DNA of 64,000 nucleotides, from the NCBI GenBank assembly GCA_036874045.1, contig CM072341.1, positions 14,024,501 through 14,088,500 of the forward strand, written 5' to 3'. This document shows positions 1-64,000 of the stretch, piece by piece. The position numbers and the translations under genes are program-made. This DNA comes from Cymodocea nodosa. Its lineage: Eukaryota; Streptophyta; Magnoliopsida; Alismatales; Cymodoceaceae. The notes under the pieces are model-generated. The model worked only from the letters and a program-made list of their open reading frames with translations, was not told the origin of the DNA and did no database searches. Numbering within the stretch: position 1 is the first letter of the stretch; every line of letters starts with the position of its first letter.

Positions 1-1374
1 TGCTTGCACTTCATATAATTTTTTCCTATTAGAATTACAGTGGTCAGGGACTTCATTTTTTCTAACATTCTATTCCCATTCCTCAGGGTGCGCTCACACG
101 TAAGAAAGCAAGCTGACCCTTCACCACCCTTAAAAATAAAAAATATTTTTTTAATTTTCATTATATTTTGGTGTTATGATAATGTTTAACGAAAAGTGAA
201 AAAACCATGATGACACAAATTAGTGGAATGGGTCAAGACATTAAAGAAACAAACAAACTATATCCTCCATCCTCGACTTATTAAACTCAAAGTTAATTTG
301 AGCTCGAGACGTATTGGTGACGGATTTTCAAGAAACATCCACACATACCTAGAGTTATTCAAAATTATCATCTGAGACCTCAACTCTTTTTACTGACAAA
401 CATCAACTCAACATGAGCATATTGGCATTTCCAACATGACTATTCATATGAAAATGTTTTGAGAGGACTATCCATAAGTAATGTACATAAGTTCATAACA
501 CAATGCATAATTTGTAGAAGTCAATTTGTGTGGTATAGTTCATTCAATAGCAACGTGGTATAAAAAATCGTAGATATTGTGTGAAATACATAGAATAATG
601 GATTCATAGATAATTTAACCAAAAATTTGGCCACGGATAGAAATATATGAAAGAAATAAATCCATGCGTCAATCCAAACAGTGAAATTACGACTTAGATT
701 TTTATATGGTTAAGCTAGGTAGAGTAATGCATTATCCTTATCTACACTTTAAAATAAATGAATAATTTTTCTTTACCCATATCCTTTAAATAAAGCAGGT
801 AACAGCTAGGGTTGGTGATAAATGGATAAAATTGTCATCCCCAATTAATAACCATTATGTTTAATGGAATAGAAAATAATACAACTCGTAGACGTTAGAA
901 ACAAAGAAGGCTAGTACATTTAACCTTGTCCACTTCGTTCAATATTAGACAAATAAATGAAACGTATGTATTTAATGTCTGCATTACGAATATAGACGTT
1001 CGTACCCACCAAAATAAATATTTCATAAGACCAAATTGAGACATGGGCATCCAGAATTAGTAGATATAATTGATAACCCGCTGAAGCCAACAATCTTCCA
1101 TTACAAATTCTTTCCTCTAGAGAATCACAGACGACGATTACATGAGAAGGTGTCGAGAAACAAGCAATGAGAGCCAGTGTTCTCGTTGCACGTGTACGTT
1201 TCAATGAAATAACATTACCTTTAATATTGACAAAAATGACACTCATATCTCAGGCGAGCAATAATAGATCTAGAAAACAAACCGTGACGAACGACGTAGA
1301 GAGGAATGAAATTGGACCGATTAACTTATTGATTGATCACCCAATCGCTTATGGAATATGGTAATGATCTTTAA
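1..1374. other. Intergenic AT-rich DNA
   Basis: No gene is supported here. The open frames are short, have no recognisable domain and overlap on both strands (for example near 920-1364). A reverse-strand AATAAG at about 1325-1330 lies just past the stop of the Ole e 1 gene and could serve as its polyadenylation signal. Confidence 0.6.
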
Positions 1375-3090
1375 TTAAGAGCGTCCTGCTGTGCGAGTGA
1401 ACCAGGAGAAGAAGCGTGGAAGGGCAAACGAAAAGCGCGTCGTTGGGGCTGGAGGCGGTGCGCTCAGTAGTGTTGAAGACTTTGGAGGAATGCGGGGACT
1501 GTAGTATGAAGTTGGTGACTTTGGTGATTGTGCTTTGTGCGCCGGAGTGAAAACTCGAGTTGTGGGGTCTGGACTAGTCGTGGGTGTGGGAGTGGAACAA
1601 GGAGCCGGCCTGGTCGTAGGAATGGAAGGAGTTGGCCTGGTCGTGGGAGTGGAAGAAGGAGCCGGCGTGAGAGAAGGAATGGAAGGAGTTGGCCTGGTCG
1701 TGGGAGTGGAACAAGGAGCCGGCCTGGTCGTAGGAATGGAAGGAGTTGGCCTGGTTGTGGTCGTGGGAGTGGGAGTGGAACAAGGAGCCGGCCTGGTCGT
1801 AGGAATGGAAGGAGTTGGCCTGGTCGTGGGAGTGGGCGTGGGAGTGGAAGAAGGAGCCGGCGTGGGAGAAGGAATGGAAGGAGTTGGCCTGGTCGTGGTC
1901 GTGGGCGTGGGAGTGGAACAAGGAGCCGGCCTGGTCGTAGGAATGGAAGGAGTTGGCCTGGTTGTGGTCGTGGAAGAAGGAGCTGGCGTGGGAGTGGAAG
2001 TAGGAGCCAGCGTGATCGTAGGAGTGGAGGAAGGAGCCGGCGTGGGAGTGGAAGAAGGAGCCGGCATGGGAGAAGGAATGGAAGGGGTTGGCCTGGTCGT
2101 GGTCGTGGGCGTGGGAGTGGAAGAAGGAGCCAGCATGGGAGTGGAAGAAGGAGCCGGCCTGGTCGTAGGATTGGAAGGAGTCGGCCTGATTTTAGGCATT
2201 GGGAGCACGGGGGGGATGGGGAGAGGGGTGGGCTTGGGGTGTGGCTGGAACACCTTGGGAAATGGGAACAGTTTCTTCCATGGATGAAAATGTAGGAACT
2301 TTTTGTAGAACTTGGCATCGCACGCCGCACGAGAGAACGACAGCTTTCCGGAGGCCGTGCGGAACATGATGAGATCGGTGGCCTTGTTGGGTTCGTGCAC
2401 CAGCCTGAAGTGGTGTGGATGGTGCTGCGTTGGGCACGGGGCGTCCTCGGAGGTGGCGTAGAGCTGCGCGTAGCATTCCCTCTTCAGGCCACTGCCATCT
2501 TCATTGGCGAGTGAGCTTGGGAGCGGGACGTTGAACTCGCCGTCCCCGGTCAACTCTCCCAGTGCTTCCGGCTCGTACTCCTCCTTTCCATTCTCGCACA
2601 CTACTGCTACGTGAAGACCTGCGAGCCAAGAATAATTACGAGGACGGAAGAAAACAGGTAACTCGTTCCCGAAGGCGGTAATATTTGTGAGTCGTTGGAT
2701 ATATATAAATATGTTCAAAAGAAGAATATTAATTGCTATATTATACATATATATAATAATTGGCATATTCTATATATAGTTTGCGTTGCATGGCCCATAT
2801 TTACGTTGTCCGTGCTTGCTATTCGCGCAAGGTGAAATTAACGTACGTATTAATTAATAATGGAAGCATCGGGTTAGACTTCGTTGTTGCAACGTACGTG
2901 AACAACGCATGCATCAACATATAATTAAATGAATACCTTGGAAGCTTTTGCAATCCGAGCATTCTCCGACGCCCATCAGCCTTGCAACCTTGCCACTATG
3001 ATCAGCAGCGGCGGCGAAGTCCGAAACCAAGAACACCGCCACCAGGCAAGGTAGAAAGAACCCTCCCCTTCCGGCTGAAGGAGCCCCCAT
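1375..3090 (-). CDS. Ole e 1-domain, proline-rich (AGP/extensin-like) cell-wall protein, two exons
   Basis: Exon 1 is 3090-2937 and exon 2 is 2618-1375, joined across a GT-AG intron inside a Gly codon; the product is 465 residues. Residues 1-29 form a signal peptide (MGAPSAGRGG then a hydrophobic run ending FAAAA), so the protein is probably secreted to the wall. Residues 41-151 match the Pollen Ole e 1/PAC domain, with six cysteines at 44, 47, 59, 100, 113 and 151 and the typical ECYAQL segment. From about residue 168 to 430 the chain is rich in TP, AP and SP dipeptides. It contains eight RPTPS(I/N)P units, four followed by RPAPCSTP; such dipeptides are typical arabinogalactan glycosylation sites. 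Known relatives with this layout are plant pollen Ole e 1/extensin family proteins. The start is chosen because exon 1 supplies the signal peptide and the first two cysteines. The exact role is unknown. Transcript data would confirm the intron. Confidence 0.85.
1550..2190. repeat. Coding minisatellite for the proline-rich domain
   Basis: A degenerate GC-rich tandem array built on alternating units resembling GGCCTGGTCGT and GGAATGGAAGGAGTT. On the minus strand it encodes the RPTPSIP / TTRPAPCSTP repeats. All six frames are largely open because the units lack stops, which produces several false overlapping frames. Unit order is irregular, suggesting expansion and contraction by slippage or unequal exchange. 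Confidence 0.8.
2619..2936 (-). other. Intron of the Ole e 1-type gene
   Basis: On the minus strand the intron starts GTATTC after CTTCCAAG and ends in CTCGCAG before GTCTTCAC. Removing it joins a signal peptide plus CSDCKSFQ to GLHVAVVC in frame (phase 1), which rebuilds the Ole e 1 domain. It is 318 nt and AT-rich, with several TTAATTA stretches. Confidence 0.85.
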
Positions 3091-3420
3091 GTATGATGAG
3101 TGAGAGAAGCGGTCTGCAGGTGCTATTATCTAGGAAGAATCTAGTTGCTCAGCTCAAAGAGCTTGGATTGCTTGGCACAGACACCAATCCATGGTCAGGT
3201 GTCTGCATATAGCAAGAGCCAAGTCGCCAAGACGGACGGCGCGTAAAGGATCACGTGTGCCGAGGTCCCATTGTTGAGTAGGAAAGATGAAGAAGCACCG
3301 GTTTTGTCGATCGCCACCGTTCTTCTTCCTCCTAAACCTAACTTCTTCCTCTCATTAACACCCTCCTTTCATCATATTGTGGGCCTTCGTTCTAGGAGAT
3401 GACACCTTTTTTTTCCTTAG
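3091..3420 (-). promoter_or_regulatory. Putative promoter of the Ole e 1-type gene
   Basis: This lies directly upstream of the minus-strand start codon. It holds a perfect G-box CACGTG at 3252-3257 (CACACGTGA on the minus strand) and a GGCCCA motif near 3382-3388. No clear TATA box was found. G-box and GGCCCA elements are common in plant promoters. The assignment is positional. Confidence 0.4.
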
Positions 3421-4858
3421 TACTTCGCTTTTTTCAAATACAAAATACACTTTAACCATCCTTGTACGCAAAGATGTGACCTGTGAAAAGTTTCATTTTA
3501 ACGGTTCTTTTATTGGGATTTAGTCTGGACCACCCATCTGTATCTACGGCTAGTATTATTTATGCATTTCTCGCTCATCAGGGGCAATTGTGTGATTTCT
3601 TACCATTTGAGCTATGACTATGAAAACCTTAGGTTTGTTCATTATGGCTTCTCCTGCCTTCAAATGATTAATTTTTTTAAAATAATTATAGTTTATATTC
3701 TTTAAACTACTATCTAAATTTTACATGTAAGAGTTAGTTATAGTAGATTCTTTAAAAAGTTTACTAAACTACCTACATCATCTATCTTTTATTTCATTTT
3801 CTTTACTAATAAAACTCTATCATTCTCATCTTTAATAAAGTTAAATATTTAGATTTTCTTTTTCTAACATTAGCCATTTTTATTATACTTTATATTCTTC
3901 ATACTACTATCCAAATTTTGCATGTAAGAGTTAGTTATAGTAGATTCATCAAAAAAACATTATCTATCTTTTAATTCATTTTTAGTACTAATAAAACTCT
4001 ACCATCCTCATATGTAATACACTTAAATATCTAGATTTTCTCTTTCTAACCTTAATCAATTTATATCTTTTTATTTTCTCCTTGTTTTGTTTTTGAATAA
4101 TCATATAGTTCCTTACAAACCATATTTTTAACTACACTAATAATTTTCTTTGCATCCTTTTTGTTAGTATATACTTATCTAAATTTTCCTTATGCTATAT
4201 TTACAATAGAATTTATATCATTCATTCGTTTATTATCTTTTGTAAATTTTTGTTTCACTAGCTACCAACTTTTTTACCTAGTGGAACTATTGTACAATAC
4301 TCTACTAAATTTCCCTAAGAATTTTTTTGTACAAGTAGTTATTTCATTCTAAAGTTCATTTATCTCTCTATTTAATTTCCATTTTCTTTCTTTTAACAAG
4401 TTATCTTAAAATATCATTTTTTTCACTTTTTAAAATCCACTACTTAACTCTTGGTTTCATATGTACTTTAGTCTTTCTCTTCCTAATCTTGATATTAACA
4501 CTAATACTAACATCCTATGTTGTCTAATTAAGTTTTCTTTTGAAATAACCTTATTTTTTGACACATTCTTTAATCAATTTTTCTAATAAGTAAAAAGCCC
4601 ATTTGATTTGCATTTGTTTCTAAATGTAATTAAATGTTTCTCTCTTTTCCTAAAATAAGCATAAACTACTAAAAACTCATAAGCTTTGTTAAAGTTTAAA
4701 ATTGAATTTCCCCCTTCATTTCCATTACTATGACCAAATCTTTAATGTTTTCTTTTATATATTTTGCTCTCTTATCTACTCATTTAAAACTTCTCTAATA
4801 GAGTATTTTACTAATAGGTAAGTCATGAACTAAACTATTCAAATATTCCCAAAATTTC
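3421..4858. other. AT-rich intergenic DNA up to the first retrotransposon
   Basis: No coding region is supported. The only structure seen is a direct duplication (listed separately). The last five bases before the LTR, ATTTC at 4854-4858, would be one copy of C0's target duplication; the other copy is lost. Confidence 0.5.
3686..4052. repeat. Imperfect direct duplication, about 170 bp per copy
   Basis: Copies at about 3686-3869 and 3892-4052 share the order TACTATC(T/C)AAATTTT, ATGTAAGAGTTAGTTATAG, ACTAATAAAACTCTA and TAGATTTTCT. The second copy has small deletions. It could be a decayed transposon or a local duplication. No terminal inverted repeats were recognised. Confidence 0.6.
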
Positions 4859-6030
4859 TGTAGGATCGTATGGCTACATAACAAGGGGGGTGAATTGTGT
4901 ATTTTCAATATTTTCTGAAATATAATTGAAACTTTAAAACTCAAAAACAAGTCGAGACATTATTTTCATAAAATCATTTTTATTCAAGGTTTCAATTACA
5001 ATATACAATTCAATTCTCCTCATAAATTGTAAATGCAATTATATCTCGATACCATGTATCATCTAAACAATTTCATAACTACAAACAGAGAAAACTAATT
5101 TGCGGAATTTAAAACATTTCTCCCTGTTTGAGATCTTTCTTCTTCTTCTTTTTCTTCTTCAGCAATTCTTTAGTGACGAATATCTTGTCTTTCTCTGCTT
5201 CACCGAATTTGCTTTCTTCTAATACTTTAAATCTTCAATGACATAAATAATACCTTTTTCTGCTTCACTGAATTTTCTTCCACCTGAGAGATTTTCCCCG
5301 AAGAGGTGTTTTTGATCCCTGAAAAAGATTTTTCTTTTGGTGTGCAGGGATAGTTTGATCCTTGAAAAAAATTTTCATTTTGTGTGCAAGGATAATTTGA
5401 TCAATGATAACTCTATGCCTTTTATACTATATCTTCATTTTATGCATATCCTTCACATTTAACCACTACCAGTTTTCCACTTCTTCATGTCTTTTCTTTT
5501 TCCTTTATCGAAATACACATGTTCTGACCCACATTTACATTTCGAATTTTCTTTAATCATCAGTCTTGGATCTCTGAAAAATTTCCTACAAAATAAACTT
5601 TCTCGTCCAAAAGAAAATTTCCATCAAGTGTAATAAGAAGTTGTTACTTTAATGTTAACTAAACAAGTAACACAAGTATATATATATAACTTAACGTTTC
5701 TAACTTAACGAGTTCCTCATGTGCCATTTCACGTGACAAATACTGTAGCTAACTCAATGAACTAAGTCTGTGGTGTCACGCTAACTCAACGAACCAGCTT
5801 AACCTTTCTTTCGGAAGGTTAAACGATAACTCATCGAAAATAGTTTAAGTTTCGGATAGTTACGGTTGTAAGTCTCCGAAAAGCTTTAACTCACTAATTC
5901 AGCAATAAACAAATGTTTTTATAATAAGAATTTTACCACGTGCAAAAATAACAACTTAAGTTTATAACGCTAACCTAACGCGTTGCCTTAGTGTTCAATA
6001 TAGCAACTCAATGCGTTTAGTTATGCTAAC
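4859..6030 (-). repeat. Partial 3' LTR of C0
   Basis: Starts TGTAGGATCGTATGGC, the reverse complement of the LTR end seen at 56803-56818, and aligns with the B LTRs. The LTR start (TGTTGAGTATTTTG on the element strand) and the polypurine tract have been deleted. It contains several CTCAACGA / CGGATAGTTA motifs at 5735-5890. Confidence 0.8.
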
Positions 6031-6049
6031 AAGAATAAGATCACCATAA

Positions 6050-8053
6050 AGGGATAAATTCAATTGGCTTGCAAGAATTCTACATACAACATCACTATAA
6101 AATAACTTTGAACTCATATGCTATAGTGGAGAAGTAAAAACATCAAACCAATTGATTTTGAATTTTATTCAGTAGGCCATAAGTTGCATATAAATAGCTT
6201 CTGCTAACTTCCAAATTATGTCCAACTCTTTGAAATAAATTTGCATGCAATATATTTGCAATCAACCTTGCTTGTGCATTCAGATTTTCCATTAATCTCA
6301 TTTCACAATATACATCTGGAATTTTTGATAAAGACTGAATGTTCCATTCCAGTTGTCTAATCATGTCAAATCTGTTTGTAACAACAACACTTTCATTCTT
6401 TAATCCCAAAACTTCAAAATTTAACTCAAGAGACAATGTGAACTCCTGTTGATTTATTTGAGATTTTAGTAAATTTCCATTCTTGACCAGATTACTATAA
6501 AAAGCTGCAATAAGCTCTATGTATTGCTTCCATTTCGTTCCTACTGGCAAGAATTGAATGAGGCCTTGAAACTCAAATAGATCTCTTATATCCATCAAAT
6601 TTCTGAACTTTATTGGATGAGCATGCAGAATCTGACATGTAATCAGATTATTGTATTTCTGCAATGCTTCTTCAGATCTAAAATGAATTGAATTACCTTG
6701 AATTTGTAATACTGTACACAAAGAAGGTGATACCTAAAGCCGTGATTCAGAGTTTAATTCATCTTCAGGAACCTCTTCTTCAAAATGAATGTCATGTTGT
6801 TCCTCTTCCAAAATATTATCTTGAAGCTGCTTAGGTAAGCTTGATTCTTCAGCTTCAACAGTGTTAGGAACATTTTCAATAAGCTCAACATTCATCTATT
6901 CAGTCTCTATAGAATGATCAGAGTTCAATGTTTCCATAAATTCTACAGCCGATGCATCTGTCAGTAATTGTTCATTTTGTTCAACAAATATTTCCATTAA
7001 TACATGTTGTGAATTCTCAGACTCTACTTCTATAGATTCTGAAGAAGGCTAGTTAACTGTTAGCTCTTCTGGAGTCTTAACATTTTCAATATTTGCTACT
7101 CTAGACAATTTAGCTTGTGAACTAGTTACTACCTCAACATTGTCAATTAAATTTGCAATAACTTGTTCAATGTCAGGTGCGTGATGCTCTAATTTGTCAA
7201 TTTCTACATCATCAGGACTTGCACTAATAGAAAAACTTGAGCTCATATTTGACTTGTATTTCTTCTCAAGCTTTCTAGCAAGGGAAAATAAAGTCTCATT
7301 ATCTTCATCAGTTTCAGTGTGTTCGGAACTGATGAGTTTATCAGATGCACAATAAGGTACAATGTCTAGACATACATTGTCCTTTGGAAATAAATTTTCA
7401 TCTGATTTTCCTTTTTCAATAGACTTTGTTTCCTTAGACATAATTTTTCTAACTTTCACTTTCCTTCTACTATAACATTTCTGTTTCTCCTCTTCAAGTA
7501 TTGCTGTTTTCTTTTCAAATTGCTCCATAAAAGTTTTCTGCTTTAATTCTTCTAAGGCACTCTCTATTGCTACTACCTTTCGAAGACTATCAACTTTTGT
7601 TTTGTCTATAGCAATATTTGATTCTACTTGTTTTGAATATAAAGGAGTAGGGATAGCTGATTCATGCTCTTCCTCAAATGCATGTAGTCTAGTACGGTTT
7701 ATAGGTATTTGAGGAATTCTAGTTGAAGTACCTACACCTTTTTCCAAATATTTTGCATACTGCTCGAGAAATGCAATCTCAACAAATTTCATTCTATATT
7801 CTCTATCAAATTTACTACAAATACCCATGTATGTAATATTTGCATCAGTATTTTGAAGTTCTTGTCTAACTTCATTCAGTATACCTTCAGGAAAGAAATA
7901 TTCACTATAAATTTTTGCAAACCTTTTGTCCACTCGAAATATTTTCTTGAACCAAGTGCGTGGAATTTCATCATTCTCTATTTCTTTTTCTTTTGCATCT
8001 CCTCTTCCTTTGCCTTTTCCTCTACCACAACCTTTGTAGAACTTGGAGACCAT
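6050..8053 (-). pseudogene. Accessory ORF X of C0 (plant-transposon-associated domain), decayed
   Basis: Begins at ATG 8053 with a Gly/Arg/Lys-rich N-terminus (CGRGKGKGRG) and runs about 640 codons. The middle is acidic and low-complexity. The C-terminal domain (6721-6143) holds motifs such as RDLFEFQGLIQFLP, AFYSNLV, LGLKNE and FQRVGH. These align with ORF X in B and A and, more distantly, in gypsy E2. From memory it resembles the Pfam family of putative plant transposon proteins; a profile search would settle this. Stops at 7049 and near 6737 replace Gln codons kept in B (CAG to TAG). A 1-base insertion near 6155 shifts the end (NKIQNQLV instead of NKIQINWFDV). The function is unknown. Confidence 0.75.
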
Positions 8054-8300
8054 CGTCGCAGGTTGTAATAGCAACAAGCGGGAAAGATTTTCTTGACAAA
8101 GTTTACAAATAACCTAAGTGCCTGTGTAGTAAGTGTTTAAATAGGGTTTTAGGCAAATAACTCAACGTGAAGAGAAGTCGGGTTTAGATATTAACTAAAT
8201 ATTGAATAAAGTTTATTTAATCAAGGTACCTGAAATATTCAAGTAGAACTCATTGAGTTAACGAACCTAACAAGTAAAACACTATTTAGAGGCAGTTTTA
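8054..8300 (-). promoter_or_regulatory. Leader / possible internal promoter of C0 ORF X
   Basis: On the minus strand, upstream of the ORF X ATG, there is an AAACCCTA telo-box directly followed by TTTAAA at about 8138-8150, and TTGAGTTA/CTCAATGAGTT motifs nearby. The E2 copy of ORF X has a similar TATTTAAAC plus telo-box about 100 nt before its ATG. Promoter activity is inferred only. Confidence 0.35.
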
Positions 8301-8963
8301 CACATTACCTTATCTAATATAACATCTAGTTAGTACACTTAAACAATTTTCGGATTCTTCCAACTGAAACGTTCCGAAAACAACACACATGTTAAACTTA
8401 ACATTTTCTTGAGAACATTGTAAACTTTTTGAACATTTTTGTCCTTTGAATCTAAAATAGTTTGTTTGTCTTTTTAAATTATTTCATCAAGATTTTAAGA
8501 GGACATTAATTCAGATTAACCAAGATTTGTATTCTGAATTATATTAATCTGTTTTCGACATTGTTAATCCTCCCCCTACAAATAGACTTCAAATATATTC
8601 AATCAAAATACAAAATATACTTGTAGTGACAATAGATGTTAAGTATAACTATACTTTTAAATTTTCTTTTCATATACTTCCGTTATTCTGACATTATCAA
8701 AAATGATTTCCAGAATCAATTCCTACTGTATATGAATCAAAACACAACTTTGAACTCAATATGATAAATTCAAGGAGAATAAAAGAATGTATCTCAAATA
8801 AACGTTTTCAAAAGTACTAATGTTGATTCAATAAATCAATAGTCATATTGGTAGAAACTATATGTAATTCAAAGATATATGTAATTAATAAAACAATTGT
8901 TCTTGTACTATAAACTAAAGCGCATTTTTTTTTTCAAAATAGTAAATATTCATAATTTTCTTT

Positions 8964-9580
8964 AAAAGTTAGTTTGGAAAGCTTGAATCATACAAGAGCT
9001 TTCTAATGTACCCGTGTAATGAGCTTTCAGTCAACAATCCAAGATCTGATCAGGACCTTAGGTTGCCAGATTTAAAGAATCCTTTTTTAGGACAACAATC
9101 CTTACATACCTATATGCTCAAGTACAAAAGGCTCGTGATAAAACTAATCAATAAACTCTCAAAGATTTTTACTTTGTAAGCACTTTTCATTTTAAGCACA
9201 GCATATATGTATTTCATTAATACAGATGCAATAAAACACAAATCTCATACAATTTTTACTTCTATGATTGTACTGAGAATATGAATCAGTTTCAATAAGC
9301 TTATACTTTTGACTAGCAGTTTAAGATGAGTTACATATAACTTATTCTACAAGTTTAATCAATTAAGTCAAATTTATGCATGATCATATGCATTTTCCTT
9401 GATTCAAAGAAAGCATTTAATCAAAATTTTAGAATGTCAGAAGTATTTAATGTTTTTCATTTACACTTCCACTTAAAATCGTAAAAACCCTTAAAATTGA
9501 TAAACTACTTAAAATCAATAAGATACTACTATGATTTTACAATAAATACATAGTATCTTAAGCAGCAGTTTAGATATTAC
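8964..9580 (-). repeat. Post-pol noncoding block shared with gypsy elements (C0 copy)
   Basis: This contains TTGAATCATACAAGAGCTTT, GGTTGCCAGATTT, CTCAAGTACAAAAGGCTCGT and ACTACTATGATTTTACA in this order. The same series occurs in B (about 39283-39900), gypsy E1 (about 13470-14110) and E2 (about 29000-29690, opposite strand). No coding capacity is seen. Confidence 0.8.
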
Positions 9581-9667
9581 TTTAGATATTTATGATAAGT
9601 ATATAATATCTATGAGGTGAACAACATCATCAATAAAATTTATCTTTTAATGTGGAGTTTAAGCATT

Positions 9668-10957
9668 TTACACATCACATAGCCTACAAATACCCAAATT
9701 TAATCTAATGTTGCAGAATGTATTTTCCTCTAAAGGTTTTGTAAATATATCGGCTAATTGATTTTTACTAGACACAAATTCTAATTTAATTTTTCCTTTA
9801 ATAACGTTATCTCTTAGAAAATGATGTCTAACCTCTATATGCTTTGCTCTTGAATGTAATATAGGATTTTTGGAAAGATTTATTGCAGAACTACTATCAT
9901 AATAAATCTCAGTTGTATCATAAGATAATCCAAAATCTTCTAAAGTTTTCCTTATCCACAAAATCTGAGTGCAACACAATGCAGCAACAACATATTCAAC
10001 TTCTGTAGTAGAAAGTGCTACACAGCTTTGCTTTTTACTAAACCATGACACCAAATTATTTCCCAATAATTGACATGTGCCACTGGTACTCTTTCTATCA
10101 AATTTAGATCCTACATAATCAACATCAGTATATCCTATAAGATCTATTGAACTCTCCTTAGAATAATACAGTCTGAAATTTTTAGTTTCTTGTATATATC
10201 TAAATATTCTTTTAACTACAATTAAGTGTGATTCTTTAGGATTAGATTGAAATCTAGCACAAACACACAACAAACATAATATTAGGTCTACTAGTAGTCA
10301 AATAAAGTAAAGAACCAATCATACTTCTGTATTTTCTTTGATCTATGGATTTTCCTATGTCATCAATATCTAACTTTAAAGAAGTACTCATAGGAGTTCC
10401 TCGAATCCTTGTATCATTAAAGTTAAATTTCTTAAGCATTTCATCTGCATATTTTTCCTGATTTAAAAATATACCTTTATCCATTTGCTTAATTTGAAGT
10501 CCTAGAAAATATGAAAGTTCTCCTATCATACTTATTTCAAACTAATTAGTCATCTCTTCAAAGAATATTTTTATCAACTTATCAGAGGTTGCTCCAAAGA
10601 TTATATCATCCACGTATATTTGAACAACAATTTGATCTTTACCATCTCTCTTAATAAATAGAGTATGATCCACTTTTCCCATGATATGGCCTTTTTCTAT
10701 TAAAAAAGTAGATAATCTTTCATACCATGATTTAGGTGCTTGCTTCAAACCATTTTACTTTTCAAAAACTTTTGTCTTAGATGCTAGAAAATATACCCAA
10801 GTGTATCTAGAGAAGTCATCTACTAAAACAAATACATATCGTTTACCACCAAGACTCATGATTCTTGTTGGTCCAAATAGATCCATATGTATAAGTTCTA
10901 AGACTCTCTTGCTTGAAATATTAGTTTTGGATTTAAAAGAGTTTTTATGAAGTTTAT
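9668..10957 (-). pseudogene. C0 pol remnant: RNase H, RT and a fused integrase piece
   Basis: RNase H (10273-9668) ends in the copia signature LADIFTKPLEENTF...ICRLCDV and has STTEVEYVVAAL. RT fragments at 10529-10254 and 10748-10542 include [22 protein letters not shown] and SWYERL. Upstream of codon GLKQAPKSWYERL the frame runs into integrase sequence (10755-10957, LGGKRYVFV-type, D1 region). Relative to B this is a deletion of about 1.3 kb, with ACCAT/CATTTT-type microhomology at the joint. Stops and shifts break the frame. It cannot be functional. Confidence 0.8.
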
Positions 10958-12969
10958 TGTTTGGGTTTTCCCAACACTACACTAGAAAAACTTGGATTTG
11001 TTACTTCTATTTTTACTTAGTTAATTTATCTTTACGCCTATTCTTTCTTTTAGAAGTAAACAAACAACCTTTAATACAATTTAGATATTAATTTTAATTT
11101 GTACTTTAACTGCAAGTGCATAGTGTCTATTGTATTAGTGTGCAAGTACAGGTCAATCTCACAAGGAATTGTTGACGAATTTAAGAAATGTTTGATTGTG
11201 AACAATTCAAATTTATATTCAATAAGTACTCCGTTGAGTTACAATTAACTCAACGGACTAAGTTCGTTGAGTTATGGCTAACTCAACGGACTATCCTCGT
11301 GGACTTAAGTTAACTTCACGAGCCTGTCTCTTCTTTATAATACTGCTATTTACAGAGGAATTTGGCCAACCATTGGGCGATTCCATAGATTGTAAATAAC
11401 ATCAATTAAGCTTTTTAATGCTAGTTAACATTGGATTTATCATTAAGCAATAATAACATTCAGATGATTCAAACAGTCACCATTAAAATCTTTAAGTTTT
11501 TTTGTACAAACCAATTTCAATAAACTGTAAAATTAAAACAAACATAAAACAATCATAAAACTGATACAGATAACATTAATCACGATACAACACAAACAAT
11601 ACAACACTCAAATACAACATACAAACAAAGATAAATTGTTTTTGGTATTTTTGTTTTGATGTGAACATGGAAATGGGCAAAAGGTGAAATGTAAAGTAAT
11701 TTCACTTGAGAGTAAATACTTCTGACACTACTTGCAACACGATTACACTATTGAAAATTAAACCACTTACAATTCTGTTTCCTCTCCCTATAGAATCGCG
11801 AGTCTAGAATTGCAAGATGATCTCCTCTTCAGCATACATGCATCAACTCGAAGCCAAGGCTAAAAGCTTTACGATCTTCTGAAATATGAGTCGACGCTTG
11901 GTGAAAATGTCTTCTCTTCCCGCGATGCGATCACTCCTCACAGTGGTTGTCAGGCACTGTGTTTGGCTCGAAATCAACCCGACATCAGGCAAGTATCCTC
12001 ACAGACCTCCAATGATTGGTGATTATGGTGGTGATACGATGGTTGGTGTGATACTTCGAAGAATCGCCAATACTGTCTGTAGAAAGCTCGGTGCTCCTCC
12101 TCTGTATACACTAGCTGTCCATCGATCATACTTTGTTCTTTTTTTCTTCTTTTCTTTTATATTTCTTCAATAGTAACTGCTTCTACTTGAATGATCGGTT
12201 GGATTTCCTTCCTTCAGATCAACGGTGATGCTTCCTTCTCCATTCGCGATTGAATTCCTGTGTGATACATGCAAACGTGGTTTTTCCTTCCAACTGTCTG
12301 TTCCTACAACCGCTACAGTGGCATTTTAGAAAATAACTATAAAATACATGCAATAAAGAAATAAGCCGCTAACCTAACGTGTTACCTTAGTATATATTCA
12401 TGTAACTCAATGCGTACAGTTATGCTAACTTAACGAGTTATAACTTAAGTAAATCTACTAGCTCTCGACACGTGTCAGCAGCAGTTTAAACATAAAATAA
12501 TATTTCGAAGAGTTACAGGTATAACTATCCGATGCTTAGATGCATTTTCGGATAGTAACAGCTATCTCACTGAAAATTCACTTAAGACATTCATTCTAGT
12601 TTCGACACGTGTACATCTGGAAATAATAAAATATTCTCTCTAAACATAACTATTCGGCAATTTAAACATAACTATCCGATACATATTCGGTCTATTAAAC
12701 ATAACTATCCAAATTTGTTTAGTATGTTAAACATAACTGTTTGAAATATCAAAAAATTCGGATACTTAAGAATTTCACAGCCTACAACTTACCGACAGTT
12801 CATAAATGTACTAAATAACATTAATTCCCCAAAATTAAACAGATTCTTCAATTAAAGCATATAACAGTGCAATTATAACATAATGACTTAATTCTCATAT
12901 GATAAGCTAAATATTATGCAATTAACCATCATTTAACCGTTAATAATATGCACTTTTTCATTCTAAACA
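10958..12969 (-). repeat. 3' LTR of E1
   Basis: Element-strand ends are TGTTTAGAATG (at 12969) and CCCAAACA (at 10958), giving a TG...CA LTR of about 2012 bp. It is longer than E2's 1822 bp, with several CGGATAGTTA-type repeats at 12500-12790. A TATAAAAG box lies at 12161-12154. Palindromic CGTTGAGTTA/TAACTCAACG hairpins lie at 11219-11330. The left boundary could be shifted by a few bases. Confidence 0.8.
11886..12173 (+). other. Antisense open frame in the E1 LTR (95 aa)
   Basis: Reads opposite to the element, starting MSRRLVKMSSLPAMRSLL and containing GKYPHRPPMIGDYGGDTMVG. The E2 LTR has the matching 113-residue frame at 16205-15864. I recognise no family. It could be a captured host-gene fragment or a chance open frame. 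Differences between the copies look like transitions (A/T, E/G, N/D, P/L), as expected of neutral deamination, so coding function is not supported. Confidence 0.3.
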
Positions 12970-12983
12970 CTTCCCCCATACCT
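12970..12983 (-). other. Polypurine tract of E1
   Basis: Element strand reads GGTATGGGGGAAG directly before the LTR TGTTTAG, identical in layout to E2 at 30198-30210. This is the primer site for plus-strand DNA synthesis. Confidence 0.75.
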
Positions 12984-13469
12984 AAATTTTGCTAGTCCCT
13001 TAGCAAACTAAGATCTAATTAATTGGTCTTTCAAAAAGTGCTAGAATTAATTCTTCCCCTTTTGTTTTTTTTCTTCTGTTTAGCATAAACATATATTCTG
13101 TATGTTTCAGTAATCAACCTGCAAAGATATTTAGAATATATGTAAATTACATACAAAGTATATCATCTTCATATAGGTGTTAATTATATTATCGTTTGTT
13201 CTTCTTTTCATCATCTGTAATCCTGAATTTTCCAATAAGTTTTCTAGAAGAAATTTCAACAACATACGAATCAAAGTACAATCCAATTCAATCTGATTAA
13301 GACAAGTAGAATAAAGAATTGTATTTCCATTAAACAACTTCAAAAGTCAATTCCTGATTTATATTTCAGCAATTCTAGATAACAGAAAATATACTTGATT
13401 CATAAGATATCTGTATTTCACAAAACACTTGTATCTTTTCAGAACAGTATATGTTTTTCTTTTTTTTTT

Positions 13470-14110
13470 GTACTTTAAAAGTTAATTTGACAAGCTTGAA
13501 TCATACAAGAGCTTTCTAATGTACCCATGTAACGAGCTTTCAATCAACAATCCCAGATCTGATTAGGATCTTAGGTTGCCAGATTTTTAGAGTCCTTTTT
13601 CAGGTCAACAATCCTTACATACCTATTTGCTCAAGTACAAAAGGCTCGTGATCAAACAAGTCAATAAACTCTCAAAGTTTTTTTTTTCTTTTTTTTTTTC
13701 TAAAAATAAATGCACACACAAAACAAAGCATTAATCACATACTGTATATGCACGTATTTCATTAATATAGATGTAGTAAAACACCAATCTCATATAATCC
13801 TGCTTCTATCATTTACTAAAAATATGAATCCATAACAATAAGCTCATACTTTATCTGTAGTTTAATAAGATCTACACATAAATCATTCTACAAGTTCAAT
13901 CAGTCAAAGTAAATGTATCTTTCATCATATGTGTTTCATTTAATCTAGAATTCACATCTGAGCTCCTTCAGGACTTCAGATAATTTTCTGATTAAGCATT
14001 AAATATTCTGATTTCATTTTAAAATCGTGAAACTGTTAAACTCATGAAATTCAGAAAAATCATAAGATACTATATCTAGATTTACATAAATAATAAATTC
14101 TATAGCATCT
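13470..14110 (-). repeat. Noncoding block shared with copia elements (E1 copy)
   Basis: Same ordered motifs as C0 and B (GAATCATACAAGAGCTTT, GGTTGCCAGATTTT, CTCAAGTACAAAAGGCTCGT). Here it sits between the F-box gene and the 3' LTR. It has no coding capacity. Confidence 0.8.
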
Positions 14111-14938
14111 TCTATAACCTTCTAAATATAACATTCAAGGAGTTTATAAAAATTTTACAGTCTCAATTATCGGATAGTTACAGCAAGTTCATAAAAATTT
14201 TCAATTTCCTTAAAACTTTGCAGTACCATTTTAATTCCTTTAATTGACAAACTTACATGGCTGTTACTTTAATTACCTCCCCCCCATACCTACATTTTGC
14301 ATTGTCCTTAATGTAAAAGATTTGACAATAAGTACAGTAATTGTAGCAGGCATGAATAAAGTTTTGTTTGATTTAAAATTCAGGATAAGTAATTGGTTAC
14401 ATACCTTGTTCCATTTGTATCTCTTTCTGCATATTCCGATTTTTGATTTTGAAAAATTTTTCATTCCCAGATAAATACTAAATATAAATAAAATAACATT
14501 TAACAGATATTAATAAATCAGTGTCTTGTGTGGAACCCAAGCTTCTATGCCTTTGGTGGCTCACAAGCAAGCCAGTTGGTTTCCGAGAACAAATACCAAC
14601 AAACTAGATTGATATTTTGTTTTGTTTTTGTTTTTTTTTTATAAAATGAACATAAAAAACTTCAAAATTCCTTTCTTTTTTTTTCTAAAAATAAATGCAG
14701 AATACACACGTTAAACACACAAAATCACAGCTTAAGAACATGATTGAAAAGTAGAAACAAATGGAATAAATGTATCAGTCCAAGTAAACTTTTTAGGCAT
14801 AGTTTTTCTTGCTATTAATTCTGTTTTAATGCAGTTCTTGTTCCTTTTTAATTTGTAAACATGCAATATATTATAAATTCCAAATACGAGTGTATTACCA
14901 TTAATGATATGTAATGCAGAAAGGGATCTTTTTTGGTT
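14111..14938 (-). other. E1 noncoding 3' region with Athila-type purine motif
   Basis: The element strand contains ACAATGCAAAATG then TAGGTATGGGGGG (about 14274-14312). In E2 the same place reads CATTGAGGACAATG followed by the purine run, typical of the 3' noncoding part of Athila-type elements. Short frames here (14244-14474 on both strands) are not genes. Confidence 0.55.
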
Positions 14939-15271
14939 CTAGGGTAATGTAGCAGTTTCTATTTCTACCTCTATTTCAATATACTCCTCTTCCCACTTCC
15001 ATTCATTCATGTCTTCCATAATCCATATTTGAAATTTCATCAGTTCATCCCACCATCTTATCAGACATAAAGTAGGATCATCTTCTTCATTATACCACAT
15101 TCCTATTTGAATTTCATTAAATTCTGCAGATGGTGGTTTAGCTATTTCACTCGGTACAGGTAAAATTTCTATATAATCATCATAACTGTCTATGCTCACT
15201 ATATATAAATCAGATCCATATGCTAATGATATCTCCGTGACTAAATAGATATATCCATCAAGTATGACATG
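14939..15271 (-). pseudogene. C-terminal fragment of E1 F-box gene
   Basis: Encodes the last 110 or so residues of the E2-type F-box protein, from THVILDG to the final IETATLP. It includes WYNEEDD, LIRWWDELMKFQIWIMEDM and the acidic tail. The last 86 residues differ from E2 at roughly ten positions and contain no stop. The gene is cut at 15271, where E2's LTR starts. This shows the F-box gene was already a component of the family before E2 inserted. Confidence 0.85.
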
Positions 15272-15863
15272 TGTTTAGAATGAAAAAGTGCATATTATTA
15301 ACGGTTAAATGATGATTAATTGCATATTATTTAGCTTATCATATGAGAATTAAGCTATTATGTTATAATTGCACTGTTATATGCTTTAATTGAAGAATCT
15401 GCTTAATTTTGGGGAATTAATGTTAATTTAGTATATTTATGAACTATCGGTAAATTGCAGGCTGTGAAATTCTTAAGTATCCGAAAATGCATCTGAGCAT
15501 CGGATAGTTATACCTGTAACACTCCGGAATGTTATTTTATGTTTAAACTGCTACTGACATGTGTTGAGAGCTGGTAGATTTACTTACGTTATAACTCGTT
15601 AAGTTAGTATAACTGCACGCATTGAGTTACATGAAAATACACTAAGGCAATGTGTTAGGTTAGCGTTATAAACTTAAGTTGTTATTTTTGCACGTGTTTT
15701 ATAGTTAATTCAACGAAGGAAGTCCGTTGAGTTATTTGTAACTCCATGGACTATATATTTTCTAATATGCCACTGTAGCGGTTGTAGGAACAGACAGTTG
15801 GAAGGAGAAACCACGTTTGCACGTATCACGTAGGAATTCAATCGCGTAGGGAGAAAGAAATCA

Positions 15864-16205
15864 TCACCGTTGATCTAAAGGAAGGAAATCCAACCGACCA
15901 TTCAAGCAGAACCAGTTACCACTGAAGAAATATAAAAGGAAAGAAGAAAAAAAGAAAGAGTGTGATCGATGGACGGCCAATGTATACAGAGGAGGAGCAC
16001 TGAGCTTTCTGTAGATAGTATCAGCGATTCTCCGAAGTATCACACCAACCATCGTATCACCACCATAATCACCAATCATCAGAGGTCTGTGAGGATACTT
16101 GCCTGATGTCGGGTCGATTCCGAGCCAAACACAGTGCTTGACAACCACTGTGAGGAGTGATCGCGTCGCGGGAAGGGAAGACATTTTCACCAAGCGCCGA
16201 CTCAT
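15864..16205 (-). other. Antisense open frame in the E2 LTR (113 aa)
   Basis: Counterpart of the frame in the E1 LTR. It runs antisense across the TATA box and presumed transcription start of E2. The first 80 residues are largely conserved between the copies, then they diverge in a Phe/Ser-rich tail. No family recognised. It may simply be an open frame within a conserved LTR. Confidence 0.3.
15931..15938 (+). promoter_or_regulatory. TATA box of E2 LTR
   Basis: TATAAAAG, also conserved in the E1 LTR (12161-12154). It lies in the middle of the LTR, where the U3/R border is expected. Confidence 0.6.
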
Positions 16206-16761
16206 ATTTCAGGAGATCGTAAAGCTTTTAGCCTTGGCTTCGGGTTGATGCCTGTATGCTGAAGAGGAGATCATCTTGCAATTTTGAACTGGCGATTCTA
16301 TAGGAAGAGGAGATAGAATTGTAAGTGGTTCAATTTTCAGTGGTGTAATCGGGTTGCAAGTAGTGTCGGAAGTATTTATTGTCAAGTGAAATTACTTTAC
16401 ATTTCACCTTTCGCCCATCACATCAAAACAAAAATACCAAAAACAATTTATCTTTGTTTGTATGTTGTATTTGAGTGTTGTATTGTTTGTGTTGTATCAT
16501 GATTAATGTTATCTGTATCAATTTTATGATTGTTTTATGTTAGTTTTAATTTTACAGTTTACTGAAATTGGTTCGTACAAAACAACTTAAAGATTTTAAT
16601 GGTTACTGTTTGAATCATCTGAATGTTAGTATTGCATAATGATAAATCCAATGTTAACTAGCATTAAAAAAAGCTTAATTGATGTTATTTACAATTTGTG
16701 GAATCGCCCAATGGTTGGCCGAATTCCTTTGGAATTAGCAGTATTATAAAGAAGAGACAGG

Positions 16762-16822
16762 CTCGTGGAGTTAACTTAAGTCCACGAGGATAGTTCGTTG
16801 AGTTAACTGTAACTCAACGGAG
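16762..16822 (+). promoter_or_regulatory. Inverted-repeat hairpins in the E2 5' leader
   Basis: Two consecutive palindromes: CTCGTGGA...TCCACGAG, and CGTTGAGTTA-ACTG-TAACTCAACG. They would be in the transcript upstream of the first ORF. The same hairpin precedes ORF X, gag and the F-box gene. Confidence 0.7.
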
Positions 16823-17100
16823 TGCTTATTGAATATAAATTTGAATTATTCACAATCAAACATTTTTTAAATTCATTAGCAATTCCCTATGGGATCGACC
16901 TGTACTTATACACTGATACAATAGACACTATGCACTTGCAGTTAAAGTACAAATTAGAATTAATGTTTAAATTGTATTAAAGGTTGTTTGTTTACTTCTA
17001 AAAGAAAGAATAGGCATAAAGATAAATTAACTAAGTAAAAATAGAAGTAACAAATCCAAGTTTTTCTAGTGTAGTGTTGGGAAAACACAAACAAGTTTTA

Positions 17101-17118
17101 TGGCGCCATTGCCGGGGA
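17101..17118 (+). other. Primer-binding site of E2
   Basis: TGGCGCCATTGCCGGGG, seven bases after the LTR end. The TGGCGCC start is the usual tRNA primer site of Athila/Tat-type gypsy elements. Confidence 0.8.
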
Positions 17119-17222
17119 ATTGAATTGAATTGAATTGAACTAAATTGAATAGATATAAGCAACTGTTAGAGCTGTTTCATTTTAATAGTCAGAGTTGTGT
17201 GTTTTCTTCTGTAATTGAGAAT

Positions 17223-18149
17223 ATGGCATATGCTTATGCTCAAAGATTTCTGAAACCTTTAATTAGCATATGTGAATTCTGTAATTCTGAAGGACATGAC
17301 ATTTATGATTGTTTGAAATTGAGACATTTACAGATTGATAGATCTCATGAACAAGAAATGAATTATCCTCAATATAATAGAGCCGAGTATGAGAATCCTA
17401 TAGTTTACCTAACTGATGGTCAGTATAGAATGTCTAATATGATGAGAGACATTGAAGTTTGGGATAGCTATGACAGACTAGAGCATAGTATAGAGCAAAA
17501 TCTAGACAAACTGGAATACTTTGTGTGTCAACAACAAGAAGTCAACCAATTAAACTATGAGGCATATTCAGAACCTAAACAAGATATAATTTACGAAACT
17601 GAAAAAGTCATAAAGAAAATTGATCAAAAATTGAATGCAATGAAATTAGATGATCTAGAAACAAAATTAAAAGCATTAGACAAGAATGCAATGAAAATAC
17701 AAGTTTTGCAACAGGATAATGAAAATTGTAATGTTATAAACCTACACAACTTGTAAAATATACAACAAACAGAAAACACAAATGTAAGAGAATTTAAAGA
17801 ATGCACTTTAAAACTAAAAACAATTGAAGATCATAATCACGAAAATGATATACAAAAACATCATGAAAGTAACAAAAATCTAGAAGATGTATGTGTAACA
17901 TTAAGATTTGGAACTGATATACCACCAAGAACTCAAAATGAAAATGATATGAAGGTGGACAAGAGTAAAAATCAAAATGATAATGAAAATGTAATAGCTG
18001 AAAATCTAGAAATCACTGAAGAACAATCTGAATCTGCAATTGAAGCTAAAAATAATCAAACAAATCAACTGAAAGAAAAAGAGTCTTTGAAATCAAAATC
18101 TTTAGCACCCTATCCTGAAAGATTACAACAAATAATTCCTGAAAAATAA
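17223..18149 (+). pseudogene. E2 first ORF: zinc-knuckle (nucleocapsid-like) protein
   Basis: From ATG 17223 a CX2CX4HX4C zinc knuckle lies at residues 17-30 (CEFCNSEGHDIYDC), typical of gag nucleocapsid. A Gln/Asn/Glu-rich, probably coiled-coil region follows. The capsid part normally expected before the knuckle is absent and is found at 25722-27065 instead. A TAA at 17754-17756 ends the first segment (203 residues counted from a non-ATG codon at 17145). Lys/Glu-rich sequence continues to another stop near 18147 and leads into the protease. A longer frame starting at 17145 without ATG exists. Confidence 0.7.
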
Positions 18150-18194
18150 GAAAAAATAAGAGAAATTTTTGAAAAAGTACAAGTTAACATTCCT

Positions 18195-18902
18195 TTGTTA
18201 GATCTATTGCAGAATATGCCACCTTGTGCTAAATTTCTGAAGGATTGGTGTACTAAGAAAAGAGAGCGAAAAGTTCTTAGAAAGGTTTTTTTAGCTGAGC
18301 AAAGTAGTTACCTATTTCTGCCACAAATTCCTAAAAAGTTATCTGATCTTGGAATCCCTGTTATATCATGCACCATAGGAAATATCATTCTAGAAAGAAC
18401 CTTAATAGACTTAGGTGCAGGTATATATGTTATGCCAAGTGATATATTTGCATCCTTAGGATTAGAAGGCTTAACTCCTACTAGTACGGTTATTCAATTG
18501 GCTGATAGAAGTATAAGATACCCTAGTGGAAAAATAGAGGATGTCTTAATTAAAATCAAGAATTTTATATATCCTATTGATATTGTAATTTTGGATTCCC
18601 AACAAATTAAGCATAAAAATAGTGATACATCTTTAATTTTGGGAAGGCCATTTTTAGCAACATCAGGGGCTGTTATAAATTGTAAAACTGGAGTAATGAA
18701 ATTAGCATATGGTAATGAGGATACTCAATTAAATATTTTCAAACCAGAAAAGTTTGAGGAGTTAGAAATGTCCTTACATACCATAGACTTTTTAGAGGAT
18801 GAAGGAGATTTGTTAGATGATGTGATTCAAGAAGAATTAAATAGGCAAATCAATTTTGAAACTTTAGAAGAAAGTGAAAGCATAAATATAGAAGGAGATT
18901 AG
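18195..18902 (+). pseudogene. E2 aspartic protease domain (pol)
   Basis: Shows LLDLLQNMPPCAKFLKDW, then IPKKLSDLG...PVISCTIGN, the active-site DLGAG (usually DLGAS) within LIDLGAGIYVMP, QLADRSIRYPSGKIEDVLI and LGRPFLATSGAVI. These are standard Athila-type protease landmarks. The frame is joined upstream through a TAA and downstream through a TAG at about 18900, so the gag-pol reading is interrupted. Confidence 0.85.
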
Positions 18903-19049
18903 GAAGAAATTAATTTAAAAAATGATGATGTTCAATTAGGAGCTCTAGCTTCTGATGGGCAGCATTTAGAATTAAAACATTTACCTCCTGAATTAACCTA
19001 TATATTTCTAGAAGATAAACAGACCTGTCCAATCATTATTGCTTCAGAT

Positions 19050-20567
19050 TTGAAAGAGGATCAAATAGCTAAATTAAAAGAGGCAATAAAAAGTTATAAA
19101 GAAGCAATAGGATGGACTATGACTGATATAAAAGGGTTAAGTTCAACTTTATGCTGTCACCACATATATTTAGAAGAGAATGCTAAACCTGTTAGAATTC
19201 CTGAGAGGAGATTAAATCCAAACCTTAAGGAAGTAGTCAAGAAGGAAATAGTTAAATGGTTAGATAATGATATAATATATTCGATTTTTGATAGCTCGTG
19301 GGTTAGTCCAATCCATGTAGTTCCAAAGAAATCAGGATTAACAGTTATTAGGAATGAAAGTCAAGACTTGATACCTACTAGAATTCAATCAGGCTGGAGA
19401 GTATGTATAGACTATAGAAAGCTGAATGCTGTGACTAGGAAAGATCATTTTCCCTTACCTTTTATAGATCAAATGCTAGAAAGATTAGCAGGGCAAGAAT
19501 ATTTTTGTTTCCTAGACGGGTATTTAGGGTATAATCAAATTCCAATAGCATTAGAGGATCAAGAGAAAATAACGTTCACCTGTCCTAATGAAACTTATGC
19601 TTTTAAAAGAATGCCATTCGGATTATGCAATGCACCAGCTACCTTTGAAAGGTGTGTGCAGGGCATATTTACTAGAATGACTGATGAAGTTTTAGAAATA
19701 TTTATGGATGATTTTACTGTATATGGAAACTCATATGAAGTGTGTTTAAGCAATTTAGACCAAATATTAAAACGCTGTGTGGAAAAAAATCTGGTTTTAA
19801 ATTGGGAAAGATGTCACTTCATGGTTAAACAAGGAATAGTCTTAGGGCATGTTGTTTCTAAAAAAGGGTTGGAAGTAGATAAAGCTAAAATAGAAGTAAT
19901 TTCTAATCTACCAGAACTTAAATCAGTAAAGAATATTAGATCATTTCTAGGACATGCTGGTTTTTATAAAAGATTTATTAAAGACTTTAGCAAGATAGCT
20001 AGACCTTTAACTAATCTATTAAAAGATGTTCCATTTAACTTTGATAAAAATTGCAAGGAAGCATTTTTTAGACTTAAGACTAGCTTAATTTCAACTCCTA
20101 TAATTCAAGCACCTAATTGGAACCATCTATTTGAATTAATGTGCGATGCTTCTGATTTTGCTGTAGGAGCAGTGTTAGGACAGAAAATAGAAAAATCTCC
20201 TAGAGTGATTCATTATGCAAGCAAAACCTTAAATGATGCTCAAGTTAATTACACAACTACTGAAAAAGAATTATTAGCTGTTGTGTTTACTTTAGAAAAG
20301 TTTAGATCATATTTGATTGGAGCTAAAGTAATAGTATACACGAATTATTCAGCTCTAAAACAACTAATAAAGAAAAAAGAAACTAAACCTAAATTGATCC
20401 GATGGATATTATTATTGCAAGAATTCGATCTAGAAATTAAAGATAAAAAAGGTTGTGAGAATGTAGTAGCAGATCATTTATCAAGATTACAAATAGAAAA
20501 ATCAAATATTGAAATTAAGGATAATTTTCCTGATGAACAATTAATGACCATCAACACAATGCCTTAG
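19050..20567 (+). pseudogene. E2 reverse transcriptase and RNase H (pol)
   Basis: RT motifs: [62 protein letters not shown] and FMDDFTVYG; the catalytic aspartates are present. RNase H follows with [15 protein letters not shown] and [11 protein letters not shown]. The usual YTDHSALK reads YTNYSALK, so a conserved Asp is Asn and RNase H is probably impaired. The frame ends in TAG at 20565, where the family usually has Trp before Y-A (TGG to TAG). Integrase continues in the same frame. Confidence 0.9.
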
Positions 20568-21866
20568 TATGCACACATAGTTAATTACTTAGTTACTAGT
20601 TTAACACCTAAGGATTGGAATAGACAGGATAAGAAATTGTTTTTCTCAAGAGTAAAATATTACTATTGGGAAGACCCTTACTTATTTAAGAAATGTCCTG
20701 ATCTGGTTTTAAGGAGGTGTGTTCCAGAAACTGAATATTCGAGCATATTGTCTTTCTGTCTTGACCAAGCTTGTGGAGGACATTTTGGTTCAGGGAAAAC
20801 TGCTGCAAAAATTCTGCAATGTGGGTTTTATTGGCCAACACTATTCAAAGATGCTCATAAATATTGCTTAAGTTGTTTAAGATGTCAACAAATAGGAAGA
20901 ATATCAAAGAGGAATATGATATCTCTTAATCCTATTGTTGAGGTTGAAATCTTTGATGTGTGGGGAATAGATTTTATGGGTCCATTTCCTATATCTAATC
21001 AATTTAATTACATATTGTTGGGAGTGGATTATGTATCTAAATGGATAGAAGCTATTCCTACAAAAACTAACGATAACAAAGTGGTAATACAATTTATAAG
21101 AACAAATATATTTGCCAGATTTGGAATACCTAAAGCTATTATCAGTGATAGAGGAACTCATTTCTGTAATAGAAGTTTTGAAGCCTTAATGAAGAAATAT
21201 GGAGTAAACCACAAAATTGCAACATCATATCATCTACAAACAAGTGGACAAGTAGAAAGTGCAAACAAACAAATTAAATTAATCTTGAAAAAAGTAGTAA
21301 ATCCTACTAGAACAGATTGGGCTAATAGATTGATTGATGCACTTTGGGCTTATAGAACTGCTTATAAAACGAGCTTAGGTATGTCACCTTTTAGGCTAGT
21401 ATATGGAAAAAGTTGTCATTTACCTGCTGAAATAGAACATAAAGCTTATTGGGCATTAAAAACTCTAAACACTAATTTAAATCAAGCTGCTGAAAATAGG
21501 AAAATGCAACTAATTGAATTAGAAGAATTTAGAAATGAAGCTTATTCAAAGACTGTAAGAGAAAAAGAGAAAATTAAATTCTGGCATGATAGAAAAATTA
21601 TTCCTAAAAACTTTGAAATAGGACAAGAAGTATATCTTTATATGGCTAGACTCCATAACCATCTAGGAAAATTAAGATCTAGATGGGCAGGACCTTACAT
21701 AGTTCGAAATGTTTATCCTTATGGAGCTATTGAAATTGAAAATCCTAAAAATCAGAATATATCTAAAGTAAATGGACAAAGACTTAAACCTATTCTGAAA
21801 ACACCAAAAAGCTCCTTTGGAATTATAGAAGAAATCAGAGTAGAAGACTACTCGAGTTTTACTTAG
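20568..21866 (+). pseudogene. E2 integrase (pol C-terminal part)
   Basis: Open for 409 codons from about 20637. N-terminal zinc region [14 protein letters not shown]...CLSCLRCQQ; the first His of HHCC is not obvious. Core: [12 protein letters not shown] (D), [10 protein letters not shown] (D) and SGQVESANK (E), which fits the DDE triad. A C-terminal SH3-like region ([12 protein letters not shown]) ends at SSFT. It inserts element DNA into the genome. Only the RNase H/integrase junction stop separates it from RT; the domain itself has no stop. Confidence 0.9.
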
Positions 21867-22215
21867 TGAGAAATCAGTTTTTATGTTTATATATATACAA
21901 TTAAAAAAAAAAAAACATTAAAAATATATATATAACATAAAAATAGTTGTAGTTCAACCGACTAGATCCACTGATATGGCTGGAAAATTAAAAAATATTT
22001 AGGTCTGACCGAAGCGTAGCATCGGTATGACCGAAAGATTAAAAAAAATATTGGTTTTACCGAAGCATAGTATCGGTTAAACCAGAAAAAAATTGTATAT
22101 TAATTTTCAGAAAAAATTTTGTTTTACCGAAACATAGTATCGGTTCAACCGAAGAAAGATAAAAAAAAATAAAATAAAAAAATTTAGGTCTGACCGAAGC
22201 ATAGTATCGGTTAAA
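21867..22215 (+). repeat. Tandem hairpin array downstream of E2 integrase
   Basis: After an A-rich stretch, four spaced units resemble ACCGAAGCATAGTATCGGT, each an imperfect palindrome (ACCGA...TCGGT) at about 22005-22035, 22057-22085, 22116-22152 and 22192-22216. Poly-A spacers separate them. Confidence 0.75.
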
Positions 22216-22539
22216 CCTGTAAAAAAAAAAGAAAAACTATTCTCTGTAATATTTTTATTATTATATTTGCTTGTACGGGGAGTCCGTTGAGTCACGCTTA
22301 ACTCAACGAGCTTACTCTATTGAGTCTTGAGTTAGTCAACGAGTTAACACAACGGAGTACTGTAGCTAAGACCGCGGATAAAATAGTAATAGTTGGTTAG
22401 GGAAATGACCCGATTACCCGCCTAAACTTAGTGCTTATTTAAACTAAAACCTAGGGTTTTGGGGGCATTATCCGACAAATCATTTAGAATCTAGAATAGT
22501 AGAAATTAGAGCGATTACGTGCTGTTGTGTAACTCCACG
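22216..22539 (+). promoter_or_regulatory. Leader of E2 ORF X: hairpin, telo-box, TATA-like site
   Basis: CCGTTGAGT/ACTCAACG inverted repeat at 22284-22309 and a further one to 22360. TTATTTAAAC at about 22434-22443 is followed by AACCTAGGGTTTT (telo-box-like, about 22448-22460), about 100 nt before the ATG at 22540. C0 ORF X has a similar arrangement. It may drive separate expression; this is inferred. Confidence 0.4.
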
Positions 22540-24762
22540 ATGATGAAGATGACGCTTGAATTCTGGGAAGATGTTGTTGATACATCAGAATTTCTGAATG
22601 AATCAGAAGAGTGGCACATGCGGCAGAAGATCAGAAATACGACAAGAGGGAAAGAGCTACAGAAGGTAGAATCAGAACTTTTCAAGTTGAGAAGAGATTT
22701 AGTAGATATGGATATACGAATACCTCAAATGATGGAAACACGAATTAGAGTGGCAATTGAAATTGCAGTAAGTAAAGAAAGACAAATAAGGCCAAGTAAC
22801 GAAGTTGCCCTAGAATTAATCCAACGTAAGCCCCGACTCTGGTTCAAGAGACGAATCTGTAGACAAGCTAAACGGGTGATCTGGGAGCAAGAAAGGAAAG
22901 CAAATGAAGAGACAACTGAAGAACGGGAGGAACCAACTACTAAAAGACCTGTTCCTGAGGAGCAGCAGTCTAGACCTTCAGTTCCACCATTTAAGCCATT
23001 GGCACGAGCAGAAATGATGGGGCCTTCGATTGAAGAAGAAATAAGAGAATTTGCAGAAGTGGTTCAAGTTGGAAAAAACCAAGGAGAATCAGAAGACTTG
23101 GCAGTGGCTAAAGCACACCTGGTGTTTGATGCACTGTACAAAAAGAGGGCTGCAGAAAAGTTGAAAGCCCAATATAAAATCAAAGTGGAACAGCATCACG
23201 CAGCTACTGCCAGAACTGTTGCCAAACCTACTGCAAAAGGAGATGAAGCTGGTCCTTCGAGATCAACAATTAAAGTTAAACAAGAAGAGCCGGTACCTAT
23301 GGCTCGAACGCCTGCAGAACCTATTTTTATAGATTTAATTTCAGAAGATGAAGAGGAAGAACAAGCATAACTAATCAGAAAAAAGAAAGGAAAAGAAAAA
23401 GTGTATGAATATGAGGAAATTAAATCTGAAGTACTAATTTTTACAGGGCCTGTGGAGCAGATTTTTATCAACCTGCTATCCGAATCTGAGGAGGAGCAGG
23501 AGGAGCAAAGAAAAGAAAAAAATCAAGCTGAAATTAGTTTGCAACCTATACAAGAAGAAACAGAAATTAGGGTAGAAACTGAATTGCCCGTGACTCCATC
23601 CCAATCTGTTACAGAATCAGAAAGAACAGTAATAGAATAGATTGGTAGTTAGGAGGAAGAAGAAAGAGTAGAAAATGAAGAGGCTGAAAGAAGCCATTTG
23701 GACAAAAATAATTTCATAGATTCCATTGAAGAGCAAGAAACTCTTCAGCAAATTATGGAAAGAATTCAAGACAGAGTGGAGAGTTCTGCTGGCTCACCAC
23801 CACAAACAGAAGCAAAAGCAAAAATTCAGGAATTTGAAGAGAATGTCCAAATGCAGCCTATGCTGGAGGAAGAGCAAGAGCGAACCCCTCTAGAGCAACA
23901 AAGTCACCTTCCTGACCCGACTGAAACAACAATTTTGAATGAAGTACATTTTTGTAGTCAGGAAGCTTATATCAAATACCAAGAAATAAAGGGTTACGAT
24001 ATTATTTACAGTAGACCAGTAAATTGGGATGGAATGCAAGAAATCAAAGATCTATTTGAATTCCAAAGTCTACTGCAATTTATATCTCAAGATAGAGGGC
24101 ATGCAGTATATGAAAATTTAGTGCCCTGTTTCTATGCAAATTTAAGAGAAGGAGAAGGAGAATTAATTTCAAACGTGGAGGAAGCTGATGTACAGATAAC
24201 ACCAGAGCTTCTCCACAACATATTTGGTTTAAGGAATGAAGGAACAAAAATTTTGGAGGATACAACTGCAGTTGAATGGACTGAGCAGCAAATTAAGGAT
24301 TGTTTAGCTATCAATCCTGGTGTGCCATTATTAAATAGATTGAAGCATTTAAATGGAAAAGCACACATGGTAGCTAACATTCTGATTAAGAATGTCTATC
24401 AACGATAGGGCCATGACATAGAATTAAGTCAATTTGTCAAATGGGCCACGTATGCAGTTGTAAATAAGATCAAAATAAATTGGTATGTGGTTTTTATCTC
24501 TAAGCTGAAAACAGTAAAGAAGAAATTATTTTATGAAGATTTGATTTCACTATTGATGGTGGATAGTATTGATTTCACTAAATGGACATCAAAAAGGATA
24601 AGATCTAAAACCATTTCAGTGAAAGAATACAGAAATTTTGTAGGTGCAAAACTAGCAGTACCTTCTAGAGGAATTACAAGAGCTGTAGAGAGGATTAATC
24701 AATTAGAACTTCAATTAGAAAAACTCCAGAAGGAAGTAGATGAACTTAGGCATAGAGATTAA
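22540..24762 (+). pseudogene. E2 accessory ORF X (plant-transposon-associated domain, SIM-like motifs)
   Basis: About 740 codons from ATG 22540. The N-terminal third is charged (WHMRQKIRNTTRGKEL, LWFKRRICRQAKR). The middle has two acidic motifs, EPIFIDLISEDEEEE (23317-23361) and EQIFINLLSESEEE (23455-23497), resembling SUMO-interacting motifs. The C-terminal domain (about 23940-24500) has VHFCSQEA, IKDLFEFQSLLQFI, CFYANLR, ITPELLHNIFGLRNEG, LNGKAHMVANIL and YQR*GHDIEL. It aligns with ORF X in copia C0, B and A. A leucine-rich coiled coil (LELQLEKLQKEVDELR) ends it. Stops at 23368, 23638, 23650 and 24406 break it. Function unknown. Confidence 0.75.
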
Positions 24763-25195
24763 ATTGTATTGTTCGTCTACTTGTGTAAAATTATATGAAA
24801 TTGTATGATGTACTTGTATTGTAATTGATTCATATTAATGAATGTAAATTTTTCAGATGCAATTTTCATACGTGTTTTGAATGTGAAATGAATGGAAATT
24901 ATTGAATATTATGTTATTGTGAAACTTTATGAATGAATATGTAACAGATTTACAATTTGCTGAATGACAGGATAACTGCTTAAAAATTTCTACATGTTAT
25001 AAGGTAAAATGTAAATTCTACATAACATAAAATGACCTGCAATTTAAATCTTTATATAATGTTCAGATTTAAATGTATTTTAATCAAAATGAGGAATTAA
25101 TGACATAGATTTAACTTTATTACAGTTAGCAAAATGACAAAGAAAAAAAGAAAAAAAAAGAACAGAATAGAAAACTTACGAGAGTGAAACTTAGA
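24763..25195 (+). other. E2 noncoding spacer after ORF X
   Basis: Very AT-rich with many ATG/TGAAT-type repeats and no coding domain. It could hold the ORF X polyadenylation region. Nothing else seen. Confidence 0.5.
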
Positions 25196-25721
25196 AGTTG
25201 CCAAGTGTTAACTCAACGAACTTAGTCTGTTGAGTTAACCGTAACTCCACGAGGTCAGTAATATAATATAAGGTTACTCCGTTGAGTTATCTGTAACTCA
25301 ACGAAGTTAGTCCGTGGAGTTAGCAACAGTAGCCGACTGTGTTCTGTTGAGTAATCTGTAACTCAATGAGGTTAGTTTATGGATTAAGCAGAACGGTTAT
25401 TCTTTTAATCACAAACGAAACTTCGTCGGTTTAGCAATTACCAAAATTTGAAATTAGTAGTGGTACACGTATCCATTAAAACAGGAACCACGATGCACGT
25501 TGCAAGAACGTGTCTTGCAACGAGATTTATTCACTTTATGGATGCGCAGTATATATATGAAATAGAATGTTATTTACGAGTTACCAGCACTTTTAAGAGA
25601 AAGGAGAAAGCATTGGAGGAACTGGAAGGAGAAGCAGCTGATTCAACCTTCATCCGACAATAAATATTTATAGAATGGAAAGCTTCAGACTAGTATGTAA
25701 TTAATCTTCTGTTATTTATTT
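25196..25721 (+). promoter_or_regulatory. Leader of the E2 downstream gag: three inverted repeats
   Basis: TTAACTCAACG...TGTTGAGTTAA (25208-25238), CCGTTGAGTTA-TCTG-TAACTCAACG (25279-25303) and a decayed third copy (about 25345-25373). TATATATATG at 25549-25558 is TATA-like, about 170 nt before the gag ATG. A short open frame at 25448-25663 has no recognised match. Confidence 0.5.
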
Positions 25722-27065
25722 ATGAGCACATGGACTCGTTCTCTAAGCACTAAACGATTAGTAAGAACACCTATCCAGGAATTTTCATTGCAAAGGGGTA
25801 CTGAAAAATTTTCTGAACTGAACTTTAACGAAATTCTTTGGGGTGTAGCTAACCTTTCTTTAAAAGAGAACGTAGAGATGGCTGCTCTAGTAGAAAAACC
25901 ATTAGGAGAGATTCTGTATCTTGAATTAATTGATGAACCTTCATGTATTCGATTGCCAAACTTTGAGGGAGATAGGTTTGAACTAAAATCTAATTATATT
26001 AGTCAATTGCCACATTTTCATGGATTAGAAAGAGAGGATGCCTATTATTTCCTTAGAGAATTTAACAAAGTTTGTCAAATGATGAGAATGCCGAACATGA
26101 GTATAGATGCTATTAAACTTAGATATATCCCTTTTGCTTTAAAAGATAAAGCTAAGAGATGGTTATATACTCTATCGCCTGATTCAATTTCTACATGGAC
26201 TGAATTTTACTCTATTTTTTTGGAAAAATACTATCCAACACATCAAACGATTAAAAAGAAGAAAGAAATATTAATGTGTAGCCAAAAATAGGGTGAATCA
26301 TTCTGGAAATATTTTGAAAGATTTAAAGATTTACTGACTCAATGTCCACATCATGCAATGAGTAAAGCACAATTAATAGGAATAATTTATGAAGGCATAG
26401 ATGTTTCAACGAAATCTTTATTAGAATCTACTTGTCAAAATGGATTTTTAAAATTATGTAGTGAAGAAGCATGGGCATATTTAGAAAATTTTGCAAAAAG
26501 AACTGCATAGTGGGAAAATTCGGCTGAAGCTATTGCAGATAAAAGATTATTGCCAAAAGGAATGCATGAAATAGATTCCAATACTATGCTTGAGGTGAAA
26601 TTAAATGAATTAACAAAGAAAATAGAAGAGTTATCATTAAATCAAAAGCTAGCAGAAAAGAATATAAACATAAATGACTTAGATATTATTTATGCTAGAA
26701 ACCAGAGAGATAACTTGGGAAATTATTATAATCCTAATTGGAGAAATCACCCGAATTTATCTTGGAGAAACAACAATTTCCAGGGAGGAGAAAATATAAA
26801 TGAGAAGAACATAAGTTATGAAGTATTAATTGAACAAGGAGCTAGAATAGAGAAATTAGAAAAGATAATCCAACAAGTAAATAATCATCTAGAATTTATA
26901 TTTGGAAATGCTGTAAATCAAAATTAGAATAGAAATATACCACTTAGATAGAAGGAACCAATGGAAGTTAGACCTACTGGAGGATTGCCAATACAAGCTA
27001 TACCTAATCCTGTCAATAGAACGGTTAATGAAATTGATACCTCTTCTGGGAGGGCAGCTGAATGA
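25722..27065 (+). pseudogene. E2 capsid-type gag located downstream of pol
   Basis: Athila-type retrotransposon gag: FELKSNYISQLPHFHGLE, YYFLREFNKVCQMM, LRYIPFALKDKAKRWLYTL, WTEFYSIFLEKYYP, then GESFWKYFERFKDLLTQCPHH, LIGIIYEGID, EEAWAYLENFAKR and YYNPNWRNHPNLSWRNN. It ends in a coiled-coil-like IEKLEKIIQQV segment. There is no zinc knuckle; that lies in the 5' ORF at 17223. TAG stops at 26289, 26508, 26925 and 26949 break the frame, some where family members have Gln. In ordinary elements this domain precedes protease. No LTR or element boundary was seen between integrase and this ORF, and the F-box gene follows it. Confidence 0.85.
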
Positions 27066-27127
27066 AGCAGCATATCTGAAGCAACTATCTATATGTATAT
27101 ATGTTTTTATTTTTATTTTAAGTTAAT

Positions 27128-27260
27128 AGTATCGTAGAGTTAATTTTTAACTCAACGAACTTAGTCCGTTGAGTTATGCCTTGACTCCACGAGGGTGTGC
27201 AGTAGTTATGTTAATTTTTGTCTCTACTAAATTTTTGTTTTTATTTTACAGAATCGATAA
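27128..27260 (+). promoter_or_regulatory. Leader of the E2 F-box gene: hairpin and 3' splice-site-like sequence
   Basis: TAACTCAACG (27148-27157) and CGTTGAGTTA (27167-27176) form an inverted repeat. A T-rich tract ends in TTTTACAG at 27244-27251, ten bases before the ATG, which looks like a plant splice acceptor. This would allow expression from a spliced subgenomic RNA; inference only. Confidence 0.45.
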
Positions 27261-28193
27261 ATGGAATTAATGCAATTACCGTTGGATGCACAAAGGAAAA
27301 TACTAAGTAACTTGTCAGCTAAAGATCTGTGTAGGATGTGTTGTGTATCAAAGGAAATTAAAGACTGTATTGAAGAAGAATATTTTCAGGGACTACAAGC
27401 TGCAAAAATGACTAAGATTAGAGATGGATTCATATGGAGGTCATTTAATCGTAGTTCAAATACCCATGAATATCTAGCTATGGAAGAAACTACTAGAATT
27501 CCAACTAATGCATTAGAAGGAATGAGTCATATTATTGGGATAGATGAAGGATTAATCATATACAAGACGAGACCAAGGTATGCAAGTTTATCATTACTTG
27601 AGATTTTGATAAGAAATCCTATAACAGGAGAAGAATGTAATATAGGAAGACCTACTATATTTGAAGCACCAATTGAAAATTGTGGGTCAGCTTTAATATT
27701 TTCTGATAAAAATTCTGCAATTCCTGAAAAATTATATTATTGGAGACCTACAGGAAATTGGGGTGAAGATTTACGCTTAAGTGTGTATAATTTTCTGAAC
27801 AGATCTTGGAATGAAAACATTATAATATATCTAGGACAGAAATCATTAATTAACCAAACACATGTCATACTTGATGGTTATATTTATTTAGTCATGAAGA
27901 TATCAATAGCATATAGATCTGATTTATACATAGTGAGCATAGACAGTTATGATGATTATACAGAAATTTTACCTATACCGAGTGAAATAGCTAAACCACC
28001 ATCTGAAAAATTTAATAAAATTCAAATAGGAATGTGGTATAATGAAGAAGATGATCTTACTTTATGTCTGATAAGATGGTGGGATGAACTGATGAAATTT
28101 CAAATATGGATTATGGAAGACATGAATGAATGGAAGTGGGAAGAAGAATATATTGAAATAGATGTAGAAATAGAAACTACTACATTACCCTAG
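27261..28193 (+). CDS. F-box protein (FBA-like) carried by retrotransposon E2
   Basis: Intact 310-residue frame. The N-terminal F-box at about residues 5-45 (LPLDAQRKILSNL, AKDLCRMCCVSKEIKD) matches the family's LP...IL..L..KDL.R...VSK pattern. The F-box would bind SKP1 in an SCF ubiquitin ligase. The rest resembles plant F-box-associated domains: an IRNPITGEE segment, LYYWRPTG, and LTLCLIRWWDELMKFQIWIMED (compare the usual L.L..W...EIW.M). A Glu-rich tail ends the protein. It has no premature stop although gag, RT and ORF X nearby do. E1 carries the same C-terminus at the same distance from its LTR, so the gene is part of the family rather than a host neighbour. The target is unknown. It may be captured from a host F-box gene. 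Confidence 0.8.
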   Translation: MELMQLPLDAQRKILSNLSAKDLCRMCCVSKEIKDCIEEEYFQGLQAAKMTKIRDGFIWRSFNRSSNTHEYLAMEETTRIPTNALEGMSHIIGIDEGLIIYKTRPRYASLSLLEILIRNPITGEECNIGRPTIFEAPIENCGSALIFSDKNSAIPEKLYYWRPTGNWGEDLRLSVYNFLNRSWNENIIIYLGQKSLINQTHVILDGYIYLVMKISIAYRSDLYIVSIDSYDDYTEILPIPSEIAKPPSEKFNKIQIGMWYNEEDDLTLCLIRWWDELMKFQIWIMEDMNEWKWEEEYIEIDVEIETTTLP

Positions 28194-28999
28194 AACCAAA
28201 AAGGATCCCTTTCTACATTACATATCATTAATGGTAATACACTCATATTTGGAATTTATAATATATTTCATGTTTACAAATTAAAAAGGACCAAGAACTG
28301 CATTAAAACAGAATTAATAGCAAGAAGAACTATGCCTAAAAAGTTTGCTTGGATTGATACATTTATTCCATTTGTTTCTACTTTTCAATCATGTTCTTAA
28401 GCTGTGATTTTGTGTGTTTAATGTTGTCTATTCTGCATTTATTTTTATTTTTTTTTTAAAAAAAGAATTTCGAAGTTTTTCATGTTCATTTTATAAAAAA
28501 AACAAAAAAAACAAACAAAACAAAATATCAATCCAGTTTGTTGGTATCTGTTCTAGGAAATCAACTGGCTTGCTTGTGAGCCACCAAAGGCATAGAAGCC
28601 TGGGTTCCACACAAGACACTGATTTATTAATACCTATTAAATGTTATTTTGTTTAATATACTATGTTTATCTGGGAATGAAAAGTTTTTCAGAATCAAAA
28701 ATCGGAATATGTAGAAAGAGATACAAATGGAACAAGGTATGTAACCAATTACTTATCTTGAATTTTAAATCAAACAAAACTTTATTCATGCCTGCTACAA
28801 TTACTGTACTTATTGTCAAATCTTTTACATTGAGGACAATGCAAAATGTAGGTATGGGGGGGAGGTAATTAAAGTAACAGCCATGCAAGTTTGTTAATTA
28901 AAGGAATTAAAATGGTACTACAAAGTTTTGAGGAAATTGAAAAATTTTATGAACTTGCTGTAACTATCCGATAATTGAGAATGTAAAATTTTTATAAAC
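28194..28999 (+). other. E2 3' noncoding region with Athila-type purine motif
   Basis: ACATTGAGGACAATG at about 28828-28842 followed by TAGGTATGGGGGGG at 28850-28864 is a common 3' signature of Athila-type elements. The short open frames here are not supported as genes. A-rich and T-rich runs occupy 28436-28525. Confidence 0.6.
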
Positions 29000-29690
29000 T
29001 ACTTGAATGTTATATTTAGAAGGCTATAGAAGATGCTATAGAATTTATTATTTATGTAAATCTAGATATAGTATCTTATGATTTTTCTGAATTTGATGAG
29101 TTTAACAGTTTCATGATTTTAAAATGAAATCAGAATATTTAATGCTTAATCAGAAAATTATCTGAAGTCCTGAAGGAGCTGAGATTTGAATTCTAGATTA
29201 AATGAAACACATATGATGAAAGAAACATTTACTTTGACTGATTGAACTTGTAGAATGATTTTTGTGTAGATCTTATTAAACTACAGATAAAGTATGAACT
29301 TATTGTTATGGATTCATATCTTTAGTAAATGATAGAAGCAGGATTATATGAGATTGGTGTTTTACTGCATCTGTATTAATGAAATACATGCATATACAGT
29401 ATGTGATTAATGCTTTGTTTTGTGTGTGCATTTATTTTTAGAAAAAGAAGAAGAAGAAAAAAAAAAAAACCTTGAGAGTTTATTGACTTGTTTGATCACG
29501 AGCCTTTTGTACTTGAGCAGATAGGTATGTAAGAATTGTTGACCTGAAAAAGGACTCTAAAAATCTGGCAACCTAAGATCTTGATCAGATCTGGGATTGC
29601 TGATTGAAAGCTCGTTACATGGGTACATTAGAAAGCTCTTGCATGATTCAAGCTTGTCAAATTAACTTTTAAAGTACACAAAAAAAGAAA
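29000..29690 (+). repeat. Noncoding block shared with copia elements (E2 copy)
   Basis: Element-strand order here includes ACGAGCCTTTTGTACTTGAG, ATCTGGCAACCTAAGATC, AAAGCTCTTGCATGATTCAA. It is the reverse complement of the block in C0, B and E1, as expected because E2 lies on the other strand. It is followed by about 500 bp of element-specific DNA before the polypurine tract. Confidence 0.8.
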
Positions 29691-30197
29691 AAGAAAACAT
29701 ATACTTTTCTGAAAAGATACAAGTGTTTTGTGAAATACAGATATCTTATGAATCGAGTATATTTTCTGTTATCTAGAATTGCTAAAATATGAATCTGGAA
29801 TTGACTTTTGAAGGTGTTTAATGGAAATACAATTCTTTATTCTACTTGTCTTAATCAGATTGAATTGGATTGTACTTTGATTCGTATGTTGTTGAAATTT
29901 CTTCTAGAAAACTTATTGAAAAATTCAGGATTACAGATGATGAAAAGAAGAACAAACGATAATATAATTAACTCCTATATGAAGATGATATACTTTGTAT
30001 GTAATTTACATATATTCTAAATATCTTTGCAGGATGATTACTGAAACATACAGAATATATGTTTATGCTGAACAGAAAAAAAAAAAAAAAAAAAAAGGGG
30101 GAGAATTAATTCTAGCACTTTTTGGAGAATTAATTCTAGCACTTTTTGAAAGACCAATTAATTAAATCTTAGTTTACTAAGGGACTAGCAAAATTTA

Positions 30198-30462
30198 GGT
30201 ATGGGGGAAGTGTTTAGAATGAAAAAGTGCATATTATTAACGGTTAAATGATGGTTAATTGCATAATATTTAGCTTATCATATGAGAATTAAGCTATTAT
30301 GTTATAATTGCACTGTTATATGCTTTAATTGAAGAATCTGCTTAATTTTAGGGAATTAATGTTAATTTAGTACATTTATGAACTATCGGTAAATTACAGG
30401 TTGTGAAATTCTTAAGTATTCGAAAATGCATCTGAGCATCGGATAGTTATACCTGAGCATCG
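30198..30462 (+). repeat. E2 polypurine tract and truncated 3' LTR
   Basis: GGTATGGGGGAAG is followed by TGTTTAGAATG at 30211. The LTR matches the 5' LTR for about 245 bases and then breaks at 30455-30466, where a short piece (CTGAGCATCGGATAG) is duplicated. The next bases belong to a copia element. The duplicated filler suggests end-joining. Confidence 0.8.
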
Positions 30463-30465
30463 GAT

Positions 30466-31118
30466 AGTCTTAGCACTATTTGTCTCTCCAAAGATAATGT
30501 CTTTCATGATAGAACTAAACATATTGATGTTAAATATCACTTCCTTAGGAATGAAGACAAGGTAAAGATTATGAAAGTCAACACAAAAGACAACCCAGTT
30601 GACATGTTTACAAAGGGCATTGTTGAGAGCAAGTTCAAGCATTGCTTGGACTTACTCAATGTCTATTGGTGCTGCTGACCAACGCTAGGTCTTGGTGATC
30701 TATCACTTGATCGTGGTGAAGATTGATGAAAGACAAGGTGGAGATTTGTGATGCTTGTGTCTTCCATCATGTATATGAATTTGTCATTGTATATGGTTGT
30801 ATTTCTTTGATAATTTGTAAAGGGGCAAACTTGTCATTTGTACCCATCGTTGCTCCTAACTTGTATAAAGAGGAATGATGGCCGACCAAGAGGAGATGCC
30901 AAATCCCTAGCTTTCTCGTCTTCCTCCTCATTTTGTACCAGCAACCATATAGCAAGCAAAGAACAATAGATTGATCACCCGTGGACGTACCCGTGCTAGG
31001 GAACCATGTATATTTGTTGTTGTTCTTCTGATTCTCCACTCGTTCATCTCCCTTCCTCGTGAATCTCTTCTCCATGCACCCTTGGATGTTCACTTTTGTG
31101 TGACCTCATGGCATAACA
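30466..31118 (+). mobile_element. 3' tail of a short-LTR copia element (RNase H end, PPT, LTR)
   Basis: 30472-30678 encodes the end of a copia RNase H: STICLSKDNVFHDRTKHID, NPVDMFTKG, stop TGA. The polypurine tract AAGGTGGAGATT lies at 30735-30746. A 372-bp LTR (30747-31118, TGTGATG...CATAACA) has TATAAA at 30864-30869. LTR length and tail differ from A and B, fitting a Tork-type lineage. It lies in A's 5' LTR, and its own 5' part is missing. Confidence 0.8.
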
Positions 31119-31515
31119 TTCTCCAACATTAGAAGAAGTTCGAAATTCCAAGCAATTTCAGAAAAGGAGCTACAAATGTAAGAAGTCTAGAAATTCGACA
31201 ATTAGAGAAGAAGAGATACAGAAGCTGAGCAAAAAGAAGGAAAGAAGCTGTGTGCATAAAGATCAGGTTTTATACAATTCGAAATTAGTTTTGAATAAGA
31301 ACTTCATTTTTCTATTTGAATTGTATATCGTACATTACTGTATCAAAACCATCAAGAAGAGAATTGAGCTGAAAAGATATTGTAAATTTTGTCTTTAAAG
31401 TTTATAAAGAATAGAATTTTATTTACGACTGTTTTGTGCTCTTGTTTTATCCACTAGTAATTTAATTACTAAAGACACAATTCACCCCTCCTCTTGTGAT
31501 ACAACGATTCTACAA
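31118..31515 (+). repeat. 5' LTR remnant of A
   Basis: Corresponds to the last 397 bases of the 3' LTR (60411-60807); over the first 105 bases I count about nine differences by eye. It ends CGATTCTACA and is directly followed by the primer site. Its 5' part was replaced by the short-LTR copia tail. Confidence 0.8.
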
Positions 31516-31529
31516 TTGGTATTAGAGCT
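31516..31529 (+). other. Primer-binding site of A
   Basis: ATTGGTATTAGAGC, one change from the common copia initiator-tRNA-Met site TTGGTATCAGAGC. Confidence 0.8.
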
Positions 31530-31649
31530 TTTATTATTGTTAGATTGCCTACACTCTGCTACATCTAGTATCAAAGCATCTGAAAAGCTTTCATTTCTCT
31601 AGTTAGAAATCGGTTTTTCCTATCATTTACTTAGGATCATCTGTTTAAA

Positions 31650-33370
31650 ATGGATAATACTGAAATCTTAGTTATGACTGAAGGACAGACCACTAATCGT
31701 CCTCCTATGTTCGAAGGTAGCAATTATGGCTACTAGAAATATAGGATGAAAGTATTCTTTCAATCAATTAATTTCAAACTATGGCATATAATTAGCAATC
31801 CTATAGTGTTAGTTACGACTCCATATGATACTTGGACTTTTGATGAAAGGAGCGAATGACACTGAATGCTAAAGGTTTAAACATCTTGTTTTGTGCTTTA
31901 TCTCATGATCAATTTAACAAAGTTTCTACATATTAAACTACATATGAGATATGACATACATTAGAAGTTGCCAATAAGGGTACTAACTAGGTCAAGGAAT
32001 CTAATATTAATATGTTAGTACATAAATATGAGCTTTTTAAAATGCACGAAAATGAATGTATCTCTGATATGTTTTCCCATTTTCTTGAGATTGTAAATTC
32101 ATTAAAATCTTTAGGTAAGAAATTCAAGGAAAAAGACTTAGTAAGAAAGATCCTTAGATCTTTAACTAAAATTTGGGCTCAAAAGAGAACATCTATTAAA
32201 GGGTCCAAAGATTTAAATGCATATACTCTCGATGATCTCATAGGAAATCTGACAACCTATAAAGTACAACATTTAGATCCAAAAGGGAAAAATCCTAAAA
32301 GGGATCTAGCTTTTGAGGCTGATAAAGTTTCAAAAGTCACTAGTGATTCTAACGATGATTTACTATTGTTGACCAGAAAATTTAGAAATCTGTTGAAGAA
32401 ACGTAGGAACTTCAGGTCAGCAAAGACATCTAGAGATATGGAGAAAAAGTCATTCATGAAAGACAAAATCATATATTACAAGTGCAACAGACCGAGTCAC
32501 TTTCAAACTGATTGTCCTCTCAACAAAGATAAGAAGAATTCAAGGAGGAAGTTTAGGAGTAAGAAATTCAAAAAGAGAATGGCACTTAAAGTGACATGGG
32601 ATGACTCTTCAGCTTCAGAAAGTGAAGAAATAAAGGATTCAACATCAGACAATGAATCCTCATCAACATCATATTCAGAAGAAAATCTAACAAACTTATG
32701 CTTCATGGCAAAATCGAGTGAGGTATCCTCTAATCAAAATGCTAGTTTTGATAGTTTTGATGGATTACTTGTTGAATACAATAAACTGGCTAGAAAATAT
32801 AAGAAAGTAAAAACAGAAGAAAAGAACACTAGGAAAATGCTAGATGAATCTGAAAATAAGATTGATTTTCTGAACTCTACGTTGAATAAATTTAAAGAAG
32901 AAAATCAAAAGCATGCATAGGAAATTTTAAAGTTTACTACAACAGAAAGAAAATTGCATGCTAATTGTGAAAATTTAATTACTGATAAGAAGAAAATGAT
33001 CTGTGAAATTGAAAAACTGAAACTGACTATTACTGATTTAAATTCAGAAATTGATATGTTAAATATTAAGGTCTACGATCAAAAGGCTATATTAAGTAAA
33101 TGGAATAATAGTCAAACTATAACAAATGAACTTAGTAGTAAAATATCAAATGTAGAAAAACATGGTATTGGTTTACATGATGCATCTTTTGAAAATTATA
33201 TATTGCATGATGGTACTGCTAAAAGTAATGTCTTTATTTCTAGTACTAAGAATAGTAAGAGAAAAATTATTCCGTGTGTAATTAAAAAGGGAGATAAATA
33301 TGTGCAAATTGATAAAATGCAGCATATAAATGATAGCACACGATGCAAGAATTTCAAAAGAAATTTTTAG
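31650..33370 (+). pseudogene. A gag
   Basis: Starts MDNTEILVM at ATG 31650 with the gag landmark RPPMFEGSNYGY followed by TAG where Trp is expected. The best open part is 32012-32920: KYELFKMHENE, FLEIVNSLKSLGKKF and VRKILRSLTKIW, of the copia gag (UBN2-type) family. The zinc knuckle reads YKCNRPSHFQTDC with the first Cys changed to Tyr. A long coiled-coil-like C-terminal region (32750-33370) follows, with a TAG at 32918. It would form the virus-like particle core if intact. Confidence 0.8.
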
Positions 33371-33689
33371 AAAAATCAAGCTAAGACATTTGAGAATCTT
33401 AATATTTTTTATTAGTTTTCTTTATATTTAAAAAATATCGAATATTGGAATCAGTAATCAAATAATGTCAGAAATGAAAATTTCAACTTTGGTTTACATA
33501 GAGATAAATGTTTTGATGATTATAACTCTAAGAGAAATAAACACAAGATAATTATCAAAAATAGATAAGTTGATGTTTAAAAATATTAATTATTTTGATA
33601 TGACTCTCTCTAAAATTCTTGGACTCACTCAGAAATGGGTTCCAAGAGATAAAATCTCTTCTTAATTGTTTTAGAGGTATACAAATCAA

Positions 33690-33860
33690 AATGGATAATG
33701 GATAGTGGAGCATCCAATCATATGACTAGAGATATATGATTAAGTAACAAAGACCAAGAACGAACAAGTTACCTTTGGAAATAAAAGCAAAACAAATATC
33801 CTTGGGTCTGGCAAGTTCAGGTAACTGAGAAATGCTTTATAAATGATGTCTTATTAGTGA
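33690..33860 (+). pseudogene. A protease region
   Basis: KWIMDSGASNHMTRD keeps the catalytic Asp of copia proteases. Frame shifts follow shortly after, and the link to the next frame (MKNLGFNLLSV) is broken. Confidence 0.7.
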
Positions 33861-34658
33861 AAAATTTAGGTTTTAATTTATTGAGTGTTCTTGTTTTAAT
33901 GAAGTTTTATAGAGTAATTTTTGAAAAAGATTCATGTAAAATTATGGGTAAGTCTACAAACGAAATTTTATTCACTACATACAAGAAAGGATCCGTTTGT
34001 TTTCTGAATTTGCCTTCTGATATTATTAAAGACAATGCTTGCTTAATTGCAAAATCGGATGAAGTTATTTTATGGCATAGAAGGCTAGGACACTCAAACT
34101 TAAAATTATTACAAAAGCTGTCTAAAAAGAATCTAGTTAGAGGTTTACCTAGTATTAAGTACTCAAAAGAGTTTATGTGTGATGCATGTCAACTAGGTAA
34201 ATTACATAAAACATCCTTCAAAAGTTTAAATGAAATAACAAGCAAAAGAGTATTAGAACTCGTGCATATGGATTTATTTGTACCAACTAGGACAACTAGT
34301 CTAGGAGGTAAACATTATGCTTCACAAAAGGTCTATTTTCTAGCTAATAAAACTGAAGTTTTTGAAATATTTAAGATATTCTGTAATAAAGTTCAAAATG
34401 AGCAAAATGTTAAAATTCAAAAACTTAAGAGTGATCATGGTACAAAATTTGATAATGATCAAATAAACACCTTTTGTGAAGAATTAGGCATAGATCATAG
34501 GTACTCATTTCCAAGAGCTCCTTCACAAAATGGGATAGTAGAATGTAAAAACAGATCACTTCAAGAAATGTCTAGAACCATGTTAAATGAAAATAAGTTA
34601 CCCCTATCTCTCTAGGCAGAAGTAGTTCATACAGCATACTATGTTATAAATAGAGTAC
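33857..34658 (+). pseudogene. A integrase, N-terminal part
   Basis: GAG-pre-integrase zinc region LWHRRLGHSNLKLL...CDACQLGKLHK; core ELVHMDLF (D), LKSDHGTKFDN (D), SQNGIVECKN (E). Relative to B, about 12 residues are missing between the first two acids (the VLVDDFSRYTW segment). Stop near 34613 (TAG for Trp). Element B starts at 34659, within the integrase C-terminal region. Confidence 0.85.
34654..34658. repeat. Target-site duplication of B, left copy
   Basis: AGTAC, repeated at 47166-47170 directly after B's right LTR. Confidence 0.85.
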
Positions 34659-36345
34659 TATAGGATCTTATGGCTACACAAGAGGGGGGTGAATTTTGTT
34701 TTTCAATATTTTCGAATATAATTGAAACTTTAAATCTCAAAAGCAAGTCGAGACACTATTTTCATAAAATCATTTTTATTCAAGGTTTCAATTACAATAT
34801 ACAATTCAATTCTCCTCAGAAATTGTACATGCAATTATATATCAATACCATGTTTTATCTATACAATTTCATAACTACAAATAGAGAAAACTAATTTACG
34901 AAATTTAAAACATTTCTCCCTGTTTGAGATCTTTCTTCTTCTTCTTCTCTTTCTTCTTCAACAATTCTTTAGTGACGAATATCTTATCTTTCTCTGCTTC
35001 ACCAAATTTGCTTTCTTCTGATACTTTAAATCTTTAGTGACATAAATCTAACCTTTTCCACTTCACTAAATTTTCTTCCATCTGATACTTCAAATCTTTA
35101 GTGACATATATCTTACATTTTTCTGCTTCACTGAATTTTCTTCCACTTGAGAGCTTTTCCCCGAAGAGGTGTTTTTAATCATTGAAAAGATTTTTCTTTT
35201 AGTGTGCAAGGATAACTGATCAACGAGAATTCTATGCCTTTTATACTGTATCTTCATTTCATGCATATCCTCCACGTTTAATCACTATCAGTCTTCCACT
35301 TCTTCACGTCTTTTCTTTTTCCTTCATCGAAATACACATGTTCTAACCCACGTTTACATTTCGAATTTTCTTTAATCATCAATCCTGGATCTCTAAAAAA
35401 TTTCCTGCAAAATAAACTTTCTCTTCCAAAATTTTTCATCAAGTATAATAAGAAGTCGTTACTTTAATGTTAACTAAACGAGTAATACAAGTATATATAT
35501 AACTTAACGTTTCTAACTTAATGAGTTCCTCATGTGCCAACTCACGTGACAAGTACTGTAGCTAACTCAACGAACTATCTCCGTGGTGTTACGCTAACTC
35601 AACGAACTATCTCCGTTGTCTTACGATAACTCAACGAACCATCTCCATTGTGTTACGCTAACTCAACGAACCAGTAATAAACAAATGTTTTTATAATAAG
35701 AATTTTACCACGTGCAAAAATAATAACTTAAGTTTATAACACTAACCTAACGTGTTGCCTTAGTGTTCAATATAGCAACTCAATGCGTTTAGTTATGTTA
35801 ACTTAACGAGTTAAACATGTGCACTTCATGTGATACAATATAACATTCGTAACTTATAATTTCACCACGTGTACAACACTAACTTAACGAGTTCGTCTCT
35901 TCTTTTACTTACTAACTTAACGAGTTCTCACGTGACCTATTTTAACCTTTAAGCCTCTAACTTAACGAGTTCTCACGTGACCTATTTTAACCTTTAAGCC
36001 TCTAACTTAACGAGTTCTCGCGTGATCTCTATACGAACAAAACTCTAACTTAACGAGTTATCTAAACGTGCACTATTCATGATATAGAAAATATAACTTT
36101 AAAACATATCATGTTTTTCAATAAAAACATACGTTAACTTAACGTTTAGTTAAATGAGAAATTAATGCAACGAAACGACTAGTTATTAACTTAGTATAAT
36201 TTCAAATCCAATATAGACAAGTATTTATATTAGTAAGCTTTTTCTGTATTAATTGATGATTTTAATTTCTTTTCACAAGCAATAGTAATTGAGCAAATAT
36301 AATTATTTTCATTCAGCACACATCATCAAAACAAAATACTCAACA
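34659..36345 (-). repeat. 3' LTR of B
   Basis: Starts TATAGGATC (TGTAGGATC mutated) and ends AATACTCAACA. TATAAAAG on the element strand at 35245-35238. Repeated CTCAACGAAC and ACTTAACGAG motifs at 35560-36060. Confidence 0.85.
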
Positions 36346-36362
36346 ATCTCCCCCTTTTTTAT
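36346..36362 (-). other. Polypurine tract of B
   Basis: Element strand AAAAAAGGGGGAGAT immediately before LTR start TGTTGAGTATTTTG; the typical copia/Sirevirus tract. Confidence 0.85.
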
Positions 36363-36871
36363 GATGACAAAACCATATTAAATCAATTATGAAATATATT
36401 TAACTCAACAAAGCACCTTTGTTGGGTTAACTTTTAATTCAACAAACAAGTTTGTTGACTTAAGTTCACTTAAGCTTATTTCTATTATTTGTGTAAATTT
36501 TACCTCTCAGAAATAAAACTTTTAGATGTCAATAATTACATAAGTATCATCTCTCTACCTTTCATTATATAATTTAATAACCATATAATTTTCTTTCAGA
36601 TTACATTATCATTTGTCAGATTACAATAACCATAAATATCATCTCCCTTTATACTATATGCAATTAAAATCATAATCATCATTTTTTATAACATTTCTCT
36701 CCCTTTTTGTCATTAATCAAAAAGATAATTACACAGAATATATAGTAAGAGATATATTTACAACAATGCTTTCTGTAAACAATAATAAGAATGATAAACA
36801 TTTATAGAAAAATGTATTATTCAATGAATACAAACATTACATTTTGTATTCAAATACAAGCAAATAGACAG

Positions 36872-38583
36872 TTATCTATTCCTCCTAAGTATATCACTTA
36901 TAACATTACATATTTTATCTCCTAGATGCCTAATATCATTTCTGATGTCGTTAAGTACATCATCTAGGTCAGGAGGTAGCTAGGGTTGTTGTTCTGCTTG
37001 AACTAAATAACTTTGTTGTTGTTGTATATGGTCTATACAATCAAGTTGTTGTTGTTGTTGTCATTCAAATCTTTTATACTAAAAGCTCTCATGCCTTTAA
37101 TTTTAGAGGGCCAATCAGATAAATTCAATTGGCTTGCAAGGATTCTACATACAACATCACCATAAAATAACTTTGAACTCAAATGCTGTAGTTGAGAAGT
37201 AAAAACATCAAACCAATTGATTTGAATTTTATTCAGCAGATCATAAGTAGCATATAAACAGCTTCTGTTGACTTCCATATTGTGTCCAACTCTCTAAAAT
37301 AAATTGGCATGCAATATATTTACAATAAACCTTGCCTCTGCATTCAGATTTTCCATGAGTCTCATTTTAGAATATACATTTGGAATATTTGATAAAGGCT
37401 AAATGTTCCATTCCAGTTGTCTAATCATGTCAAATTTGTTGGTAACAACAACACCTTCATTCTTTAATCCCAAAATTTCAAAAATTAATTCAGGAGACAA
37501 TATTAACTCTTGTTTATTTATTTGAGTTGTTAGTATATTTTCATTCTTGACTAGATTACTGTAAAAAGCTACAATAAGCTCTTTGTATTGCTTCCATTTC
37601 GTTTCAACTGGCAAGAATTGAATGAGGTCTTGATACTCAACTAAATCTCTCATATCAATCAAATTTCTGAATTTTATTGGTCGAGCATGCAGAATCTGGC
37701 ATGTAATCAGATTATTGTATTTCTGCAATGCTTCCTCAGATCTAAAATAAATTGAATTTCCTTGAATTTGTAATACTATACATAAAGAAGGTGATACTTG
37801 AAGCCTTGATTCAGAGTTTAATTCATCTTCAAGAACCTCTTCTTCAAAATGAATGTCATGTTGTTTCTCTATCAAAATATTTTCTTGAAGCTGCACATGT
37901 ACACTTGATTCTTAAGCTTCAATAGTGTAAAGAACATTTTCAATATCTGCCACATTCATTTGTTTAGTTTCTATAAAAAATACAAAGTTCAAATTTTGCA
38001 CTAATTCATCAACCTGTGTATTTGTCTGTAATTTTTCAATTTCTACAACAGATAGTTCCATTTGTACATGGTGTGAATTCTCAAACTTTGCTTCTATAGA
38101 TCTTGAAGAAGGCTGGTTGACGTTTAGCTCTTCTAGAGTCTTAACTTTTTCAATATCTATTACTCCAGACAATTTAGCTTGTGAACTACTTACTACCTCA
38201 ATATTGTCATTTATATCTGCAATAACTTATTCAATGTCAGGTGCTTGATGCTCTGATTTTTCAATTTCTGCATCATCAGGACTTGTACTAATAGAAAAAC
38301 TTGAGCTCATATTTGACTTGCATTTCTTCTCAAGTTTTCTAGCAAGAGAAAATAAAGTCTCATTATCATCATCAGTTTCAGTATGCTCGAAACTGATGAG
38401 TTTATCAGATGCACTATAAGGTACAATGTCTTGACATACATTGTCCCTTGGAAATAAATGCTCATCTGATTGTCCTTGTCCAATAGACTTTATTTCTGTA
38501 GACATAATTTTTCTAACTTTTCTTCTTCTATAACATTTTTGTTTCTCCTCGTCAAGTATTGCTGTTTTCCTTTCAAATTGTTA
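36872..38583 (-). pseudogene. B accessory ORF X, N-terminally truncated
   Basis: Aligns with C0 ORF X from the KTAILDEEKQKCY region to the end; the first 170 or so codons are missing, where the sequence jumps from 38583 to upstream noncoding DNA. Open segments lie at 38505-38227, 38172-37912, 37896-37399 and 37278-37033. The conserved domain includes IQGNSIYFRSEEAL, RDLVEYQDLIQFLP, AFYSNLV and LGLKNEGVVV. Beyond the C0 frameshift it continues NWFDVFTSQLQHLSSKLFYG, then an Asn/Gln-rich stretch, ending LRRNR at 36872. Function unknown. Confidence 0.75.
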
Positions 38584-39981
38584 TCTTATTCAATCAAGGT
38601 ACCCGAAAAATTCTAGTATAACTCGTTGAGTTAACTAACCTAACGAGTAAAACATTGTCTAGAGGCAGTTTTACATGTTACCTTATATAACATAATATTC
38701 AGTTAGTATACTTAAAAAAATTTCAGATGCTTTTAACTGAAACCTTCCGAAGACAACACACATGCTACACTTACCATTATCTTGAGAACATTGTAAACTA
38801 TTCTAACATTCTATTCTTATGAATCTAAAATAGTTTATTTGTCTTTTTAAATTGTTTCATCAAGATCTTAAGAGGACTTTAATTCAGATTAACCAAGATT
38901 TGTATTCTGAATTATATTAATCTGTTTTGGACATTGTTAATCCTCTCCCTACAAATATACTTCTTATATATTCAATAACATACAAAATATACTTGTATAA
39001 CAATAGATGTTAAGTATAACTAGACTTTTAAATTTTCTTTTTAGAAACTTCTGTTATCTTGAATTCATCAAAAATGATTTCCAAAATAAATTCCTACTAT
39101 ATATGAATCAAAAAATAACTTTGAACTCAATATGATTAACTCAAGGAGAATAAAAGAATGTATCTCAAATAAACGTTTTCAAAAGTACTAATGTTGATTC
39201 AATAAATCAGTAGTCATATTGGTAGAAACTATATTCGATTCAAAGATATCTGTAATTAATGAAACACCTTTTTTTTTTTTTAAAGTTAGTTTGAAAAGCT
39301 TGAATCATACAAGAGCTTTCTAATGTACCCGTGTAATGAGCTTTCAGTCAACAATCCCAGATCTGATCAGGACCTTAGGTTGCTAGATTTAAAGAATCCT
39401 TTTTCAAGACAACAATCCTTACATACCTATCTGCTCAAGTACAAAAGGCTCGTGATCAAACTGATCAATAAACTCTCAAAGATTTTCACTTTGTAAGCAC
39501 TTTTCATTTTAAGCATAGTATATATATATTTCATTAATACAGATGCAATAAAACACAAATCTCATACAATTTTTACTTCTATGATTTTATTGAAAAAATG
39601 AATTAGTTTCAATAAGTTCATACTTTTGATTAACAGTTTAACATGATTTACATATAAATTATTCTACAAGTTTAATCAATTAAGTCAAATTTATGCATGA
39701 TCATATGCACTTTCCTTGATTCAAAGAAAACACTTAATCAAAATTTCAGAATTTCAGAAGTATTTAATGTTTTTCATTTACACTTTCACTTAAAATCATG
39801 AAAACTATTAAAATTGATAACTTACTTAAAATCAATAAGATACTACTATGATTTTACAATAAATACATAGTATCTTAAGCAGCAATTTAGATATTACTTA
39901 GATATTTATGATAAGTATACAATATCTATGAGGTGAAAAACATCATCAATAATATTTATCTTTTTGTGGAGTTTAAGCATT
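38584..39981 (-). other. B post-pol noncoding region with the shared block
   Basis: The conserved block occupies about 39283-39900. The rest matches C0 8200-8960. It has no coding domain. The 5' end of ORF X that should lie at its left edge is deleted. Confidence 0.7.
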
Positions 39982-41537
39982 TTACACATCACATAGCCTA
40001 CAAATACCCAAATTTAATCTTATGTTGCAGAATGTATTTTCGTCTAGAGGTTTTGTAAATATATCAGCTAATTGATTTTTACTAGACACAAATTCTAATT
40101 TAATTTTTCCTTTAACTACATTATCTCTTAGAAAATGATGTCTAACCTCTATTTGCTTTGCTCTAGAATGTAATACAGGATTTTTGGAAAGATTTATTGC
40201 AAAACTATTATCACAATAAATCTCAATTGTATCATAAGATAATCCAAAATCTTCTAAAGTTTGCCTTATCCATAGAATCTAAGTGCAACATAGTGCACCA
40301 GCAACATATTCAGCTTTTGTAGTAAAACGTACTACACAATTTTACTTCTTACTAAACCATGATACCAAATTATTTCCCAATAATTGACATGTGTCACTGG
40401 TACTCTTTCTATCAAATTTAGATCCTGCATAATTAGCATCAGTATATCCTATAGGATCTATTGAACTATCCTTAGAATAATACAGTCTGAAATTTCTAGT
40501 TCCTTGTATATATCTAAATATTCTTTTAAGTGTAATTGAGTGTGATTCTTTAGGATTAGATTGAAATCTAGCACAAACACACACAGCAAACATAATATCA
40601 AGTCTACTAGCAGTCAAAAATAGTAAAGAACCAATCATACTTCTGTATTTTCTTTGATCTATTGATTTTCCTATGTCATCAATATCTAACTTTAAGAAGT
40701 ACTCATAGGAGTTCCTTGAATCTTTGTATCATTAAAATTAAATTTCTTAAGCATTTCATCTGTATATTTTTCCTGATTTAAAAAGATACCTTTATCCATT
40801 TGCTTAATTTGAAGTCCTAAAAAATATGAAAGTTCTCCTATCATACTCATTTCAAACTGACTAGTCATCTCTTCAGAAAATATTTTTATCAGTTTATCGA
40901 AAGTTGCTCCAAAGATTATATCATCCACATATATTTAAACAACAATCTGATCTTTACCATCTCTCTTGATAAATAGAGTATGATCCACTTTTCCCATGAT
41001 ATAACATTGTTCAATTAAAAAAGTAGATAATCTTTCATACCACGATCTAAGTGCTTACTTCAAACCATATAAGGCTTTCTTCAATTTATACACAAAGTCA
41101 AGATTTTCAATATCTTCAAATCCAGGTGGTTGTTTTACATAGACTTCTTCATTAATTAAACTATTTAGAAATACACTCTTTACATCCATTTGATATAATT
41201 TAAAATCCATATAACAAGCATAGGCCAATAATATTCTAATACTTTCTAACCTAGCCATAGGAGCAAATGTTTCATCATAATCTAGTCCTTCTTCCTGTGT
41301 ATACCCTTGTGCAACTAATCTAGCTTTGTTTCTTATAACTTGACTAGTTTCATTAGTTTTGTTTCTAAAGATCCACTTTATACCTATTATGGACTGATTT
41401 TCTAGTGGAGAGACTAATTCCCAAACATCATTTCTAATGAATTGATTTAGTTCTTCTTGCATTGCCACTATCCAATTTTCATCAGATAATGCTTCTTCTA
41501 TATTCCTTGGTTCCACCATAGAAACAAACATACACAT
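39982..41537 (-). pseudogene. B reverse transcriptase and RNase H (pol)
   Basis: [73 protein letters not shown] replaces Gln just before IYVDDIIFG (40935). [13 protein letters not shown] and PMSTS follow. RNase [33 protein letters not shown], then stops, to the end at 39982. The catalytic YVDD is intact, but the frame is broken in several places. Confidence 0.85.
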
Positions 41538-42708
41538 ACTATTTAAATTTACTAAAGCTCTAGTTTTAACTCCCTTATTAATATTACCAATAACTTGAGT
41601 AATGGGATGTGATGAAGAATAACGCTAATTTCTCTGATTTTCCTTAATATTCTCATCAACATCTGAATGTCTATTACTTTCATCATTAGTTTGATCATTT
41701 AAGTTCATATTTTTTATTTTCTCAGATAAATCTTTAATCTCTGTATTAATCTCTAACTCTTTTGGGAAATTGATCATATTATCATTATCAACTTTAGATT
41801 GAGATTCTCTAAAAGAATTTTCATTGAAGCTTACATGGAGGGTTTCTTCAATAGTCCTAGAAGTCTTATTATATACTCTATAGGCTTTACTTCTAGTAGA
41901 GTAACCTAACAAAAATTCCTTCATCCGCTTTGACTTGAAATTTATCCCTTTTATCCTTAGTATTAAGAATAAAGCACTTGCAGCCAAATGGTTTCATATA
42001 GGAAATTTTCGGAACCCTATTAAACATAATTTCAAAAGGAGTTTTATTAACACAAGGTCTTAAGTGACTTTTGTTAATAATATAACAAGCTGTATTCACT
42101 ACTTCAACCCAAAGATTTTGAGGTAACTTATGTTCATTCAGCGTAGTTCTAGCCATTCCTTGAAGTGATCTATTCTTTCTCTCAACAACACCATTCTGAG
42201 ACGGTGCTCTTGGAAAAGAAAATCTGTGATCAATGTCATACTCATTACAATAATTATCCATTTGATCATTATCAAATTCCGTACTATGATCACTCCTAAG
42301 TTTTCGAACAGAGACACTTTGTTCATTTTGAACAAAATTGCAAAACATTTTAAACTTTTCAAAAACTTCTATCTTAGATGCTAGAAAATATACCCAAGTG
42401 TATCTAGAGAAGTCATCTACTAAAACAAATACATACCGTTTACCACCAAGACTCATGATTCTTGTTGGTCCAAATAGATCCATATGTATAAGTTCTAAGA
42501 CTCTCTTACTTGAAATATCAGTTTTGGATTTAAAAGAGTTTTTGTGAAGTTTACCTAACTCACATGCATCACACATAAAGTCCTTTGAATATTTAATCTT
42601 TGGTAAACCTCTCACTAAACATTTTCTAGATAGTTTATGTAACAGTTTCATATTTATATGCCCTATCTTTCTATGCCACAGATTTGCATCACTAGTTTCA
42701 GCTAACAA
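41538..42708 (-). pseudogene. B integrase (pol)
   Basis: Zinc region LWHRKIGHINMKLL...CDACELGKLHK; core ELIHMDLFGP (D), LRSDHSTEFDN (D), SQNGVVERKN (E); then the C-terminal region PFGCKCFILNTKDKRDKF. 42708-41893 is open for 271 codons. A shift separates it from 41987-41625 (GYSTRSKAYRVYN, ETLHVSF). Confidence 0.85.
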
Positions 42709-43127
42709 ACATGAATTTAAATCAACTGCACCAGAAGGTCAATATAAAATACATACAGAACCTTTTCTTTTAGCAATAAACTTAATTTCATCTGTATTTT
42801 TATCAATAATTTTGCACACATTATCTTCAAACACTACATAATATCCATTCTTAGTTTTATAACACTCAACAAATTAAATCCTAGGTTTTCTACATATAGT
42901 ACATTCGAAATAACACAAGTCGAAGTTATTTGAACATTACCCATACCTATGATTTTATCCTTGCTTTTGTTTCCAAATGTTACACTTCCTTTCATGGTAT
43001 TTATAAAATTTTGTAGTAGACTTTTCTGTCTAGTCATGTGACTTGACGCTCCACTATTTAAGATCCATTTTGATGTTGTTTCCTCCTGCATAACAAATTA
43101 AGAAAAACTTTTTCTTGATACCCAATG
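42709..43127 (-). pseudogene. B protease region
   Basis: KWILNSGASSHMTRQ, where the catalytic Asp (DSGAS) has become Asn, so the protease would be dead. VISNVLYVENLGFNLLSV follows, as in other copia elements. Confidence 0.8.
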
Positions 43128-45345
43128 TTATTGAGGACCAAGTTCATTAAACACATATTTCTTCTTTTTGTTTGAAAATAGTTTAACATTTTCATTTACA
43201 TTCTTATTAGTTGTAAGTACTATTGACTTATCATTAATATCATACTTACTTATAGCATTATTGCTCTTATAATCATTCTTTTTATTTTCAGATGTAGTAT
43301 AACCAAGACCAAACCGATTTTTATCAGATGTTAATTTATTTTGGTCATGCTCATACATTTCAATAAGTTCATACCAAGATTTTGTACATGTATTTAAATT
43401 TTCAATACATACAAAATCTTTTTCTACATAAGAATTTTCAGATTTATCACATGTAGAATGAGTAATTGGTCTAACACCAGTGTTTTGAATTACATGCTCG
43501 GGTTTCTGAATTTTCAGTTTACTACAATTGTCTTAAATTTTAGAAACATTAGAAACTGAATTTCTAGAACAAGAAACAAGATTTTTAGAAACATTAATAG
43601 TCATGTTAGAAGTACATTTAGACAAATCACATTGATTTATATTATTACTGCATGATTCATCCCTTGAATTACCTACTTCTACATATTTATTACCTTGTTT
43701 CATGATAAAAGGAATTTTAGTCTTAGATTTACTTGAACTGCAACTAATAAATCCTTTATTGGCTTGAGATTCAGGATAATCAAATCTTAAGCCAAATTTA
43801 TATGACACTGCAGGGGTACTAGTTTGTTTGTTTAACTTAGTTTAACTTAAATTTCATTTCTCAATGGTAGAATTTAAATCTAGCTCTCTCATTTTTAATT
43901 TATCAATCTCTAATTCGAGATCATTTATATTTTTTCTGAATACTTCATTTTCAGATTCTATCTTTAATTTTTCAGCATTTATATTTTGTATTTGTTCATG
44001 CAAGACACATTCATTAAATCTAAATTTATGCAAATCTCTAACATGATTTTCATTATCACATTTAAACTTTTCTAAAGTAGTAGACAGAAAATAATTTTCT
44101 TCTTCCACAATGGATAAAGAGTTTCTAATATTCTTATTTTCCAATTTACAAACTTTAAGTTTTTGTAATAATGCATGATAAGCACATAATAATTCATCAA
44201 AGTTAAAATCTGAATAACTTTCAAGATCAGATATTACCTCAGACTCATCTGCCCTGAAGCACACAAGAGCAATGTCTTCTAACTCTGGTCTCCTTTTGAA
44301 TGTGAAGATTTTGATGATGATTCCTCAGATTCAGACTCTTTAGACGTGTCATCCCAAGTAACCTTCAAAGCATTTTTCTTGTAAAACTTTTTCTGAGTTT
44401 TCTAAGTTGTCTTCTTCTGATTTGTCCTACTATGCTTTTCATTTTTCCTTATAGGATAATCTGGAGAAAGATGCCTAGGTTTCTTATAGTTGTAACATAC
44501 ATACTTTCTAGATGAAGAGTTCTTGTCATTCAGTGATTTTGACGTTGAGGGTTTGTCATCTTTATTCCTTTTTTATTTCCTAGTTTTCCATGCTTTATTG
44601 AATTTCCTAGTCAACAAGATCAAATCCTTGTTAGAATCAGTAGATATATCAGAATCTGATTTAATTTCGAAAGCTATTTCTTTCTTCATTTTTAGTTTGT
44701 TTTGACTTAATGATTCATTTAATTTAACTTCATAAGCAGTTAAGTTTCCTATAAGTTCATTCATGGTATAAACATTTAAATCTTGCGATTCCTCAATTGA
44801 TGTTACTTTCTGAGACCATTTAGAACTTAGGGATCTAAGAATTTTCCTCACCAAATCCTTCTGTTCAAAATTATTTCCTAAGCATTTTAAAGAGTTTATG
44901 ATATCAAGAAATCTGGAAAACATCTCAGAAATACTTTCGTCTTCATGCATCTTAAAGAGTTCATACTTATGAATCAACATGTTTATCTTAGTCTCTTTAA
45001 CTTGAGAAGTGTCGTCATGTGAAACTTCTAATGCATGTCACACCTCATAAGCAGATTTACATGCCGACACTTTACTGAACTATTCATAGCTCAATGCACA
45101 AAATAAAATATTTAAGCCCTTAGCATTCAGAGTTTCATTTCTTTTTCAGTAATTGTCCAAGTATTATAAGGGGTAGATAACGGAGTATATGGTTTAGAAA
45201 TCATGAACCACAACTTATGATCTATACTTTAAAGAAAAACTGTCATCCTATATTTCCAATATTCAAAATGTATTCCATCAAATAAAGGAGGACGATTAAG
45301 ATTTTGGCTTTCATATAAAGAAAAATTACCATTTCCAGTAGTCAT
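43128..45345 (-). pseudogene. B gag
   Basis: ATG at 45345 (MTTGNGNFSLY, NRPPLFDGIHFEYWKYRM). The best open part is 44980-44573 (KYELFKMHEDESISEMF, LVRKILRSLSSKW). The knuckle near 44500-44460 reads CYNYKKPRHLSPDY: two Cys changed to Tyr and a Gly to Arg, as expected from C-to-T change on the opposite strand. Coiled-coil segments at 44264-43854 follow. Confidence 0.8.
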
Positions 45346-45524
45346 CTAACCTTAGATTTTACAACCTATTTTATTTTAAATAGTCTAAAACTTTAAAACA
45401 ACTTGAGCCTTAAATCAAGAAAGTTAAATGTATGCTTAGATATTAATTTCTGTTTAAAAACAAGGAATGTAGAATAAGCAATGATATTAAATAAGTTGGT
45501 ATCGATTTTATATCAAAGATTATT

Positions 45525-45544
45525 AACAAAGCTCTAATATCACT
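45525..45544 (-). other. Primer-binding site of B
   Basis: Element strand AGTGATATTAGAGCTTTG follows the LTR end CCTACA; a decayed initiator-Met tRNA site. Confidence 0.7.
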
Positions 45545-47165
45545 TGTAGGATCGTATGGCTACACAAGAGGGCGGTGAATTGTGTTTTTCAATATTTTCG
45601 AATATAATTGAAACTTTAAATCTCAAAAACAAATCGAGACACTATTTTCATAAAATCATTTTTATTCAAGGTTTCAATTACAATATACAATTCAATTCTC
45701 CTCAGAAATTGTAGATGCAATTATATATCGATACCATGTTTTATCTATACAATTTCATAACTACAAATAGAGAAAACTAATTTACGAAATTTAAAACATT
45801 TCTCCCTATTTGAGATCTTTCTTCTTCTTCTTCTCTTTCTTCTTCTCTTTCTTCTTCAGCAATTCTTTAGTGACAAATATCTTGTCTTTCTCTACTCACT
45901 GAATTTGCTTTCTTCTGATACTTTAAATCTTCAGTGATGTAAATCTAACCTTTTCTACTTCACTGAATTTTCTTCCATCTGATACTTCAAATCTTCAATG
46001 ACACATATCTTACCTTTTTCTACTTCACTAAATTTTCTTCCACCTGAGAGCTTTTCCCTAAAGAGGTGTTTTTGATCCCTGAAAAGATTTTTCTTTTGGT
46101 GTGCAAGGATAACTGATCAATGAGAATTCTATGCCTTTTATACTATATCTTCATTTCATGCATATCCTCCACATTTAATCACTATCAATCTTCCACTTCT
46201 TCATGTCTTTTCTTTTTCCTTCATCGAAATACACACGTTTTGACTCACGTTTACATTTCAAATTGTCTTTAATCATTAATCCTGGATCTCTAAAAAATTT
46301 CCTACAAAATGAACTTTCTCTTCCAAAATTTTTCATCAAGTATTATAAGAAGTCGTTACTTTAATGTTAACTAAACGAGTAATACAAGTATATATATAAC
46401 TTAACATTTCTAACTTAACGAGCTCCTCATGTGCCAACTCATGGGACAAGTACTATAGCTAACTCAATGAACTATCTCTGTGGTGTTACGCTAACTCAAC
46501 GAACCATCTCCGTTGTGTTACGCTAACTCAACGAATCAGTAATAAACAAATGTTTTTATAATAAGAATTTTACCATGTGCAAAAATAACAACTTAAGTTT
46601 ATAATACTAACCTAACGTGTTGCCTTAGTGTTCAATATAGCAACTTAATGTATTTAGTTATGTTAATTTAACGAGTTAAACATGTGCACTTCACGTGATA
46701 CAATATAACATTCGTAACTTATAATTTTACCACGTGTACAACACTAACTTAACGAGTTCGTCTCTTGTTTTACTCACTAACTTAACGAGTTCTCACGTGA
46801 CCTATTTTAACCTTTAAGCCTCTAACTTAACGAGTTCTCACGTGATCTCTATACAAACAAAACTCTAACTTAACGAGTTGTCTAAACGTGCACTATTCAT
46901 GATACAGAAAATATAACTTTAAAACATATCATGCTTTTCAATAAAAACACACGTTAACTTAACTTTTAGTTAAATGAGAAATTAATGCAATGAAACGACT
47001 ACTTATTAACTTAGTATAATTTCAAATCCAATGCAGACAAGTATTTATATCAGTAAGCTTTTTCTGTATTAATTGATGATTTTAATTTCTTTTCACAAGC
47101 AATAGTAATTGAGCAAATATGATTATTTTCATTTAGCATACATCATCAAAACAAAATACTCAACA
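45545..47165 (-). repeat. 5' LTR of B
   Basis: 1621 bp, TGTAGGATCG...AATACTCAACA, aligned along its length with 34659-36345. The left copy has an extra CTCAACGAACTATCTCCG repeat and some length differences. Confidence 0.85.
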
Positions 47166-47170
47166 AGTAC
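47166..47170. repeat. Target-site duplication of B, right copy
   Basis: AGTAC, matching 34654-34658. Confidence 0.85.
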
Positions 47171-49275
47171 ATCTAAGACCAATTTTAGATAAAAATCCTT
47201 ATGAGATATGGTATAACAGGGTTCCCAAAATAAGTTATTTAAAAACCCTTTGGCTGTAAGTGTTTTATTTTAAACACTAAGGAACGAAGAGACAAATTTA
47301 GAGTCAAATCAGATGAGGGTATTTTTGTTGGTTATTCGATTAGAAGTAAGGCATATAGAGTTTATAACAAATCAACAAAAACCATTGAGGAAACCCTACA
47401 TGTGAAATTTCATGAAAATTCTCATTTGGATTTTAGACATGTTGAAAACTTTGATTCAAAAATTCTCCCAGAAATGGTACCAAATGATGTTGACAGAGAA
47501 ATTGAGAGATTATCTGACTGAATAAGAAATATAAACTTAAATGATGAATATGGTACCAAATGATGAATATAAACTTAGAAGAAAATAATGTCATACCTAT
47601 AGAAAATGTGGAACAACATAGAAATTGGCGTTATGCTTCATCCCATCCTATTGATCAGATAATAGGCGATCCTAATCAAGGAGTTAGGACTAGGTCATTA
47701 GTAGTCAACATTTGTGGTGCTTATTCATTTATTTCTTTACTAGAACCTAAGAAAATTGAAGATGCCTTAGAAGATGAATTTTGGTATTTAGCTATGCAAG
47801 ATGAGCTAAATCAATTTATAAGAAATGAGGTATGGGATCTAGTTCCACCACCTAAAAATCAGTCCATAATAGGAACAAGGTGGGTATTTAGAAACAAAGT
47901 AGATCAAGATGGACATATAGTTAAAAATAAAGCTAGATTAGTTGCTCAAGGTTACAAGCAAGAGGAAGGAATTGACTATGATGAAACATTTGCTCCTATT
48001 GCTAGACTAAAATCAATACGAATTTTTTTAGCATATGCTTGTTATATGGATTTCAAATTATATCAAATAGATGTTAAGACTGCTTTTTTAAATGGATATA
48101 TAAAAGAAGAAGTTTATGTAAAACAACCTCTAGGTTTTGAAGATTCAAAACATCCTGAGTATGTTTATAAGCTTAAGAAGGCACTATATGGCCTTAAACA
48201 AGCCCCTAGGTCTTGGTATGAGAGATTATCTAAATTTCTTCTGGAAAAAGGGTATTCTATGGGAAAGGCAAATCACACTCTTTTTATCAAGAAGATCGAA
48301 AAAGATATATTGGTAGTTCAAATCTATGTAGATGACATCATATTTGGAGCAACAAATGATAAATTAGTTGAGTCTTTTTCAAAAGACATGACTAATCAAT
48401 TTGAAATGAGTATGATGGGTGAACTATCATTTTTCCTAGGCTTACAAATTAAGCAATTAGATCAAGGTACTTTTATTTCACAAGAAAAATATACTCAAGA
48501 TTTATTAAAGAAGTTTGGTTTAGACAACACTAAAATAAAGAATACACCAATGAGTACTATCACCAAGTTGGATAAAGATGACTTTGGAAAAACTGTAGAT
48601 ATAAAACAATATAGAAGTATGATTGGTTCATTACTTTATTTAACAGCTAGCCGACCAGATATTATGTTTAGTATGTATACTTGTGCTAAATACCAATCTA
48701 ATCCTAAAGAATCACACCTACTTGCTGTTAAACGAATTTTTAAATATCTATTAGGAACCATCAATTTCAGATTGTTTTACTCTAAACACAGTTCTTTAAA
48801 TTTAATAGGTTATAGTGATGTTGATTTCGTAGGATGTAAGTCTAAAAGAAAAAGCACCAATGGCACTTGTCAATTATTAGGAAATTCTTTAGTGTCATGG
48901 TTTAGCAAAAAGCAAAATTATGTAGCATTATCTACAACTGAAGCTAAATATATAGCTGCTGCACTTTGCTATGCTCAAATCCTATGGAGCATACAAACTT
49001 TAAAAGATTTTAATTTAGACTATAAGCCAACTAAGATTTTCTGAGATAGTAGTTCTACAATAAGTTTGTCTAAAAATCCTATCTTACATTCACGAGTTAA
49101 ACATATAGAAGTTCGACATCATTTTCTAAGGGATAATGTTATAAAAGGAAAAATAGTATTAAATTTTGTTCCTACCATAGAACAATTAGCAGATCTATTT
49201 ACAAAACCCTTTGATGAGAATACCTTTTCAAAATTACAATTAGAACTTGGTATCTGTAGGTTATTTGATGTTTAG
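47171..49275 (+). pseudogene. A integrase end, reverse transcriptase and RNase H
   Basis: Resumes A's integrase (LRPILDKNPYEIWYNRVPK). A one-base gain near 47250 shifts the frame before FGCKCFILNTKE. RT/RNase H (47560-49044) is open for 494 codons: [103 protein letters not shown] (the usual E reads K). A TGA at 49042 precedes DSSSTISLSKNP. The frame reaches the usual end ICRLFDV at 49275. Confidence 0.9.
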
Positions 49276-50350
49276 ATTGTCTTATTCATTGCATAACATT
49301 TTGGTTTGTTAAAAAGGTAGTTTTAGAATTTAATTTCTTTATTATTAAAAAAAAACAAACAAAATATCTATTTTTGAATTACTGTTTTCTAGTAGTTAAG
49401 AATTTATGAAATTCTGATTTTTATTAAAGTTAATTTATTTAAGAAATATTCAGAAAAGATTACTTAAGGAAAGTTAATTTGATTCAATGTGAGTGCCAAC
49501 TGTATTTTTGTTATTTATGTATATGCTATTACAGAGATTTTAATAGGAAAGTACATAGAAAGTATGCACTGTTTATTAAAGGAAAGTTATTAACATACTA
49601 TTAGAAAAATTAAGTCTTGCGGTTGACTCTAATTTAATTTACTGTCTTGTTTTATTTCCTTTTTGTCTGCAATTACTTAAGTAATTATGTTCGTTGGGGA
49701 TCTTAAACCCTAGTCACTTAAACCAACTAGTTTAGGATGTGCTGACTAAAAACTCATTTTCCAAGTAATTCAAATTATATTTAAAAAAAAAAAAATACCT
49801 ATTCTCGCTTATCATTGAGTAACTAGTTATCTTTCCCCTAAGCAAGGGATTGTGATCATGTAAAAAGATGATATTGTGGGAGATAATACATAAAGTATAT
49901 ATATATATGAATATAAATCAAAAAAAAAAGGGGTAATGTACTCAAGCTTAATTTATTTTCCAAGTATTATAACAATCCTGCCATAATTTGTGCATATAAT
50001 CTTTGTTATTTCTCTTTGTTATTATCTACTCTTTACACATAATGTATTGTATTTATTTTCTTAAGTTTGTGTACTCCTTATTGAATTCTTTTAACTTACT
50101 TGAAGATATATCTCTATGAATTATCTTTTGTAAATTGAATAAGATAAAAGCTAGAAAGTCTAAATTGTTAAATCTACTACTTATTTCTGTATTTAATTCA
50201 TATAAAAAAAAAGAAAAAAAGAGAGACTCAAATCTATTTAAGGCTTAGTAACCAACTTAAGTCAGCTATTTGACCTTTTAATACCAAATCTATTAGAGCT
50301 TGGCAACCCAATTTAAGTACGTCATAGATTCTTTAGACTAAATTTATGTA
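49276..50350 (+). other. A post-pol noncoding spacer
   Basis: AT-rich, with purine runs at 49920-49932 and 50204-50222. Phrases such as TTTAAGGCTTAGTAACC and GAGCTTGGCAACCCA faintly recall the shared block, but I cannot align it with confidence. No gene. Confidence 0.5.
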
Positions 50351-53300
50351 GGGGGAGCAATTTCTCATATAATAATTCAACTATTATGAACTATTATACG
50401 CTTTAATCAAAAGAATCTGCATAATTTCAGGAAATTAACATTAATTAAGTACATTTCTGAACTATCGGTGAAGTACAAGCTTTTTAGTTCTTAAGTATCC
50501 GATTTTTCTCTTATTTCGGAAGGCTATATTGTATATACCGGATAGTTATGTTTTAAATGATCAAAAAAATATTTTATTATTTCCTGAAGTACACGTGTTG
50601 AAGCCTAAATGCATATCTTAAGTGAATGTTCGATAAGTTATCTGGTAATTCTCCGAAATGCATTTGAGTATCGTAAAGTTAGGTTTATAAGTATCCAACA
50701 ATATCTAAACTCCTTAAGTTAGAATTATGCACGTGTTGAATTTCATTGCTTTATTATGTCTCAAGTTGAAACTCGAATAGTTATGTTTAAGTCTTCGACT
50801 TTTACGCATATCCATCCGAGAAACTCGAACAGTTAACTTAATATTCTTATATTTTTCTGAAAGACTTAAACTATGACAATAACTATTCTCATTTGTCATA
50901 TAGTTGTGTGCTTTACTACTCACAAAACTCGAATAGTTATCATAAGTCTTCGAGTTTTCTCACTTTTCACTTAGCCCGAAGTTATTTTCTTTACACGAAT
51001 AGTGTAAAGTATCAATTTATGCATTTTATATATGTTAATTCATGCATATTAAGGATTATAAGTCATCATTATATATGTTCTTATGAAAGATTACATGAAA
51101 ATCATATTTTAGAACTCTGCATGTTTTATTGGTTAAATAGTCAATAATGCACAAATTTATCCTTTATTAAATTAACACCTAGTCAATTAGCTCATGTGTA
51201 GATATAAGTAATTTATATATTGATTTCATGCATATATTAAAAGAATTATCATTAAGATATGAAATCAAATAATCCTCAATTAAGCAAGCAATATATTATG
51301 CACATTTCATTTTTGCTTTATAATTGTGTAGCAATTTATGTGTAATGTGCATATGCATTTAATGTTATCTTTTGAGTTGTTGTAGGTGAGGACGTAGATC
51401 CTTGGATTAAATCATGGGAAATCAACAACTCATGGTCGTACAATTCAAACTCCAAATCAATCCACCAATCAATCAATCAATGATTAAAGCTTGCCTAAAT
51501 TAGAGGCCACAAATTGGTAGGTGTTTGAAATATTTCCATAGATGGATGACAATGGAAAGTAAAAGAAGATGGTTGGCCAAAGGAAAGATCATCTCCTCTT
51601 TCTCCTCCACGCAAGGGCAAGAACTCCAACTCCAATTTTCGTCCATCCTCTTCCACCCAAGATTTTGGAAGAGTTTTCCTCCAACATTGGTGAGCTTAGG
51701 TGCCTTCCCCCTCATATTAGAAGACCTTCTTCTCTCCACTCCAAGCCGACATACAGAAGGACCTCCACGAGTAAAATCGGTGGTATTGGAGGCACGTGTG
51801 CAACATTGGAAGAGTTTGGGATGTGATCTTCAATATGAGGTAATAGGAAGCATCAAAATTGAGAGGAAAGCTAACAAATCCGGATATCTTGGAAGTGGAT
51901 TGAGGACGTGCAACCCATTTTCTCCAAAGCAAACATAGGCGGTTCCCCTTTAGACGTGATTTGCAAGTGGTGACAGCCTTGTAGAGGAGTGGACAAAGTG
52001 GTTCATCATCAAATAGGGATCAAATGCTTGAAGAGAAGTTGATGAATTAAAGGTAAAAGAGAAGGGAGAGATCCTCATACTTGTAAACATATTTTCATAT
52101 CAAATGTGTATGAGTATTTAGGTATTTTTAATTTATAAATGTATGCACGTTTAGGATGTTTGTTAAATCTTTATTTCTTTAATTTAAATAGTTGTTTTAG
52201 ATTAGATCTCATGGAATATAGTTGCTTCATGTGAATATGTGAATGTTGTGCATAAAACTAACTCTTAACCCTTGTGAATGCGTGTATATCCTATTTGCTG
52301 TATATTCCAATACATGTTCTATTTTGTTATATGTTGTATGACTTGATTTCTCTAAGTTATATGTAGTGTTATATCTTTTTTTGTAATTAATCTAAGTGTA
52401 CAATACGTATGTAGTGTTTTTGGAATTTTTTAGAATGCATTTCTTCGGTTTTTCGATTTTTCTTTCGAAGGTAGCATCTACTCTGTTTTACTGGTCGAGT
52501 TATAGAAATTGCGCTTGGCGCCTTCATGTTGCCTTTCTTTTGTGCATTCCGAAATGTTCTCCTGTAAATTTTCCTAATTAGAGAAACGAGTTATCTTTCA
52601 AGGCGCGGTGATTTCGTGGTGTTTCATGAAGATTTGATTGAGTTATGATATTTACACCAACGACGCGTTTTTGGAATGTTTTCAGAATCGTTTTGCGTAC
52701 TATTTGTATATCCGAATTTGGCAGCAACCTAGAGTGAATTAGTCCTAGAAATTACTGCCATTTTAAAGATAACTCGATGACCTTTCGAACCAATATTTTC
52801 TTTGGATTTTTCAATGTCCAGGTTGGAAGGAAGAAGAGTTAGAATTCGGACTAATTTCTGTGATTCCAGAAACGTGAACTTAAGATTTTCTTGAGTTTTC
52901 TAGCTATTAGCTCTAGGAATTAACAAGTTTTATGCTACCTTTGAAATCTTTATTGTATTTTTGTAAATTGTAACTTAATTGCATGTAATTAGAGTTTTAA
53001 TTGTAGAATTAATAGAGTGGATGTTTTATCAAACAATCATTTTAATAAAATTATTTAAGACAAACTCCTTGTGGATTCGACCTGTACTTGCACATGCTTA
53101 TTACAATGGGCACCGTGCGCTTGCGGTTATAAATGTAAAATTTGCGCTTTTGCCATTAATTTAACAACATATAAAAGTGTTACAAACAGTTACGCTAAGT
53201 ATTCTGCTTTTGTCGGTTGTAAAACTCATACAATTATTGTAAGCATTCGAGTTATTTATCAGTAATGGATCTTATATTTATGATTTCAATGATTGAATCC
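50351..53300 (+). repeat. Gypsy-type solo LTR in A (boundaries approximate)
   Basis: The start (50351-50520) resembles the E1/E2 LTR start, with CTTTAATC...GAATCTGC, GAACTATCGGTGAAG and TTCTTAAGTATCCGA. The end (53070-53150) has the GATTCGACCTGTACTTGCAC and CACCGTGCGCTTGCGG phrases usual near the 3' end of Athila/Tat LTRs. A GC-richer stretch lies at 51385-52080. No internal coding region or primer site follows, so a solo LTR is likely. Exact ends and the target duplication were not found. Confidence 0.5.
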
Positions 53301-53427
53301 GTTTATAAACTCGAAGAGTTAAAAATGTTTTATTGACAACCTTTCGTGTTTCTACCTTGGTAAAACTTTAGTTTCACAATCTTTACTTCTACTAAGTTCT
53401 ATAGTGCACAGCGAAGATTAATCGACA

Positions 53428-53642
53428 ATGTCAAGACATAGAAGAGGACGTGGTAGAATGACAAAAGTACAAAAAAGAGAGTTGGAACTTTAGAAGATAG
53501 AAAATGAAATCAACGACATCTACACAATGTATACTTTTACTAATGAAGTACTACATGAAATTAGAAAAGTTTTTCAAGATGAGAAAAATTTCTGTTGGAA
53601 ATTTATTCGCAATTATGTTGAAACACAGTTTAGACTAAAACA
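53428..53642 (+). pseudogene. A accessory ORF X, N-terminal part
   Basis: MSRHRRGRGRMTKVQKREL, an Arg/Gly-rich start like that of C0 ORF X, then NEVLHEIRKVFQDEKNFCW. One TAG at about 53492. It is interrupted at 53643 by solo LTR D and continues at 56949. Confidence 0.7.
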
Positions 53643-56600
53643 TGTTAGGATCAGTAGGCACACTAGAGGGGGGTGAATGGTGAATGTGTGTAATTTTTAA
53701 AATCTTTTGATGTTGAATCGAATGATTCAACAGATATAAAATGAGATGAATCTAAAAGAATGCAAAGCAGTAGAGAAAAGTAATACACAGCAAATTTTAG
53801 GTGGTTCACCAACTTGGCTAGTCCACCCCTAAGATTCACTTGGGCTTCACTAAGTGTTTCAACACTTACACACTTGCTTTCTGGTCGAAGCAAGAACCAA
53901 CAACACAGAAGTTTTCAGGTATAAACTTCAGTAAACCAACCTCTTGAGTTTTCAGGTCGAAACTCAAACCAACAACTGAATTTAGCTTTCAAGTTGAAGC
54001 CACGAACCAATAGCTTGAATCTTTCAATCAGAGTTTTGGCACAGAGAGCTTTTTCTGCAGTAGATCCTTTGAGTATTCTTTACTGTTTGCAGACTTGAGT
54101 GTAATTGAAATTGGAGTGTAGCTCACTATATATTGTATATACGTTATCTCCATCTTTTCCTTTCTTAAACTCCTCATATTTATACCAAAGGTATAACGAT
54201 CATATTTTTCTTTCAACAGATGTATTATGCTGTACTTGCTAAATAATCAGACCTAAATATGGTAAGTTACCGTTACGTCTGATGTTCAGTAAGTAACCTT
54301 CCGATAATCTTAGGCTTTCGGATGGTTATAAAAATAACTTATCGAAATGCATTCATAACTTACTGATTCTTTACTCATATCCTGTTATCTAAGTCATGTG
54401 AGGATTTTAAGTTGCTCACGTGTAATGTCAATAGTTCAGAGTCTTGTATATTAACTTACCGAAAAGTGCTCCTGACTTTCAGATAGTTAACTACTGTAAC
54501 TCTCTGAACTTTCTTTTAAGTCTCTGACAGTTATCCCTTCAATTCTACACGTGCATAAAAGAATAACTTAAGTTTCAGATAGTTAAGAATGTAACTCACC
54601 GAAACTTCCCATTTTTCGGATAGTTATCTTTCTAACTCTCTAAAAACTCATTTGAGCATCTGTCTAGAATTCTGCACATGGAAAATTCAATAACTTAAGT
54701 TTCGGATGGTTAAACTGTAACTCACCAAAACTCTCTTGAAATTTCGGATAGTTATCTTTCTAACTCTCTGAAAACTTATATGAGCTTCTGGAATTCTACA
54801 CGTGGGAAATTCAATGACTTAAGTTTCAAATAGTTAGCCTTTCTAACTTTCTGATTTTCCTTTTGCTTTCAGATAGTTAACTCCTTAACTCTCCGATCAT
54901 TCAACCAACTTAACTGTCCGATTATTTAACTCTCCGAAGGCTTTGTAAATTCGGATAGTTATCCTTCTAACTGTTCGATAGTCTTGCTGCTGCTGCTGTA
55001 AACTTGCTCTTCGGATACTTTGATTTGTAACTGTCCGATTTTCTGTAGCAGCATATTCTAGTATAGACAGATGTTGAGTATTTTATTTTGATGATGTGTG
55101 CTGAATGAAAATAATCATATTTGCTCAATTACTATTACTTGTGAAAAGAAATTAAAATCATCAATTAATACAGAAAAAGCTTACTAGCATAAATACTTAT
55201 CTATATTGGATCTGAAGTTAATAACTAGTTGTTTCGTTGCATTAATTTCTCATTTAACTAAACGTTAAGTTAACATGTGTTTTTATTGAAAAGCATGATA
55301 TGTTTTAAAGTTATATCTTCTATATCATGAATAGTGCACGTTTAGACAACTCGTTAAGTTAGAGTTTTGTTTGTATAAAGGTCACGTGAGAACTTGTTAA
55401 GTTAGAGGCTTAAAGGTTAAAATAGGTCACGTGATAACTCATTAAGTTAGTGAGTAAAAGAAGAGATGAACTCATTAAGTTAGTGTTATACACGTGGTGA
55501 AATTATAAGTTACAAATGTTGTATTGTATCACGTGAGGTGCACATGTTTAACTCGTTAAGTTAACATAACTAAACGCGTTGAGTTGTTATATTGAACACT
55601 AAGGCAACGCGTTAGGTTAGCGTTATAAACTTAAGTTGTTATTTTTGCACGTGATAAAATTCTTATTATAAAAACATTTGTTTATTACTGAATCGGTGAG
55701 TTAAAGTTTTTTCGGAGACTTACAATCGTAACTATCCGAAAGGTAACTTAAGTCATGTTTTCAGGTCTTGACACGTGTCTCACTAGTTTTATAGTATAAA
55801 GAGTTTTTCGGTGACTTACAACCGTAACTATCCGAAACTTAAACTATTTTTCGGTGAGTTATCGTTTAACCTTCCGAAAGAAAGGTTAAGCTGGTTCGTT
55901 GAGTTAGCGTAACACCACGGATTTAGTTCGTTGAGTTAGCTACAGTACTTACCACGTGAAATGGCACATGAAGAACTCGTTAAGTTAGAAATGTTAAGTT
56001 ATATTTATATACTTGTGTTACTTGTTTAGTTAACATTAAAGTAACGACTTCTTATTACGCTTGATGAAAGATTTTGGACAAGAAAGTTTATTTTGCAGGA
56101 AATTTTTCAGAGATCTAGGACTAATGATTAAAGAAAATTCGAAATATAAACGTGGGTTAGAACATGTGTGTTTCGATGAAGGAAAAAGAAAAGACGTGGA
56201 GAAGTGGAAAACTGGTAGTGATTAAACGTGAAAGATATGCATGAATATACAGTATAAAAGGCATAGAATTCTCGGTGATCAAACTATCCTTGCACACAAA
56301 AAGAAAAATCTTGTCAAGGATCAAACTATCCCTGCACACTAAAAGAAAAATCTTTTTCAGAGATCAAAAACACCTTCTCGGGGAAAATCTCTCAAGTGAA
56401 AGAAAGTTTAGTGAAGCAGAAAAGGTATTATTTATGTCATTGAAGATTTAAAGTATTAGAAGAAAGCAAATTCGGTGAAGCAGAGAAAGACAAGATATTC
56501 GTCACTAAAGAATTGTTGAAGAAGAAAAAGAAGAAGAAAAAATATCTTAAACAGGGAGAAATGTTTTAAATTCCGCAAATTAGTTTTCTCTGTTTGTAGT

Positions 56601-56948
56601 TATGAAATTGTTTAAATGATACATGGTATCAAGATATAATTGCATCTACAATTTCTAAGGAAAATTGAATTGTATATTGTAATTGAAACCTTGAATAAAA
56701 ATGATTTTATGAAAACAATGTCTCGACTTGTATTTGTGTTTTAAAGTTTCAATTATATTTCAGAAAATATTAAAAATACACAATTCACCCCCCTCTTATG
56801 TAGCCATACGATCCTACAACTATAATCTGTTTGCTGCTTGGAATTTGTACTATCTGCCTTCTGATCTTATACTACACTGACTAAACTGTGAAATACAATA
56901 TGTTTTCTCACATAGGTTTTGCATTATCAAAATACACGGGTTCTAACA
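53643..56948 (-). repeat. Solo LTR D, itself interrupted
   Basis: Plus-strand ends TGTTAGGATCAG and GGTTCTAACA; a TATAAATA box on the minus strand at 54184-54177; about 1560 bp without its own insertion. Flanks AAACA (53638-53642) and AAATA (56949-56953) are a likely 5-bp target duplication with one change. It is packed with GGATAGTTA and ACTCTCCGAA repeats. Homologous to 60808-62044. Confidence 0.7.
55072..56818 (+). repeat. B-type solo LTR inside D
   Basis: 1747 bp, TGTTGAGTATTTTA...CATACGATCCTACA, with TATAAAAG at 56253-56260. It aligns with the B and C0 LTRs in the opposite orientation. No primer site or coding region follows. The flanking 5-mers ACAGA and ACTAT do not match, so it may come from recombination between different copies. 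Confidence 0.8.
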
Positions 56949-59280
56949 AAATAGACCAAACTTTCCGCATTACAACTATGGAAATGAACTTTACAACCTA
57001 ACCCTGCGGTTGTTACAAGTTCTAGACATGTACTTGAAAAATTGGTACAGTCTATCACTTATTATGGAAAGAAGTGGGGAATGATAGAAAATGCTAATAG
57101 GGAATTAGAATCTTTGTATTCCCAACATTATTTTCCCTCGACTATTTTAGACGACATTCAACAATTTATTGATGAATAGAAAACTGCCATTTGGAAAATG
57201 GGCCTTCGAAGTGAAGGACAAAAAGTTTATCAACTAAAAATGGTAAAGGTTGAGAGCTTAAAACTCTATATTCCATTATTACAACCTAGGCATCATGGTG
57301 AAGGACCATCAAGACCATAGGTGCCTTTAATAGGAGAAATTAAGAAAACTTTAGAACCTCTTGAACAACTAGAAACACTACAGACATATAGTCAAAAAAA
57401 GAAGACATTAGAATATTTTGGACTGACTGCAGGTGTAAAAGGCATATTACAGCAAAGAGAAGAATCATTGAAAAATGAAAAACTATGTTCCATTGAAGAA
57501 GTTGGACAGACTTTTGTGTCAGGAATCTCAACAGATGTGACAAATATTGGATTACACACATACACTCTAAGGTATTGTGTCACATTAGTGCATAATATTT
57601 CTTTTCATATAATGGACAGTTTTTCACATCATGCTGCAAGCACACATTCTTTTCCTACAGAAAGAGAACATGTAGGAAATTTTAATGATACATATACAGA
57701 TGATATCAATTTTGATGATATTTTTGATGACATAGACATTGAGTCTATGAATTTTGAAGATATTTCATCTGAAGAGGAATGTACAGATATTCTTCCTCTT
57801 ACTGTATCTCGGATAGAGACTTTTGATTTTTGGTATAGTTGCTTATACTACAATTTATACATGTGGTTATGTCTATTACAGTATATAGTATATTTGTTGA
57901 TAAATGTATATAATCAACAAACTACATAGTTACAAATAGAATATAACACTACCAATGTCTCAAATATAGAAATTTCAGAAATACAGAATGAATCTATTAT
58001 AGAACATTCTTTCCTACAGAGACAGTTGTTGTATAGATCAATCATAAACATAAATGTTGTTGATAGACAAATTAATACAGAGATTGTTGCTACTAATATG
58101 TTTCAAGAAGATCAAACAAAGGAATTTCAACAGATTATTGATACGACAATACCAGATATTTCAAACATTTATACTAGCTTTGATGGAAATTCCACCAGTT
58201 CTGAACAATCTGAAAATTTAGATGATGTTGATAATGTTGAAAGAAGTCCCAAATCAGAAAATCATGATAGAAAACTACCTAATCCTGAATAGAATTTAGA
58301 CGAAAATACATTATTATGGTTCAGAAAAAGTTCCTGTTATGAAAAATTTCAGACATATAAAACTTTTACAGTTTTATATTCAAGACCAGTTAAGTTTGAA
58401 GGGATGGCACATATACGAGATATGTTTGAATTTCAAGGCTTCTTGACTCTACTTCCACAACAACCAGGCCATCTTGTTATACCAAAACTTATAAGTTGTT
58501 TTTACTCAAACTTAAAAATGGAAGAAGGTATTCCTGTTTCCAATATACAAGACTACGATATATATTTAACTCCAGAATTACTTTATCAAGTACTTAGTCT
58601 GAAAAATGAAGGAGTTAAATTATGAGAAAGAAAGCAGGTTTATCAGTTGGGATGGGACATTAAAAGTTTAGCCAAAGATCCAACTGCCAACAATCCAATG
58701 AGATTACTAAATGATTTAAATGGCCAAGCACGTTTTATTACAAAAATACTGCATGCTTCATTCTTTCAGAGGTTTGGTCATGGTGCAGAAGTTGGCAGAT
58801 GTTGTCTTTATGCTACATATGCATTAATTAACCATATACAGGTGAACTGGCATGATATTTTTGTTTCTCATATCTTACATTTGCAAAGTAAATTATTTTA
58901 TGGTGATACGATTTTGAGAATTGTGGCAAGTCAAATAGATATTACACCTTAGCCATAGAAGATTAAAGTCAAGATCTTTCTCTACAAAGGAACTACAAAA
59001 ATACCAGGAAGTAGATACACTTGTAATTCGACAACAATAACAACAACAAGATCAACAAACTCAGTCACAATAGCAACAACAACAATCGACACAATTTTCA
59101 GAACAACAGCAACATACCAATACAAATATAGGTATACATACAGACATAAATACAAAATTTTTACAGCAACCATCACAAGTTTCACAAAATGATTTAGATC
59201 AAGCAGTAATTGATGAGATAAACAGAGTAAGTACAGAAATTGCAAGGCAAATTTCAGATACTCTGATCAATATTTTTTGA
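56949..59280 (+). pseudogene. A accessory ORF X, main part
   Basis: Continues ORF X: LTPELLYQVLSLKNEGVKL, FEGMAHIRDMFEFQGFLTLLP, SCFYSNLKMEEG, LNDLNGQARFITKILHASFFQRFGH, CCLYATYALINHIQVNWHDIF. These align with B and C0 and with gypsy E2. An acidic segment (57690-57780) and a hydrophobic segment at about 57836-57905 (YMWLCLLQYIVYLL) are seen upstream of the domain. The C-terminus is Gln-rich (59025-59110) and ends RQISDTLINIF, TGA at 59278. Stops at 57177, 57318, 57927, 58290, 58623 and in the Gln-rich tail mostly fit Gln or Trp codons changed to TAG/TAA. Confidence 0.75.
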
Positions 59281-59520
59281 AGACAAAGAGGCTTGTGATT
59301 ATAAAAATTATGTATTGTTACCAAAAATTATTTATGTATAGAAATCACATTATGTAAACTGTTTATTGCACTTAATGCTCATGTGATTATCTTTGACAGT
59401 TTATGTTTAACAGTTTATGCTTAATCCACGAAAAAGATACATGTTTAAAAATATCTTTTTGAACGATATGTACTTAGCACATTTTTCTTCCTTACATTTT
59501 ATTTACTTTTTTATAATGCC

Positions 59521-59584
59521 AAAAAGGGGGAGAAGATAGATTATTTGACTTATTAGGTTTTGACATCATCAAAAAGGGGGAGAT
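59521..59584 (+). other. Two polypurine tracts of A
   Basis: AAAAAGGGGGAGA at 59521-59533 and again at 59571-59583, the second directly before the LTR. Several such tracts in a row are a known feature of Sirevirus 3' ends. Confidence 0.75.
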
Positions 59585-60807
59585 TGTTAGGAATTTTGTT
59601 TTGGTGATATATACTTTATTAAAGTTTTTAAATAAGTCTAAATAATATTCTCTAAGTATAATTCTCACGTAATTAAATGTTAACAAGTTATTGCAAAGTT
59701 TCATTTTTATTTCGAATAGTTAACTTTCAGATAGTTAAAGTTTTCAAATAGTTAGAAATTCAATAGTTAAACTTTCAGATTGTTAACGTTTCATTTTTGT
59801 CGAATAATTTTTTGTTAAAAACTCGTATAGTTAAGTTATCTGCACGTGTGTTTTTAATGTTTTAAGTTGTCACGTGTTTTCCATGTGCATTCGGTAATGA
59901 AAATCGAATAGCTAGATAACTATTCGAGTTTTTATATGCATGGATAGATAACTATTCAAATTTTATAAAATGACTAACGAACAGATAAGTTTGCTATGTT
60001 CAGTCACGTGTTTTGCAGGTGCAAGAACTCGAAGAGTTATAGATAAGTATTCGAGTTTTTTACAGGACTTAAAGGATAAGTGTTCAACTAAAACGAAGAG
60101 TTAGAAGATATTCAACAAGACTCCAAGAAGATAAAGTTTCGGTGAATTTACGAGTGGAGATCGTGGAAATTCAAAATGATAATGGAAAAAGTGGAAATTC
60201 AAAAAGACAATGATTTGGATTAAAGAAAAAATTAGTACGTGGATTATGGATTAAGTGGATGAACATACTGAACGTGAAGACATAGTTCGACTACTAATAA
60301 ATAGTATGAGCTACATTACAACAGAGGATCCTAATCTCAAAAATGAAGTCTAAATATTCAATCCAAATCCCTAACTGAAAAGTTAAGTTTGAATATTCAT
60401 ATCTAGAAAAATTCTCCAACATTAGAAGAAGTTTGAAATTCTAAGCAATTTCAGAAAATGAGCTGCAAACATAAGAAGTTTAGAAATTCGACAACTATAG
60501 AAGAAGAGATACAGAAGCTAAGCAAAAAGAAGGAAAGAAGCTGTGTGCATAAAGATCAGGTTTTATACAATTTGAAATTAGTTTTGAATAAGAACTTCAT
60601 TTTTCTATTTGAATTGTATATCAGACATTACTGTATCAAAATTGTCAAGAAGGGAATTGAGCTGAAAAGATATTGTAAATTCTATCTTTAAAGTTTATAA
60701 AGAATAGAATTTCATTTACAAATGTTTTGTGCTCTTGTTTTATCCGCTAGTAATTTAATTACTAAAGACACAATTCACACCCCCTCTTGTGATACAACAA
60801 TCCTACA
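59585..60807 (+). repeat. 3' LTR of A
   Basis: TGTTAGGAATTTTG...CAACAATCCTACA, 1223 bp, matching the 5' remnant. Followed by GTTAC, the likely right target-site copy. It contains ATAGTTA-type repeats and CACGTG cores near 59841-60010. Confidence 0.85.
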
Positions 60808-62044
60808 GTTACCAGGCTTAAGTATCCGGAAGAAAGTTAATCTTCGGTGAGTTATAGGCTTATGTATCCAAAGAGTCAATTTAAAGTAGCAGAAAAGCAG
60901 TTAGACAATTAGAAGAATAACTATCCGAAAATACAAGGCCTTCAGAGAGTTTGAAAAATAGCTGGTTGAATGATCAAAGAGTTAAGGCGCTAACTATCCA
61001 GAAGTTCCAGAAAATCAGAAAGTTAGGAAAGCCAACTTTCTGAAACTTAAGTCATTCAATTACCCATATGTAGAAATCCAAACAGAAGATTAAAAGGATT
61101 TTTCCGAGAGTTAGAAAGCTAACTATCTGAAAAACAAGAAGTTTTGGAAGGTTACAAATTTAACTATCTGAAACTTAAGTCATCCTATTAAACACGTGCA
61201 GAAATAAGAAAGTAGTCGGAAGCTTAGAAGAAGAAAATCAGAGAGTTACTATAGCTAATTATCCGATAGTCAAAAACAATTCAGTAAGTTACAAGTATCC
61301 GAACTTATGACACCTCATGTGTACGACTTAAAATCCCACGTGGCAAAAAGACTTAAGTGGATTATCGGTAAGTTGCAAGCATTCTTCGAAGTGTTACACA
61401 GCTAACCATCCGAAAGTCAAAGGAAATCAGAAGGTTATCTTGAAACACCTTCCTAAACGGTAACTTACCATTTTTGGTTTTACAAATTCAGTAAGTACAA
61501 CAAAATACATCCGTTAGAAGTGAATATGATCGTTATGCTTATGGTTATAAATATAATAAGCAGACAAGAAAGATAGATAACTTTTTGCATATACGAATCT
61601 ATACACCAAGCTCCACACATATAGTAGAAAATCTTCAAGATCAAATCTTCTACAAAAGGAAAATTCAAGTCTAGAGCTCTCCACGCAAATAAACTCTGAT
61701 TTCTTCAAGGTAGTGGTTTACTGAAGTGCACCAACTGAAAACTTCAAAGATAGGTTGGTTGGAGCTACGACTAGAAAGCTCAATTCGATTGGTTGGTTCT
61801 TTCTTTGACCTTAAAGCAAGTGTTTGTAAGTCTTGAAAGATTAGTGAAGCCAAGTATCCCTTGGGGGTGGACTAGCTGTTAGTGGTGAACCACCTAAAAT
61901 CCCTGTGTGCATTATCTTCTTATGTTATGTGCTTATTGAATTAATTTGTCAAGTAGTCTTTTATTGTTAAATCCCTGAAATTGCATTTAAGAAACTAAAT
62001 ATTACCATTCACCCCCCCCTTTGGTAAGCCATTAGGTCCTAACA
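60808..62044 (+). repeat. D-type LTR, 5' truncated, host site of A
   Basis: Homologous to D on the other strand. Has TATAAATA at 61546-61553 and ends TTAGGTCCTAACA. The next bases ATTGGGATGGAGTC resemble a decayed copia primer site. Its 5' part should lie left of A's 5' LTR but is gone. Confidence 0.7.
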
Positions 62045-62059
62045 ATTGGGATGGAGTCT

Positions 62060-62830
62060 CGGGCACAATATATTTTGTCCTAACTTCTTTTTCCAATTCT
62101 TCAGGCTACAGATCTTTATCAGCCCATTTTTCTTCTCCTCTTTGCTTCTATTGTTGATATGCTTCTTCTTCTAATAGCAAATCTACAAAAATGGGCTCTT
62201 TATGCCCTACTATATATATTATAGGTTTAGATTTAATTTCTTCTTGAGCCTCAAGCACTTTTTTTTTCCCTTTTCTTCTTCTTAATAGTTGTGCCTGATC
62301 TTCTTCTAACACTAAGTCAATAAAAATGGGCTCTTCAGGCCCTCAAGCTATAGGTACTAGCTCTTTAGGTCCTTGAGCCACAGGTACTGGCTCTTCCTAT
62401 TTCACCTTCTCTATAGTTGTTGGTCTCGAAGGACTAGCCTCAGTTTCTCTTATAATAGGTATGACAGTGACTTCTTGATGTTGTTCAACTTTAACTTTGT
62501 ATTGGACCTTCAACTTTTCTACAACCCTTCTTTTGTGAAGTGTCTCAAATACCAAATGTGCTTTAGTTACTGTCAAATCTTTTAGTTTTCCTTGGCTTTT
62601 CCCAACTCAAACCAATTCTTCAAACTCTCTTAACTCTTCTTCAATAGATGGCCTCATAACTACCACCCTTTCTAGTGGTTTAGGTGGTGGAATTGAAGGT
62701 CCTACTTATTCTACTGCTGTAGCTGGTACTTCAACTTGCTCTCTTAGCTGTTGCTGTGAAGATTCCAACCACTGCTCTTGTTCTTCTTGCTCTCTCTATT
62801 CTTTAAATTGTTGAAAATTAAGCTACTTCT
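62060..62830 (-). pseudogene. Fragment of gypsy-type ORF X (N-terminal half)
   Basis: On the minus strand it reads LTVTKAHLVFETLHKRR, LKVQYKVKVEQHQ, EEPIFIDLVLEEDQA and KEPIFVDLLLEEEA. These align with E2 ORF X (AKAHLVFDALYKKR, EPIFIDLISEDEE). It keeps two copies of the EPIF(I/V)DL motif. Several stops. The rest of the element is absent. Confidence 0.75.
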
Positions 62831-62832
62831 AC

Positions 62833-64000
62833 GGAGAGGTGTTTTTATCCTTGAAAATATATTTCGTTTGGTGTGCAAGGATAATTGATCAATGAGAATT
62901 CTATGCCTTTTATATTGTATATTCATTTCATGCATATCCTCCACGTTTAACCACAATCAATTTTCCACTCTTCACGTCTTCTCTTTTTCCTTCATCGAAA
63001 TACACACGTTTTGACCAACGTTTTCCTTTTGAATTTTCTTTAATCATCAATTCTAGATCTCTAAAAAATTTCCTGCAAAATAAACTTTCTTGTCCAAATT
63101 TTTTCATCAAGTGTAATAACAAGTCATTGTGTTAATGTTAACTAAATGAGTAAAACAAGTAGATTTATAACTTAACGTATCTAACTTAATGAGTTCATCA
63201 TGTGTCAAAACACATGACAAGTACTGTAGCGAACTCAATGAACTAGCTTAACTTGTCTTTCAAAAGGTTAAATGCTAACTCACCAAAAAGTGTTTAAGTA
63301 TTGGATAGTTAAGTTTTCTAAGTATCCGAAATATTTTTTTACCATAAAACTAGTGAGACACATGTCGTGACCTAAAAACATGACTTAAGTTATCTTTCGG
63401 AAAGTTAGATGCTAACCCACTAAAAATAGTTTGAGTTTCGAATAGTTACGGTTGTAAGTCTCTAAAAAACCTAATAAGTCACCGATCCAGTAATAAATAA
63501 ATGTTTTTATAGTAAGAAATTTACCACGTGCAATAATAATAACTTTAAGTTTATAACGCTAACCTAACACGTTGCCTTAGTGTTCAATATAGCAACTCAA
63601 TGCGTGTAGTTATGTTAACAAATTAAACATGTGCAACTCACATGATACAATATAACATTCGTAAACTTTAATTTCAACACATGCATAATACTAACTTAAC
63701 AAGTTCGTCTCTTCATTTTAATTTTTTGTTTACTAACTTAACATGTTCTCACGTGACCTATTTTAACCTTTAAGCCTATAACTCAATGAGTTCTCACGTG
63801 ACCTTTTTACAAATAACGCACTAACTCAACAAGTTATCTTAACGTGCATTGTACATGATACAGAAAATGTAACTTTAAAACATATCATGCTTTACAATAA
63901 AAACACACGTTAACTTAACGTTTAGTTAAATGAAAAGTTAGTATAACTTAACAACTAGTTATTTAACAGCTTAATTTCAAATCCATTACAAACAAGTATT
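62833..64000 (-). repeat. B-type LTR fragment, runs off the window
   Basis: Starts mid-LTR at AGAGGTGTTTTTATCC, with TATAAAAG-type box near 62900-62910 (TATAAAAGGC on the minus strand), the same order as B's LTRs to the window end. Left end abrupt against the ORF X scrap. Confidence 0.75.

What the first reader, a model, noticed from the sequence alone, without database searches (positions are those of the whole stretch)
15272..30462. Gypsy retrotransposon with capsid gag moved downstream of pol
E2 reads LTR, zinc-knuckle ORF, protease, RT-RNase H, integrase, ORF X, then an Athila-type capsid gag (25722-27065), F-box gene and LTR. Known Athila/Tat elements have capsid, then knuckle, then protease. 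Here the knuckle stays in front (17223) and the capsid, which has no knuckle, follows pol. I see no LTR, primer site or target duplication between them that would indicate two nested elements. If it is a family trait, gag and pol expression must be decoupled, which would solve the usual problem of making more Gag than Pol.
Basis: partly seen in the sequence, partly recalled or inferred. Interest (0 to 1): 0.88.

Follow-up and report, generated by a model that had tools for sequence, protein, structure and literature searches.

The report
Retrotransposon lineage with Gag after Pol
In this plant genome a large family of jumping genes, and divergent relatives of it, carry their shell-protein gene after the enzyme genes instead of before them, an order I did not find described, which would force the shell and the enzymes to be made as separate products.

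Summary
Confirmed as a family trait. 15272-30455 is an Athila-type Ty3/gypsy element ordered: LTR, PBS, knuckle-first Pol ORF without capsid, ORFX, stand-alone capsid Gag without knuckle, F-box, PPT, LTR. The window's own genome yielded 150 scored capsid and 150 scored knuckle-region copies (capped). Among these, 38 pairs, the window's included, have the knuckle upstream of the capsid on one strand within 20 kb (34 at 8.0-9.2 kb); one pair is reversed, at 17 kb. All 30 knuckle loci read follow an LTR end; none shows this family's capsid upstream. Three of 8 copies probed at both ends have perfect 5-bp target duplications. Nesting is thus excluded. In 6 of 6 divergent loci, gag (37-41% identical) lies downstream of integrase and keeps a knuckle. 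A canonical Gag-protease query scored 67 gags, none running into protease. Likely history: gag moved behind pol, Pol kept a knuckle, this family's Gag lost its own. Separate Gag and Pol products follow from the order; an internal promoter is my inference, untested. The F-box is an orphan, found in one of the six divergent loci. New variant of a known kind.

The parts
15272..17093 (+). 5' LTR, 1822 bp, TGTTTAG...AAACA
   Evidence: 93.2% identical to the minus-strand copy's LTR; ends just before the PBS
17101..17118 (+). primer binding site TGGCGCCATTGCCGGGGA (tRNA-Asp type; that name is recalled)
   Evidence: only match in the window at up to 3 mismatches
17139..21866 (+). ORF1: knuckle + linker + protease + RT/RNase H + integrase, no capsid; first Met 17223; 4 in-frame stops in this copy
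   Evidence: aligns collinearly with canonical gag from the knuckle on
17271..17312 (+). zinc knuckle CX2CX4HX4C near the N-terminus of ORF1
   Evidence: present in 29 of 30 knuckle loci, the window's included
21867..22518 (+). spacer with palindromic half-sites (22285-22354), tandem repeat (21991-22236), TATA-like TATTTAA at 22436
22519..24762 (+). ORFX (position of the Athila env-like ORF); 4 in-frame stops; weak PF20167
24763..25721 (+). spacer before gag: 7 half-sites at 25209-25368, TATA-like at 25550
25722..27065 (+). stand-alone gag: native gag start, capsid, NPNWRNHPNLSWR, linker, stop TGA; knuckle missing; 4 in-frame stops in this copy
27066..27260 (+). spacer with 3 half-sites and an acceptor-like T-rich stretch ending CAG at 27251
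27261..28193 (+). F-box ORF, 310 aa, open
   Evidence: PF00646 E 9.8e-10; at least 500 bp of F-box downstream of gag in 25 of 30 loci
28194..30210 (+). long 3' noncoding region ending in the PPT-like GGTATGGGGGAAG
30211..30455 (+). 3' LTR, first 245 bp only; 97.1% identical to the 5' LTR, K2P 0.029
10957..15271 (-). 3' end of a second family copy (F-box C-terminus, noncoding, PPT, 2013-bp LTR) into which this element inserted

Best explanation
It is a lineage of Athila-type Ty3/gypsy retrotransposons in which Gag has become a separate gene 3' of pol. SHOWN: the order is shared by many copies, lies within target-duplicated units, and Gag downstream of integrase recurs in divergent families of the same genome; Pol starts with its own zinc knuckle; gag has its own conserved start and stop; this family's Gag lacks a knuckle. 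INFERRED: genomic RNA from the LTR is translated into the knuckle-Pol polyprotein, while Gag is translated from a separate shorter RNA started at an internal promoter just upstream of gag. Pol is no longer a Gag fusion, so it is brought into the particle by binding the genomic RNA through its N-terminal knuckle, much as foamy virus Pol is packaged through RNA. The Gag:Pol ratio is then set by transcription rather than by frameshift, readthrough or splicing.
For: Order: 38 same-strand pairs against 1 reversed, chance about 0.6; 15 of 20 upstream probes show LTR end, leader and knuckle ORF at the expected place; 30 of 30 knuckle loci lie just after an LTR end; TSDs CGTAT, GAGAC, GTAGT in 3 of 8 copies. 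Relatives: 6 of 6 loci; integrase followed at once by a capsid start in a further family, whose ORF1 also starts with a knuckle. Derived state: capsid precedes protease in 33 of 33, and RT in 9 of 9, of the fetched database proteins with usable matches to both; E2 capsid groups with P0002 and P0003, E2 protease with P0002. Constraint between copies, dN/dS: knuckle region 0.28, protease 0.67, ORFX end 0.43, gag 0.55, F-box 0.75, bootstrap ranges all below 1. Promoter idea: half-sites CGTTGAGTTA 81 in the window against 3.3 expected, in this element confined to the LTR, the three spacers and one at the ORFX start; acceptor-like sites within 120 nt of the gag start are poor (best rank 112 of 377), one before the F-box ranks 2 of 377.
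Against: No RNA or protein data. Half-sites are not better conserved than their surroundings, and the ORFX upstream region does not align with that of two Copia ORFX elements beyond chance, so the promoter is unproven. In the further family gag starts so close to the integrase end that an internal promoter would lie inside pol. RNA packaging with a knuckle-less Gag is unexplained. Knuckle-first ORF1 in the family of L104 rests on one probe that did not reach protease; the matching probe for L099 showed nothing. 3 of the 6 copies with both LTR ends had no matching target duplication. RT and integrase were not read in the three copies with target duplications. All samples are best-scoring, not random.
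Confidence: 0.72

Rival explanations
1. Same architecture, but Gag is expressed from a spliced subgenomic RNA (env-like), or by reinitiation after pol, rather than from an internal promoter.
For: Spliced RNA reported for barley Bagy2 (PMC7264820) and spliced Gag-only RNA in BARE (abstract); gag starts almost on the integrase end in a relative; a strong acceptor-like site precedes the F-box.
Against: Poor acceptor-like sites within 120 nt of the gag start; about 3.9 kb including ORFX lie between pol and gag here.
Confidence: 0.3
2. The downstream capsid is a captured passenger; working Gag is supplied in trans by canonical Athila elements.
For: This family's Gag lacks a knuckle; of 29 other sampled gag copies 26 carry at least one in-frame stop and 3 are truncated.
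Against: A canonical Gag-protease query gave 67 scored gags (of 12,201 first-look candidates), none reaching protease; gag dN/dS 0.55; frames as long as the whole gag are open in some copies; Gag downstream also in divergent relatives.
Confidence: 0.1
3. Two nested or recombined elements seen as one.
For: The locus is a nest of insertions.
Against: Same order in many copies at near-constant spacing, target duplications at the ends of three copies, no inner PBS, LTR start or PPT.
Confidence: 0.02

Closest known systems
Athila/Calypso/Diaspora lineage of plant Ty3/gypsy (PMC1142308, passages read)
   Same: RT 67% and 66% identical to the capsid-first database proteins P0138 and P0126, CX2CX4HX4C knuckle, aspartic protease, extra ORF after pol, no second RNase H or chromodomain matched
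   Different: Diaspora is a single gag-pol ORF with the zinc finger in gag; capsid precedes protease in 33 of 33 database proteins. Here capsid follows integrase and a knuckle stays with Pol
Foamy viruses (PMC7828637, passages read)
   Same: Pol not made as a Gag fusion; genomic RNA acts as scaffold for Pol packaging; an internal promoter exists
   Different: Foamy Pol comes from a spliced RNA, and gag precedes pol (recalled); no sequence relation tested
BARE and Ty1/Copia shGAG (PMC3735527 abstract; PMC8892269 passages)
   Same: A separate Gag RNA gives excess Gag
   Different: BARE has one ORF and its Gag RNA is made by splicing; EVD shGAG is made by splicing with early polyadenylation
Plant elements with extra ORFs between pol and 3' LTR (PMC7264820, part 1 of 3 read)
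   Same: ORFX and F-box lie there, in sense
   Different: The part read describes env-like and antisense ORFs and transduced genes, not capsid gag

Membership tests
LTR retrotransposon (Ty3/gypsy) | two LTRs, PBS, PPT, target duplication | tested here: met
   TSD in 3 of 8 other copies; this copy's 3' flank is lost
Ty3/gypsy | order PR-RT-RH-INT | tested here: met
Athila lineage | pol similarity to Athila-type proteins | tested here: met
   RT 65-67% to P0138, P0126, P0131; these carry no lineage label, the lineage name is inferred
Athila lineage | no additional RNase H, no chromodomain | tested here: inconclusive
   no such Pfam match; absence by Pfam only
Athila lineage | gag-pol in one ORF, capsid first | tested here: not met
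   so: Athila-related pol with another gene order
Foamy-like strategy | Pol made apart from Gag | tested here: met
   separate ORFs by sequence; products not seen
Foamy-like strategy | separate RNA, RNA-mediated Pol packaging | not testable with these tools
   needs RNA and particles
PF20167 plant transposon protein (ORFX) | match above the curated cut-off | tested here: not met
   18.2 bits against 45, E 0.0025, on the second half; not listed at E <= 0.5 for the whole ORF

The most novel reading that the evidence does not exclude
A whole clade of plant retroelements has cut the Gag-Pol link: Gag is a 3' gene with its own promoter, Pol keeps a zinc knuckle as its tether to the genomic RNA, and in the most abundant family seen Gag has given up its knuckle, so RNA selection is done by Pol. 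This would be an independent plant counterpart of the foamy-virus strategy, with an F-box protein as a further accessory gene.
Probability: 0.4. Interest if true: 0.92.

Novelty: new variant of a known kind. Interest (0 to 1): 0.83.

Why it matters
Gag-before-Pol, with Pol as a rare extension of Gag, is treated as the ground plan of LTR retroelements. A many-copy lineage that breaks it shows the linkage can be given up, and makes two old questions testable: how the Gag:Pol ratio is set, and how Pol is packaged when it is not a Gag fusion. It also matters for annotation: pipelines that expect Gag first could call these elements gag-less, non-autonomous or nested.

Tried and rejected
Nested insertion: rejected. 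LTR remnants in the spacers: with strict gaps, the matches above controls were confined to the short palindromic motif; a looser run gave raised scores before gag (523 against 390, sd 25) and before the F-box (194 against 156, sd 12.5) that vanished when the motif was masked. Programmed stop readthrough: stops differ between copies, so decay is enough. F-box homologs in the protein database: none at E 0.001. F-box fold: single-sequence model, mean pLDDT 33.5, not usable. Knuckle region outside this genome: 25 hits, matching on the protease side as far as checked, and no hit for residues 29-330 among the fetched proteins. IMG/VR: no confirmed relative. Site-level constraint on the promoter motif: not found. 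First ORFX dN/dS was in the wrong frame and is replaced. Capsid and protease scores of database proteins do not correlate significantly (Spearman 0.18, P 0.33, n 33). Literature: searches listed no paper that I recognised as describing this order; apart from listings I saw only the papers named, to the extent named, and passages of PMC11963269.

Full report
WHAT IS THERE. The 5' LTR runs 15272-17093 and is followed by a PBS at 17101. One frame, 17139-21866, encodes a zinc knuckle, protease, RT-RNase H and integrase; no capsid precedes the knuckle. Then come ORFX (22519-24762), a capsid gag (25722-27065) and an F-box ORF (27261-28193), 2 kb of noncoding DNA, a PPT and a 3' LTR cut after 245 bp. 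The element lies inside the F-box of a minus-strand copy whose 3' end and LTR occupy 10957-15271.

WHAT THE TWO GAG PIECES ARE. The start of ORF1 aligns collinearly with canonical Athila-type gag from the knuckle to protease. The downstream gag aligns from the native gag start through capsid and the NPNWRNHPNLSWR block to the end of the gag linker, with a gap at the knuckle. So one piece is gag without capsid, the other gag without knuckle. In trees of 34 rows the capsid groups with P0002 and P0003 (100/100) and the protease with P0002 (92/83, below the starred level); E2 is a long branch in both, so its place is unsure. Capsid and pol thus seem to come from one lineage. Capsid comes first in 33 of 33 fetched database proteins with usable matches to capsid and protease, and in 9 of 9 with capsid and RT.

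FAMILY TRAIT. The own-genome search with the first 189 residues of the capsid scored 150 copies at 92-100% identity, the window's included (5996 first-look candidates); the knuckle region scored 150 (5572 candidates). Both lists are capped. Pairing them gave 38 same-strand pairs with the knuckle ORF upstream within 20 kb, the window's included, 34 of them at 8.0-9.2 kb and the others at 1.6, 3.1, 4.9 and 7.0 kb; one pair in reverse order at 17.4 kb; three on opposite strands. In 30 of 30 capsid loci (one is the window) the spacer and at least 58 bp of ORFX lie upstream; 25 of 30 have 500 bp or more of F-box downstream; none has a knuckle in any frame. The five without are L003, L015, L016, L027 and L029. 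Of 20 probes upstream of the best 20 other copies, 15 hit LTR end, leader and knuckle ORF on the right strand; five (L032, L039, L040, L045, L049) hit something else. In 30 of 30 knuckle loci (one is the window) an LTR end lies just upstream, the knuckle is intact in 29, and DNA of this family's gag appears in 2, both times downstream. Of 8 copies probed at both ends, 6 gave both LTR ends and 3 of these a perfect 5-bp duplication; the other 3 had unlike flanks. In the three, knuckle region, ORFX end, gag and F-box were read; RT and integrase were not.

CONSTRAINT. Among copies dN/dS is 0.28 (knuckle region, 29 copies), 0.67 (protease, 27), 0.43 (ORFX end, 26), 0.55 (gag, 26), 0.75 (F-box N-terminus, 24), all with bootstrap ranges below 1. 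The gag start codon is kept in 25 of 26 copies and the stop codon in 25 of 26. Each of these 26 gags carries at least one in-frame stop, but some other copies have open frames as long as the gene. Stop counts in the window copy fit neutral decay since insertion for the four ORFs, gag being the worst fit.

OLDER THAN THE FAMILY. At C15:3200000-3207300 a relative with ORF1 50-64% identical starts with a knuckle, has no capsid detected in the 2.7 kb before it, and has a capsid start directly after integrase, soon truncated. A canonical Gag-protease protein as query gave 67 scored gags, all ending at query residue 417-443, none entering protease. The six loci fetched from that search all show integrase, then gag with its own knuckle, on one strand; in L099 an F-box 32% identical follows. 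One probe upstream of L104 shows a knuckle at the start of an open frame with no capsid found before it in about 1 kb, without reaching protease; the probe for L099 showed neither. Reading: gag moved behind pol before these families split, Pol kept a knuckle, and the window's family lost the second one in Gag.

HOW IT MAY WORK. The palindromic half-site CGTTGAGTTA (one mismatch allowed) occurs 81 times in the window against a control mean of 3.3, maximum 6; within the element it is found in the LTR and in the three spacers before ORFX, gag and F-box, with one site at the ORFX start, and none in ORF1, gag, F-box or the 3' noncoding part. TATA-like words follow it in the first two spacers, in AT-rich DNA where such words are common. 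This suggests internal promoters. Against it: the sites are not better conserved than their neighbours. A good acceptor-like site precedes the F-box but not gag. The knuckle on Pol would serve as RNA tether; this is inference by analogy with foamy virus Pol.

LIMITS.

Noticed in passing
34659-47165 (minus): A Ty1/copia element with 1.6-1.7 kb LTRs and target duplication GTACT carries an ORFX relative (30% aa) between pol and its 3' LTR, so the extra ORF is shared across superfamilies.
   Followed up: partly
29210-30033: About 800 bp of the gypsy element's 3' noncoding region is 70-71% identical to the stretch between pol and ORFX of two Copia elements in the window, ending at an acceptor-like AG. 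Looks like exchange between superfamilies.
   Followed up: partly
15592-15696: A 94-107 bp block of the gypsy LTR is 79-86% identical to the Copia LTRs in the window, and 15336-15484 resembles 50362-50502.
   Followed up: no
window, 81 sites: Palindromic half-site CGTTGAGTTA is enriched about 25-fold, mostly in LTRs of both superfamilies.
   Followed up: partly
L079 (C1:5439120-5441250 region): Deletion derivative joining the start of protease to the spacer before gag: LTR, knuckle, spacer, gag.
   Followed up: no
L027, L029: Copies in which LTR sequence follows the gag-F-box spacer and the F-box is missing.
   Followed up: no
26253-26359 (minus): Sub-threshold Rfam match to plant snoR71 antisense to gag (36.1 bits, cut-off 40).
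   Followed up: no
1375-2769 (minus): Open frame with a weak Pollen Ole e 1 match (21.4 bits, cut-off 23) and a long proline-rich repeat; perhaps a host gene.
   Followed up: no
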